A DNA stretch of 64,000 nt from Diplocarpon mali (Eukaryota; Ascomycota; Leotiomycetes; Helotiales; Drepanopezizaceae): positions 88,328 to 152,327 of the forward strand of contig JAENRP010000094.1 in the NCBI GenBank assembly GCA_024741835.1, written 5' to 3'. How positions within the stretch are numbered: the stretch's first letter is position 1; every line of letters starts with the position of its first letter. The position numbers were made by a program, and so were the translations under genes. Under the pieces are notes generated by a model. It was not told the origin of the DNA. It did not search any database and saw only the letters and a list, made by a program, of their open reading frames with translations. This document shows, in pieces, positions 1-64,000 of this stretch.

Positions 1-1304
1 TAATCTTCTTCCGTTTCGACCCTATTCTTAATTAAGTCCAGAGTTAGGTTATCTTCCTTTGCATCTTCTAAGGCATTAATCTTACTTATAAAAGGGCACT
101 CGGTCTTATAGTGACTAGTTTTACTATAGGTCTAGCAGGTAGCTTACTTAAGAGGTAAAGTAAGAGAACTAGCCTTAGCTAGCATATCTTAGTAGAAAGG
201 GGTAGTCGCCTTTAGGGCTGGTTGCCTAGAGACTCGGGTGGCACTTCTGGCGCTCGGACTATAAGCGGTCTTATTAAAGAGCGAACCGGATATCTTCCGG
301 TATAATACTAAGGTCGCCTTGCTTCTAATCGAAGGGTTAAGAAGTTAATTACTTTAGCGTTTAGCATTAAGGGCATTCAATTGGTTAACTATAATAGTAT
401 AGTCCTTTCCTTAAGAGGCCTTAGCTAGGGCGTAGGCAGCTTTAAGCTAAGGGGTAATCTTATTCTATATAAAGAAGAACTACTTAGATCTTAAGACCTC
501 TCCCTAGATTGCAATAGATTAGAATCAGGCTTAAAACTAAGGGAAAGTTTCTTTAGAATAACCGGCTTCTCTTATATAAAGGTGATAGAAAGTAGATTAA
601 AATAGGTCTACCTCTTAGCTAATTAAAAAGTAACTGCTTAGCAGTTCTACTATTTCTTAATAGTTCTGGAAGGGGTTAGTCTCCGAAAGGTACTAAGGTT
701 TAAAGTATATTCGGGCTTATCCTATAGTAGATCCCTAAATAAGAGCTTAGCGAGCTCGCTTATTCGGATATAGGTCGGTATTAACTTGCAATCGGTCTCG
801 GACTAAAGCTAACTACTACTTATATATCAAAGAGGTTCTATTATCAAAGGGGGTGATCTTTTCGATCAGCTGAATTTTTAGCTATTTTATATCTATATCG
901 ACTTCTAGAAAAGGCTAGGTCTCGCTTCGTTAAAGGTAGGTGGATTCTCACTCGGTAGTCTAATACACGCGCTAAGCTATCTCTTAGCTTTAATAAGCTA
1001 GGGTCTCTAAGCTAGAGATAGCTTAAGCAATCCTACTAATCTTACTTTGCAATTGTCGATTAAATTGATCTTAGCGTTATAAGGATTCCTTTAAACCTAA
1101 GACTATTCCTTATAAGACGTTTAGGTTCGAAAAGTCTTATTCATCTTAATTAGCTTAGCTATAGCGTTATAGTCTCTTGCCCTTAGCAGCAGAGGAAGGT
1201 CCAGCCCTAAGGGCTAGGGTAGGGGTACTCCCTATAGAAGCTGGTTCCTTAAACGAACTAGGCATATTCCGTATTTGCTAACTTCCGGCTAGTAGGGAAT
1301 TCAT
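1..1304 (-). pseudogene. RIP-degraded gag of LTR element LTR-F (runs off left edge)
   Basis: Nucleocapsid/gag region of an LTR retrotransposon read right to left from an ATG at 1304. The frame is broken by many TAA/TAG codons of the RIP type. Near 94-138 it ends in a zinc-knuckle relic, read as CxTYSKTSHYKTECPF. Back-mutating TAT to TGT and AGT to GGT gives a standard CX2CX4HX4C knuckle, which binds RNA in gag proteins. Upstream, 1305-1612 is a non-coding leader next to the LTR at 1613-1919, which is therefore the 5' LTR of a minus-strand element. Protease, RT and integrase would lie outside the window, so the superfamily (probably Ty3/Gypsy) cannot be fixed. The zinc knuckle is a firm call; the gag start is inferred. 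Confidence 0.7.
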
Positions 1305-1612
1305 TTTACTGATTTTAGTTTTAATAGGGATTCAGTTAAAAAGGGGTTCTGCAGAAAAAGGGTTCTAGTAGTATAGTGCTCTCCTAACTTCTGCCTATAG
1401 CACTTCTATAAAAGGAGTAGTTAAGGAAATCCGGCTAATAAAAGCATTCCTTAATTATACTAGTTAATAAGCTACACTTAAGCTCTTAGTTTATCTAAGA
1501 GATCTTTAGGATCCTAACTCTATCGAAAGTCGAAACAACCGCGAATCGATTTTCAAAGGGGGTAGGATATTATTAAAAGCCGTCTCTAGCAGAGAAGAAC
1601 TTCTTCATTTAA

Positions 1613-1919
1613 TATAATAATATAGAATTACCAAAGTGCGAGATTAAGTATAAGAGTAAGAAGTAGTGCAAAAGGCGTATTCTATAGGTTTAATATAAAG
1701 GAAACGAAGAAGTTAAAGAGCCCTCCTTAAGGGAGAACCCTTCTTCCTTATATATATAAGTAGCTTAAGGCTCTTTATCCGTTCATATGATATTATATAA
1801 GAATATCCTTTTGCACCTTTAGAGTCAATTCGAGATAACCCTACGTTGAATCGAGATTGTAAAACCTTAAAACGCCGTACTCCTAGGTAATTGCACTAAG
1901 TGGAGGTGCAGCCGTTACA
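1613..1919 (-). repeat. LTR-F 5' LTR (307 bp)
   Basis: It aligns end to end with the solo LTR at 14116-14422, and both are 307 bp. The intact copy starts TGTAACG and ends CGTTACA, a 7-bp terminal inverted repeat. Here the end next to the gag is RIP-mutated (TATAATAATATAG for TGTAACGACATAG), while the outer end still reads CCGTTACA. Gag lies to the left, so this is the 5' LTR of a minus-strand copy. Confidence 0.85.
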
Positions 1920-2175
1920 CCTATAGTCTAATCAACTGGCCAGCAGTAGAGGTCTGCGAGCCGTTTCATTTTAGCCTATTATGCTTAAAGAGATGATTAA
2001 GCGAATTGGACTACTTTTTAAGCTCTAGTAGCTATGCGGAGCGCTATTTTACGATTTAATCTCTCAATTGATATCTATAGAGGCTCTAGGTTAATTAAAT
2101 TCCAAGATAAGCGAGCTTTATAGCCGTTTAGCACTTAGAAAGGGGAAATTTGCCCTAGGGATTCGTAAGGCAAGG
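1920..2175. other. Unassigned 256-bp spacer
   Basis: It lies between the outer edge of LTR-F and the start of Copia-2a. It keeps several CpA and TpG dinucleotides and matches nothing else in the window. I see no open frame longer than about 30 codons and no RNA gene. It may be a remnant of the DNA into which both elements inserted. Confidence 0.4.
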
Positions 2176-2191
2176 TGTTGCGCCATGAGGA

Positions 2192-2208
2192 GCCTCAGGC
2201 GCTGAGGC
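2192..2208 (+). promoter_or_regulatory. GC-rich hairpin at start of Copia-2 LTR
   Basis: GCCTCAG-GCG-CTGAGGC forms a 7-bp perfect stem with a 3-nt loop in U3. The same hairpin is identical at 53393-53409. Confidence 0.6.
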
Positions 2209-2260
2209 CTCTGAGGACTGGCTTATGTAATATACCCCTAAAGTGGCCACGGAGCACTTC

Positions 2261-2268
2261 TATAAAGG
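2261..2268 (+). promoter_or_regulatory. TATA box of Copia-2a LTR
   Basis: TATAAAGG follows the conserved run GGCCACGGAGCACTTC. The other copy has TATAAAAG at 53462-53469. This is probably the LTR promoter that starts the genomic RNA. Confidence 0.55.
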
Positions 2269-2330
2269 GAGCTCAGATATACAGTTAGAGTAGAATTTTA
2301 CAAGCTTCTGCCACTACTGAGAATCCACCT

Positions 2331-3483
2331 CTAAATACAATACGACTGTTATCAGCACTATTCGCGACTCTTAGGAGCAAACGATTAAAAATCCACTGTG
2401 TTTAGAGGCTTCTTAGAGAGGTTTTACTACTATTTTCATCTATTCTCCCTCGCCTATACGCGTTATATAACTAGACTCGACGTTCCAACGCTCTTAGTCA
2501 ACTAATAGAACCTATACTCCCTACTATCCTAGTCAATATAAGCGAATACTAATAAAAAGAAGCTTAGGAGCTTAGCTCTAGTGGAGTTATACTCTAGGAT
2601 AGGAAGTTATAGCGCATTTAGTACGCTAAGCTAGAGTTTTAGGCCGAATTTCTACGGCTTTAAAAGCATATAGAGAAGCCAAGATAGGTTAATAACCTTA
2701 AACTATATGCTATAGAAATAGGAAATCAAGCTCCGCTTTATAAGAACGAAGCTCTATATTTGCTAGATCTAGAAATAGAACCGCTACAGTTTGAAAAAAT
2801 TGTAAAAGGATAGGATTAGAGAATATTGCAAAGCTACTACAAGTTATACTAATAGTAGGAAGCTACCGATTAATAAACGCTAGCTTTAGCACTACCTGCG
2901 AAGATAATAGCTAAAGACGTAGAGCTGGAGTATAAAATGGCGGTAACGCAATACAATCTTATAGTAGAAGTGTAGAAAAGGAATAGGAGCTCTTATACTC
3001 AGTTATACTATTAGATTACTAAGATAGTACACCCTACGCTACTTTGAGTAGTATAATATAATTGCAAGGAAGCAGGGAAACTATCAATTTAATAGATTAT
3101 AAAGCACTTGCGCAAGGAACTAGCCCCTTCTAAGGTTAGTATAATAGAATCAATTCGGGAAGACTATAATAATAAGCTCTTTAAAATAAAGAGCAGCAAA
3201 GTGGACTTGAAGACCTAGCTTACTAGCTTTAAGGAGATCTACTAGGAAGTACAAATATATAGAATCCCAAAGGTTTAAGGCTCCCTTGCGATTACAAAGT
3301 TTCTATAATCAGTTTACCGCTAAGCTCTTACTTAATCTTAGCAGACTTAGGCAAAGCTTATTAAAGATAATAAGCTAAGTCTGAAGTATAGAAAAGACAT
3401 AGTCTATTATATCAATTGGTTCTTAAGCTTAATAAAGTAAAGCCTCACAAGCTCTTTATCAAAGGCAACCCTTAGAGTATACG
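2331..3483 (+). pseudogene. Copia-2a gag, truncated
   Basis: Gag of a Copia (Pseudoviridae-type) element, recognised by collinearity with 53530-54690. Reading stops as Gln/Trp gives a helical, charged protein with repeated IE/LK/YY patterns, typical of the capsid region. The C-terminal third, zinc knuckle and pol are missing because Copia-1a starts at 3484. No start codon can be fixed; the ATG is probably RIP-mutated. It is non-functional. Confidence 0.7.
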
Positions 3484-3681
3484 TGTCGTGCAGAATGGGC
3501 GGAGTCTCCACTTATTCTGAAGACCCTTTACGTGACTCCTGCTGAGTCATAGACTCTCCCTTTTCTTTCCGAAGTCTCCTTACTATATATATACTAAATA
3601 ATAATATAATCAATCATCTTTATCTATATTAGCGAGCCTCTTAAGCGACCTAATAAAGGCCCTCCAGCTGACTGCACTATA
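3484..3681 (+). repeat. Copia-1a 5' LTR (198 bp)
   Basis: The outer end is intact (TGTCGTGCAGAATGGGCGG). The inner end is RIPed (GACTGCACTATA, where the 3' LTR has GACCGCACCACA). Confidence 0.93.
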
Positions 3682-3700
3682 GTTATAAGCCTTATGAGCA
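3682..3700 (+). other. Copia-1a primer-binding site
   Basis: GTTATAAGCCTTATGAGCA starts directly after the 5' LTR. It is shared with Copia-1b, Copia-1c and the TRIM. The priming tRNA was not identified. Confidence 0.55.
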
Positions 3701-3886
3701 TTTTAATATGCTTTCTCTTCGTATGCAACTGGCTAAAGGGCCTTTTAAGCTCTTAACCGACTTTTCGAGTATTTATAATAACTCAAAGGACCTTTATTTT
3801 TAATTAACAAATCTCCAATTTCCAATCGAACCTTATTTTTAAACTTCATTTATATACCTAACCTTTTTTATTAAACTCTATTCAAT

Positions 3887-6800
3887 ATGTCTAACTCTTT
3901 AAGCATCTCTAAGCCTTGCCTTAATACCTCTGCCTCTTAAGTGAAGTAGTTTAGTAAATATATATTCTTCGCTAAGCTCTATAATATTACCATTTTTGCT
4001 AATCTAAGACTCCTATTTAAGTCAATTATAGAGACTGAGCCTTAAGCTCCCTCTATATAGGAGCTTAAGGAACTGGAAACGGCTAACCTCTGCGTAATAT
4101 ACGCAAGGTCGTATAAAAAGTATATAGCGACTCTATCCAAATAGATTTACGCCTGCTTTCCCTTAGGAGATCCGTTAAAGGCTCCTCTTCTATAGGCTTC
4201 TTATAAGGATATTAAGGATAAATATAAAATCCTAATAAAGGAGCATTATATATGTAAGGAAACTTAAAAGACCTAACGCAAACACTATAAGCTACTCTTA
4301 AAATAGGTCTCTAAGACTGTCGATAGAATGCTCCTAGCTTCTGCAATAGCTTAAGTATAAATCCAAGCTAAGAAGCTCTCCTCTTTAATACCTAATGGAG
4401 ATACTCCTATAACTAGAACTACTGCTAACAACCCGCATTCCATTTTAGTAAACTAGCAACTCTTACTCTAAGGCCTAGTATCTATTTTAAAGCGTGATAT
4501 TACACCTTCCGACGAGGCTATTTAATCTCAGATAAGGCTCTAGTATCGCAATATACTATACCAAGGCAAGACTAAGAGAACTAATACTTAGTAGTAGATC
4601 CAGGAGTAGTAAGAGGCGTATCGCTTAGCAGAATAATACAATCTTCCTAAGATCAAAAGGAGACTAGGAGTTATTGACTTTTTAGACTCAATTATAGTAA
4701 AAATCAATCTAAGTTAGGCGACTCGCTTAAAGGAGGAAATTATCACTAATAAGCAAATAGGAACCCTATGCAAGCATAACCTAATGCAGCTGAGCTGCGC
4801 CCTAGCAGGCATTGAATCCAATAGAGCGATCGATAATAAAGGGCTAGTAGTTTTTACTACTCGAGAGTCTCTCCTAGATGCCGAAACCCCTTTGTAGGCT
4901 CTAGCGAGCAGCTCCTAAAATCGCTCTATAAGCTCTAAAAGAGAGATTAGGCCTAAGTGCCCTTATAGAGGCTTTAAAAATCACTATTAAAAGCCCTAGG
5001 ACTATTAGAAACTATTATATACTATAGATAGGCGTAAGGAAAATATAAAGGTTCTCCTTTTGCAAGAGGAGGTCTTACAAATACGAAAGGCGTTAAACGC
5101 AGGAGACTAGTTTAAGGGTCTTTAAGCATAGCTTAAGGAGAATGATATTATAATAATAGCGATTGATAAATTCAAGGGAAAGGCTTTAGCCTCTAAAGAG
5201 GACGGTTTAGGTAATAAAAGGGAGAACTTACTAGTCTTTATAGTAATAGATCCCTTTACCTTTAACGCTTTTAAAGAATCGTTTAATATCTATTACCTCT
5301 TTAAGCTAAAACGCTACCCGCTCTCTTTAAGTACGCTCCTTAATAATTGCGCAGCTACTTATATTATTAATTCAAAGGATTTACTTATCGCAGGCACCTT
5401 TAAGCCTTTTAGCGACTCGCAGTAATATATTAAAGCAAGTACCTTAAGACTCTTAATCATTAGGAGAGGTGATAGATATATAGTAGACTCTCTTCTATAG
5501 CGTAACGGCTCTCTTATAGGGATAACGTTGCGCAATATTGCTATTATAAAGGAGTTTACTACTAATATCATCTCAGAGAGGCTCCTTATAGATAAGGGTT
5601 TTTAATACTCTAAAATAGACCTTACTTTGCGCTTTAAGAGCATTAGAGATTCTGTAAAGCGAGCTTAATTAGAGCATTGCTATAATCTCGTTTTCTTTAA
5701 ATATAAGCTTATTAACTATTTGGATCTCTTAAATATGCTTTAATATAACTTCTCTGCCTTAATAGCATTCCTTATAGCTAAGACGACGCTCTATAATAGG
5801 TTCTAGTCTAGCTATGCACTTATTAAGGTGTAGGATAATAATATATACACTTAGTACCTTCGCGCTAGCTACCTAGGTGCAGAGGCTCTTTAAGCGCTAG
5901 TTAAGTGCGCTAAGGGAGTGAAGATTAGGGGAATATAAAGGCTAGAGTGCCTTTTATATATAGTAGCATCTGCTAAGTAAGTTATTTCTTGCGCTACCTT
6001 TAAGAACCGATCTCTAAGGCCCTTCTTTAAGATCTCTTAAGATCTCTTTAACTTTCTAAACAACTTATATAATAGTTGCTTATAGGTTCTTTTAATTAAG
6101 GATAAGTATAGCAGTATGCTTTAGATATTCCTATTAAGATCAAAGGGCAAAGACGTAGTTATAAAGGTCCTCTAGGCCTTTAAAGTATAGGTGAAACGCT
6201 AATATAGGCTTTCCATTTGCAAAATCAGGCAAAATAATAACACTTTAGTAATCTCCTTAAGGGAAGACTCTCTTATAGAGTATTAGAAATAGGTAAAAGA
6301 GGAGGGAATTGATTTAAAGCTTACTCCTGCTTATATATACTAACTTAATAGAGGTGCAGAGCGAGTAGGAAGGGAGTTGATTAAACGCTTTATTAAAATA
6401 AGGATCTATGCCAGACTTCTAGCGAGCCTTTAGCCGGAGGTTATAAAGGCTACTATATACTTTTATAATATCTCCCTACTTACTAAGAAGAAGATGATCT
6501 TATTAAGCAAGGCTCTCTATAGTTGGTTTAAATAGTATTTTCAATTCTATAAGCTGCTGCTTATTAAATAGATAATAGTAAGCTTAAAGCCCGATTAAAG
6601 TCGCGTTTATATATATAGCGCTTGCGCATACCCTTTAATTAAAGAGAAGGAGGCGGGAAGGGACTGCTGAACCTTTAAAATTGAACTATAAGGGTACTTA
6701 GGTTACTTAATTGGATATATTACTTCTAATGTTTATAGAATCTGAGTTCCTATACTTTAGTGAGTAATAATAACTTATAATATTGAATTTAATAAGTCTC

Positions 6801-9520
6801 TCTTCTATAGTTTAAAAGCTAAGCGCGCAAACCCTATATCGCGCTAGGAACTTGAGACGACCTTCTAATTGATTGGAGAGAGAGAGGGAGCTTAGGATAC
6901 TAAGTTCAAAGGCATTTTTAAGGAATCGGAGCTTATTGCAAGGCCGAACGCAATTGCTATAAAAGAAGCCGTTATATAAGAAGAGCCTGCATTATAGACC
7001 GACGCTGCTCTATAGCCTCTAATTAATAATATAAAAGGCCTTAACTTAAATCCAAATTCTTTAAAAGACCCGCTTAGAAACTCAAGAGTAGAAGTAAGCG
7101 AATTGAAAGCCACTTCGCCAGTCTCTAAGAAGGCAAATAGCAACTAGAGCTTAAGGGTGATGATTCCCTATAGAGGCCCTATTAAAGAAGGAACTGTAGA
7201 CGACTTTAAGGGAGTCTTTAAAGACGAGTTCTATAGGGCGATCAGCAGATCTCTAGCTACTATTCTATATAAGAATAGAAATGGCTTAAGGGCTTTAAGA
7301 TAGAGTCTTCGATTATAAAGGCAGGCCTTAGTAAACTCTAGTAGAAGGCTAGAGGCACTACTACTAAGATTTAAAAGGAGCTCTAATAGTCTTATAAGAA
7401 GCGACTTAATAAGAGGAGTAGGCTTTAATAATATAATACCTTAAGTTGTAATACTAGCTTAAAGACTATAAGCTTAAGAGATAAAGTTACTTAGACTTTT
7501 AAAGGAACCTTTAGTAATAATAAAAATAGAAGAGGAGACTTATAAAGAAAAGTATAAGGAGGAACTCCCTCTTTTTAAGCAAAAGAGGATAAGACGCTTA
7601 AGCGTTAAGTAATAGGAGACTTTAAAAGTATACGCTACCGCTTTAGAGTATATACTCTTTTAAAGTAATATTAATTTACCCTACTCCTTATATACGTAGG
7701 AGTTTGTATCGACCTTTTAAATAAACAAATAGATAAAGGAGGATAAGAAGGACTATTTGATAGTTTATATAGTTATTAAAGCTGCAGTTGATAGTTAGGT
7801 AAAGGATAGAGCGCAGTCTCCTAACCGCCTATAGTACTAAGGCTCTCTGCCGAAGCCTCCGAAAGGATAGCTAGACCTAGAGAAGCACCCTTTTAGCGAA
7901 CGATTTAAAGAAGGAAGGCGCTAGGAGATTAGGAATTTAGAATCTCGAAGTTGCTAGAGAATTATATAAAGGGACTACTCAAAGCCCCTGCCGATACTAT
8001 TAAAATGGGTTTTTACCTATAAGGTCAATAGCTCTAGCGAGCTTCTAAAGTGCCGATTATAGCTAATTATGCAAAGGGATCTCTAAGATAAAGCTTCAAT
8101 TTTCTTAACTTATGCAGCCACGCTCGCAGTAAGGTCTTTTAAAGTACTAATAGCATTTGCTATATACTTTAATATAAAAGTAAAGCAGTTTAACGTTATT
8201 AACGCATTTATTAACGCTTCTAAAGACTTAAGGAGTGCTTTAGTTACGTGCTTCCTATTAGATGGCTTTAAGCGCCCTAGTATAGTAGTAGAACTGGACC
8301 GCACGCTCTATAGGCTAAAAGACTCTTTAGTACTATAGTATAGGAACTTCGCAAGAACGCTTAAAGGCCTTCAACTTAAGCTATTAGGCAAGGAGCCTTG
8401 TATTTTTATAATAAAGGATTATATAGTCTTTATAGCATTTTATATTAACGATATTTAAGTGTTATATAAGGCCTTTAACTTAGATTAAGCGACTCGTCTG
8501 ATTGAAGACCTAAAGAAGGCGTATAAGCTTACTATTATAAGAGATATCTCCTAGTTCTTTAAAGTAAGGATTATTTAAGATAAAAAGGCAAAGAGGATCT
8601 TCTTAGTTTATAATACCTATATTAAGAAGATCGCTTAAAAGTTTGGAGCTAATATAGGGAGAGTGCTTAATACTCTACTATTAAAGAAGGAGTTTATTAA
8701 GAACTTAAGGCAAGCTTCCTTAGAAAAGGTAAAGGAGTACTAAGAGAAAATAGGCTCTATTCTTTATATAGCGATTATAATACGCTTAGACGTTGCATTC
8801 ACAGCCTCTTAACTATCTTTCTTTTTAATTAATCCAAGCTCTAAGTACCTCTTAGCTATAGACTGGACGCTTTAATACCTATATAGTACGCGCTTTTTAA
8901 GAATTGCTTATAGCTTTAAGGCTAAGGAATACTAATTAGTCGCATCTTCAAATGCTTCTATTAAAGATAACCGAGAGACCTGCAGATCCTCTTAAGGATA
9001 TATCTTCTTCCTATTTAAAGGATCGATTATTTAAAAAGCGAATCGCTAAGCGACTATCACGCTTTCCTTTACTAAAGTAGAACTCTATAATATAGTTTCT
9101 ACTACAAAGGAGATAATAGCTATAAAACGCCTCTTTAAGGAGATTCGCATAGACTCCTTCTTTAAATGGAATATATATTATAATAACTAATAGACGATTC
9201 GGCTAATAGTTATAGAGAATAAGAAGATCAAGATAAGCCTTTAATATATCGAAATTAGCAATATATAGATCTGCTAGAAGTATTAAAGAGGAAGCTTCTA
9301 TATAATCTACCTCCTTATTAAAGAGATATACACAGATAGGCTTATTAAGAACCTAGACCGCCAGAAGTTTAAGAGCTTTATTTATTTATTAAACCTCTAA
9401 AGCTTTTAAATAATCGTTTAGCAACTCGTACTTATTAGCAAGTAGTCACTTATTATTAAGAGATTTATACTTATAAGCTCTTACTCTCTTATAGTTATAT
9501 TTATTTATTTTCTCTTATAA
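3887..9520 (+). pseudogene. Copia-1a gag-pol polyprotein
   Basis: A single-frame Gag-Pol of about 1,880 codons from ATG 3887; the gag start, the protease motif (5336), the integrase motif (6305) and the RT motif (8435) are all in the same frame. Gag spans about 3887-5190, with a CPYRGFKNHY segment near 4957. Protease is near 5336 with the motif LLNNCAATYII. Integrase is at about 5990-6430, with LTPAYIYQLNRGAERVGREL matching the Copia TPxTPQQNGxAER block. RT is at about 7830-8590, with FNVINAFINA (usually FDVKTAFLNG) and YIND replacing the catalytic Y-x-D-D. RNase H is at about 8880-9410. Stops are nearly all TAA/TAG at expected CAA/CAG/TGG. It could replicate RNA into DNA when intact and is dead here. 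Confidence 0.92.
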
Positions 9521-9669
9521 AGCGTATTATAAAAGCTTCTCCTTTTTTAAAAATATAAAATAGGTAATATTCCTAAGCTGCTATTATAAGGCGCGACCCT
9601 CTCTTAGATTCTCCTAGCTAGGGCTAGGAGCTAAGACGCTATAGCTAAGAGCTTTATATAGATCTCCTC

Positions 9670-10005
9670 TTAAGAGAGGCCTATTAGTACTCCCTTAGCC
9701 AGAGGCCTGCTGGCAAATATACTAGCGATAGTAGGAGCAAAGGCAGGGGGTGCGGCAGGGGCGATAGGAGCAAGGGCGGCAAGGGCGGCGGCGAGGACAG
9801 GCGCAGTAATAGCAGGGGCTAAGAAGATAAATAGAAAGACTATAGCAGCAGCTGCGATAGCAGAGGCAAAGGGGATAGGAGTAGCAGTAGTAGTAAAGGC
9901 GAACGGGTCTAAGCCAAAGGGCCTAGGAGCGAACGGGAATAGTATATTAGGAGTAGGAGAGGTAGTAATACTACTACTCGCAAGAGTAGCAAGCCCTCTT
10001 AGCAC
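9670..10005 (-). CDS. Antisense Ala/Pro-rich ORF in Copia-1a (doubtful)
   Basis: A 111-codon open frame opposite to pol, ending AIASIFASRPLAKGVLIGLS. Copia-1b has an open counterpart on its antisense strand (about 17100-17450) and so does Copia-1c (about 42660-42940), both with the same ending pattern IASIFAS-PLA-GVPLGLS. The composition is low-complexity Ala/Pro. GC-rich codons lacking CpA resist RIP stops, so openness alone is weak evidence of a gene. It may be a real antisense ORF, as known for some plant retroelements, or a shadow of the sense repeat. Confidence 0.25.
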   Translation of the reverse strand: MLRGLATLASSSITTSPTPNILFPFAPRPFGLDPFAFTTTATPIPFASAIAAAAIVFLFIFLAPAITAPVLAAALAALAPIAPAAPPAFAPTIASIFASRPLAKGVLIGLS

Positions 10006-10876
10006 TAGGGTCCGATTGCTCTTATCTTTTAAAATCAGCCTAGAACTTAATAAGACTTAACAAACGTACTATAGAAGCTCTAGAGCGCACCCTTTATTAT
10101 ATTAAGTAGTAGTACTACCTCCTCCTTAAAGGCGCCGCAGGCATAGGCTAATACAATAGCCTCTTAAGAGGCAAGGAGAGGTCCGCTAGCCTACTAGTAG
10201 CTATTACTTAGCACTATATAACAAATGTAATACGCACTAAAGGTGCTATTAAAGCATTAACAATCGAGATTGCTAATGCTCTTGCGTATAATGCAATATA
10301 CGCATGCGTTATCGCGCTCTATTATAGGCTTAGGCATATAGCGCGCAGTAGGGGTAAGGCTCTTAGGTAGTAGCGGCGGTAGTAAGGGCGGCAGCGGCGG
10401 CAAAGGCGATAGCAGCAGCGGCTTATTGCCTAGCAGGCGCTAGGACGATTGCGCTAGGGTTATAGCTCCTAAAGGAGCGCTAGCGACCTAGCGCAAAGTT
10501 AGTATAACGCAAGGTATAGGGACTTTAAGGGTCTTACTTTGCAAGGGCGGCTAAGGCTATAATAAGCGGGAGTTCCTTTTATATTTAAAAATTATTAGTA
10601 TAAAGACGATATTTTTAAATAATAAAGGAGGGTTATTTTTAAAAGAAGGGAAAGAGAACCTCTGCGATGGAAATACTCTATAGGAAGCCTAATAGAGCAC
10701 TAGCGTAGAATCGCGAAGATTCTTAAGCGCGCTTATTACCTATAGTAACCCTTCTTATTTTAAAAGGAACGACCTTTAAAGGGGTAGTATATAAGATAGA
10801 GCCTCTTTTCCTTATAACTGCTATTCTTTCTTTTATTTTATCTATATAGCTAAGCGATTTTAAGAGCATCGCCTAA

Positions 10877-10886
10877 TTAAGGGGTA
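10877..10886 (+). other. Copia-1a polypurine tract
   Basis: ATTAAGGGGTA abuts the 3' LTR; Copia-1c has ACTAAGGGGTG. It is the site of plus-strand priming. Confidence 0.7.
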
Positions 10887-11084
10887 TATCGTATAAAATA
10901 GGCGGAGTCTCCACTTATTCTAAAGACCCTCTACGTAACTCTTACTAAGTTATAGACTCTCCCTTTTCTTTCCAAAGTCTCCTTACTATATATATACTAG
11001 ATAATAATATAATTAATCATCTTTATCTATATTAGCGAGCCTCTTAAGCGACCTAATAAAGGCCCTCCAGCCGACCGCACCACA
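10887..11084 (+). repeat. Copia-1a 3' LTR (198 bp)
   Basis: It starts TATCGTATAAAATAGGCGG (RIPed form of TGTCGTGCAGAATGGGCGG) and ends in intact ACCGCACCACA. It is the same length as the 5' LTR. Confidence 0.93.
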
Positions 11085-12260
11085 TAAGGTCTTGCTTATC
11101 GATCTTAAAATGCTTAATAATCTTATTTCAAAGGCTAATAGGTAATCCGAGTAAGAAAAGGCAGCCTCTTTCAACTTTATTAAGTATTTTCTAATTAATT
11201 AAGGTATTCGACACTTAAATAAAGGTCCGATAGTAGTTTTTAAGTTCCTTAGGAGTATAAGTAATAAGAATAAACTCCTTTAAAAAGGCCAGCGTATCGC
11301 GAATCTACTATCTATCAAATTCTTAAAATTCAGATTTAAAAGCCTTAATAAGGAGTTCCTAAGATTCGCAAAGCTTCTACTTAAGCAAAGATTTGATAAT
11401 ATCTTTACTAATTTAATTATAGTAATAAGGAAGTCGATTGATTATCTCATTATATCTAATGCCAAAATTATAATAAGTCTTCTTATATTATTTAAGGAAA
11501 TCAGTAATATTAGCTCTAGTGAAATAAGGAGCGCTAAGGGAATTAAAAAGGGGAAAATGATTAATAATAGCTTTAAAGGCGGCTATTATTGCTTTATTCG
11601 TTTTAATAGAAGGAGAGCTAGGTCGAATACAAGGCCTAAGGTATTTTAAAGAGTTTTTAAAATCCGAGTCAATCTTAAAGTGATTAAGATAGACTTAAAA
11701 AGATTTAAGCAAAGGGTTAAAAGGAGGTTTAAAATTAATATTTTTAATATTTTCAAATATTAATATTAAAAAAGCAGGTGCAGTTATTAAAGGGAAAGGT
11801 AAAGAACTTAAGTTGCGTAAAATTGTATTTTTATATTCCTACTCGCAGGCCTAGCCTAAGAGTGAAAATCCGGCTTCTGCTAAAAGTTTATTTATACTTT
11901 ATTAAGACTTCTTTAATAGATATAAAGTAATAAATAAGGGTATTGCAATCATTAGTAGTAAGAAAAGGTTTATTAAGTCAAAGACCAATTTCTAAGATAA
12001 AGTTTCTAAGAAAGATTCATCTTAGCTTTTAGGATAATTCCTATTAATTCTCGAAATCAGTATATCCTAAGGGTTATTTCTAAAGTAAAGAATAGGGTTC
12101 TATTAAGTAGAGGCAGCTAAAGTATCTAATTTAGCTTTTTAAGAAAGCTGAGAAGACACTCCCGATTAGAGCTTTCGTTTAATATTACTTAAATACTCGA
12201 AACTGCTATTATTTAAAGTAGCTATAATAGCTAATCAAACTTCTTCGTATTAGAGAGGCT
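11085..12260 (-). pseudogene. Gyp-1a gag, 3' truncated
   Basis: Gag of a Ty3/Gypsy element, collinear with the better-preserved 55360-56830. In that copy the signature LTKAFKSEFREFDRQQIYNT and the downstream VERGRLFLLKLP fit the retrotransposon gag capsid domain common in fungal gypsy elements. The 23-bp palindrome lies at 11841-11863 upstream of the capsid domain. Many TAA/TAG codons break it. Nothing downstream (knuckle, pol) remains. Confidence 0.75.
11841..11863. repeat. 23-bp palindrome, Gyp-1a gag
   Basis: Left arm ACTCGC, centre AGGCCTAGCCT, right arm AAGAGT. Same place as 49086 in Gyp-1c, 46631 in Gyp-1b and 55744 in Gyp-1d. Confidence 0.8.
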
Positions 12261-12489
12261 GGAAACCCGACAATCGTACCGATAAGCTAACAATTCAAGC
12301 TTTTTAGATCAAAGGTAGGAGAGACGGAATAGGGGCCGAAATAGGAAAATCTAAGGTTATTGATAGTAAAGAGTAGCAACCGACAGTTACAAATAACTGA
12401 ATGATTGTTGTTTTGAGAGGTTGATCTCTTGTCTGCGAACCAAGAGAATCAAGAGGAGAAGTCGTATAAAGACGAAATCTTAAAGGAAT

Positions 12490-12510
12490 CGTCCCTGCGT
12501 AGGTCACCAA
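12490..12510 (-). other. Gyp-1a primer-binding site
   Basis: On the minus strand TTGGTGACCTACGCAGGGAC follows the LTR end ...CTCTTATA directly. The TGG start is typical of tRNA-primed sites. Gyp-1d has the RIPed form TTAGTGACC. Confidence 0.6.
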
Positions 12511-12758
12511 TATAAGAGGGAGCAGGAACAACACCTAAGAATAGGCCTATATAAAGACTAAAGAACAAAGGGAGGAAGCACTATAAGCAGGCTCTCCGAA
12601 GATAAGAACTAGGACAATTCATTAGTTAAGGGTAGAATAGGTAGTTGGCATTACGCGCTGTCTTTAAGTATAATAGTAGTCCTATATATACCCCTTTCTT
12701 AGTCCTTATCTGACCATATGACCTATGTCACGAGATCCTCCACTTCCAGGTCTCTACA
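12511..12758 (-). repeat. Gyp-1a 5' LTR (248 bp)
   Basis: On the minus strand it starts TGTAGAGACCTGGAAGTGGA, contains a TATATATA box after GGGG, and ends CCTCTTATA. It belongs to the same LTR subtype as Gyp-1c and Gyp-1d. Confidence 0.88.
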
Positions 12759-12953
12759 ATAAGCTTAGATTTAGTCCTAGTGCAAATGGTCCATATCTAT
12801 TAAGTGGAGTTATCTACTATTTAAGAAAACCAATTATTTCCTTTGATTAAGGTTATAAATAGTCTAGTAATATTAATGGATATTAGCGCTAGTATCGAAT
12901 CTTTCTATAGATTAAGCTTAATTCGCGTTCGATTTTAAAGTTTTATCAGCTTG
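12759..12953 (-). pseudogene. Copia-3a integrase core, N-terminal piece
   Basis: Read leftwards, the frame includes GNNWFSxIVDNST and ends TICTRTKSKLI. This fits the Copia integrase block GxxYFxxIVDDxSRxxWVxxLKxKSEA around the first catalytic Asp pair; here the second D is N (GAC to AAC, a RIP change). Gyp-1a interrupts it at the left and the TRIM at the right. Confidence 0.7.
12949..12953. repeat. Target-site duplication of the TRIM (left)
   Basis: gcttg, repeated exactly at 13452-13456. Confidence 0.9.
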
Positions 12954-13038
12954 TGTTATGCATAATACCGCTCGGCCAAAATGTGAATCCACACCTTAGG
13001 GCGCGTACTAGCATATTTAGCCTATTTTCTATATAATA
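12954..13038 (-). repeat. TRIM 3' LTR (85 bp)
   Basis: The outer end is TGTTATGCATAATACC; the inner end is RIPed TTCTATATAATA. Purine tract (plus strand CACCCCTTAG) follows at 13039-13048. Confidence 0.9.
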
Positions 13039-13366
13039 CACCCCTTAGGTCGCCGGAAGAATAGTTTTTCCGATGGCCTAAGTACTAGCCTAGTCTATAG
13101 TAGCGTAGATATAGCGCATAGACCGCTAAGCTAGTAGAAAATAGGTGGTCAGAAGGCCGGAATGCATTTTTCTTTAGCCATATATTAGAGGTCGTTTTAC
13201 TCGAATCTGTCGAAACTTCTATTAATGCAGTCGAAACCCAGTATAATTATTGCCGAATTCTTTGAAAAGTGGTTTATTAATAGAACTTCGAAGTGAGAAA
13301 CATCGGCTAAACCTTGCATAAGAGGAATGTGAAAAGATTTATTACTACGCTTATAGGGCTTATAAC

Positions 13367-13451
13367 TATCGTATATAATACCGCTCGGCCAAAATGTGAA
13401 TCCATACCTTAGGGCGCGTACTAGTATATTTAGCCTATTTTCTGCACAACA
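13367..13451 (-). repeat. TRIM 5' LTR (85 bp)
   Basis: The outer end TTCTGCACAACA is intact; the inner end is RIPed TATCGTATATAATACC. The primer-binding site lies just left, at about 13349-13366. Confidence 0.9.
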
Positions 13452-13456
13452 GCTTG
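13452..13456. repeat. Target-site duplication of the TRIM (right)
   Basis: gcttg, matching 12949-12953. Confidence 0.9.
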
Positions 13457-13690
13457 CAAATTCGGCATACCAGGCGATCCTTTAGTACTTAGATCTTCTA
13501 TTTTAAGGTCGAGACCTTATATAGGCCCTTTAATTTCTCTAGCCTTAAATGCGCGAATCTTCTATATATTAGCTAATACCTTAATAGGCTTTCGGCTTTT
13601 AATAGCTTTAGTAGCCTATTATCAGTCGATACTTCTTTATTAGCGGTTAAAAAGGACTAGTAATAGCAGTTCGAGGTTTTGCCGTTTTCT
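13457..13690 (-). pseudogene. Copia-3a GAG-pre-integrase domain
   Basis: On the minus strand YRRFAHLRLEKLKGL, followed by CRICK, matches the Copia block WHRRLGHLxxExLxxL...CxxCxxAK, the zinc-binding N-terminal part of integrase. The pieces of the integrase run on across the TRIM into 12953-12759. The frame has only a few RIP stops. Confidence 0.75.
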
Positions 13691-14070
13691 AATTATAAGC
13701 CTGGCTTAGGAGTCGTTTTTAATAAAACCGCGAGATCTACTTGTAGTCCTAGCTTAAGAGTCGATTTCCTAGAAATAGTAAGATCTACTTATAGTTCTAG
13801 CTTAAGAGTCGTTTCTAATAAATTCGCGAAGTTCACTTGCAGTCCTAGCTTAAGAGTCATTTCCGCGAATTTCACTTGCGATCCTAGCTTAAGAGTTATT
13901 ATTAGCAAATCTGTAAAATCCACTCGCAGTCTTAGCTTAAGAGTTATTTCTATTAAATTCACTTATAATCCTAGCTTAAGAGTCATCTTTAAGGATATAT
14001 TACATTCTACCTATAGTCTTAGCTTAAGAGTCATTTTCGCGAATTTCATTTGCGATCCTAGCTTAAGAGT
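13691..14070. repeat. Array of nine 23-bp palindromes, period 48 or 39 bp
   Basis: Units start at 13691, 13739, 13787, 13835, 13874, 13922, 13961, 14009 and 14048. Each is a 23-mer like ACTTGCAGTCCTAGCTTAAG+AGT. Spacings are 48,48,48,39,48,39,48,39 bp, all multiples of three, differing by a 9-bp block, so both strands can stay open (plus-strand repeats CSPSLRV; minus-strand repeats TLKLGLQV). It lies in Copia-3a between protease and GAG-pre-integrase. Spacers resemble each other (AATTCGCGAA-type), so this is a tandem repeat and not a CRISPR. Confidence 0.9.
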
Positions 14071-14110
14071 CTATCTATTCTCCTTATCCTCGCTTAATTA
14101 TATTAGGGCA

Positions 14111-14115
14111 AAGAG
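14111..14115. repeat. TSD of solo LTR-F (left)
   Basis: aagag, repeated at 14423-14427. Confidence 0.9.
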
Positions 14116-14422
14116 TGTAACGACATAGAACCGCCGAAGTGCGAGATCAAGTATGGTAGCAAGAAGTGGTGCAAAAGGCGTATTCTATAGGTCTAATATA
14201 AAGGAAACGAAGAAGTTAAAGAGCCCTCCTTAAGGGAGAGCCCTTCTTCCTTATATATATAAGCAGCTTAAGGCTCTTTATCTATTTATATAATATTATG
14301 CAAGAATATCCTTTTGCACCTTTAGGGTCGATTCGAGATAACCCTATATCGAATCGAGATTGCAAAACCTTAAAACGCCGTACTCCTAGGTAATTGCACC
14401 AAGTAGAGGTGCAGCCGTTACA
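14116..14422 (+). mobile_element. Solo LTR of LTR-F (307 bp)
   Basis: TGTAACG...CGTTACA with a perfect 5-bp duplication aagag at both sides. It is the product of LTR-LTR recombination that removed the internal region. It is less RIPed than the LTR at 1613-1919 and provides the reference ends for the family. Host sequence on either side is Copia-3a. Confidence 0.93.
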
Positions 14423-14449
14423 AAGAGTGCACTTTCTTTAAAAGAATCT

Positions 14450-14472
14450 ACTTATAAGTCCGGCCTAAGAGT
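14450..14472. repeat. 23-bp palindrome, Copia-3a
   Basis: ACTTAT-AAGTCCGGCCT-AAGAGT. It is 90 bp from the last array unit once the solo LTR and its duplication are removed. Confidence 0.75.
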
Positions 14473-16029
14473 CAATTTCTATAATATTACCTTTAAGATA
14501 ATATAAAGTCCATCTTTAATTTTAGTCTTAAAGATCACTTTATAGTTATTATTTATAAACTATATAAATTGATTATTAAAAACTCCTATATAATTCAACT
14601 CTATATAAATCTTGCGGCTAGATAAAAGATTAATGCTTAGGCTAAGCATAAGGAGAATATTTTACAAAAGGAAGGAAATGCTAGTAATATTCATCTCTAC
14701 TATACCTATCGAGTCTATATATAACCTTTTACTACTAACCTTAATAGAGCGCCTTTTTATTTTAATAAGCGGGCCTTTAAATAGGTAGGATTTATTAATT
14801 ATATATACTATATAACTAGTATTATTATACTAGTCGGATTCAAGGATCTTATAAAGATCGGCTTTTAAGATATAAGCATCTTTATTATAATTATTATCTA
14901 AATTATCGAAAGTGGATTTAGGTTTAAATAACCTACTATTATTATCAAAGGTATCTATTAAAGTTTTAGCTAAATAGCCTTTTCCTTTGCCTTTCCTTAA
15001 TAGTTATAGCCTTCAGTAGGATAAGGGCAGTTTGCTTTTTAACTTCTGCTTCAATTACTTCTTAATATTAAAGCTAGCGACTATATTAATCAATTGCCTT
15101 CTAACTTTACAATTAGTAATATTATAAGTACTATTATAGAAGTAGTATCCCCGATGAGCTCAAGGGCTCGTCCTACGCTCCTTCCTCTTCTTAAGCTTAT
15201 TATTGCCTTATAATACGGCATTTACCGATTTAAAGCGTCCTTTAAGGTCTTATTCGATAGTTTGAAGGAGGTCGATCTTCTTATAGATCTTAAGGTTGGG
15301 TTAGATAAGAAGAGATTGTTTTATAATAGCAAACTTAAGAGGAAGGCTATTAAGTAAGAAACTAAAAAGCTAAGTTTCCTTGAAAGTTATAGCTATCTTA
15401 GGATCTGCGGCTCTTACTCTCCTTTTTACTTTATATAATATAAACTAGGCAAAGTCTATATTTATATCTATATCCTTACTATCTTTATCTTTTTTATATT
15501 AAAATAAAGTAATTTACTATAGTAAATACTAGGTATTAAAGGCAATTATCTAAGAGTATTTTACCTTTAAAGTATCCTATCTTATCTTTATATTATTATA
15601 AATTTAAATAAAATCTCAGTCTTTATCGCTTAAACCTCTATTAATCTTAAGCTTGCATTTAGCTAAGGCTAACTTATACTCCTTCTCCTTTTTTATATTT
15701 AAAATCTGCCTTTAGGATTCTCGGTTATTATCTACTAAAGCTCTTAAGCTAAGCTTATTTAATATATTTAGCAAATCCTTAGCAGTTGTATTAGCTATTA
15801 AAGTAGAAGTAGACGAATCGGTAGAGGGAGTATAAGGGGCTATTCTCGCATATTTAACAAATGTCTTTTGAATTGCCATTTTAATGCCTTTGCTCTTAAA
15901 GTAAAGCTTTAAATTATCGAACTATTATTACTAGTTCTTTTAAAAGAGTTAGAGGTCTTTAAGTCTGATGTTTCGATCAGAATCGGAAGCTATTGCTATT
16001 TCGAATAGAATTGCGTTAAAATCAAATAA

Positions 16030-16034
16030 ATTAA
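16030..16034. repeat. TSD of Copia-1b (left)
   Basis: attaa, repeated at 23633-23637. Confidence 0.9.
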
Positions 16035-16232
16035 TGTGGTACGGTCGGCTGGAGGGCCTTCATTAGGTCGCTCAGGAGGCTCGCTGATATAAGAGAAGAT
16101 GATTGATTATATTGTTTTTTAGTATATATATGGTAAGGAGACTTCGGAAAGAAAAGGGAAAGTCTATAACTTAGCAGGAGTTATATAAAGGGTCTTTAGA
16201 ATAAGTGGAGACTCTGCCTATTCTATATAATA
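16035..16232 (-). repeat. Copia-1b 3' LTR
   Basis: The outer end is TGTGGTACGGTCGGCTGG; the inner end TATTCTATATAATA is RIPed. It is followed by the purine tract complement TACCTCTTAG at 16233-16242. Confidence 0.93.
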
Positions 16233-17584
16233 TACCTCTTAGTTAGGTAATACTCTTAGAATCGCTTAGCTATATAAATAAAATAAAAGAAAGAATAGTA
16301 GTTATAAAGAAAAGAGGCTCTATCTTATATGCCGCCCCTTTAGAGGTTGTTCCTTTTAAAATGAGAAGGGTCACTATAGGTAATAAGCGCGCTTAAGAAT
16401 CTTCGCAATTCTACGCTAGTGCTCTATTAGGCTTCTTATAGAGTATTTCTATCGCAGAGGTTCTCCTTCCCTTCTTTTAAAAATAACCCTCCTTTATTAT
16501 TTAAAAATATCGTTTTTATATTAATAATTTTTAAATATAGAAGGAACTCCCGCTTATTATAGCCCCGGCCGCCCTTGTAAAGTAAGACCCTTAGAGTCCT
16601 TATACCTTGCGTTATACTAACTTTGCGCTAAGTCGCTAGCGCTCCTGCGGGAGCTGCCACCTTAGCGCAGTCCTCCTAGCGCCTATTAGGCAATAAGCCA
16701 CTACTGCCGTCGCCGCCGCCCTTGCTGCCGCTGCTACTGCTGCTGCTGCTAAAGAGCCCTGCCCTTGCTGCGCGTTATATGCCAGAGCCTATAATAGAAC
16801 GTAACAATGCATATATACGCTATATTATACGTAGGAGTACTGGCAATCTCGATTATTAGTACTTTAATAGCACCTTTAGTGCGCGTTACGTCTATTATAC
16901 TATACTAAGCAATAGCTGCTAGCAGGCTAGCAGACCTTTCCTTACCTTTTAAGAGGCTATCGTATCGGCCCGCGCCTGCGGCGCCTTTAAAGAGGAGGTA
17001 GTACTATTACTTAATGCAGTAAAGGATGCGCTTTAAAGCTTCTATAGTACATCTTATTAAGTCTTATTAAGTTCTAAGCTGATTTTAAAAGATAGGAGCA
17101 ATCGGACCCTAGTACTAGGAGGGCCTGCTACTCCTACGAGTAGTAGTATCACTGCCTCCCCTGCTCTTAGCATACTATTCCCGTTCGCTCCTAGCCCCTT
17201 TAGCTCAGACCCATTCGCCCTTATCGCCGCCGCCGCTCCTATCCCCTCTGCTACTACTATCGCAGCCGCTGCTATAGTATCTCCCTTCGTCTCTCTTATC
17301 CCTACTCCTGCTATCGCCGCTCCTACTATCGCCGCCGCCCCTGCTATCCTCGCCCCTGTTGCCCCTGCCGCACCCCCCGCCTTCGCCCCTGCTATCGCTA
17401 GTATATTCGCCAGCAGGCCTCTGGCTAAGGGAGTGCCTCTAGGCCTCTCTTAAGAGGAGATCTATATAGAGCTTATAGCTATAGCTTTACAGCTCCTAGC
17501 CTTAGCTAAAAGGATCTAAGAAAGGGTCGCGCCTTGCAATAGCAGCTTAAGAATATTACCTATCTTATATTTTTAAAAAAGGAG
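16233..17584 (-). other. Copia-1b extra 3' region with GC-rich block
   Basis: Counterpart of 9521-10886. GC-rich, CCG/GCC/CTG-codon segments lie at 16620-16790 and 17100-17450. The plus strand here (antisense to pol) is open across about 17100-17450, ending IASIFASRPLAKGVPLGLS. No conserved domain is recognised. Confidence 0.6.
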
Positions 17585-20500
17585 AAGCTTTTATAATACA
17601 CTTTATAAGAGAAAATAAATAAATATAATTATAAGAGAGTAAGAGCTTATAAGTATAAGTCTCTTAGTAATAAGTGACTACTCGCTAGCAAGTGCGAGTT
17701 GCTAAACAATTATTTAAAAGCTTTAGAGGTTTAATAAATAAACGAAGCTCTTAAACTTCTAGCGGTCTAGGTTTTTAATAAGCCTATCTGCGTGCATCTC
17801 TTTAATAAGGAGGTAGATTATCTAAAAGCTTCCTCTCTAATACTCCTAGCGGATTTATATATTATTAATTTCGATATATTAAAGGCTTATCTTAATCTTT
17901 TTATTCTTTATAATAATTAGCCGAATTGTCTATTAGTTATTATAATATATATTCCATTTAAAGAGGGAGTCTATGCGAATCTCCTTAAAGAGGCATTTTA
18001 TAGCTATTATCTCCTTTGCAATAGAAACTATACTATAGAGTTCTGCTTTAGTAGAGGAGAGTGTAATAGTTGCTTAACGATTCGCTTTCCAAATAATCGA
18101 TCCTTTAAATAGAAAGAAGACGTATCTTTAAAAGGATCTATAGGTCTCTTAGTCATTTTTAAAAGAAGCATCTAAAGATGCAACTAATTAGTATTCCCTA
18201 TCCTTAAAGCTATAGGCAATTCTTAAGAAGTGCGTACTATATAGGTATTAAAGCATCTAGTCTACAGCTAAGAGGTGCTCAAAGCTTAGATTAGTTAGGA
18301 AGAAAGATAGTTAAGAGACTGCGAATGCAATATCCAGGCGTATTATAATCGCTATATAGAGAATAGAGCCTATTTTCTCTTAGTACTCCTTTACCTTTTT
18401 TAAGAAAGCTTGCCCTAAGTTCTTAATAAACTCCTTCTTTAGTAATAAAGTATTAAGCACTTTCCTTATATCTACTTTAAACTTTTAAGCGATCTTCTTA
18501 ATATAGGTATTATAAACTAAGGAGATCCTCTTTGCCTTCTTATCTTAAATAAATCTTACTCTAAGGAACTAAGAGATGTTTCCTATAATAGTAAGCTCAT
18601 ACGCCCTCTTTAGGTTTTCAATTAGACGAGTCGCCTAATCTAAGTTAAAGGCCTTATATAACACTTGAATATCGTTAATATAAAATGCTATAAAGACTAT
18701 GCGATCCTTTATTATAAAAATACAAGGCTCCTCGCCTAGTAGCTTAAGTTAAAGGCCCTTAAGCGTTCCTACGAAGTTCTTATACTATAGCACTAAAGAG
18801 TCTTTCAGCCTATAGAGCGCGCGGTCCAGTTCTACTACTATACTAGGGCGCTTAAAGCCATTTAATAAGAAGCATATGACTAAAGCACTCCTTAGGTCTC
18901 TAAGAGCGTTAACGAACGTATTAATAATATGAAACTGCTTTACTTCCATATTAAAGTACGCGGCAAGCGCTATTAGTACTTTAAAAGACCTTACTATAAG
19001 CGTGGCTGCATAAGTTAAGAAAATTGAAGCTTTATCTTAAAGATCCCCTTATATAATTAGCTATAATTGGCACTTTAGAAGCTTGCTAGAGCTATTAACC
19101 TTATAAGTAAAAACCTATTTTAATAATATCGGCAGGGGTTTTGAGTAATCCCTTTATACGATTCTTTAGCAACTTTAAGATTCTAAATTCCTAATCTCCT
19201 AGCGCCTTCCTTCTTTAAATCGTTCGCTAAAAGGGTACTTCTCTAAGTCCTGCTATCCTTTTAAAGGCTTTAGTAAAGAGCCTTAGTGCTATAGACAATT
19301 AGGAGACTGCGCTCTATCCTTTGCCCGACTATCAACTATAGCTTTAATAACTATATAAACTATTAAATAGTCCTTCCTATTCTCCTTTATTTATTTATTC
19401 GCTTAAAAGGTCGATATAAACTCTTGCGTATATAAGGAGCAGGGTAAATCAATATTACTTTAAAAGAGCATATGCTTTAAAGCAGTAGCATACACTTTTA
19501 AAGTCTCCTATTGCTTAACGCTTAAGTATCTTATCCTCTTTTACTTAAAAAGAGGGAGTTCCTCCTTACGCTTTTCTCTATAAGTCTCTTCCTTTATTTT
19601 TATTATTATTAAAAGTTCCTTTAAAAGTCTAGGTAGCTTTATCTCTTAAGCCTATAGTCTTTAAGCTAGTATTACAACTTAAGGTATTATCTTATTAAGG
19701 CCTACTCCTTTTATTAAATCGCTTTTTATAAGACTATTAGAGCTCCTCTTAGATCTTAATAGCAGTGCCTTTAGCCTTTTACTAGAGTTTACTAAGGCCT
19801 GCCTTTATAATTGAAGACTCTATCTTAAAGCCCTTAAGCCATCTCTATTCTTGCGTAAAATAGCAGCTAAAGATCTACCGATCGCCTTATAGAACTCGTC
19901 TCTAGAGACTCCCTTAGAGTCGTCTATAGTTCCTTCTTTAATAAGGCCTTTATAAGGAATCATTACCCTTAAGCTCTAGTCGCCATTTGCCTTCTTAAAG
20001 ACTAGCAAAGTAGCTTCTAATTCGCTTGCTTCCACTCTTAAGTTTCTAAGCGGGTCTCTCGGATTTGGATTTAAGTTAAGGCCTTTTATATTATTAATTA
20101 GAGGCTATAGAGCAGCGTCAGTCTATAATATAGGCTCTTCTTATATAGCGGCTTCTTCTATAGCGATTGCGTTCGGCCTTGCGATAAGCTCTGATTCCTT
20201 AAAAATGCCTTTGAACTTAGCGTCCTAAGCTCCTTCTCTCTCTTCGATCAATTAAAGGGTCGTCTTAAGTTCCTAGCGCAATATAGGGTTTGCGCGCTTA
20301 GCTTCTGGACTATAGAAGAGAGACTTATTAAATTCGATATTATAAGTTATTATTACTCGCTAAAGCATAGGAACTTAGATTTTATAAACATTAGAGGTAA
20401 TATATCCAATTAAGTAACTTAAGTGCCCTTATAATTCAATTTTAAAGGTTTAGCAGTCCCTCCTTACCTCCCTTTCTTTAATTAAAGGGTATGCGCGAGT

Positions 20501-23230
20501 GCTATATATATAAATATAACTCTAGTTAGGCTTTAAGCTTGCTATTATCTGCTTAATAAGTAGCAGCTTATAGAATCGAAAATACTACTTAAATTAACTA
20601 TAGAAAGCCTTACTTAATAAGATCATCTTCTTCCTAGCAAGTAGGAAGATGTTATAAAGGTATATAGCAGCCTTTATAACCTCTGGCCAAAGGCTTGCTA
20701 AAAGCCTAGCGTAGATCCTCATTTTGATAGAGCGTTCAATTAACTCCCTTTCTGCTTACTCTGCGCCTCTATTAGGTTAGTATATATAGGCAGGAGTAAG
20801 CCCTAAATCGATTCCCTCCTCTTTTACCTATCTCTAGTACTTTATAAGAGAGTCTTCCCTTAAGGAGATTATTAAAGTGGTATTATCTTACCTAATCTTG
20901 CAAATTAAAAGCTTATATTAGCATTTCACCTATGCTTTAAAGGCCTAAAGGACCTCTATAACTACGTCTCTACCCTTTGATCTTAATAGGAACGTCTAAA
21001 GTATACTACTATACTCGTCCTTAATTAAAAGAACCTATAAGCAGCTATTATATAAGTTATTTAAAAAGTTAAAGAGATCTTAAGAGATCCTAAAGAAGGG
21101 CCTTAAAGATCGGTTCTTAAAGGTAGTATAAGAAATAACTTGCTTAGCAAATGCTACTGCATATATAGGGCACTTTAGCCTTTATATTCCCTTAATTTTC
21201 ACTCCCTTAGTGCACTTAACTAGCGCTTAAAGAGCCTTTGCGCCTAGGTAGCTAGCGCAAAAGTACTAAGTATATGCATCATTATCCTATACCTTAATAG
21301 GTATATAGTTAGATTAGAACCTATTATAAAGCATCGTCTTAATTATAGGAAATGCTATTAAGGCAGAGAAGTCATATTAAAGTATATTTAAAAGATCCAA
21401 ATAGTTAATAGGCTTATATTTAAAGAAAATAAGATTATAGTAACGCTTTAATTAAGCTTACTTTACAAAGTCTCTAATACTCCTAAAGCGCAAAGTGAGG
21501 TCTACCCTAGAGTATTAAAAACCCTTATCTGCGAAGAGCCTCTCTAAGATGATATTAGTAGTAAACTCCTTTATAATAGCAATATTGCAAAGCATTATCC
21601 CTATAGGAGAGCCGTTATACTATAGAAGAGAGTTTGCTATATATCTATTACCTCTCTTAATGATTAAGAGTCTTAAGGTACTTACTTTAATATATTGCTG
21701 CGAGTCGCCAAAAGGCTTAAAGGTACCTGCGATAAGTAAATCCTTTAAATTAACGATATAAGTGACTGCGCAATTGTTAAGGAGCGTACTTAAGGAGAGC
21801 GGGTAGCATTCTAGCTTAAAGAGGTAGTAGACGTTAAATAATTCTTTAAAAGCGTCAAAGGCAAAGGGATCTATTATTATAAAGACTAGTAAGTTCTCCC
21901 TTTTGCTTAAACCATCCTCTTTAAAGGTTGAAGCCTTTCCCTTGAATTTATCAATTGCTATTACTATAATATTATTCTCCTTAAGCTATACTTAAAGACC
22001 TTTGAACTAGTCTTCTGCATTTAATACCTTTTGTATTTATAGGACCTCCTTTCATAAGGAGAGAACCTTTATATTTTCCTTACGCCTATCTATAGTATAT
22101 AATAGTTTCTAATAGTCCTAGGGCTTTTAATAGTGATTTTTAAAGCCTCTATAAGGGCACTTGGGCCTAATCTCCCTTTTGAAGCTTATAAAGCGATTTT
22201 GGGAGCTGCTCGCTAAAGCCTGCAAAAGGGTTTCGACATTTAAAAAAGACTTTTAAGTAGTAAAAACTGCTAGTCCTTTATTATCGATCGCTCTATTGGA
22301 TTTAATACCCGCTAGGGCGCAGCTTAGCTGCATTAGGTTATGCTTATATAGGGTTCCTATCTACTTATTAGTAATAATTTCCTCCTTTAAATAAGTCGCC
22401 TAACTCGGATTGATCTTTATTACAACTAAGTCTAAAAAGTTAATAACTCCTAATCTCCCTTTAATCTTAAGGAGATTGTGTTATTCTACTAAGCGGTATA
22501 CCTCTTGCTACTCCTAGATCTACTGCTAAGTATTGATTCTTTTAATCTTACCTTAGTATAATATATCGCGGTATTAGAGCCTTATCTAAGACTGAATAGC
22601 CTTATTAGAAGGCGTAATATCACGCTTTAAAATAGATACTAGGCCTTAGAGTAAGAGTTGCTAATTCACCAAATTGGTATACGGGTTGTTAGCAGTAGTT
22701 CCACTTATAAGAGTATCTCTATTAGGTATTAAAGAGGAGAGCTTCTCAGCTTGGATTTATACTTAAGCTATCGCAGAAGCTAAGAGCGTTTTATTAATAG
22801 TTTTAGAGACCTATTCTAAGAGTAGTTCGTAATATTTACATTAGGTCTTCTAAGTCTCCTTACGTATATAGTACTCCTTTATTAGGATTTTATATTTATC
22901 CTTAATATCCTTATAAGAAGCCTATAAAGGAGGAGCCTTTAACGGATCTCCTAAGGGAAAGCGGGCGTAAATCTATTCGGATAGAGTTGCTATATACTCT
23001 TTATACAACCTTATATATACTACGCAAAGGTTAGCCGTTTCCAATTCCTTAAGCTCCTATATAAAGGGAGCTTAAGGCTCGGTCTCTATAATTGACTTAA
23101 ATAAGAGTCTCAGATTAGCAAAAATGGTAATATTATAAAGCTTAGCGAAGAATATATATTTACTAAACCACTTTACCTAAGAGGCAGAGGTATTAAAGCA
23201 AGGCTTAGAGATGCTCGAAAAGTCAGATAT
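17585..23230 (-). pseudogene. Copia-1b gag-pol
   Basis: Same polyprotein as Copia-1a, from a start codon now ATA at 23230. Protease is near 21767 (complement of TGCGCAATTG encodes NNCA). Integrase is at about 20690-21110, RT at about 18500-19230 with YIND at 18671-18682 (second catalytic Asp of YxDD retained, first changed to Asn), and RNase H at about 17700-18260. Stops are RIP-type throughout. Next to the YIND site a CAA codon survives where Copia-1a and 1c have TAA. Confidence 0.9.
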
Positions 23231-23434
23231 ATTAAATAGAGTCTAGTGAAAAGGTTAGGTATATAGATAAAGTTTGCAAATAAGGTTCGATCAGAAAATG
23301 GAGATTTATTAATTAAAAATAAAGGTCCTTCGAGTTGTTATAAGTACTTGAAAAGTCGGTCAAGAGCTTAAAGGGCCCTTTAGCCGGTTGCATATAAAGA
23401 GAAAGTATATTAAAGTACTTATAGGGCTTATAAC

Positions 23435-23632
23435 TATAATGCAGTTGGCTAGAGGGCCTTCATTAGGTCGCTTAAGAGGCTTGCTAATATAGGAGAAGAT
23501 AATTGATTATATTGTTTTTTAATATATATATGGTAAGAAGACTTCGGAAAGAAAAGGGAGAGTCTATAACTCAGCAGGAGTCATATAGAGGGTCTCCAGA
23601 ATAAGTAGAGACTCCGCCCATTCTGCACGACA
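23435..23632 (-). repeat. Copia-1b 5' LTR
   Basis: The outer end CATTCTGCACGACA is intact; the inner end TATAATGCAGTTGG is RIPed. The primer-binding site lies at about 23416-23434 (GGGCTTATAACTA on the plus strand). Confidence 0.93.
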
Positions 23633-24193
23633 ATTAAATAGTTAAGGGCACTCTTCCTATTGAAAAGTCGAAATGATTAAATAGCAGGTGTTATAGAAGT
23701 ATTAAATAGGGAGGAAGTCCTTTTATCGAAAAGGGTTTTTTAAGCTATAATATAGGGAATCACACCTCTTATAAAATATAGTAAAGCAAGGAATCATACC
23801 TCTTATAGTACCAAAGGGTTATAAAGCAAGGAATCATACCTCTTATAATATAGGTTGGCTAAATAGGGAATCATACCTCTTATTCGCCGATTGCTTGCCT
23901 CTTACTATAAGTCTTATTCAACTTCCTATTAATAGTTATAGCGCAAGTGCTCTCTAAGGGAAGTTAATAATCTATTATCAGTCTAGCTAAGGCTTATAAC
24001 CTATTAAGCTTAAGTAAGTCGGCGCAATAGGTAATAGAAACTTCTAAAGGTCGATAGTCGATATATTAATAAGAGTTAAGGAAGGAAGGTCACCCCTTTC
24101 TTCCTTATAGCTATATACGTATTAATATCCTACTAACTAAGCAGTAGGGTTATATGATAATACATCGGAGTGATAGCTGTATCACCCATCTTA
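23633..24193 (-). repeat. Copia-3a 5' LTR and leader
   Basis: It is collinear with 51507-52080. On the minus strand it starts TAAGATGGGTGATACAGC (TGAGATGGG in the other copies). The 3' LTR is not in the window, so the LTR length is unknown. Four short repeats lie at 23754-23882. Confidence 0.75.
23754..23882 (-). repeat. Copia-3 leader tandem repeat, copy a
   Basis: Four imperfect units of 30-40 bp, each with GGAATCATACCTCTTA (GAGGTATGATTCC on the coding strand). Equivalent arrays are at 51821-51950 and 62232-62362. Confidence 0.7.
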
Positions 24194-24249
24194 ACAAAAT
24201 CACTTATAATGCTTGGAAGATAGCTATAAAGGTATTTATTTAAAAGTAC

Positions 24250-24494
24250 TATAAAACAGAGGGGAGACAACACAAGAATAGGCCTAAGGGAAGACCTAAA
24301 AACAAAAGGAGGAAGCACTACAAGCGGGCTCTCTTAGATAAGATGTTAGGAACAAGTCCTAAGTATGGGGTATATTCAGTACTATAGCGATACGCGCTAT
24401 CTCTATATATAGAAGATGGCCCTTTTATCCTCCTACTATCCTACGCCGATTATATAATATATATTATAAGACCTATCTATCTTAGGTCTCTATA
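24250..24494 (-). repeat. Gyp-1b 3' LTR (245 bp)
   Basis: Same subtype as 47343-47588: it shares the segment with TAGATAGGTC, AGAAGATAGCCC/GGCCC and AGGAGGATAAAAGGGC (minus strand) that Gyp-1a, c and d lack. Confidence 0.85.
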
Positions 24495-24779
24495 TATATC
24501 CTAAATAACAAAAGTAGTAGCCCTTACTACTATTAGTAAAGAATATAAAATAATATAAGTTAAAGTAATAGTATATCAATTACTAGCAAACCCTAAGTGT
24601 AAGAAAACTAATATATCAAAAGGCCTAAACTAGGGCTATATTATTATTAAAGGTAAAAGAAAAAAAAGAAGAGTTTTTTTTTTTTTTTNNNNNNNNNNNN
24701 NNNNNNNNNNNNNTATATACTTTTCACCTATAGGCCAGGCCCAGGAGTTAGAGAACGAAACTAGCAAAATAAACAAATA
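24495..24779 (-). other. Gyp-1b 3' non-coding tail with assembly gap
   Basis: It contains a poly-T run, 25 Ns (about 24689-24713) and a palindrome at 24726. On the minus strand it ends in TTTACTAATAGTAGTAAGGGCTAC before the LTR, the same as 57440-57460 in Gyp-1d. No coding potential is seen. Confidence 0.7.
24726..24748. repeat. 23-bp palindrome, Gyp-1b tail
   Basis: ACCTAT-AGGCCAGGCCC-AGGAGT, next to the poly-A/N tract; 57284 in Gyp-1d holds the same position. Confidence 0.75.
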
Positions 24780-25150
24780 AGCTATAAAGTTGTAAAAACA
24801 ATTAAAAATAGTACTAACTTAAATATCAATTTTCCTTAGTTCTCTTTAAGGGATAAGGAGAATTATCATTAGATAATACTCTCTTTATAAAGCGCCTACT
24901 TCTTCTTAATAGTTCACTATTAGTATTAGAAGAGTCCGGTCTTAGTATTATAAGAGCTTTAGTATTTTATAAAGATGCTAGTATAGTTTAATAGCTTTTG
25001 CCGATAAGGAGGGAGACTTATATTATAGCATTATTATTATTATCCTTTTTATTATTATTATTATCCTCTAAAGAGTCTTCTACTATAGAGGGGAATAAGG
25101 CGGGCAATTCAATAGATAATACTTCCTTTTCTTTACCTTTAGTTAATACG

Positions 25151-25173
25151 AGTTGCGGGCCGGGCCTAGGAGT
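25151..25173. repeat. 23-bp palindrome, ORF-B
   Basis: AGTTGC-GGGCCGGGCCT-AGGAGT; 3,886 bp from the ORF-A counterpart at 29037. Confidence 0.75.
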
Positions 25174-25972
25174 TGTATTAAAGGGTTTAGTATAAGGTTT
25201 CTTAATGCTATACTTTTCGAAAAGGATCGTCTTATTAATTATATTATTAGCTTTAATATTATTATTAGTACCTTTTATCTTAATCTAGGACTTATCTCTA
25301 TACAGTTATAGCTCTAACTATTAAATCAGCTTCTAAATATAGGTGAAATCATTAAAAAGTTCCTACTTATACTTCTTTAGATATATTATCAATTAAGCTA
25401 TATCTTTAGAGAATAACTCCTTTACTATTATTACTACTAATAGATCGTTCTATAGCCGTTTCCCTATAAGTGCCTCTAATAATAGGCCTCCTTTTGTTAT
25501 ACTAAGCGTTATATAAAATTTGGCTAACGATTCTCTAGTAATACTCCATCTCGCAGTGCTAGGTCTCTTTATACTAATAGAATCAATAAGAAAATCTTCT
25601 AAGTCTATGCCATTCTCTAGTAAGTTATTGCTAATAACTTCTATATAGTTATTACTAATAGTAAGAAAGCTACCTTTTCCTAATTCTCTAGCAGATTTTA
25701 TATTAACGAACGTGCCTTATCTAGTAAATATAGAGAACGGAGTTATCTTATTAAAGATATACTCCTTTAGAAGTATCTTCTCTCTAGTGTTTAATTCTTT
25801 CTATTATACTATATTTCGAGCCAGATTTAGTAAGATCTACTAAGCATTCTTAAGGCGTTAGGGTATAAGATTTAATAATTTATAGGATTTTTCCTAAATA
25901 GCGAATTCTCCGGTCGATTATTTAGCTACCAGAATTACATAGTAGTCAATAGTTCTATTATTAGGTGGATTA

Positions 25973-25995
25973 ACTTATAAGCTAGGCTTAGGAGT
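25973..25995. repeat. 23-bp palindrome, ORF-B
   Basis: ACTTAT-AAGCTAGGCTT-AGGAGT; counterpart at 29922 in ORF-A (offset 3,949 bp). Confidence 0.75.
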
Positions 25996-27202
25996 TAATC
26001 TTACAAATCTTATATTAGTATTAATCTTAGTAGTAATAACTCTTAAGTGGTAGTCAATTCTAATAAACTATATAAGCTTAAGATACGTTACTAGTTTGTA
26101 TAAAGACTTATATCAAGTTAGCAAAGCACTTAAGTATAATCTATAATATATTCTCAATATCTATTATATTAAGTTATAAGTTATATTATAAAGGTAGGCA
26201 AAGGGGGGGTTTGGCTTCTTATTTAAGGTTCGGAAGTGGTATTAGTACATTTCTAGTTCTTCTTATACTAATATTAAAAATGAATTCTTTTTACAATTAC
26301 TATAACTATACGTGCGTATAGCACTTAAAAAGGCGTAGCTAAACAACTTAGGCATATTTAAAAAGCCTTTACTATAGAATAATATAAAGTTGTTAATAGT
26401 TAGTATAGCATTGTACTAGGCAGGGGTCTATACAATATTATAGAACAATTTAAGGGCTTTAGGTGCTACTCTAAACTTAAAGAAGCCTAACGATATATCC
26501 TTTTTGACTTGATTTGCCATTCTATTACTAATAGTTATAATTGCATAATTTCCTAGATATAATAAAAACAAGGTCGGGTTAGGAGCAGTATAAAATTTAT
26601 AGATATTAGACGATATATCTTTATTATTAAGGCCTATTATTGCTAATCTATAGTACTGCGTATATTAGCGTTTATAAAGGGCGTAGAACTTTTCAAAATT
26701 GAAGTCTTTAAATATTTCTATTATAAACTTTATAAGTCTTATCTTTATTTTTAGTATTATTACTATCTTAAAACTGTTGCTATACTATAGTATCATCTTT
26801 ATATTAAAGGGGACCTGATAATATTCTATAGAGATGATATTTATATTAACTTCGGATTTCTCCTTAAGAATATAGAAGTCACCCTTCAATTTCTTATACT
26901 TAATAAAGAACTGTATAATATTGTTTATAGAAAATTCGTCTTATAGCAGTTTTATAATCTGCTTAACGGCTCTTATCGTCCCTTCCTATGCTAATAAGAC
27001 TTCTCCCCGACCTTCTTTTCTTAAACGCTTTATTATTAACTTATAGAATTTGAGAATAAATTTTTATAAGTTATTAAGGAAAGATTGCATAATATTAGCA
27101 GTATCCTTCTTAGTATTATTAAAAATTTCCAGTATATTAGTAATAGTGCCTATTTCTTTATTAGATAAATCATCTTTTAAGTTTATAATATTATATATAT
27201 TA

Positions 27203-27225
27203 ACTTATAGGTTAGGCCCGCGGGT
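27203..27225. repeat. 23-bp palindrome, ORF-B
   Basis: ACTTAT-AGGTTAGGCCC-GCGGGT. No clear equivalent in ORF-A; a decayed look-alike (GGCAGGTTAGGTCCAG) at about 31272 is not at the same spacing. Confidence 0.7.
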
Positions 27226-27388
27226 CATTTTCTTTGCTACTAGTATTTAAGGTATTCGAGGCATTTCTAAGGATAGTGACTCAAATTCGTCTAAGTTAGA
27301 GGATTAGTAGTTAGGTAGGCCAGCTGCTTGAGTTCCTAGTATTATAGGCACCTTTGGCTTAGGGATATCCTCCTTATATGCTAATTCC

Positions 27389-27411
27389 ACTTATAGGCCA
27401 GGCCTATAAGT
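27389..27411. repeat. 23-bp palindrome, ORF-B
   Basis: ACTTAT-AGGCCAGGCCT-ATAAGT, a nearly perfect palindrome. It is read TYRPGLQV on the minus strand in the ORF-B frame. Counterpart at 31308 (offset 3,919 bp). Confidence 0.85.
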
Positions 27412-28440
27412 CAAATTCTCTTTATTAGTTATTCCTACTAAAGGTAGTAGCATTTTTAAAGTAATAGGAATAATAAACTCCTATCTCTTTAACTTATTAT
27501 TAAAGTAATTCATAGTATACTTAGCGAGATAAGTCATCTTTTCTTTTATAATAAGTAGACTATATTGCGACTGTTAAAGGCTAAGTATATTTAGAACAGT
27601 TTGGTTAAGAAGTGCAAAATTATCATATTATAAGGGTTTATCTTTTATAATCTAAATAGTAGAGTGTATAATAGTGCTTAAGAACCTAATAAATTTTCTG
27701 CCTCTAATGCTATTTCCCTGCAGCTTTTTTATACCTTCTTAAATAGTGAAATGATTTAATACCTATATGGCCTTTGCTATAGGTTAGTATATCTTAAAGA
27801 TTTTACTAAGCCTTTATAAGGCATTATTAGTAGTAATATTAGTTATAAAGTAGGTTTGGAAAAGTATACTATAGGTGCTACTTATAAACTGTAATAATCT
27901 TTTTATACACTTATTCTTCTTATCTCGATTTTTCTAAAACAAATCCATTGAATTAGTATACCTTTAAAATTCCTATAGAAATTTTTTACAATTGATCCCT
28001 TTTATCTTAAGCTCATTCTTAAGAAAATCATTAAAGCTTAAAAATCCTTTTTTTATAGTAGAAATTCTATAGTTTAATACTTCTATAGATAAGTTTAGGA
28101 ATACTTGCTATTCTATTTCACTTAACGTTTTATAGGTGCTTACTATATCTTCTAATAATCTTAGAGCTTTTTTGTCTTATGAAAAGTTACCCTTTAATAT
28201 TAGTTTATTATTAGCGGTATTTAGGGGTTTGCTACCTAAAGCTATAACTGATATATTCTTCTTAAGTATGGCTTTCTTACTTAAGCTCAGTGGTACTATA
28301 ATGAATTATTTAGTAGGAAGGGGTAGTTCTAAATAAAGAGATGATTATTTAGGAAAGATTAATAATATAAGAGGCTTATACTAGAAAAGATTGATAATGA
28401 AAGATAATAGTAGTAGTGCTAGTGTTATAGGTCTAGTAGG

Positions 28441-28849
28441 GTTGTAGAAAAAGTAAAAAAAGTAAAATCGTAGTATAGGGAGAGGCTTATTTATAGAGTT
28501 TGAAATCGCGCTAGTATATAAAGGAAAAGTGGGCATAATGAGCTTAGAAGTAGGAACAAAAGTGGGGTATGACGTATATAAGGACCTACAATTGGTAAAT
28601 GATAATTCTTTAAAGGTAAGGATAATATTTCAAAGGTAAGCGTTAGAAAGTTATATATAAAGGAAATAATTAAGAGATAGATTATATAAAGAACAAAGTA
28701 GAGTAAAGAATATATATAGAATAGAATAATAAATGGAGAATAAAGAGGTGCTAGTATATAGGAAGTAGATAATCTTAAAAAAGATTTAACTCGAATTTGT
28801 AAGTCCTTTAAATGGTCTTCTCTAAGGGTAATAGGCTAGATTCTCTAGA
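28441..28849. other. Spacer between ORF-A and ORF-B of Gyp-1b
   Basis: About 400 bp, AT-rich, dense in TATA and AGAAAG-type runs, with no palindrome and no frame that continues A or B convincingly. It may contain a promoter or an intron-like join; nothing specific is supported. Confidence 0.4.
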
Positions 28850-29036
28850 TTGCTTAACTCAATTATCAGTTCTATTATCACTTTAGAGTCTTCTTCTCTT
28901 ATATTAGTTCTTACCTTTTAGCAATTTCTCTAATTTAAGTGCCTTTATTAAAGGAACCTCTATTTATATCCCTAGGTTTAGTAACCGAGGTTCATCCGAA
29001 CTATCTCATAGGCTTAAGCCAGCTGAGTCCAACCTT

Positions 29037-29059
29037 ACTCGCAGGCCGGGCTCGCGAGT
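29037..29059. repeat. 23-bp palindrome, ORF-A
   Basis: ACTCGC-AGGCCGGGCTC-GCGAGT, one of the least mutated copies. Minus-strand reading in the ORF-A frame is TREPGLRV. Confidence 0.88.
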
Positions 29060-29921
29060 CAGTCTTAGCGTTTCTAAGCTTAAGGGTAAAAACAAGGGAT
29101 TAGTTCCTAAATTAGGGTCTAATATTATATTAGCGTTTCGGTTTATCTCTTTTCCGAATTTTCTTATAATAATGCCTTTATCAATTAGTGCATTAGGCTC
29201 TTAGATAGCATTTATTTTATCGTATTATTCCTAAGACTTAAGTTTATAAAGAAGCGACTTAGTATTTATAATATTCGTTTAAGCATTAATAAGGGTATTA
29301 AAGAGTTTCTGATTATATTTTATAAAGTGGATTTTCAATTCGTCTTTATTAAAAAGAAACAACTTCCGTACTTCGATTAGAACCGAGGGGTCCGTTTAAG
29401 AGCATTAACTAATAATAGCTTTAAAGAGGCTGCCGCAGTTCTTAAGATAAAAAGCTGCTTTAAAAGGTATAGTAGTTCTACTTGCATTAATCTATTAAAG
29501 TACTAAAGGTCGCTTTAAAGCAAAGACTAAAAAGATAAGATTAGAGATTCGAGTCTTATTTTCTAAAGTATTCTTATCGCAGATAGCTATATAGTTATTA
29601 CAAAGGGCTATAAAACCACTAGTTCTATAAGAATTATTTAAAAGCATTTTAAGAAGATATTCCTATTTTATTATTACTATAATTGGATTGCTATTATTAG
29701 TAATAGGTCGCAAGATCTCCTTTCGCTTTAATTTTATAATTATTTAAGCTAGTTGAGATTTTGAACCAAGTGCCTAGGAAGTCTATCGACTTATCTTCTT
29801 TGCAGATAGAGTGAGTTTTATATTCGACTAAGAGCTAATCTACCTATTAAGGCTTCTTAAAGTAGGTCCTTATCCGATTAATAGGATTTGATAATCTAAG
29901 ACTTGCTTTCTAATAAAATTA

Positions 29922-29944
29922 ACTCGTAGGCTAGGACTGCGAGT
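29922..29944. repeat. 23-bp palindrome, ORF-A
   Basis: ACTCGT-AGGCTAGGACT-GCGAGT. Confidence 0.8.
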
Positions 29945-31307
29945 AATAATTGGATTTTCTTTATTAGTAATACTTATATCTCTCTTTATCGAAACGACTT
30001 AATTATAAAGACTAAGACCAATTAATTAAAAGGGTTTAAGGTAAGTTATAAGCTAATAGGCTCTTTTACTTTTCGCTATTATAGCTAAGAGGTAGAGTCT
30101 ATAATATATCTAAAGGACTTATTAAATAAGACTGAATATTATATTATAGAGAAAATAAGAAGGTATAAAGGTTGTATTATCTATAGGGCGAAAGTGATAA
30201 AGGTATATCTCTACTTCTTATTTTATAATAGAGAGGAATATACTTATAAAAGCACTATTATTAGTAGTAAAATTGTCGGTTAGGAAGCGGCATCCGAAGG
30301 GTTTAAGCATTACAATTGACCCTTTTTCCTTTATTTCCTCTTACTATTTATTACTTAATAATATCAATAAGAAGGAATTGTTCTATTCAATCGGCTCTAA
30401 CGCTTTTAAGGCTTTAGGATTAGCCTTGAATTTTATAGCTCCTAGAGATGCTTCTATTATTAATAGGTTAGATTTGCGTATCCTTAAAGAGATAAAGAAT
30501 TAATTATTAAAGTAGATTAGAAAAAGATCGATATCTTCTACTATATAAAGAAGTTTGAAGTATTTAATAGTCTTATTAATATTAAATCCTTTATAATTAA
30601 GGCTATAGTAAACCGAAAGAGAGCGAGTATAAAGGTTGCAAAGTCTTCTCCCTTCGATTCCTACGCTAAGAAGATACTATTAAAAGCGAGTTTTCATTAT
30701 AGAAGACATTTGAATATTATATTATTCTTTAAGCTTAAGGTTAAGAATAACCAATTGAGGCATATTACTATAATTATAAATGTCCTAATTAATAAATTCC
30801 TCTTTATATTCTCTTTCTTATAAGACGAAATAGTCTTGCTTAGCATCTAAGAGATTAGGTTCTTAACTTTTATAATTATTAAAGAATTGAATAATATCTG
30901 TAAGGGCGAATTCGTCTAAGGTAAGCTATTGAATCTATTTAATAGCTCTCTCGGTTATTTCTAAAGTAGTAGGAATAGGGTCTTCTCTTATATTATCGTT
31001 TTTAAAGCGGTTATATATAGATATAAAGAAGTTAAGAACTAGCTCTTTTAAATTATTAAGAAAGGAGTCTAAATAAGCGCGTAATCCTTTAATTTTAAAT
31101 TGCAAATTAGCTAAGGTAGCTATTAAATGATCTATCCTTTTTAAAGGTTGAGCTAAAATTAGTCGTTCAATTAGAGGAAAGTCTTTTAAAGATTTTGAAA
31201 ATTCTAATAAGGCTACACTAAGCGTTTAAGTAGTTTATTCGGCAGCGGTTTCTAAAATCATTTTAATAAAAGGCAGGTTAGGTCCAGTTTTAAAATTCTT
31301 ATTTCTA

Positions 31308-31330
31308 ACTCTTAATCTAGGACTGCAAGT
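31308..31330. repeat. 23-bp palindrome, ORF-A
   Basis: ACTCTT-AATCTAGGACT-GCAAGT; minus-strand frame reads TCSPRLRV. Confidence 0.75.
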
Positions 31331-32180
31331 CAAATCATATAGTTTAGCACTTATTATATCTTTAGGCTAAGAAGCGAATTTTAAAGCAGGCTTAACTATA
31401 AATAACCAATTCCTTTCTTTATTATTAAAGAAATCTCGTTTAAACCTTATTATAAGAGTCCAGTTCTCTTTTAAAATAAGCAAATTATAAGCAGAAGCGC
31501 AAAGCTTTAGCATATTAACAATAGTACTATTAAGTAGGGTAATATCTATAGCTTAATTTGATTTTTTTATAGCCCTATTAGCTACTATAAGTATTGCATT
31601 AGATAGGCCTATAAATCTGCAATTGCAAATTCGATTGCATTAGAATTTTGCTACTCCTTTTTAAATAATAAAGAAATTAAGAATCTAAATAGCTCTGGCG
31701 ATAGGAGTATTTTCCTTAAGAATTTTTAATAATACTCGTCTTCTACTATTAGAATTAATATTTATTAGAAAGCGCAAATAAAATAAGAGTCCTCTTTTAT
31801 TAATGGCTAAATTATCTAGTTGTCGAATAGATTCTTCCCTTTTATTTCGATCTATTTTGAAAGTATCGGCCAAGGTTATATATTAATCTGCATCGGCTAA
31901 GAATTCCTCTTTAAAGATTCCCTTCAGTCTTAATTCTTTAGTTAGGAAGTCGTCAAATTGGAAAATTCCAAGGGCCACTTAAGTTGAAAGGTTATTAATA
32001 GTATTTGCATAAGCTAAAAGGAGTTTTTATTACTCTATATCTCTTAAGGCTGCGTAGGTCGATTTAAAGCTCTTTAACAATATAATAGCTCTGCTATCTT
32101 AAGAGAAGTTTATAATTAATATTTATTTATCCCCTATTATATTAGATAAAACCATTTGTGAGTTCTTTAAAGGCATATTG

Positions 32181-32589
32181 CTTATGAAAGATAGGGAGTA
32201 TAAATAAGAGAGTTTAATAGGATATAAGAATTAAAAGGGCATATAAGCTATAATAGGTTTACTATATATATATTAAGGAAATTGGACTTTTTATTTATTA
32301 TTTAAGGAAAGTAATAGGAATACTATAATTAAAGGCTAATATTAAAAATGCAAAATAAGTTAAAGCAGGTAAGAATTTAAAGTAATCTTAAAAGATCTAT
32401 ATCTTAAATAATAAAGGAGGCGACTTTACTAAAAATGTAAAAATAAGGATTAGAAGAAGGTAAGACAATTAATAGGCTAGGAAATTGTTTAATATTCCTA
32501 TTTGCATTCTTTAGATATTTTAAGAATAATGACTTATAATTATAATTAGTTAGGTATTTTAATATTCTTTACTTATAAGACCGGCTTAT
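32181..32589. other. Spacer between integrase and ORF-A
   Basis: About 400 AT-rich bases with no convincing frame. It ends at the palindrome 32571-32593, just after the integrase C-terminal end. Confidence 0.4.
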
Positions 32590-32593
32590 AGGT
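32571..32593. repeat. 23-bp palindrome after integrase
   Basis: ACTTAT-AAGACCGGCTT-ATAGGT. Confidence 0.75.
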
Positions 32594-34005
32594 TAAATTG
32601 GAAAAATCTTAGTCTTTATCTAAAGGTTCAAAATTGCTTATATCGCTATCGGTTTTTGCAAAAGATTCGGAGGTTATATCAATTTCTAATTCGTCTTCTA
32701 AGGGGAATAAGGTCTAGTCGCGTTAATAAAAGCGCTTTAATCGGTTAGCTGCAAAGGTTCCTTTAATATCGATTCTATTAAGTTCCTAAAGAAAATAGTA
32801 TCCCTTTTCTTTCTGCTCGGATTTAACCTTAAATAGGCTAAGCTATCGATAGTTAAGTTTAATATCTACTAATATATTAATACTTTTTGCAATATTATAA
32901 ACTAAGATAAGATCATCTTTTTAAATAGGGTAAGTCTTAAGTACTTTAGAAGTAGCCTACGCTTCCTTAGCTTTTTCCTAATATCGTTTCTTTTATAAAA
33001 TGATCTCTTCTATATCTATATCTTAAAGCTTAAGTTATTAGCATCTTATTATAAGTAAATTAAAACGGTTTTAAATTTGATTATAGTCGAATAATCTCTA
33101 AATAGGCTATTAAGATTTAAGAGAGAGCTATGCCTCTCTATTATAAATAAGGAAGAATAGTATAACTCTAGTCGGTTTATAGATTATCATTCGATAAGCA
33201 AAGAGTATTCTATAAAAGTGTTTTATCTAATCCTTAAATCCTTTATAAGTAACTTTAAATAGATTATTAAGAATGTTATAGTATCCTTATTCTACTACTC
33301 TATTAGCTTTCGAGTTATACGCTAAGATTTGAACCTGCTTAATGCTATATTTCCGCGAGAAAGCTTTAACTACTCCTTTGTTTTTAAAGCCTCTATTAAT
33401 AGTTAGTCTACTAAAAAGTCTATAGCAATAGACTACGTCTTCTTAAAGGAACTTTACAATAGATTCAAAGTTAGCAGATCTTAAAGGTCGTCCTTTAAGC
33501 TATCCTAATAGGTCTTCCTTTATTAAAATAAAACATATTATCCTATTCTTAATAGTTAGTACTTATATAATATCGAGGCTGACTTTATAAAAAAGGCCTA
33601 ATAGCTAGGTTAGGAATAAGGGATTTTCCTTATAACTAGGTTTTCGTTTCTAATAAGGGACGCAACTCTTTATAAAAGCTTTATAGTCTTCAAAAGTACC
33701 TTTTTAAAAGAATTTTCTTAAGAGTCGGTAGTAAGTGGACTTAGCTCCTTAATAGCCAGTCTTCTTATAAATATCTTAAATAGCCTTTGCTTGCAGTTTA
33801 TTATCATTTAAATAGAGCTATATAGGAAATGAGTTATCGCTCCTTTTAAACAATCGCTATCCTTGCATTAGATAAATCAAAGCTTTAGCTTTAAACTTTT
33901 GAAAATCCTTAAGAGGAATTATCTTTAATTATCTAAGTATAATTAAAAATTTTGCGATTTCCTTAGAGTCATTTAAGTAGTTAAGTAATAAAATTCTCTC
34001 ATTTG

Positions 34006-34028
34006 ACTTGCGGGCTAAGACCGCGAGT
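34006..34028. repeat. 23-bp palindrome, integrase zinc-finger region
   Basis: ACTTGC-GGGCTAAGACC-GCGAGT; lies between RNase H and the integrase core. Confidence 0.8.
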
Positions 34029-35972
34029 CGAATCCCTTTAAGGCAATATATCGATAGATAACCAACTTAGTTCTCTACCTACTTATTAATATCTATTTTA
34101 TCTTCTTTAATTAAATCAAAAGGGTAAGGACGAGTTCTTTTCAAAAGGCTATTAGTAGCAGTATTTTTTATTCTTAGAATATATTTAACTTTAAAGTCTA
34201 TTAGTCTTATTTAAGCAATCTATTTCATTAGTAAGACTCTTAATAGGTCGCTTATAGCTCTATTTAATTATTTTACTAGCACTTTAGCATTAGTTTCAAA
34301 GATGAAGTAAGTACTATAAAGGTCGCTTCTTATCTTTTTCATTACCTTTAAAGCGCCTTTGCATTCTTATTTAATAGTATTATACTTTATCTTTGCTAGA
34401 TTCTAAAGACTACTTTCAAAGTAAGCTAAATGTCTTTTCTATTAGCTATTAGCTTATTAAAGGATAGCATCCTATCCGATTAAGCTGGCGTTAACTATTA
34501 GTATAATTAGCCTAGCGTCGGCTCTATAGTCTATTTTAATTAGATATAGTACCTTAAGCAACGCTTACTTCAGTTGTTTTATAGCCTCTATTTAAGGTTC
34601 CTCTTATTAAAACTCAGCCCCTTTCCGAAATAAGGAGTAAATAGGTACTGCCTTTTTAGCAAAATCCTTAATCTAAATGCGATAGTATACTATAATACTA
34701 ATAAACGCGCGAACTTCTACTATATTATCATACCTCTTCTATTTATCGATTTTAAATACTTTAGCCCTTTAAGGACTTCGGCTATTAGAATCAATAATGA
34801 AACTAACAATTTCCATTGATAAAAGATAGTATTATAACTTTAGACCAACTATTGCTCTTACCCTTTCGAATCGTATAAGTACTTAATTTAAGTTCTAAAT
34901 ATATTCTATTATAAATCGTTATATACTAAAGAGAACTTCTTTATAATTGTAAAATGATCTTAATCCTTTTACTCTTATATCGTCTATATAAGAGAGTATA
35001 ATATTAGGTATATAATCTACTAGTATCTTATAAATTACTTAAATAAATTAAGCGATCGAATTTATAGCCTCTTAAGGTAATCTTATTATCTAAAGTAGCT
35101 TAAGAGGGGTTTGAATTACTATTATATCTTTCGATTTAATATTAAGAATAAATTGGTTATATCTAAAGAAGAAGTTAATAAGAGAGCTATAGGTTAATTC
35201 TACGAATTTATTTAAGAACTTATCTATATTTAAAGGAACGTTAGTATCCTTAATAGTTACTCGGTTCATCTCTACTACTACTATTATTAGTTTATAAGTT
35301 CCCTTCTCTTTCTTAGTAACTAAGAACCATTTGTTCCTATAAGGGCTATTATAGAATTTGAGAACGCTTTGCTTTAGCCTATCCTTTAATATTTCGATTA
35401 CCTTTTCTTAAAGAGCTTTAGGAATTCCAAATGTTTTCTCTTACTAGGCTTTATAAGGTATTATCTTAATCTTAATATAAAGCGTGACCTCTTTTCGAAT
35501 CTGGCCAAGTTCTATTTAATCAAAAGCTAAGGCGTCCTTTCGATTTATTAAGGTTTTATAAAGTAGTTTGCATTCTTATTCTATTAAGTCGTCTTTAATT
35601 TTTAGCATATTGAAACGTTCTTTTATTAGCTAATATCCGATGGATTTATTAGAGAATCTGCCTATAATAAACTTATCGAATTTGCCACCTAGCTTTAAAG
35701 GTCGAAGCTTCTTATTTTATTTAAATTAATTATCTAATCCTTTAGGCTTTAAGCTATTAGAGATTCCCTAATCTACCAGTCGTACTTTATCGGCCTTACT
35801 TTTATATATAGTTCTAATATTAGCTAGTACTATACTTCTCTACTTCTTTCCCTTTTTATTAAATCTTATAAAATAGTCCAAACTTTCCTTTTTAAAAATA
35901 AATAAAAGATTTTCTAAGTCGTTAATTTAAAGTATATAAATGGAAATATTATTAGTAATTTTATTATTTTTC

Positions 35973-35995
35973 ACTTATAGGTCCGGCCTATAAGT
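35973..35995. repeat. 23-bp palindrome, upstream of RT
   Basis: ACTTAT-AGGTCCGGCCT-ATAAGT; read TYRPDLQV on the minus strand in the pol frame. Confidence 0.85.
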
Positions 35996-36134
35996 GGTTT
36001 TTAGGTTTTTTAAAATGATTGGTAAATTATTGAAATTTATAAAATGAACTCTCTTTTCTACCTTATTTTTCTTTTTTCTTAATTATTAAGTCGATAAAAC
36101 GCCGATTATACTATTCTTTAAAATTCCAGATTTA

Positions 36135-36157
36135 ACTCTTAATTTAAGACTGCGAGT
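36135..36157. repeat. 23-bp palindrome, gag-pol linker
   Basis: ACTCTT-AATTTAAGACT-GCGAGT. Confidence 0.7.
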
Positions 36158-36442
36158 TAAATCGCTATTTTTCAAAATCGGCAAACTCACCTTCCTTTTG
36201 CTATAACTCCTTACTAAGTATCTTCCTTTACTAGTATTAAGCCTAGCCCTTATGCTAGCTAATCATTTTTTAAAACCTTATTTTAGAATTCGGCTATATC
36301 TTCTATTATAACTATTTGTCCTTTTAAAGATCGATCTGTATTCTAAAGATTAGCTTTTATAAGACTATCTTTAGGATAGTTAAATATTAGCTAAGATTTT
36401 AAAATAAAGGGTATTTTTAAAAGAATATTATTCGAAGAATTC

Positions 36443-36447
36443 TCTAT
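36443..36447. repeat. TSD of Copia-1c (left)
   Basis: tctat, repeated at 44014-44018. Confidence 0.92.
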
Positions 36448-36644
36448 TGTTGTGCAGAATGGGCGGAGTCTCCACTTATTCTGGAGACCCTCCACGTGAC
36501 TCTGCTGAGTCATAGACTCTCCCTTTTCTTTCCGAAGTCTCCTTACTATATATATACTAGATAATAATATAATCAATTATCTTCTCCTACTTCTGCAAGC
36601 CTCTTAAGCGACCTAATAAAGGCCCTCCAGCTAACCGCACTATA
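36448..36644 (+). repeat. Copia-1c 5' LTR (197 bp)
   Basis: It starts with intact TGTTGTGCAGAATGGGCGG and ends RIPed CCGCACTATA. It keeps CCACGTGACTCTGCTGAGTC in the middle. Confidence 0.95.
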
Positions 36645-36663
36645 GTTATAAGCCCTATAAGCA
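36645..36663 (+). other. Copia-1c primer-binding site
   Basis: GTTATAAGCCCTATAAGCA directly after the LTR; identical to the TRIM site. Confidence 0.6.
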
Positions 36664-36849
36664 CTTTAATATGCTTTCTCTTTATATACAACCGGCTAGA
36701 AGGCCCTTTAAGCTCTTGACCGACTTTTCGAATACTTATAACAACTTAAAGGACCTTTATTTTCAATTAACAAATCTCTATTTTCTGATCGAACCTTATT
36801 TATAAACTTCATTTATATACCTAACCTTTTTATTAGACTCTATTTAAAT

Positions 36850-39800
36850 ATATCTAACTCTTCGAGCATCTTCGAGCCTCGCTTTAATACCTTTGCCTTT
36901 TAAGTAAAGTGGTTTAGTAAATATATGTTTTTTGCTAAGCTCTATAATATCACCAATTTTGCCGATCCGAGACTCCTATTTAAGTCAATTATAGAGACTG
37001 AGCCTTAAGCTCCCTTTATATAGGAGCTTAAGGAACTGGAAACGGCTAACCTCTGCGTAGTATACGCAAGGTTATGTAAAGAGTATACGGCGACTCTATC
37101 CGAATAGATTTACACCCGCTTTCCCTTAGGAGATCTATTAAAGGCTCCTCTTCTATAGGCTTCTTATAAAGATATTAAGGATGAATATAAAATCCTAATA
37201 AAGGAGTACTATATATGTAAGGAAACTTAGAAGACCTAACGCAAATACTATAAGCTACTCTTAGAATAGGTCTCTAAGACTATCGATAGAATGCTTCTAG
37301 CTTCCGCGATAGCTTAAGTATAAATCCAAGCTGAGAAGCTCTCCTCCTTAATACCTAATAAAGATACTCTTATAAGTAGAACTACTACTAACGACCTATA
37401 TACCAATTTGGTAAACTAGCAACTCTTACTCTAAGGCCTAGTATCTATTTTAAAGCGTGATATTACGCCTTCTAATAAGGCTATTCAGTCTTAAACAAGG
37501 CTTTAATACTGCGACGTATTATGCTAAGGTAAGACTAAGAGAACTAATACTTAGCAGTAGATCTAGGAGTAGTAGGAGGCGTACTACCTAGTAGAATAAT
37601 ATAATCTCCTTAAGATCAAAGGGAGACTAAGAGTTACTGACTTTTTAGACTTAGTTATAATAAAGATTAATCCGAGTTGGGCGACTTGCTTAAAGGAGGA
37701 AATTATCACTAATAAGCAAATAGGAACCCTATATAAGTACGACCTAATATAGCTAAGCCGCGCCCTAGCAGGTATTAAATCTAATAGAGCGATCAATAAT
37801 AAAGGGCTAGCAGTTTTTGCTATTTAAGAGTCTCTCTTAGATGCCGAAACCCCTTTGCAGGCTCTAGCGAGCAGTTCCTAAAATCGCTCCATAAGCTCTA
37901 AAAGGGAGACTAGGCCTAAGTGCCCTTATAAAGGCTTTAAAAATCACTATTAGAAGCCTTAGGACTATCGGAAACTATTATACGCTATAGACGGGCGTAA
38001 GGAAAATATAAAGGTTCTCCTATTGCGAGAGGAGGTCTTATAAATACAAAAGGCGTTAAACGCAGGAGACTAGTTTAAAGGTCTCCGAATATGGCTTAAG
38101 GAGAATAAGATTGCAGTAATAGTAATTAATAAATTTAAGGGAAAGGCTTTAGCCTTTGGAGAGGATAGTTTAAGCAAAAGGGAGAACTCACTAGTCTTTA
38201 TAATAATAGATCCCTTTGCCTTTAACGCTTTTGAAGAATTGTTTAACGTCTACTACCTTTTTAAGCTAAAACGCTACCCGCTTTCTTTAAGTACGCTCTT
38301 TAACAATTGCATAGCTACTCATATTGTTAATTCAAAGGATTTACTTATTATAGGCACCTTTAAGCCTTTTAGCGACTTATAGTAATATATTAAAGTAGGT
38401 ACCTTAAGACTCTTAATTATTAGGAGAGGTAATAGATATATAGTAGACTCTCTTCTATAGCGTAACGGCTCTCTTATAAGGATAACGCTTTGCAATATTG
38501 CTATTATAGAGGAGTTTACTACTAATATTATCTTAAAGAGGCTCCTTATAGATAAGGGTTTTTAGTACTCTAAGGTAGACCTTACTTTGCGCTCTAAGAG
38601 TATTAGAGACTTTATAAAGCGAGCTTAGTTAAAGCGTTGCTATAATCTCATTTTCTTTAAATATAAGCCTATCAACTATTTAGATCTCTTAAATATGCTT
38701 TAATATAACTTCTCTACCTTAATAGCGTTTCCTATAGTTAAAATAACACTTTATAATAGGTTCTAGTCTAGCTATGCACCTACTAAGGTATAGGATAATA
38801 ACGCGTATACTTAATACCTTTGCGCTAGCTACTTAGGCGCAAAGGCTCTTTAAGCGCTAGTCAAGTGCGCTAAGGGAGTGAAGATCAGGGGAATATAAAG
38901 GCTAAAGTGCCCTATATGCGCAATAGCGTCTGCTAAGCAAGTTATTTCTTATACTACCTTTAAGAACCGATCTCTAAGGCCCTTCTTTAAGATCTCCTAG
39001 GATCTCTTTAACTTTTTAAATAACTTATATAATAGTTGCTTATAGGTTCTTTTAATTAAGGACGAGTATAGCGGTATACTTTAGACATTCCTATTAAGAT
39101 CGAAGGGCAAAGACGTAGTTATAAAGGTCCTTTAGGCCTTTGAAGTATAGGTGAAACGCTAATATAGGCTTTCTATTTGCAAAATCAGGCAAGATAATAA
39201 TACTTTAGTAATCTCCTTAAGGGAAGACTCTCTTATAGAGTACTAAAGATAGGTAAAAGAGGAAGGAATCAATTTAGAGCTTACTCTTGCCTATATATAT
39301 CAATCTAATAGAGGCGCAGAGCAAGTAGGAAGGGAGTTAATTAAACGCTCTATTAAAATGAGGATTTATACTAGGCTTTTAGCAAGCCTTTGGCCGGAGG
39401 TTATAAAGGCTGCTACTTACCTTTATAATATCTTCCTACTTATTAAAAAGAAGATGATCTTATTAAGTAAGGCTCTCTATAGTTAGTTTAAGTAGTATTT
39501 TCGATTTTATAAGCCGCTGCTTATTAAGTAGATAATAGCGACTTTAAAGCCCGACTAGAGTTGCGTTTATGCATATAGCGCTTGCGTATACCCTTTAATT
39601 AAGGAGAGGGAAGTAGAAAGGGACCGCCGAACCTTTAAAATTGAACTATAAAGGCACTTAAGTTACTTAGTTAGATATATTACCTTTAATATTTATAGAA
39701 TCTGGGTTCTTATACTCTAGTAAGTAATAATAACTTATAATATCGAATTCGATAAGTCTTTCTTCTATAGTCTAAAAGCTAAGCGCGCAAACCCTATATT

Positions 39801-42475
39801 GCGCTAAGAACTTAAGACGACCCTCTAATTGATTAGAGAGGGAGAAGGAGCTTAAGACGCTAAGTTCAAAGGCATTTTCGAAGAATCAGAGCTTATTATA
39901 AGGCCGAACGCAATCGCTATAGAAAAAGCCGCTATATAAGAAGAGCCTATATTATAGACCAACGCTACTCTATAGCCTTTAACTAATAATATAGAAGGCC
40001 TTAACTTAAATCCAAATCCGAGAGACCTGCTTAGAAACTCAGGGGTAGAAGCAAGCGAACTAGAAGCCACTTCGCCAGTCTTTAAGAAGGCAAATGGCGA
40101 CTAAAGCTTAGGGGTAATGATTCCTTATAAAGGCCTTACTAAAGAAGGAACTATAGATAACTCTAAAGGAGTCTTTAAAGATGAGTTCTATAAGGCGATC
40201 GGCAGATCTTTAGCTGCTATTTTATATAAGAATAGAAATGGCTTAAGGGCTTTAAGATAAAGTCTTCAATTATAAAGGTAGGCTTTAGTAAACTCTAGTA
40301 GAAGGCTAAAGGTACTATTACCAAGATCTAGGAGGAGCTTTAATAGTCTTATAAGAAGCGATCTAGTAAGAGGAGTAGGCCTTAATAATATAATACCTTA
40401 AGTTGTAATACTAGCTTAAAGACTATAGGCTTAGGAGATAGAGCTACTTAGACTCTTAAAAGAACCTTTAATAATAATAAAAATAAAGGAGGAGACTTAT
40501 AGAGAAAAGCACAAAGAGGAACTCCCTCTTTTTAAGCAAAAGAGGATAAGACGCTTAAGCGTTAAGCAATAAGAGACTTTAAAAGTATATGCTACCGCTT
40601 TAAAGCATATGCTCTTTTAAAGTAATATTAATTTACCTCGCTCCTTATATATATAAGAGTTTATATCGACCTTTTAAGTAAATAAATAGATAAGGGAGGA
40701 TAGGAAGGACTATTTGACAATTTATACAATTATTAAAGCTATAGTTAATAGTTAGGCAAAGGATAGAGCATAGTCTTTTAACTGCCTATAGTACCAAGGC
40801 TCTTTGCTAAAGCCTCTAAAAGGATAGCTAGACCTAAAGAAGTACCCTTTTAGCAAACGATTTAAGGAAGGAGGGCGCTAGGAGATTAGGAATTTAAAAT
40901 CTCGGAGTTGCTAAAGAATTATATAAAGGGATTACTTAAAGCCCCTGCCGATACTATTAAAATGGGTTTTTACTTATAAGGTTAATAGCTTTAATAAGCT
41001 TTTAAAGTGCCGATCACAGCTAATTATACAAAAGGATCTTTAAGATAAAGCTTTAATTTTCTTAACCTATGCAGCTACGCTTGCAGTAAGGTCTTTTAAA
41101 GTACTAATAGCGCTTGCTACGTACTTTGATATAGAAGTAAAGCAGTTCAACGTCGTTAATGCGTTTATTAACGCTCTTAAAGACCTAAGGAGTGCTCTAG
41201 TTATATACTTCCTATTAGATGGCTTTAAGTGCCCTAGTATAGTAGTAGAACTGGACCGCGCACTCTATAAGCTAAAAGACTCTTTAGCACTATAGTATAG
41301 GAACTTCGCAGGAATGCTTAAGGGCCTTCAACTTAAGCTACTAAGCGAGGAGCCTTATATTTTCATAATAAAGGATCGCATAGTCTTTATAGCGTTTTAT
41401 ATCGATGATATTTAAGTATTATATAAGGCCTTTAACCTAAATCAGGCGACTTATCTGATTAAAGACCTAAAGAGGGCATATGAGCTTACTATTATAAGAG
41501 ATATCTCCTAGTTCCTTAAAGTAAGGATTATTTAAGATAAGAAGGTAAAGAGGATCTCCTTAGTTTATAATACTTATATTAAGAAGATCGCTCAAAAGTT
41601 CGGAGCTAATATAAGAAGAGTGCCTAGTATTCTACTACTAAAGAAGGAGTTTATTAAGAACTTAGGGCAAGCTTCCTTAGAAAAGGTAAAGGAGTACTAA
41701 GAGAAAATAGGCTCTATTCTTTATATAGCGATTATAATACGCCTAGACGTTACGTTCGCAGCCTCTTAACTGTCTTTCTTCTTAATTAATCCAAGCTTTA
41801 AGCACCTCTTAGCCGCAGATTAAACGCTTTAATACCTATATAGTATACGCTTCTTAGGAATTGCCTATAGCTTTAAGGCTAAGGAATACCAATTGGTCGC
41901 GTCTTTAAATGCTTCTTTTAAAGATAATCAAGAGACTTGCAAATCCTCTTAAAGATACGTCTTCTTTCTATTTAAAGGACTGATTATTTAAAAAGCGAAT
42001 CGCCAAGCGACTATTACGCTCTCCTTTACTAAAGCAGAACTTTATAGTATGGTTTCTATTATAAAGGAGATAATAGCTATAAAACGCCTCTTTAAAGAGA
42101 TTCGCATAGACTCCCTCTTTAAATAAAATATATATTGCAACAATTAATAGACAATTCGGCTAATTATTATAAAGAATAAGAAGATTAAGAAAAGCCTTTA
42201 ATATATCGAAATCAGCAATATATAGATCTGCTAAGAGTACTAAAGAGGAAGCTTTTAAATAATCTACCTTCCTATTAAGGAGATATACGCAGATAGGCTT
42301 ACTAAGAACTTAGACCGCTAGAAGTTTAAGAGCTTTATTCATTTATTAAACCTTTAGAGCTTTTAAATAATTATTTAGCAACTCGTACTTATTAGCAAGT
42401 GGATACTTATTATTAAGAGATTCGTACTTATAAGCTCCTACTCTCTTATAGTTATATTTATTTGTTTTCTCTTAT
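36850..42475 (+). pseudogene. Copia-1c gag-pol
   Basis: Same polyprotein as Copia-1a, start codon now ATA at 36850. Protease motif is near 38300 (LFNNCIATHIV, likely D changed to N at the first position). Integrase is at about 38990-39400. RT is at about 40850-41560 with YIDD intact at 41398. RNase H is at about 41850-42400. In-frame TAA/TAG stops occur every few tens of codons. Homology to fungal Copia pol is clear; gag is assigned by position. Confidence 0.92.
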
Positions 42476-43816
42476 AAAGCGCATTATAAAAGCTTCTCCT
42501 TTTTTAAAAATATAAGAATAGGTAATATTCCTAAGCTGCTATTATAAGGCGCGACCCTTTCTTAGATCCTTCTAGCTAAGGCCAGGAGCCGCGAAGCTAT
42601 AGCTATAAGCTCCGCACGGATCTCCTCTTAAGAGAGGCCTAGAGGCACTCCCTCGGCCAGAGGCCCGCTGGCGAATATACTAGCGACGGCAGGGGCAAAG
42701 GCGGGGGGTATAGCAGGGGCGGCAGCGAAGGCGGGAGCGGCGATAGCAGGGGCTAGGGAGATAAAGGGAGATATAAAAGGGTCGGCGGCAATAGCAGCAG
42801 CAGGGATAGGAGTGGTAGTAGTAGTAAGCGGGGGAAATAGGGTAGCAGAGGATAGGCCGGCGGCAAACGCAAACGGGATACTAGGAGCAAGGGAGGCAGC
42901 AGTACTACTACTCGCAAGAGTAGCAGGCCCTCTTAATACTAGGGTCCGATCGCTCCTATCTTTTAAAATCAGCCTAGAACTTAATAAGACTTAATAAGAT
43001 ATACTATAAAAGCTTTAGAGCGCACCCTTTACTATATTAAGTAGTAGTGCTACCTCCTCCTTAGAGGCACCGCGGGCGCAAGCTAATACAATAGTCTCTT
43101 AGGAGGCAAGGAAAGGGCCGCTAGCCTATTAGCAGCTATTACTTAGTATAGTATAATAGACGCAACGCGTACTAAAGGTACTATTAAAGCATTAACAATT
43201 AAGATTGCCGGTACTCCTATGTATAATATAGTATACGCATACGTTATTACATTCTATCGTAGGCTCTGGTATACGACGCGCAGTAGGGGTAGGGCTCTTA
43301 GGCGGCGGCGGTGGCGGCGGCGGCGGAGGCGGCGGCGATAGCAGCGGCGGCTTATTACTTAGCAAACGCTAGGACAAGCGCGCTAGGGTTGCAGCTCCTG
43401 CAAGAGCGCTAGCGACCTAGCGCAAAGTTAGTATAACGCAGGGTATAAGGACTCTAAGGGTCTTACTTTGCAAGGGCAGCTAAGGCTATAATAAGCAGGA
43501 GTTCCTTCTATATTTAAAAAATTATTAATATAAAGATGATATTTTTAAATAATAAAGGAGGATTGTTTTTAAAAGAAGGGAAGGAGAACCTCTATAATAG
43601 AAATACTTTATAAGAAGCCTAATAGAGCACTAGCGTAGAATTGCGAAGATTCTTAAGCGCGCTTATTGCCTATAGCGACCCTTCTTATTCTAAAAGGAAC
43701 GACCTTTAAAAGGGCGGCATATAAGATAGAGCCTCTTTTCCTTATAACTGCCATTCTTTCCTTTGTTTTATCTATATAGCTAAGCGATTCTAAGAGCATC
43801 GCCTAACTAAGGGGTG
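42476..43816 (+). other. Copia-1c extra 3' region
   Basis: Same layout as 9521-10886. GC-rich at 42640-42960 and GGC-repeat at 43301-43340. It ends CTAACTAAGGGGTG, the purine tract (43804-43816). The sense strand has a 60-codon open stretch (42812-42994) ending SLLSFKISLELNKT, and the antisense strand is also open. Copia-1a has a 1-nt deletion near 10060 relative to the other copies. Confidence 0.6.
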
Positions 43817-44013
43817 TATTATATAGAATAGGCAGAGTCTCCACTTATTCTAAAGACCCTTTATATGACTCTACTAAGTCATAGACTTTCCCTTTTCTTT
43901 CCGAAGTCTCCTTACCATATATACATTAGATAATAATATAATTAATCATCTTCTCCTACTTCTGCGAGCCTCCTAAGCAACCTAATAAAGGCCCTCCAGC
44001 CGACCGCACCACA
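43817..44013 (+). repeat. Copia-1c 3' LTR (197 bp)
   Basis: It starts RIPed TATTATATAGAATAGGC and ends intact GACCGCACCACA. Confidence 0.95.
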
Positions 44014-44018
44014 TCTAT
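44014..44018. repeat. TSD of Copia-1c (right)
   Basis: tctat, matching 36443-36447. Confidence 0.92.
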
Positions 44019-45621
44019 TATTAGAAAGTCAATATAATTAATAATTCCTTTAACTCTAACCTTTATATTTTTCACTTATCTATTAAAATTGTATTTCGAT
44101 CTAAAGATAGTCGAATATATAAGGAGTCGATCGCTAATAATTATCAATCAAGCCATTTCTGCCACTTTTTTAATTATTATATTAACTTTTAAACTATAAT
44201 CAATTAGAGCCTTTGCTTTAACCGATTCTTCTATTAAATAAATAATAATAGGGCTTTTTATCGCAACTGCTAAACAATTTCAATTAATATTCTAAGATAT
44301 TAAAGCTATTACTATAATATTATAGTACCTTTAGGTTCCTTTATCTTTTATAATCTAAAGACATTTGATTAAGGCTAAGTGCTTCTTAAAGTTCTTTTAT
44401 ATTACAATTTCCATTTCCTTATTATTATTCAAATCTTTAAAGGCAACTAGGATATGCTTTCCTAGCACTTTATTAAAGCGTCTAATTAAACTAAATAAGT
44501 CTTTAAACGTAAGGTTAATTTACTAAGCTATAATATTCTTTATAGCTTTTTTTATTACAGTTGAACTAGCGTATTTATTGACGAATTTTTCCTATTTTAA
44601 TATTTATCTCTTTCGCTTAAGGTTAAGGGTCTGTATAATAACTTTAACTTCTTAATCTTTAAGCTTAGAGCCATCTTTATCTATTATATCTCTAATCAAT
44701 TTATCTATTATATCAGCTTTATCCTCATCTACTGCGGTTCTAAACTATTAGATATCTTTTAGCATTTGGACTCTATATTAAGATTCTTAAGTTATACGTG
44801 CTGATTTCTGGACTTTGGCTGGTTTTGTTAGTATTAATAGAGTGGAAGATCTAGAAGGACGCTAAGAATTCCAAGGGTTCTTAGATATAAAAGTAGTATT
44901 AATATTAGCTAAAACATTATTATTAACCTATCTTAAGATAGAGATGCCTTTAACTTCTATAGCTATTTGATTAAAAGCTAAGTCTTTAAGAACTCCCTTA
45001 AGTAGATTGCTAATTAGACCTATATATATATAAGTTGGAATTCTGGCATTTATATCTATAATACGCCATTATTCGACTAAATTCTCGTCCTATTTTATAC
45101 TATATATCATCGTTCGAATAGTTTATAACTATAAGCGATTCTAGTACTTTTTAATAAGGATAGCTTTTAGCTTAGGATCTCTAATGCAAAGCATCCTATA
45201 CTTATTAATATATATAACTTTAGTATTAATAAAACGATAGAAAAGAGGACAATCGTTATAATACTTATATAAAAGGCAATTAGGTTCCTTATTATTGCAA
45301 AAGTTGCAAGTTAGTCTTCTTCTATTACTATTCCCTTAGTACCTTATAGTATTAATATTGGCAAAGTGCTAGTTAAGATCAATTTCTCCTTCTTCAATCA
45401 ACTATTAAATTCTTATATTAGCTGGCTATTCTAAATGATAAGAAGTAGGAGTCTAGTAATAGGAATTACTAAGTTGGCTTGCAGTAACCGAGTTTTGCCT
45501 ATTACTAAATTAGGAAATATGCTATTTTTCTTATAAAAGATTATTAATCTTAATTTTTAAACTTTAGATTTAAAGTTCTGCAAATTAGGTCTTAAGTTCC
45601 TTAATTCTAAGGTTAGATCTT

Positions 45622-45644
45622 ACTCTTAAGTTAGGACCGTAAGT
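45622..45644. repeat. 23-bp palindrome, Gyp-1b gag 3' part
   Basis: ACTCTT-AAGTTAGGACC-GTAAGT; same place as 48110 (Gyp-1c) and 56723 (Gyp-1d). Confidence 0.75.
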
Positions 45645-46630
45645 AAAAGGTATAACCACTAGGTTCTTCTTTGCCTCCTTTATAACTTCTAAAGCTTTCG
45701 AGTGTTCTTAGACCAGACTCTTAAGGTCTTTAGTATAAGAGGGAGTAAAGGCTTTTTCCTATTCTATAGCATTAATAGTTCTCTTACTAAGATCTGATTT
45801 TAAAGCAAAGGCTGAGAATTCCTTAAATAAGGCGAAGGTTATAAGGTCTTACTTATCGATCTTGAAATGTTTGATAATCTTATTTCAAAGGCTAGTAGGT
45901 AATCTGAGTAAGAAAAGGCAGCCTTTTTTAACTTTGCTAAGTATTTTCTAGCTGATTAAAGTATTCGATATATAAGTAAAAGTCCGATAGTAGTTCTTAA
46001 GTTCCTTAGGAGTTCGAGTGATTAGAACAAATTCCTTTAAGAAAGCTAAAGTATCGCAAATCTATTATCTAACAAATTCTCGGAATTCAGATTTAAGGGC
46101 CTTAATAAGGAGTTCCTATAAACTATAAGTTTTCTATTCGGGAAAGGATTTAATAATATCTTTGCTTATATAATTATAGTAGTAAGGAAGTCGAGAAATC
46201 ATATCCTCTTATATAATACTAAAATCGTAATAAGTTTCCTTATATTACTTAAGGAAATTAGTAATATTAGCGCTTATAAAGTAAGGAGCCCTAAGGGAAT
46301 TAAGGAAGGGAAAGTGATTAGTAATAGCCTTAAATACGGTTATTATCGTTTTATATTAACCGTTTGGGTTAATAGAATCTATAAGGGGCAAAGGGGAAGC
46401 TTTAATATTATAAGATTGATTGCTAAAAGGAGTACTTCGAAATTCAAAAGGGCTTAAAGAATATTTAAAATCTAAGTCAATCTTAAAGTAATTAAGACAA
46501 GTTTAAAAAGATTTAAATAAAGGGTTAATAAAAAGTTCAAAACTATTATTATTTTTAGTGTTTTCTAATATTAATATTAAAAAAGTAAATAATAGTCTTA
46601 AGTTGTTTAAGGATATCTTTTTATCCTTTT

Positions 46631-46653
46631 ACTTATAGGCTAAGCTTAGGAGT
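46631..46653. repeat. 23-bp palindrome, Gyp-1b gag 5' part
   Basis: ACTTAT-AGGCTAAGCTT-AGGAGT. Confidence 0.75.
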
Positions 46654-47342
46654 AGAATTCCGGATTCTACTAAAAGTTTAATCCGAGTTTGCTAAGAGAT
46701 TTTAAGTAAGTGTTAAATAGCTAATAGGAGCGTTGCAACCAATCGCAATAAGATAAGGTTTACTTAATCAAGGACTAATTTCTAAGATAAGGTTTATATA
46801 TAAGATTCTTCTTAGCCTTTAAGCCAATTCTTATTAGTCCTTAGAATAAAGGGGTCTTTAAAGACGATTCTAAGGCAGTTTTTAGAGTTCTATTAAACTA
46901 AGGCAGCTGAATTATCAAATTCGGATTTCTAAGGAAAATGAGGATATACTTCCGGCTAGAGCTTGCGCTTGGTATTACTTGAATACTCGAAACTACTATT
47001 ATTTAAGGTTACTATTATAGGGTTTGTCAAACTTTTCATATTAGAAAGCCGAAAATTCCGAGAATCTTAGAATTAAGGAGAAAAAAATAAGGGTTTTTCA
47101 AAGCAAAGCCGAAAAGGGAAAATCTAAGGTTATTAATAATTGCTAAATGAAAATCGATAGTTCTAAGTAACTAGGCGATTAAGAAGAGAGATATTAATGA
47201 TTTTCGATACTAATCGAAGTGCTTAAAGGTGGTTTTTAAAGATGTTTTTCAAAAGGCCAGTCTCTTATTTGCGAACTAAGAGATCGATAAGGTTGTATAA
47301 GGACGGAAATCTCAAAGGAATCGTCCCTATATAGGTTACTAA

Positions 47343-47588
47343 TATAAAACTAAAGGAAGATAATATAAGAATAGGCCTAAGGGAAGACCTAAAAACAAGA
47401 GGAGGAAGCACTATAAGCAGGCTCTCTTAGATAAAGTGTTAAGAATAAGTCCTAAGTATAGGGTATATTTAGTACTTATGGCGACGCGCGCTATCTCTAT
47501 ATACAGAAGATAGCCCTTTTATCCTCCTACTGTCCTGCACCGATCATATGATATATATCACAAGACCTATCTATCTTAGGTCTCCATA
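47343..47588 (-). repeat. Gyp-1b 5' LTR (246 bp)
   Basis: On the minus strand it starts TATGGAGACCTAAGATAGAT and ends TTTTATA. It is followed inward by the primer-binding site TTAGTAACCTATATAGGGAC (about 47323-47342). Confidence 0.87.
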
Positions 47589-48012
47589 CCAGGCCGGGCC
47601 CGCGAGTTGATTTTGACTTACTAAGGGGTGGATTCGCGCTAGCGAACTCTACTCTATTTCCTATATCTGCAGGTTGATTTTTCATGCGAAACTGTAAATT
47701 ATAACAAAAGTTATAACGTTATATGTGTTGCTGGCGAGTACCTTTAAAGGTCTCCCTAGAGGGGTGTATTGCAGGTATGCCCGTTATATGTTTGTTATAT
47801 AATCTGTCATATGATATATCATATATATAATATGTCATATGACTTGCCATATGACTTAGCGCCTTCGCTAAGAAGGCCGCTTACCTTAAATAGCTCCTAG
47901 TTAGAGAGCTCTTATGAATCAAGACACCCAACATCGTCGTTTGCACCTCATACTTCTTCGTGCCCTCTTCTAGTTTACTATCAAGTTCACTATCAGAGAA
48001 CCTCATTGCTAC
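47589..48012. other. Un-RIPed island between two gypsy elements
   Basis: It is rich in CpA and TpG, unlike its surroundings. It begins with a palindrome half (CCAGGCCGGGCCCGCGAGT, 47589-47607) abutting the Gyp-1b LTR. At 47805-47865 are several CATATGA/TCATATG motifs that form AT-rich palindromes. It carries the small ORF at 47881-48006. This may be the only host or single-copy DNA in the window. Confidence 0.55.
47881..48006 (-). CDS. 41-codon ORF, possible gene fragment
   Basis: Starts at ATG 48006 and ends TAA; the product begins MRFSDSELDSKLEEGTKKYE. No family recognised. It is acidic and helix-prone at the N-terminus. It has no RIP-type stop, but it is short enough to be chance. It could be the end of a gene truncated by the Gyp-1c junction at 48013. 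Confidence 0.25.
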   Translation of the reverse strand: MRFSDSELDSKLEEGTKKYEVQTTMLGVLIHKSSLTRSYLR

Positions 48013-48109
48013 AGTTTCCTAAAGAAGGCCCTCAATTAAGGTTTTTAAACGTTAGATATAGAGTTTAGAAAACTAGGCTTTAAGTTCCTTGATTTTTAAG
48101 GCAGATTTC

Positions 48110-48132
48110 ACTCTTAGGCTAGGACTATAAGT
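48110..48132. repeat. 23-bp palindrome, Gyp-1c
   Basis: ACTCTT-AGGCTAGGACT-ATAAGT. Confidence 0.78.
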
Positions 48133-49085
48133 AAAGGGAATTACTACTAGATTTCTCTTTGCCTTTTTAATAACCTCTAAAGCCTTCGAATGTTCTTATA
48201 CTAGGCTTTTAAGATCTTTAGTAAAGGAGGAGGTAGGCTCTTTCTCCTTTTCTATTACCTTAATAGTCCTTTCGCTAAGGTCTGATTTTAAGGCGAAGGT
48301 TGAGAAGTCTTCGAATTAAGCGTATATTATAGGATTACGCTTATCAATTTTAAAATACTTGATAATCCTATTTCAAAGGCTAATAGGTAATCTAAGTAAG
48401 AAAAGGCGTCCTCTTTCAACTTTATTAAGAATCTTCTAGTTAATTAAGGTATTCGACACTTAAGTAAAGGTCTGATAGTAGTTCTTAAGTTCCTTAGGAG
48501 TGCGAGTAATAAGAATAAACTCCTTTAGAAAGGCTAGAGTATTGCGAATCTACTATCTATTAAATTCCTAAAATTCAGATTTGAAAGCCTTAGTAAGGAG
48601 TTCCTAGGATTTGCGAAGCTTCTACTTAAGTAGAGATTTGATAATATCTTTATTAGTTTGATCGTAGTAGTAGGGAAGTCGATTGATTATCTTATTATAT
48701 TTAATGCTAAAATTATAATAAGTCTCCTTATATTATTTAAGGAAATTAGTAATATTAGCTTTAGTAAAATAAGGAGCGCTAAGGGAACTAGGAAAGGGAA
48801 AATGATTAATAATAGCTTTAAAGGCGGCTATTATCGCTTTATTCATTTCGATAAGAAGGGAGCTAGGTCGAATATAGGGCTTAAGGTATTCTAAAGAGTT
48901 TACAGAATCCGAGTTAATTTTAAAGTAATTAGGATAGGCTTAAAAAGATTCAGGCAAAGGGTTAAAAGGAGGTTTAAAATTGATATTTTTAGTATTTTTA
49001 AGTATTAATATTAAAAAAGCAAGTGCAGTTATTAAAGGGGAAGGTAAAGAACTCGAGTTATGCAAAATTGCATTTTTATATTCCT

Positions 49086-49108
49086 ACTCGCAGGCCTGGC
49101 CTAGGAGT
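49086..49108. repeat. 23-bp palindrome, Gyp-1c
   Basis: ACTCGC-AGGCCTGGCCT-AGGAGT. Confidence 0.85.
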
Positions 49109-49825
49109 GAAAATCCGGCTTTTGTAAAAAGTTTATTTATACTTTGCTAAGACTTCTTTAATAGGTGTAAAGCAGCAAATAAGGGTACTGCAATTACTAG
49201 CAGTAAGAAAAGGTTTATTAAGTTAAAGACTAATTTCTAAGATAAAGTTTTTAAGAAAGATTTATCTTAGCTTTTAGGACAATTCCTATTAGTTCTTAAA
49301 ATTAGTATATCCTAAGGATTGTTTTTAAAGCAAAGAATAGAGTTCTATTAAGTAGAGGCGGCTAAAGTATCTGATTTAGCTTTTTAAGAAAATTAAAGAG
49401 ATACTCCCGATTAGAGCTTTCGTTTAGTATTATATAAATACTCGAAACTGCTATTATTTAAAATAGCTATTATAGCTAATCAAACTTCTTTGTATTAGAA
49501 AGGCTGGAAATCCGATAATCGTACTAATAAGCTAACAATTTAAGCTTTTTAAATCAGAGGTAGGAAAGGCGGAATAGGGGCCGAAATAGGAAAATCTGAG
49601 GTTATTAATAGTAAAGAGTAGCAATCGACAGTTCTAAATAACTAAGTGATTGCAAGGTCGATAATAGAGGAATGACAACTAATAGTCATAAATAACTAAA
49701 TGATTATTATTTTAAAAGGGGTTTTTAAAAGGGGGTTAATCTCTTATCTACAAACTAAGAGAATCAAGAGGAGAAGTCGTATAAAGACGAAATCTCAAAG
49801 GAATCGTCCTTGCGTAGGTCACTAA

Positions 49826-50074
49826 TATAAGAGGAAGCAGGAATAATACCTAAGAATAGGCCTAAAGGAAGACTAAAGACAAAGAGGGAGGAAGTACTAT
49901 AAGCGGGCTCTCCGAAGATAAGAACTAGGACAATTTACTAGTTAAGGGTAGAATAGGTAGTTAGCATTGCGCGCTATCTCTAAGTACAATAGTAGTCTTA
50001 TATATACCCCTTTCTTAGTCCTTATCCAACCATATGACTTATATCACGAGATCCTCTACTTCCAGGTCTCTATA
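49826..50074 (-). repeat. Gyp-1c 5' LTR (249 bp)
   Basis: On the minus strand it starts TATAGAGACCTGGAAGTAGA and contains CTCGTGATATAAGTCATATG and a GGGGTATATATA box. Confidence 0.88.
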
Positions 50075-50417
50075 CCATCTTTTAAAATCAGCCTAGAACT
50101 TAATAAGATTTGATAAAACGTATTATAGAAGCTCCAAAGCGCACCCTTTACTGCATTAAGCAGTAGCGCTACCTCCTCCTTAAAGGCACCGCAAGCATAG
50201 GCCGATACAATAGCCTCTTAAGAGGCAAGGAGAGGTCCGCTGACCTATTAACAGCCGTTGCTTAGCACTATATAATAAATGCAACGCGCACTAAAGGTGC
50301 TATTAAAGCACTAACAATCGAGATTGCTAGTACTCTTATATGCAATACAACGCACGTACGCGTTATCGCGCTCTATTATAGGCTTAGGCATACGGCGCGC
50401 AGTAGGGGCAGGGCTCT

Positions 50418-50470
50418 TAAGCGGCGGCGGCGGCGGCGGCGGCGGCAGGGGCGACGGCGGCGGCGGTACG
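50418..50470. repeat. GGC trinucleotide repeat
   Basis: About 17 GGC-type triplets with GAC/AGG interruptions. It lies at the same place as shorter runs at 43301 and 10370 and is free of CpA, so not a RIP target. Confidence 0.8.
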
Positions 50471-50928
50471 TTTCCTAGCAGGCGCTAGGAGGACTAGGAC
50501 AGGGTTATAGCTCCTAAGGGAGCGCTAGCGACCTAGCGCAAAGTTAGTGCGACGCAGGGTATAAGGACTCTAAGGGTCTTACTTTGCAAAGGCGGCTAAG
50601 GCTATAATAAGCGGGAGTTCCTTTTATATTTAAAATTATTAATATAAAGATGATATTTTGAATAATAAAAGAGGATTATTTTTAAAAGAAGGGAAGGAGA
50701 ACCTTTATAATAGAAATACTCTATAAGAAGCCTAATAGAGCACTAGTATAGAATCGCGAAGATTCTTAAGAGCGCTTATTGCCTATAGCGACCCTTCTCA
50801 TTTTAAAAGGAACGACCTTTAGAGGATAGCATATAAGATAGAGCCTCTTTTCTTTATAACTGCTATTCTTTCTTTTATTTTATCTATATAGCTAAGCGAT
50901 TTTAAGAGCATCGCCCAATTAAGAGGTA

Positions 50929-51125
50929 TATTATATAGAAAAGGCAGAGTCTCTACTTATTCTAAAGACCCTTTACGTAACTCTATTAAGTTATAGACTC
51001 TCCCTTTTCTTTCCGAAGTCTCTTTACCATATATATACTAGATAATAATATAATTAATCATCTTCCCCTACTTCTGCAAGCCTCCTAAGCGACCTAATGA
51101 AGGCCCTCCAGCCGACCGCACCACA
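50929..51125 (+). repeat. Copia-1d 3' LTR (197 bp)
   Basis: It starts RIPed TATTATATAGAAAAGGC and ends GACCGCACCACA; the purine tract AATTAAGAGGTA precedes it. Confidence 0.92.
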
Positions 51126-51506
51126 GATTCCTGCCTATTAATAGGCGGCCGCTAGTTCTTAGTTCCTATAAAACTAGCTCGAAATGGATCATTTATCAAA
51201 ACAGTTGCCTATATTAATAGTAGAGCTAATATTTTCGGTATTATTAAGACGTCTCTAGCATACTAGCTCTCCTAAAGACTCAGGGTGAAGTTTATTAAAC
51301 TGCTTAAACCGATTACCCCTACTGGCTATAATAGCCTTAAGGGAGAAACCATTCGATTCGCCGTCTTACTTACCCTTACAATCGATAGGCGACGAATAAA
51401 CTTCCCTTTCCTAATCATAAGCTTAGGAGCAACCGACGTTTTGATCGGCAGGAAGTTCCTAAAGCACTATAACCTCAAATAGTCCTACGGAAAGGGGAAA
51501 AACTAT
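51126..51506 (+). pseudogene. Gypsy aspartic protease fragment
   Basis: About 125 codons with few stops. Segments AYINSRANIF (usually xxDSGAxxxF, Asp to Asn and Gly to Arg), ITPTGYNSLKGETIRFAVLL, LTIDRRRINFPFLI and LGATDVLIGRKFLKHYNL fit the retropepsin domain of fungal Ty3/Gypsy elements. It is the only clear gypsy protease in the window. Copia-1d bounds it on the left and Copia-3b interrupts it on the right, so it is a target relic older than Copia-3b. It is less RIPed than its neighbours. Confidence 0.8.
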
Positions 51507-51820
51507 TGAGATGGGTGATACAGCTATCACTCCGATGTATTATCATATGACCCTATTGCTTAGTCAGTAAGATATTAATACGTATATAGCTATAGGGAAG
51601 AAAGGGGTAACCTTCCTTCCTTAACTCTTACTAATATATCGACTATCGACCTTTAGAAGTTTCTATTACCTATTGCACTAACTCACTTAAGCTCAATAGG
51701 TTATAAGCCTTAGCTAAACTAATAATAGATTATTAACTTCCTTTAAAAAGCACTTGCACTATAACTATTAATAGGAAGTTGAACGAGACTTATAGTAAAA
51801 GGCGAGTAATCGGCGAATAG

Positions 51821-51950
51821 GAGGTATGATTCCCTATTTAGCCAACCTATATTGCAAGAGGTATAATTCCTTGCTTTATAACCCTTTAGTACTGCAAGAA
51901 GTATAATTCCTTACTTTACTATATTTTATAAGAGTTATAATTCCCTACGT
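51821..51950 (+). repeat. Copia-3 leader tandem repeat, copy b
   Basis: Four imperfect units beginning GAGGTAT(G/A)ATTCC, 30-40 bp apart. Confidence 0.7.
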
Positions 51951-52103
51951 TATAGCTTAAAAACCCTTTTCGATAAGAGGACTTCCTTCCTATTTAATAC
52001 TTCTATAATACCTACTATTTAATCATTTCGACTTTTCGATAAAAGGAGTGCCTTTAATTATTTAATTTATTTGATTTTAAATGCAATTCTATTTAAAACG
52101 GCA

Positions 52104-53376
52104 ATGGCTTCCGATTCCGATTAAAACACTAGACCTAAAGACCTCTAACTCTCTCGAAAGAACTAGTAATAATAGTTCGACGATTTAAAGCTTTACTTTA
52201 AGAGCAAAGGCATTGAAATAGCGATTTAAAAGACACTTATTAAATACGCGAGAATAGCCCTTTATACTCCTTCTACTAATTCGTCTACTTCTACTTTAAT
52301 AGCTAATACAACTACTAAGGATTTGCTAAATATATTAAATAAGCTTAGCCTAAGAGCTTTAATAGATAATAACAGAGAATCCTAAAGGCAGATTTTAAAT
52401 ATAAAAAAGGAGAAGGAGTATAGGCTAGCCTTAGCTAAATGCAAGCTTAAGATTAATAGAAGTTTAAGTGATAAAGACTAAGATTTTATTTAAGTTTATA
52501 ATAATGCGAAGATAAGATAGGATACTTTAAAGGCAAAATACTCTTAGATAACTGCCCTTAATACTTAGCATCTACTATAGCAAATCACTTCATTTTAATA
52601 TAGAAAAGATAAAGATAGTAAGGATATAAATATAAATATAGATTCTACTTAATTTATACTATATAAAGTAAGGAGGAGAGTAAAAGCTATAGATCCTAGG
52701 ATAGCTACAACTTTTAAGGAAACTCAGCTTTTTAGTTTCCTACTTAATAGCCTCCTTCCTAAGTTCGCTATTACAAAATAATCTCTTCTCGTCCAACCTA
52801 ACCTTAAGATCTATAAGAAGATCGACCTCCTTCGAACTATCGAGCAAGACCTCAAAGGACGCTCTAAATCGGCAAATGCTGTATTATAAGGCAATAATAA
52901 GCCTAAGAAGAGGAAAGAGCGCGGGACGAGCCCTTAAGCTCATTAGGGATACTACTTCTATAATAGTACTTATAATATTACTAATTGTAAAGTTAAAAGG
53001 CAACTGATCGATATAGTCGCTAGCTTTAATATTAAGAAGCAATTGAAGCAAAAGTTAAGAAGCAAACTGCCTTTATCCTACCGAAGGCCGCAACTACTAA
53101 GGAAAGGCAAAGGAAAAGGCTATTTAGCTAAAACTTTAATAGATACTTCTAATAATAATAGTAGGTCATTTGAACCTAAATCCACTTTTAATAATTCAAA
53201 TGATAATTATAATAAAGATGCTTATATTTTAAAAGCCGATCTTTATAAGATCCTTGAATCCGACTGGTATAGTAATACTAATTATATAGCATATATAATT
53301 GATAAACCCTACCTATTTAAAGGCCCGCTTATTAAAATAAAAAGGCGCTCTATTAAGGTTGGTAGTAAAAGGTTGT
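52104..53376 (+). pseudogene. Copia-3b gag and protease
   Basis: ATG at 52104, product begins MASDSDxNT. Gag is charged, with KCKLKINRSLSDKDxDFI and a downstream FKETxLFSFLLNSLLPKF block. A zinc-knuckle relic lies near 52950-52995 (YYFYNSTYNITNCK, readable as CX2C...H...C before RIP). The protease segment SDWYSNTNYIAYI, followed by DKPYLFKGPLIKIKRRSIKVG, matches the Copia block W-x-DSGA-xHM before a loop and GG motif; the catalytic Asp is now Asn. RIP stops are frequent upstream of 53043. Confidence 0.82.
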
Positions 53377-53529
53377 TGTTGCGCCATGAGGAGCCTCAGG
53401 CGCTGAGGCCTCTGAGGACTGGCTTATGTAATGTACCCCTAAAGTGGCCACGGAGCACTTCTATAAAAGGAGCTCAGATATACAGTTAGAGTAGAATTTT
53501 TATAAGCTTCTGCCACTACTAGGAATCTA
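53377..53529 (+). repeat. Copia-2b 5' LTR/leader region
   Basis: Almost identical to 2176-2320. The GC-rich hairpin (53393-53409) and TATAAAAG (53462-53469) are intact. The exact LTR end cannot be set without a 3' LTR. Confidence 0.8.
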
Positions 53530-54734
53530 CCTCTAAATACAGCACAATAGTTATTAGCACTATTCGCGACTCTTAAGAGCAAACGATTAAAAATCTACTA
53601 TATTTAAAGGCTTTTTAAAGAGGTTTTACTACTATTTTCATCTATTCTCCCTCGCCTATACGCGTTATACAACCAGACTTAATGTTCTAATGCTCCTAGC
53701 CAACCAATAGAACCTATACTCCCTACCATCCTAGTTAATATAAGCGAATACTAGCAAAAAGAAGCTCAGGAGCTTAGCTCTAGTGGAGTTATGCTTTAGG
53801 ATAGGAAGTCATAGCGCATTTGGTACGCTAAGCTAGAGTTTTAGGCCGAATTTCTATAGCTCTAGAAGTATATAGAGAAGCTAAGACAGGTTAATAACCC
53901 TAAACTATATACTATAGAGATAGGAAATCAACCTCTGCTTTATAAGAACGAAGCTCTACACTTGCTAGATCTAGAAATAGAACTGCCGTAGCTTAAAAAA
54001 ATTATAGAAGGATAGGACTAAAGAATATTACAAAGCTACTACAAGTTATACTAGTAGTAGGAAGCTACCGATTAACAAACGCCAGCTCTAGCACTACTTG
54101 CGAAGATAATAGCTAAAGATATAGAGCTAGAGTATAAAATGGCAGTAACGCAATACAATCTTATAGTAGAAGCGTAGAAAAGGAATAGGAGCTCCTATAC
54201 TCAGTTATACTATTGGATTACTAAGATAGTATACCCTACGCTACTTTAAGCAGTACAATATGACTATAAGGAAGCGGGGAAACTGTTAATTCAATAGATC
54301 GTAGAGCACTTGCATAAGGAACTAGCCCCCTCTAAGGTTAGTATAATAGAGTCAATTCGGGAAGACTATAATACCAAGCTCTTTAAAATTAAGAGCAGCA
54401 AAGTGGACTCGAAGACCTGGCTTGCTAGCTTTAGGAAGATCTATTAAGAAGCTCGAACTTATAGAATCCTAGAGGTTTAAGGCTCCCTTGCGATTATGAA
54501 GTTTCTATAGTTGGTTTACTGCTAGGCTTTCACTTAGTCCTAGCAGACCTAGGCAAAGCTTATTAAAGATAATAAGCTAGGCCTAGAGTATAGAAAAGAT
54601 ATAGTCTATTATATTAATTAGTTCTTAAGCTTAATAGAGCAAAGCCTTATAAGCTCCTTATTAAAGGCAACCCTTAGAGTATACGCGTTACTTAAAGGAG
54701 TAGGCGATTATACTAATCTAGGAGCACTAAGTAA
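53530..54734 (+). pseudogene. Copia-2b gag, N-terminal part
   Basis: Reading frame 1 with stops as Gln/Trp gives a long helical gag: EPILPTILVNISEY, IWYAKLEFxAEFLxL, KVDSKTWLASFRKIY, YRKDIVYYINxFLSLIExS. The last two resemble the gag-polypeptide domain of Copia elements. It continues after Gyp-1d at 57739 with the zinc-knuckle segment. Confidence 0.82.
54731..54734. repeat. TSD of Gyp-1d (left)
   Basis: gtaa, repeated at 57735-57738. Confidence 0.75.
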
Positions 54735-54759
54735 TGTAGAGACCTAGAAGAAAAGGAGT

Positions 54760-54836
54760 CACGTGATAGTCACGTGATAGTCGAGGAGTCATAGGATAGA
54801 GAGTCGAAGGAGGAGTCACGTGATATAAGTCACGTG
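54760..54836 (+). promoter_or_regulatory. Four CACGTG boxes in Gyp-1d U3
   Basis: CACGTG at 54760, 54771, 54817 and 54831, in the unit AGTCACGTGATA. This is the core site of bHLH factors of the Cbf1/Pho4 type. It could act as an enhancer of the LTR promoter; only the motif is seen. Confidence 0.6.
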
Positions 54837-54871
54837 ACAAAGTCATATGATCGGCTGAGGGTCGAAGGGGG

Positions 54872-54879
54872 TATAAATA
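54872..54879 (+). promoter_or_regulatory. TATA box of Gyp-1d 5' LTR
   Basis: TATAAATA after GAAGGGGG, at the same place as GGGGTATATATA in the other LTRs. Confidence 0.6.
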
Positions 54880-55743
54880 GGACTACTGTTGTACTTAGAG
54901 ATAGCGCGCAATGCTAACTACCTATTCTACCCCTAACTAGTGAATTGTCTTAGTTCTTATCTTTAGAAAGCCCGCTTATAGTGCTTCCTCCCTCTTGTCT
55001 TTGGTCTTCACATAGGCCTATTCTTATATTATTCCTACTCCCTCTTATATTAGTGACCTACGCAGGGACGATTCCTTTGAGATTTCGTCTTTATACGACT
55101 TCTCCTTTTGATTCTCTTAGTTCGCAGATAAGAGATCAACCCTTCGAAAACCTCTCTTAAATCTACAATTATTCAATTATTTATAACTATCGATTATCAT
55201 TTCTCTATTATCGACCTTGTAATTACTTAATTATTTGGAACTGTCGATTGCCACTCTTTACTATTAACAACCTCAGATTTTCCCTTTTCGGCTCTGCTTC
55301 GAAAACCCCTATTTTCTTCCTCAACTCTAAGATTTTCGGAATTTTCGGCTTCCTAGTATAAAAAGTTTGGCGAACCCTATAATAGCAATCTTAAATAGCA
55401 GTAGTTTCGAGTACTTAAGTAATACTAAGCGCAAACTCCAATTGGAAGTGTCTTCTTAAAATCTTTAGAAATCCGAATCTGATAATTCAGCCGCTTTAGC
55501 TTAATAGAACTTTAAAAACTGCCTTAGAATCGTCTCTAAAGACCCCTTTATTCTAAGGACTAATAGGAATTGTCCTAAAAGCTAAAATAAATCTTTCTTA
55601 AAAACTTTATCTTAGAAATTAGTCTTTGATTTAATAAACCTTTTCTTATTACTAATAATTGCAATACCCTTATTAGCTACTTTGCACTTATTAAAGAAGT
55701 CTTAGTAAAGTATAAATAAACTTTTAGTAGAAGCTAGGTTCTT

Positions 55744-55766
55744 ACTCTTAGGCCGGGCCTGCGAGT
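55744..55766. repeat. 23-bp palindrome, Gyp-1d gag
   Basis: ACTCTT-AGGCCGGGCCT-GCGAGT; read TLRPGLRV in the local frame. Confidence 0.85.
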
Positions 55767-56722
55767 AGGAATATAAAAATACGATTTTATATAACTTAAG
55801 TTCTTTACCTTCCCCTTTGATAACTGCACCTGCTTTTTTAATATCAATATTAGAAAATACTAAAAACATCGATTTTAAATACCTTACTGACCCTTTGCTT
55901 AAATCTTTTCAAGCTCGCCTTAATCACTCTAAGATTGACTCGGATTCTGAAAACTCCTTAGAATACCTTAAGCCCTATATTCGACCTAGCTCCCTCCCTC
56001 CTATTAAAACAAATAAAGCGATAATAGCTGCTTTTAAAGCTATTACTAATCATTTTCCCCTTCTTAGTTCCTTTAGTACTCCTTATTTTACTAAAGCTAA
56101 TATTACTAATTTCCTTAAATAATATAAAGAGACTTATTATAATTTCGGTATTAAATATAATAAGATAATCAATCGACTTCCTTGCTACTGCGACTAAACT
56201 AGCAAAGATATTATTAAGTCTTTGCTTAAGTAGAAGCTTTGCGAATCCTAAGAACTTCTTACTAAGGCTTTTAAATCTGAATTTCGAGAATTTGATAGAT
56301 AGTAGATCTACAATACGCTGGCCTTTCTAAAGGAGTTTATTCTTATTACTTATACTCCTAAGGAACTTAAAAACTACTATCGGACCTTTACTTAAGTATC
56401 GAATACCTTAATCGATTAGAAGATTCTTAATAAAGTTGAAAGAGGACGCCTTTTCTTACTTAAATTACCTATTAGCCTTTAAAATAAGATTATCAAATAT
56501 TTTAAAGTTAATAAGTAGGATCTTATAATATATGCTTAATTCGAAGACTTTTCGACCTTCGCCTTAAAATCAGACCTTAGCGAAAGGACTATTAAAGCAA
56601 TAGAAAAGGAAAAAGAGCCTACCTCCTCCTTTATTAAAGATCTTAAAAGCCTAATGTAAAAATATTCGAAGGCTTTAAAGGTTACTAAAAAGGTAAAGAG
56701 AAATCTAATAGTAATTCCCTTT

Positions 56723-56745
56723 ACTTACAATCTTAGCCTAAGAGT
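56723..56745. repeat. 23-bp palindrome, Gyp-1d gag
   Basis: ACTTAC-AATCTTAGCCT-AAGAGT; read TYNLSLRV in the gag frame. Confidence 0.75.
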
Positions 56746-57153
56746 AAAATCTACCTTAAAAATCAAAGAACTCAAAGCCTAGTTTTCTAAACTCTATATT
56801 TAATATTTAAAAACCTTAATCAAAGGCCTTCTTTAGGAAACTTATTACGCCCTTTAGTTTAATAATCGATAGGCTTCAAAAGGTAAAAACTAGCATGCGA
56901 ACTTTAAATACCCAAATCCAGCTTCCCTTAAGTTGAATAAGCGAGTTGCCACCTTAAAGAGGCTTAATAATTAAATATAGCTATATTAAAGAAATTCCTA
57001 AATTATTAGTCGAATTTTATATAAAGCTTGGATTTTCTTTAGCAAAGACGCCTTTTAAGTTAATTAAAGCATATATGCTTAGGATTACTTAAAATTATCT
57101 TCGAATTTTCTTTAAAATTGCGATTTAATAGCTTTAATAACTTCGAGCTTTTG

Positions 57154-57176
57154 ACTCGCGGTCCTGGCCTAGGAGT
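57154..57176. repeat. 23-bp palindrome, Gyp-1d tail
   Basis: ACTCGC-GGTCCTGGCCT-AGGAGT. Confidence 0.82.
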
Positions 57177-57283
57177 CGCGTTACCAAAAGAGGAAAAGGA
57201 GTTTTTTATTATTTTTATTCGTTTACTACTGCCCCTTCCCCCTTCCCCTTCCCCTTCTCCCTTTATATATTTCTTTGAAATCC

Positions 57284-57306
57284 ACTCGCAGGCCTGACCT
57301 ATAAGT
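57284..57306. repeat. 23-bp palindrome next to poly-A
   Basis: ACTCGC-AGGCCTGACCT-ATAAGT. Confidence 0.8.
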
Positions 57307-57488
57307 TANAAAAAAAAAAAAAAAAAAAAAAAAACCCTCTTTCCTCTTCCTTATCTTTACAACTTTAGGTACTAACCTTACTTACACTTATTATTTTTAC
57401 AAATAGGGATTAGTATTCTCGACCTATAAGAGTCTTATATTCTTTACTAATAGTAGCAAGGGCTGCTACTTAAGTTAGTTAAGGCATA

Positions 57489-57734
57489 TATAAAGACCTA
57501 GAAGTAGAGGATCTTATAATATAAGTTATATAGTCAGATAAGGACTAAGAAAGGGGTATATATAAGACTACTATTATACTTAAAGATAGTGCGTAATACT
57601 AACCACCTATTCTACCCCTAACTAGTGAATTGTCCTAGTTCTTATCTTTAGAGAGCCCGCTTGTAATGCTTCCTCCCTTTTGTCTTTGGTCTTCACGTAG
57701 GCCTATTCTTGTATTGTTCCTGCTCCCTCTTATA
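57489..57734 (+). repeat. Gyp-1d 3' LTR (246 bp)
   Basis: It starts RIPed TATAAAGACCTAGAAG and ends CTCTTATA. The right half matches the 5' LTR closely; the CACGTG block is missing. Confidence 0.87.
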
Positions 57735-57738
57735 GTAA
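57735..57738. repeat. TSD of Gyp-1d (right)
   Basis: gtaa, matching 54731-54734. Confidence 0.75.
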
Positions 57739-60700
57739 AAGCAAGGCGAAGAAGACTTTTAAAGGGAGCGTTAAAAAGTGCCCTTGCCCTTAGGTCAAAA
57801 ATCACTTCTAGAACCCAAAGGAGTATAATAGGCTGAAATACGCCTTAACTAGCGCTAAGGAAGGTACGCTTTAAAACCTCTCTAGCTATGACAAGGTTAA
57901 AAGAATATATGAAAACCTTACTTCCTTAAAATAGAGAGAGCTCCGAGCTAAGCTCTCCTATATTAAATAAGCTTTTATAGATCAATTTAAGGAAAGAACA
58001 TCTGCCGAAGCTTTAAGGAGCGGCAAATCCAAGATTATAGCTGCCCTTTTAAATCTAACTCTCTTTGAAGACTTTACCTTAGGAATATACTCCACCCTTA
58101 GAGCTCCTTACGCTCTCTTAAATACAATCCTACTCGACAACTGCGCTGCGACGCACCTTATTAATCGAAAGGAGCTTCTAGTTCTTAGATTATTGAAAAT
58201 CGCATATCCCTAGGACTATATAAAGGCGGGGAGCTTAAGTCTGCTAATAAGGGGGAGGGATATACGTCTGATAAAAGGGGTTCTCGCCGATAGAGGAGAC
58301 TTAGAGCTTAAGAATATAGCGCTTATAGATAGGTTTAATATTAATATTATCTTAAAGCCTCTTTTAAAAAAGGCTAAGGTATAGTATATAGGCTTAGATG
58401 CGACGCTCTAAAGGGGTATAGTAGATAATAATATAGTTATAAAGTAGCTAAAGCGTAGGTCGAATATTATAGTATTTAAATATAAGCCTATCAACTTTTA
58501 TAACGCTTCTAATTTGCTATACTATACTTAACTAACCTACTTAGCCTTCCCTACTTTATAATAGCGTTTGCAAAGCTAATATAAACCCTTAAGGAGCAGC
58601 GTATTCCTAAGAGCTAGGAATGATTCGGCAGATATTTAGTACCTTCAATTAGGCTATTTAAGAGCTAAGGCGCTTAAGAAGCTTATACTAAACGCAAAGG
58701 GAATAAAGATTAAGGGGAAGCTATAAATCAATTATAAAGCTTACGCTTAAGTAAAAGCTAAGTAAAAGCCTTTTAAGAGAGAGTCAGATTTCAAAGCTCT
58801 AAGACCGTTCTTTAAGTGCTCTTAGGACCTATTTGATTATAGTATATTAAGCCTCTCCTTAGAAAGCTGGCTTCTCTTAATTAAGGATGAATTTAGTAGG
58901 AAGTTATTTAGATATACTCTACTCTATAAGTCCTTAACGCTAGTTTTAAAAGCTCTTTAATCTTTTAAAGTATAGGTAAAGCGCTATTACTACCTCTTTT
59001 TATATATTCTAAAGAGCGATAATAATACCTTGGTATTCCTCTTATAAGAAGTATCGAAATATAGAGAGTAGTGCGAAGCTAAAGGCATAGAGGTAGAAGT
59101 CACTCCATCCTATACTTATAAACCAAATAGAGCTTCCGAAAGAGCAAGAGCAAAGATCATTGAAAAGGCACTTACTATACTTATCTCTACTAACCTCTTA
59201 AAGCACCTATAGCCTAAAGCCGTACTAGCTGTAATATACCTTTATAATATCGGCCTATTAAAGCGCAGGAGATAGAAGAGTCCAAATAAGGTACTTTAGC
59301 TTTAGTTTAGATAATACTTTAAGTGGTATAATCTATAGATTATTATAAAGCTTACTACTAATTTAAGACTAGAATAGGGGGATATAAAAGCGTATAAAGC
59401 GCGCGTATACCTATTAGCGAAGGAAAGGGAAGCTCTAAAGAATAAAAGAGCTTTTAAAACTATGCTATAAGGGTATATTAAATACCTAGTTGGTTATTAT
59501 ACTACTAATATATATAGGATTTAAGTGCTTAAGCTTCGAAAGGTTATAATCTCTTAAAACGTCGAGTTCGACGAGTCCAAATTCTACTCTAAGGAGTATA
59601 AAAAGGTAGCTAGCTACCTGCTTCTAATTATTAAGGAGATTATGCAAATGATCGAGGAAGAGGAGGAGGAAGCTTAAGACGCTAAGTTAATCGTTAAGAA
59701 TGTAGAAAGAGCTTTAGATAAGCAGCCTATAGATAACCTAATAGAGGGTAAGCCTATTAATCTTTTACTAATAGAAGCTTTAAGCTCAGATCTATCGAGG
59801 GCTATCGTCCCTTATAAGGCTACTTATAGCGTTTCTACTTTAGCTACTTAAGAGCAGCTGCCTAGTAGCAAAGGGTTAGACGCTTTAAGATAACTGTCAA
59901 TAGTTAGAAGGAGCATCGAAAGCGATATTATAAATGCCAGTTCTACTAAGGAGCGTAATACTGGGCCTTTAGTTGCTATATAGACTAAGCAATCGTAAGG
60001 GCAAAAGCAGGCCCCTTAATTACTAGAAGCTCTACTATAGGCAACTAGTAAAGAAGCACGCCAGCTCTTACTAAAAGCACCGATCGATCGAGAGCTATAC
60101 TAGGATATAGAAGCTCTTAAGGATAATACCAAAAGAGAGAGCTCTTTAAAACTAATAGAAGCTTAGCCTAAAGTACTTAATATAAGAGCCTTTCGAAAAC
60201 GTAAGAAGCCTAATAAGAAGTAGGAAATAGTACCTATATTGCTCTATAGGTCAAAAAGGAAAAGAGGGAGCGGGAATGCCATATATGCAATATATATTAA
60301 GGATCTTTTGCTAGCCTTTGAAGAACTTAAAATATATTAATTAAAGCAGGTAAATAGCTTTATATCGACTTTCTAGGTAAGTTAAGAGCTTACGAGAACT
60401 GATAGAAAAGAGTATAAAGCGGTATATTACGTTATTGCTGCGGCGACTTAATCTAAAAGCTCTAAAGGAAACTCTACCCTTTTAATTCTACCTTAAAACA
60501 AGCTTCTTAAAGTGCTAACTCATTAGAAGGAGCTTGCAAATCACCCTTTTAAAGAGCAATTTAAAAAGGGAGCCAGAATTAAGATTAGGAACCTAGAAGC
60601 GCGCAATTGCTAAAGAGTGATCGATAGAAGCAAGGCTACTATAAGGCCTATACTACTAAAGTGGGTCTTTAACTATAAGCTAAGCTCCTTTAAGGAGATT

Positions 60701-61917
60701 AGCCGCTTTAGGTCAAGAATAGTAGTAAGGGGAGATCTTTAAAAGGAAGCTTCTATTTTCTCTACCTATGCTACGACGCTTATATTAAGATCTTTTAAGG
60801 TTATAATAGCAATAGCTGCTAAATTCGATATAAAGCTCTAATAGTTCGATATTATCAACGCCTTTATAAATGCTAAGAGAGACCCTCGGAGCGCGCTAGT
60901 TATTTGCTTCTTACTAGATAGTTAGAAGTAGAAAGATAAGGTAGTAGAGCTCGATCGCGCCTTATACGGCCTTTAAGACTCCTTAGCGCTCTAATACAAG
61001 GATTTTACTAGTACTCTAAAGTCTTTAAAGCTTACCCCTTTTAGTAAGGAGCCTTGTATATTCGTTAATAAAGATAGGATAGTATTTATAGCCTTTTATA
61101 TTGATAATATATAAGTAATATACTACTCCTCTTATATAGAAGAAGCTTAGAAGACTATAGAAGGACTGCGCAAAGCATATAAATTGATAGCTATAAGAGA
61201 TGTTAAGTAGTTCTTAAGGGTGAGAGTCTCTTGAGATAGGAAGCAGGGTACAATTACTCTACTTTATAACGCTTATATTAAGAAGATGGTAAAGAGGTTC
61301 GGCCTTAATATAGGGCGTTTCCCTAGTACGCTGCTCCCTTACTTCAAACTTAAAAAGAACTATAAAACAGCTCCTTACTCAAGAATTAAGGAGTTTTAGG
61401 AAAAAGTAGGCTCCGCCTTATATATAGCTATTATACTACGCCTAGATATAGCTTTTATAATCGCCTAGCTATCTCATTTCTATATAAACCTAAGCTCCGA
61501 ATACCTTAAAGCTGTCAATTGGATAATACGCTACCTTTTTAATATACGCTTCTTAAGAATCACTTATAGTCGATTTAGCAGATCAAATAACCTAGTAGTA
61601 TCGTTAGATGCTTCCTTTACAGATGATCCAGAGATAAGGCGCTCCTTCTACGGTTTTATTATATTCCTATTTGGAGGAGTAATCGTTTGGAAGGCCTCGA
61701 AGCAACCGACAGTTACTACTTCTACTATAGAGGCTAAGCTCTTAGGAGTAGCGCATATAGCAAAGGAGATAATAGCTTTAAGAAGGTTCTTTAAGGAAAT
61801 AGAGCTTAAGGTAGAAGCTCTATAGTCTATATTTTACAATAATCAATAGATAATACGGCTTATTATAGGAGACTCTTAAAGGATTTCTACAAAGCTCTGA
61901 TATATTAATATATATAT
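57739..61917 (+). pseudogene. Copia-2b gag end and pol (protease to RNase H)
   Basis: Zinc-knuckle-like KKCPCPxVKNHFxNPKEY lies near 57776. Protease is near 58136 with LLDNCAATHLINRKELL, where D is intact but the usual S/T-G is N-C. Integrase is at about 58860-59250 with IEVEVTPSYTYKPNRASERA. An acidic linker (EEEEEEA near 59660) and a variable region follow. RT is at about 60590-61280: FDIKLxxFDIINAFINA, and YIDN at 61097-61108 (last catalytic Asp to Asn). RNase H from about 61590 has SLDASFTDD and WKASKxPTVTTSTIEAKL. The Copia-3c insertion removes its end. It is less RIPed than Copia-1. Confidence 0.92.
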
Positions 61918-62231
61918 TGAGATAGGTGATACAGCTATCACTCCGATGTATTATTATATGACCCTACTGCTTAGTTAGTAGGATATTGATACGTATATAG
62001 CTATAAGGAAGAAAGGGGTAACCTTCCTTCCTTAACTCTTACTAATATATCGACTATCGACCTTTAGAAGCCTCCTTTACCTACTGCGCCGACTCATTTA
62101 AATTCAATAGGTTATAAGCCTTAGCTAGACTGATAATAGATTATTAACATCCCTTAGAAAGCACTTGCGCTACAACTATTAATAGGAAGTTAAATAAGAC
62201 TTATAGTAAGAGGCAAGCAATCGGCGAATAA

Positions 62232-62362
62232 GAGGTATGATTCTCTATTTAGCTAACTTGTATTGCAAGAGGTGTAATTCCTTACTTTATAACCCTTTGG
62301 TACTATAAAAGGTATAATTCCTTGCTTTACTATATTTCGTAAGAGGTATAATTCCTTACGTT
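62232..62362 (+). repeat. Copia-3 leader tandem repeat, copy c
   Basis: Four GAGGT(A/G)T(G/A)ATTC-type units, as in copies a and b. Confidence 0.7.
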
Positions 62363-62514
62363 ATAGCCTAAAAACCCTTTTCGATAAGAGGACTTCCTCC
62401 CTATTTAATACTTCTATAATACCTGCTATTTAATCATTTCGACTTCTCGATAGGAGGAGCGCCTTTAACTATTTAATTTATTTGATTTTTAACGCAATTC
62501 TATTTGAAACGGCA

Positions 62515-64000
62515 ATAGCTTCCGATTCCGATCGAAATACTAAGCTTAAAGACCTCTAACTCTCTTAAAAGAACTGGCAATAATAGTTTAATAATTTAAA
62601 GCTTTACTTTAAGAGCAAAGGCATTGAAATGGCGATTTAAAAGACACTTATTAAATACGCGAGAATAGCCCCTTATACTCCCTCTACCGATTCGTCTACT
62701 TCCACTTTAATAGCTAATACAACTGCTAAGGATTTGCTAGATATATTAAATAAGCTTAGCTTAAGAGCTTTAATAGATAATAACTAAGAATCCTAAAGGT
62801 AGATTTTAAATATAGAAAAGGAGAAGGAGTATAGGCTAGCCTTAGCTAAATGCAAGCTTAAGATTAATAGAGGTTTAAGTAATAAAGACTGAGATTTTAT
62901 TTAAATTTATAATAACGCAAAGATAAGATAGGATACTTTAAAGGCAAAATACTATTAGATAACTGCCTTTAATACTTAGCATCTGCTATAGCAAATCACT
63001 TTATTTTAATATAGAAAAGATAAAGATAGTAAGAATATAGATATAAATATAGACTTTGCTTAATTTATATTATATAAAGTAAAGAGGAGAGTAAGAGCTA
63101 TAAATTCTAAGATAGCTATGACTTTTAAGGAAACTTAGCTTTTTAGTTTCCTACTTAATAGCCTTCCTCTTAAGTTCGCTATTGCAAAACAATCTCTTCT
63201 TATCTAACCTAACCTTAAGATCTATAAGAAGATCGACCTCCTTTAAACTATTGAATAAGACTTCGAAGGACGCTTTAAATCGGTAAATACTATATTATAA
63301 GGCAATAATAAGCCTAAGAAGAGGAAGGAGCGTAGGACAAGCCCTTAAGCTTATTAGGGATACTACTTCTATAATAGTGCTTATAATATTACTAATTGTA
63401 AAGTTAAAAGGCAATTAATTAATATAATCGCTAGCTTTAATATTAAAAAGCAATCGAAGCAGAAGTTAAAAAGCAAACTGCCCTTATCCTATTGAAGGCC
63501 GCAACTACTAAGGAAAGGCAAAGGAAAAGGCTATTTAGCCAAAACTTTAGTAAATACTTTTAATAATAATAGTAGGTTATTTAAATTTAAATCTACTTTT
63601 AATAATTTAAATAATAATTATAATAAAGATGCTTACGTTTTAAAAGCTGATCTTTGTAAGATCCTTAAATCTAATTAGTATAGTAATACTAGTTGTATAA
63701 TATATATAATTAATAAACCCTACCTATTTAAAGGCCTGCTTATTAAAATAAAAAGGCGCTCTATTAAAGTTAGTAGTAAAAGGTTATATATAGACTTAAT
63801 AAGTATAATAGAGATAAATATCGCTAGTATTTCTTTCTTTTTATAAAATATTCTCCTTATACTTAGCCTAAGTATTAATCTTTTATTTAACTACAAGATC
63901 TATATAGAGTTGAATTATATAAGAGTTTTTAATAATTAATTTATATAATTTATAAATAATAATTATAAAGTGATCTTTAAAGCTAAAATCAAAGATAGAC
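62515..64000 (+). pseudogene. Copia-3c gag and protease region
   Basis: The start codon is now ATA (62515). More heavily RIPed than Copia-3b: DQ and W codons are stops. Toward the right edge KRRSIKVSSKRLYIDL and a VNLLS-type block (ILSLSINLLFNYKIYIELNY) resemble the Copia segment between protease and GAG-pre-integrase. It is incomplete at 64000. Confidence 0.75.

What the first reader, a model, noticed from the sequence alone, without database searches (positions are those of the whole stretch)
24250..36442. Giant gypsy element with two tandemly duplicated extra coding regions after integrase
Seen: matching LTRs at 24250-24494 and 47343-47588, gypsy pol between them, and two further minus-strand regions A and B of about 1,100-1,190 codons. 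A and B share residues in the same order at offsets of 3.89-3.95 kb (FSxD...STY, PIA-AI-ILN-F, F-xxPKALK), and three palindromes sit at equivalent offsets. Known: most fungal Ty3/Gypsy elements end pol at integrase or a chromodomain. Inference: the element captured or evolved an accessory gene that then duplicated. No family is recognised.
Basis: partly seen in the sequence, partly recalled or inferred. Interest (0 to 1): 0.88.

Follow-up and report, generated by a model that had tools for sequence, protein, structure and literature searches.

The report
Fungal jumping gene with duplicated mystery genes
A large Ty3-type jumping gene of an apple-blotch-like fungus carries, behind its normal enzyme genes, two related genes for 1,100-residue proteins that resemble nothing found in the searches made, which suggests that this element evolved its own helper proteins.

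Summary
Window 24247-47588 is a RIP-degraded Ty3/Gypsy element on the minus strand: LTR, gag, protease, RT, RNase H, integrase, B, A, LTR. A nested 7.57-kb Copia (36448-44013) inflates the span; the gypsy itself is about 15.8 kb, and two copies elsewhere are uninterrupted. A (24826-28299) and B (28859-32176) are tandem paralogues. Public data hold counterparts without stops in Diplocarpon coronariae: four A proteins (1071-1157 aa) and one B (1105 aa). One A and the B bear consecutive locus tags and are 35% identical over 1083 aa. The searches reached no other organism (they would miss relatives at about 35% identity), and no Pfam, NCBIfam, PADLOC or PDB match is convincing. In the window's genome all 40 scored A and 42 scored B hits carry stops; 23 of the 40 A hits have a B 560-580 bp upstream. 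The proteins show no membrane-like segment, and four of five end in basic tails. Best guess: nuclear accessory proteins serving the element; function is inferred. Known kind (LTR element with additional ORFs), new variant.

The parts
24247..24494 (-). 3' LTR of the Ty3/Gypsy element (in uninterrupted copies the element runs from TATAAAAC at the low end to CTCTATA or TTTATA at the high end, plus-strand reading)
   Evidence: blastn self-comparison 87.6% to 47340-47588; 4-bp TSDs CTAT, ATAG, CTAT in copies C138, C188, C65 read by eye; no TSD at the window copy
24826..28299 (-). A: accessory coding region, 1157 codons, RIP-degraded (57 stops over the slightly longer 1284-codon stretch)
   Evidence: D. 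coronariae P0003, same length (1157 aa), plus P0002, P0004, P0005; stops; ends counted by hand
28859..32176 (-). B: paralogue of A, 1105 codons, RIP-degraded (64 stops over the 1248-codon stretch)
   Evidence: D. coronariae P0006, same length (1105 aa); A-B 35% identity over 1083 aa; ends counted by hand
28300..28858 (-). 559-bp spacer between B and A
   Evidence: similar spacing, 560-580 bp, at 23 other A-B pairs in the genome
32600..36447 (-). pol: RT, RNase H, integrase (Ty3 type); the 3' end is approximate
   Evidence: profile against PDB 4ol8 and 7q5b; Pfam RT_RNaseH 7/7, Integrase_H2C2 6/7
44019..47339 (-). gag and protease region (zinc-knuckle-like and ALID-like stretches seen by eye at about 45.3 and 44.2 kb)
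   Evidence: frame reading; 46-55% protein-level relation to the small elements of the window; no Pfam match on the single copy
47340..47588 (-). 5' LTR
36448..44013 (+). nested Ty1/Copia element, not part of the gypsy; TSD TCTAT at 36443-36447 and 44014-44018
   Evidence: RVT_2 E 7.8e-12; own LTRs 36456-36640 and 43825-44009, further copies at 3484-11085 and 16034-23632; absent from copies C138 and C188
27389..27411 (.). 23-bp palindrome in A, read in frame; equivalent to 31308 in B
25973..25995 (.). 23-bp palindrome in A, read in frame; equivalent to 29922 in B
29922..29944 (.). 23-bp palindrome in B, read in frame
29037..29059 (.). 23-bp palindrome in B, read in frame; near-equivalent to 25151 in A
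27203..27225 (.). 23-bp palindrome in A with no counterpart in B (a 10-residue gap in the alignment of stop-free proteins)

Best explanation
A Ty3/Gypsy LTR retrotransposon of a Diplocarpon-like fungus carries two sense-strand accessory genes between integrase and the 3' LTR. They arose by tandem duplication of one gene of about 1,100 codons, most simply inside the element, and both copies then diverged but were kept. Shown: the order of parts, the paralogy, the recurrence of the pair across copies, and stop-free proteins in D. coronariae. Inferred: the products are soluble nuclear accessory proteins, made from the element's own transcripts, that help the element's RNA or DNA through a nuclear step (export of unspliced genomic RNA, protection from silencing, or chromatin access), perhaps as an A-B pair. 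The picture is that of CERV in Cer1 or the additional ORFs of Retand; no sequence relation to these is claimed.
For: Ty3 pol; A-B paralogy, degraded 28% and between stop-free proteins 35%. P0003 and P0006 bear consecutive locus tags PZA11_006393 and PZA11_006394, and both list a longest contig of 3,072,039 bases. A-B spacing is constant at 23 of 40 A hits. The window's left piece differs from ten other copies by 0.25-0.8% transversions against about 10-11% transitions: the family spread recently as a unit and was then RIPed. No hydrophobic segment long enough for a membrane anchor (highest 19-residue Kyte-Doolittle mean 1.26 over five proteins), and basic C-terminal clusters in P0002, P0003, P0005 and P0006 ('NLS-like' is by eye). 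Precedent for the role: CERV of Cer1 is needed for genomic RNA export and acts in the nucleus (PMC10309623, abstract and section titles); Retand elements have pol-to-LTR regions of 2.9-6.6 kb with antisense ORFs thought to be regulatory (PMC11963269, abstract). Here that region is about 8 kb (from coordinates).
Against: No fold or family could be assigned: full-length A model pLDDT 28.7, N-terminal piece 41.0. No experiment, no expression data. P0004, one of five, has a different C-terminus without the basic tail, and P0002 and P0005 lack inner stretches that P0003 has, so only P0003 and P0006 look complete. All 40 scored A hits and all 42 scored B hits in this assembly carry stops, so activity here is not shown. 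The setting of the D. coronariae genes could not be read.
Confidence: 0.45

Rival explanations
1. A and B are a captured host gene that duplicated and hitch-hikes without helping the element.
For: Gene transduction by LTR elements is known, then usually in one or few copies (PMC7264820, abstract passage).
Against: Both genes recur at full length in the same arrangement in many copies and as stop-free ORFs in D. coronariae. No host counterpart appeared: the scored places are all stop-bearing, but only 40 of 622 and 42 of 623 candidates were scored.
Confidence: 0.2
2. A and B are env-like proteins of an errantivirus-type element.
For: Position between pol and the 3' LTR in sense orientation.
Against: No membrane-like segment and no hydrophobic N-terminus by hydropathy in five proteins (no dedicated predictor was run); two genes instead of one; no convincing library match.
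Confidence: 0.04
3. A and B form a separate element nested in the gypsy.
For: Copies of the region are very many (265 candidate places).
Against: Copies C138 and C188 run from LTR to LTR with pol, B and A. Candidate numbers for protease, pol, B and A regions are alike (277, 295, 277, 265; about 40 scored each). No flanking repeat pair; short terminal repeats were not searched for.
Confidence: 0.03
4. A and B are structural, capsid-like or packaging proteins derived from the element's own gag or pol.
For: Large and largely helical in the low-confidence models.
Against: Profile comparison of A/B with gag-protease (E 0.62) and with pol (E 0.17) finds nothing, although the gag and pol profiles are RIP-degraded.
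Confidence: 0.1

Closest known systems
Plant Ty3/Gypsy elements with additional ORFs between pol and the 3' LTR (Retand, Grande, RIRE2)
   Same: Long pol-to-LTR region with conserved additional ORFs of unknown function (PMC11963269 abstract; PMC7264820 passages).
   Different: Those ORFs are antisense; here they are sense, about 1,100 codons, and a duplicated pair. Sequences were not compared directly.
Boty / BcGypsy1 of Botrytis cinerea with the additional gene brtn
   Same: Gypsy element with an extra gene in a fungus of the same order (order recalled) (PMC8365987 passages; Zhao 2011 only as cited there and).
   Different: brtn is antisense and single. brtn was not fetched or aligned.
Tcn1-like gypsy elements with an additional ORF of unknown function
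   Same: A gypsy lineage of fungi and plants in which some elements are drawn with 'add. ORF' (PMC2864245, passages).
   Different: Which elements, and the size and place of that ORF, were not read; not aligned.
Cer1 of C. elegans with CERV
   Same: LTR element with its own nuclear accessory protein, needed for genomic RNA export (PMC10309623 abstract).
   Different: CERV is made from a spliced mRNA in an animal; not aligned here; the likeness is one of role only and is inferred.
Hypothetical proteins of Diplocarpon coronariae (PZA11_006393, PZA11_006394, PZA11_007950 and two unnamed products)
   Same: Stop-free counterparts of A and B.
   Different: Named only as hypothetical or unnamed; their genomic setting could not be read here.

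Membership tests
Ty3/Gypsy LTR retrotransposon | RT and RNase H of Ty3 type | tested here: met
   4ol8 E 2.9e-14, 7q5b E 1.5e-12; RT_RNaseH_2 and RT_RNaseH 7 of 7 rows
Ty3/Gypsy LTR retrotransposon | integrase downstream of RT-RNase H | tested here: met
   in row 1 of the alignment Integrase_H2C2 lies at residues 881-936, behind RNase H at 619-743; H2C2 in 6 of 7 rows
Ty3/Gypsy LTR retrotransposon | direct LTRs and short target-site duplication | tested here: met
   LTR pair; 4-bp TSD at C138, C188, C65 (read by eye); the window copy has none
Ty3/Gypsy LTR retrotransposon | tRNA primer site and polypurine tract | not tested
   no search was made
Chromovirus | chromodomain at the integrase C-terminus | tested here: inconclusive
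   none, but those rows end at window 32999, before the end of pol; the window's single degraded copy of the rest gave no Pfam match
LTR element with additional ORFs | conserved extra ORFs besides gag-pol in most copies | tested here: met
   10 of 10 copies picked by A (four interrupted); B at the linear distance in 6 of 10 picked by pol, part of B in a seventh, two undecided; stop-free proteins
Errantivirus / env-bearing element | env-like protein with membrane segment | tested here: not met
   highest Kyte-Doolittle 19-residue mean 1.26 over five proteins; hydropathy only
Ty1/Copia (nested element only) | RVT_2 | tested here: met
   E 7.8e-12 at 36448-44013

The most novel reading that the evidence does not exclude
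A and B are a dedicated, element-encoded pair of nuclear proteins of a fold not yet described, kept as duplicates because they act together against host silencing or in RNA export. They belong to a gypsy lineage whose genes are studded with a self-spreading 23-bp palindrome that inserts in frame and supplies the linkers between protein domains, or serves as the pair's binding site.
Probability: 0.1. Interest if true: 0.85.

Novelty: new variant of a known kind. Interest (0 to 1): 0.58.

Why it matters
Two large, duplicated accessory proteins without detected relatives give a concrete handle on what extra functions a fungal retrotransposon needs under heavy RIP, and the stop-free D. coronariae proteins make this testable. 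The 23-bp palindrome may be the more unusual object: a dispersed nuclear palindrome that sits in frame inside several genes of one element.

Tried and rejected
Pfam scans of the single window copy found nothing in gag, pol, A or B (the plus frames of 44014-47588). For a while I took this to mean that the outer element lacked a pol; reading the frames and a seven-copy profile showed that RIP had hidden it.

Weak hits dropped: EF-G-binding_N (E 0.024-0.21, below the cut-off) for three A proteins; cGAS 7bum (E 0.29) and an ABC transporter (E 2.3) for P0003; MTase_I (E 0.052) for P0006. None appears in both A and B; the A-B profile has no PDB match up to E 10. Rfam: no match at gathering scores. 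Plasmid collection, window 26000-28000: no match.

Derivation of A/B from gag or pol: no profile similarity. Structure: both models too poor, so no fold search was run. Stop mapping over 11 copies did not delimit ORFs, because stops recur at the same places in most copies even in the coding frame; the ORF ends come from the stop-free proteins.

Copies lacking A and B: the ten pol hits probed were the best-scoring usable ones, not a random draw. C507 was skipped because I guessed its contig too short (not checked). Tblastn of P0003 and P0006 against the stretches read at C281, C253 and C15 (L065-L068) found nothing. The stretch behind C253 (L066) reads mostly N and was left.

The intact A-plus-B profile search returned the four A proteins but not P0006, so relatives at about 35% identity are beyond that search; 'only in Diplocarpon' is limited by this.

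Papers: nine searches were answered. None of the listings showed this element or the palindrome. Passages were seen of PMC11527701 (it gives D. coronariae assemblies with about 34% repeats, 20-21% Copia and 5.7-6.2% Ty3), PMC2864245, PMC7264820, PMC3248453, PMC8365987; abstracts of PMC11963269 and PMC10309623; all others only as listings.
Full report
What the region is. The window lies in an assembly of 49.4 Mb in 676 contigs, G000:C94:88328-152327. The stop-free relatives found later are all from Diplocarpon coronariae, so the host is that fungus or a near relative (inference). The region is heavily RIPed: TA/AT is 1.33-1.67 and (CA+TG)/(AC+GT) 0.48-0.65 in every part measured, and the window has no ORF of 150 codons that starts with ATG, GTG or TTG.

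Anatomy. Self-comparison gives LTRs at 24247-24494 and 47340-47588 (87.6%). Between them lies a separate element, 36448-44013, with its own LTRs and a perfect 5-bp duplication (TCTAT) on both sides. It is Ty1/Copia (RVT_2, E 7.8e-12) and has further copies at 3484-11085 and 16034-23632. In copies C138 and C188 the outer element continues without it. The gypsy's own length is 15.77 kb in the window and, from the coordinates, about 15.8 kb at C138 and 15.7 kb at C188. C138, C188 and C65 show 4-bp target duplications (CTAT, ATAG, CTAT; read by eye). The window copy shows none; its right edge abuts another repeat that begins with part of the palindrome.

Pol. On one degraded copy Pfam saw nothing. 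Seven copies together match Ty3 RT/RNase H (4ol8, E 2.9e-14) and Ty3 Gag-Pol (7q5b, E 1.5e-12). RNase H models match 7 of 7 rows and Integrase_H2C2 6 of 7. Gag and protease precede pol (by eye only). The order is the Ty3 order, all on the minus strand, with B and A behind integrase in the same sense.

A and B. The degraded translations match each other over 1307 columns at 28% identity and 357 bits. A profile of seven A and three B rows found four proteins, all of D. coronariae: P0002 1086, P0003 1157, P0004 1130 and P0005 1071 aa, with E printed as 0. A profile of six B rows found one, P0006, 1105 aa. P0003 and P0006 are PZA11_006393 and PZA11_006394 and list the same longest contig length. 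They are 35% identical over 1083 aa (634 bits). P0002 and P0005 lack inner stretches and P0004 has another C-terminus. Lining the window up with P0003 and P0006 gives A at 24826-28299, exactly 1157 codons, and B at 28859-32176, exactly 1105 codons (counted by hand), with a 559-bp spacer. A third search, with the stop-free proteins as profile, returned only the four A proteins and not even P0006, so it cannot exclude distant relatives elsewhere.

Copies. P0003 and P0006 were searched against the window's own genome. All 40 scored A hits and all 42 scored B hits carry stops; the fewest among the A hits is 31, at C12. Of the 40 A hits 23 have a B hit directly upstream on the same strand, 560-580 bp away; the others may pair with B copies outside the 42 scored. 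DNA probes for protease, pol, B and A gave 277, 295, 277 and 265 first-look candidates, of which 40 were scored each time, so copy numbers are rough. Of 39 pol and 39 B places listed besides the window, 11 pairs lie at the expected 4,500 bp. Ten copies fetched for A all show A, B and at least part of pol in order, four of them with an interruption: C125 (a small element in A), C65 (deletion in B and a Copia LTR near its start), C263 (insertion in B), C40 (insertion near the start of B). Ten pol hits from the top of the list were probed at the linear distance: B in 6 of 10, A in 3 of 10. The four without B were read on: C115 has Copia in pol, C15 a repeat inside B at 31554, C253 the LTR of another copy at 32323, C281 unrelated sequence from 32432. 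C253 and C281 are undecided. The LTR pair of the window differs by 28 transitions but 2 transversions, and ten other copies differ from the window's left piece by 29-94 transversions over 10.6-12.2 kb compared: a recent spread, then RIP.

What A and B may do. Pfam, NCBIfam, PADLOC and PDB sequence searches give nothing convincing. A and B share no profile similarity with the element's own gag or pol. AlphaFold gave poor models with only four rows in each alignment. The proteins have no membrane-like segment (highest 19-residue mean 1.26). P0002, P0003, P0005 and P0006 end in clusters of basic residues; P0004 does not. The alignment shows conserved blocks separated by GPG-rich linkers (by eye). 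I infer soluble nuclear accessory proteins. The nearest functional picture is CERV of Cer1 (abstract); the nearest structural picture is the additional ORFs of plant gypsy elements and brtn of Boty. A tandem-duplicated sense pair of this size did not turn up in the listings of the paper searches, which cover open-licence PMC only.

The palindromes. The unit is close to ACTCGCRGGCCNGGCCYGCGAGT. The window has 29 sites at up to 2 mismatches of its RIP-tolerant form against 1 for the reversed control, and the genome has 1,317 sites at up to 3 mismatches against 0. The coding parts of the outer element have eleven of the 29. I set one aside as doubtful (30459). Of the other ten, eight are read in one phase, giving TRGPGPRV-like linkers in gag, pol, A and B, and two (34006, 46631) in another phase. 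They recur, with up to 2 mismatches, in the 6 to 11 copies (window included) that could be read at each. None of the 29 lies in the three Copia copies. The palindrome at 27203 in A faces a gap in B, so it came after the duplication or was lost from B; three others sit at matching or nearly matching places and may predate it. Of eight sites that I picked elsewhere from the list, seven lie in repeats that also occur in the window and one does not. Whether this is a mobile mini-element, a binding site or a processing signal is open.

Verdict. A real, well-supported new variant of a known kind, an LTR retrotransposon with additional ORFs, and an orphan protein family that now has stop-free members to work with.

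Noticed in passing
window, 29 sites, e.g. 27389-27411, 29037-29059, 35973-35995, 57284-57306; genome-wide: Dispersed 23-bp palindrome, 1,317 genomic sites (<=3 mismatches) against 0 for the reversed control; in frame inside gag, pol, A and B, not found in the window's three Copia copies.
   Followed up: partly
54830-57737, 48013-50074, 11084-12756: Related short elements with a gag-like region 46-55% identical to that of the big gypsy; the first has LTR-like repeats at both ends, the others a matching end on one side. No pol was noticed (not searched for): possibly gag-only non-autonomous relatives.
   Followed up: partly
3484-11085, 16034-23632, 36448-44013: Three 7.6-kb Copia copies in one window, about 88% identical; RIP indices were measured for the third.
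   Followed up: no
13688-14079: Tandem array with units of 48 and 87 bp holding eight degenerate forms of the palindrome.
   Followed up: no
L041 (G000:C21:8600-8930): Two palindromes 54 bp apart in GC-richer sequence (0.49) without match to the window; an open frame of 71 codons reads them as LTREPGPGV and STRGPGPGV, possibly a host gene.
   Followed up: no
47589-47764: Short repeat beginning in the palindrome and abutting the 5' LTR; also found around C94:44200, C7:121200, C45:175800, C132:36000.
   Followed up: no
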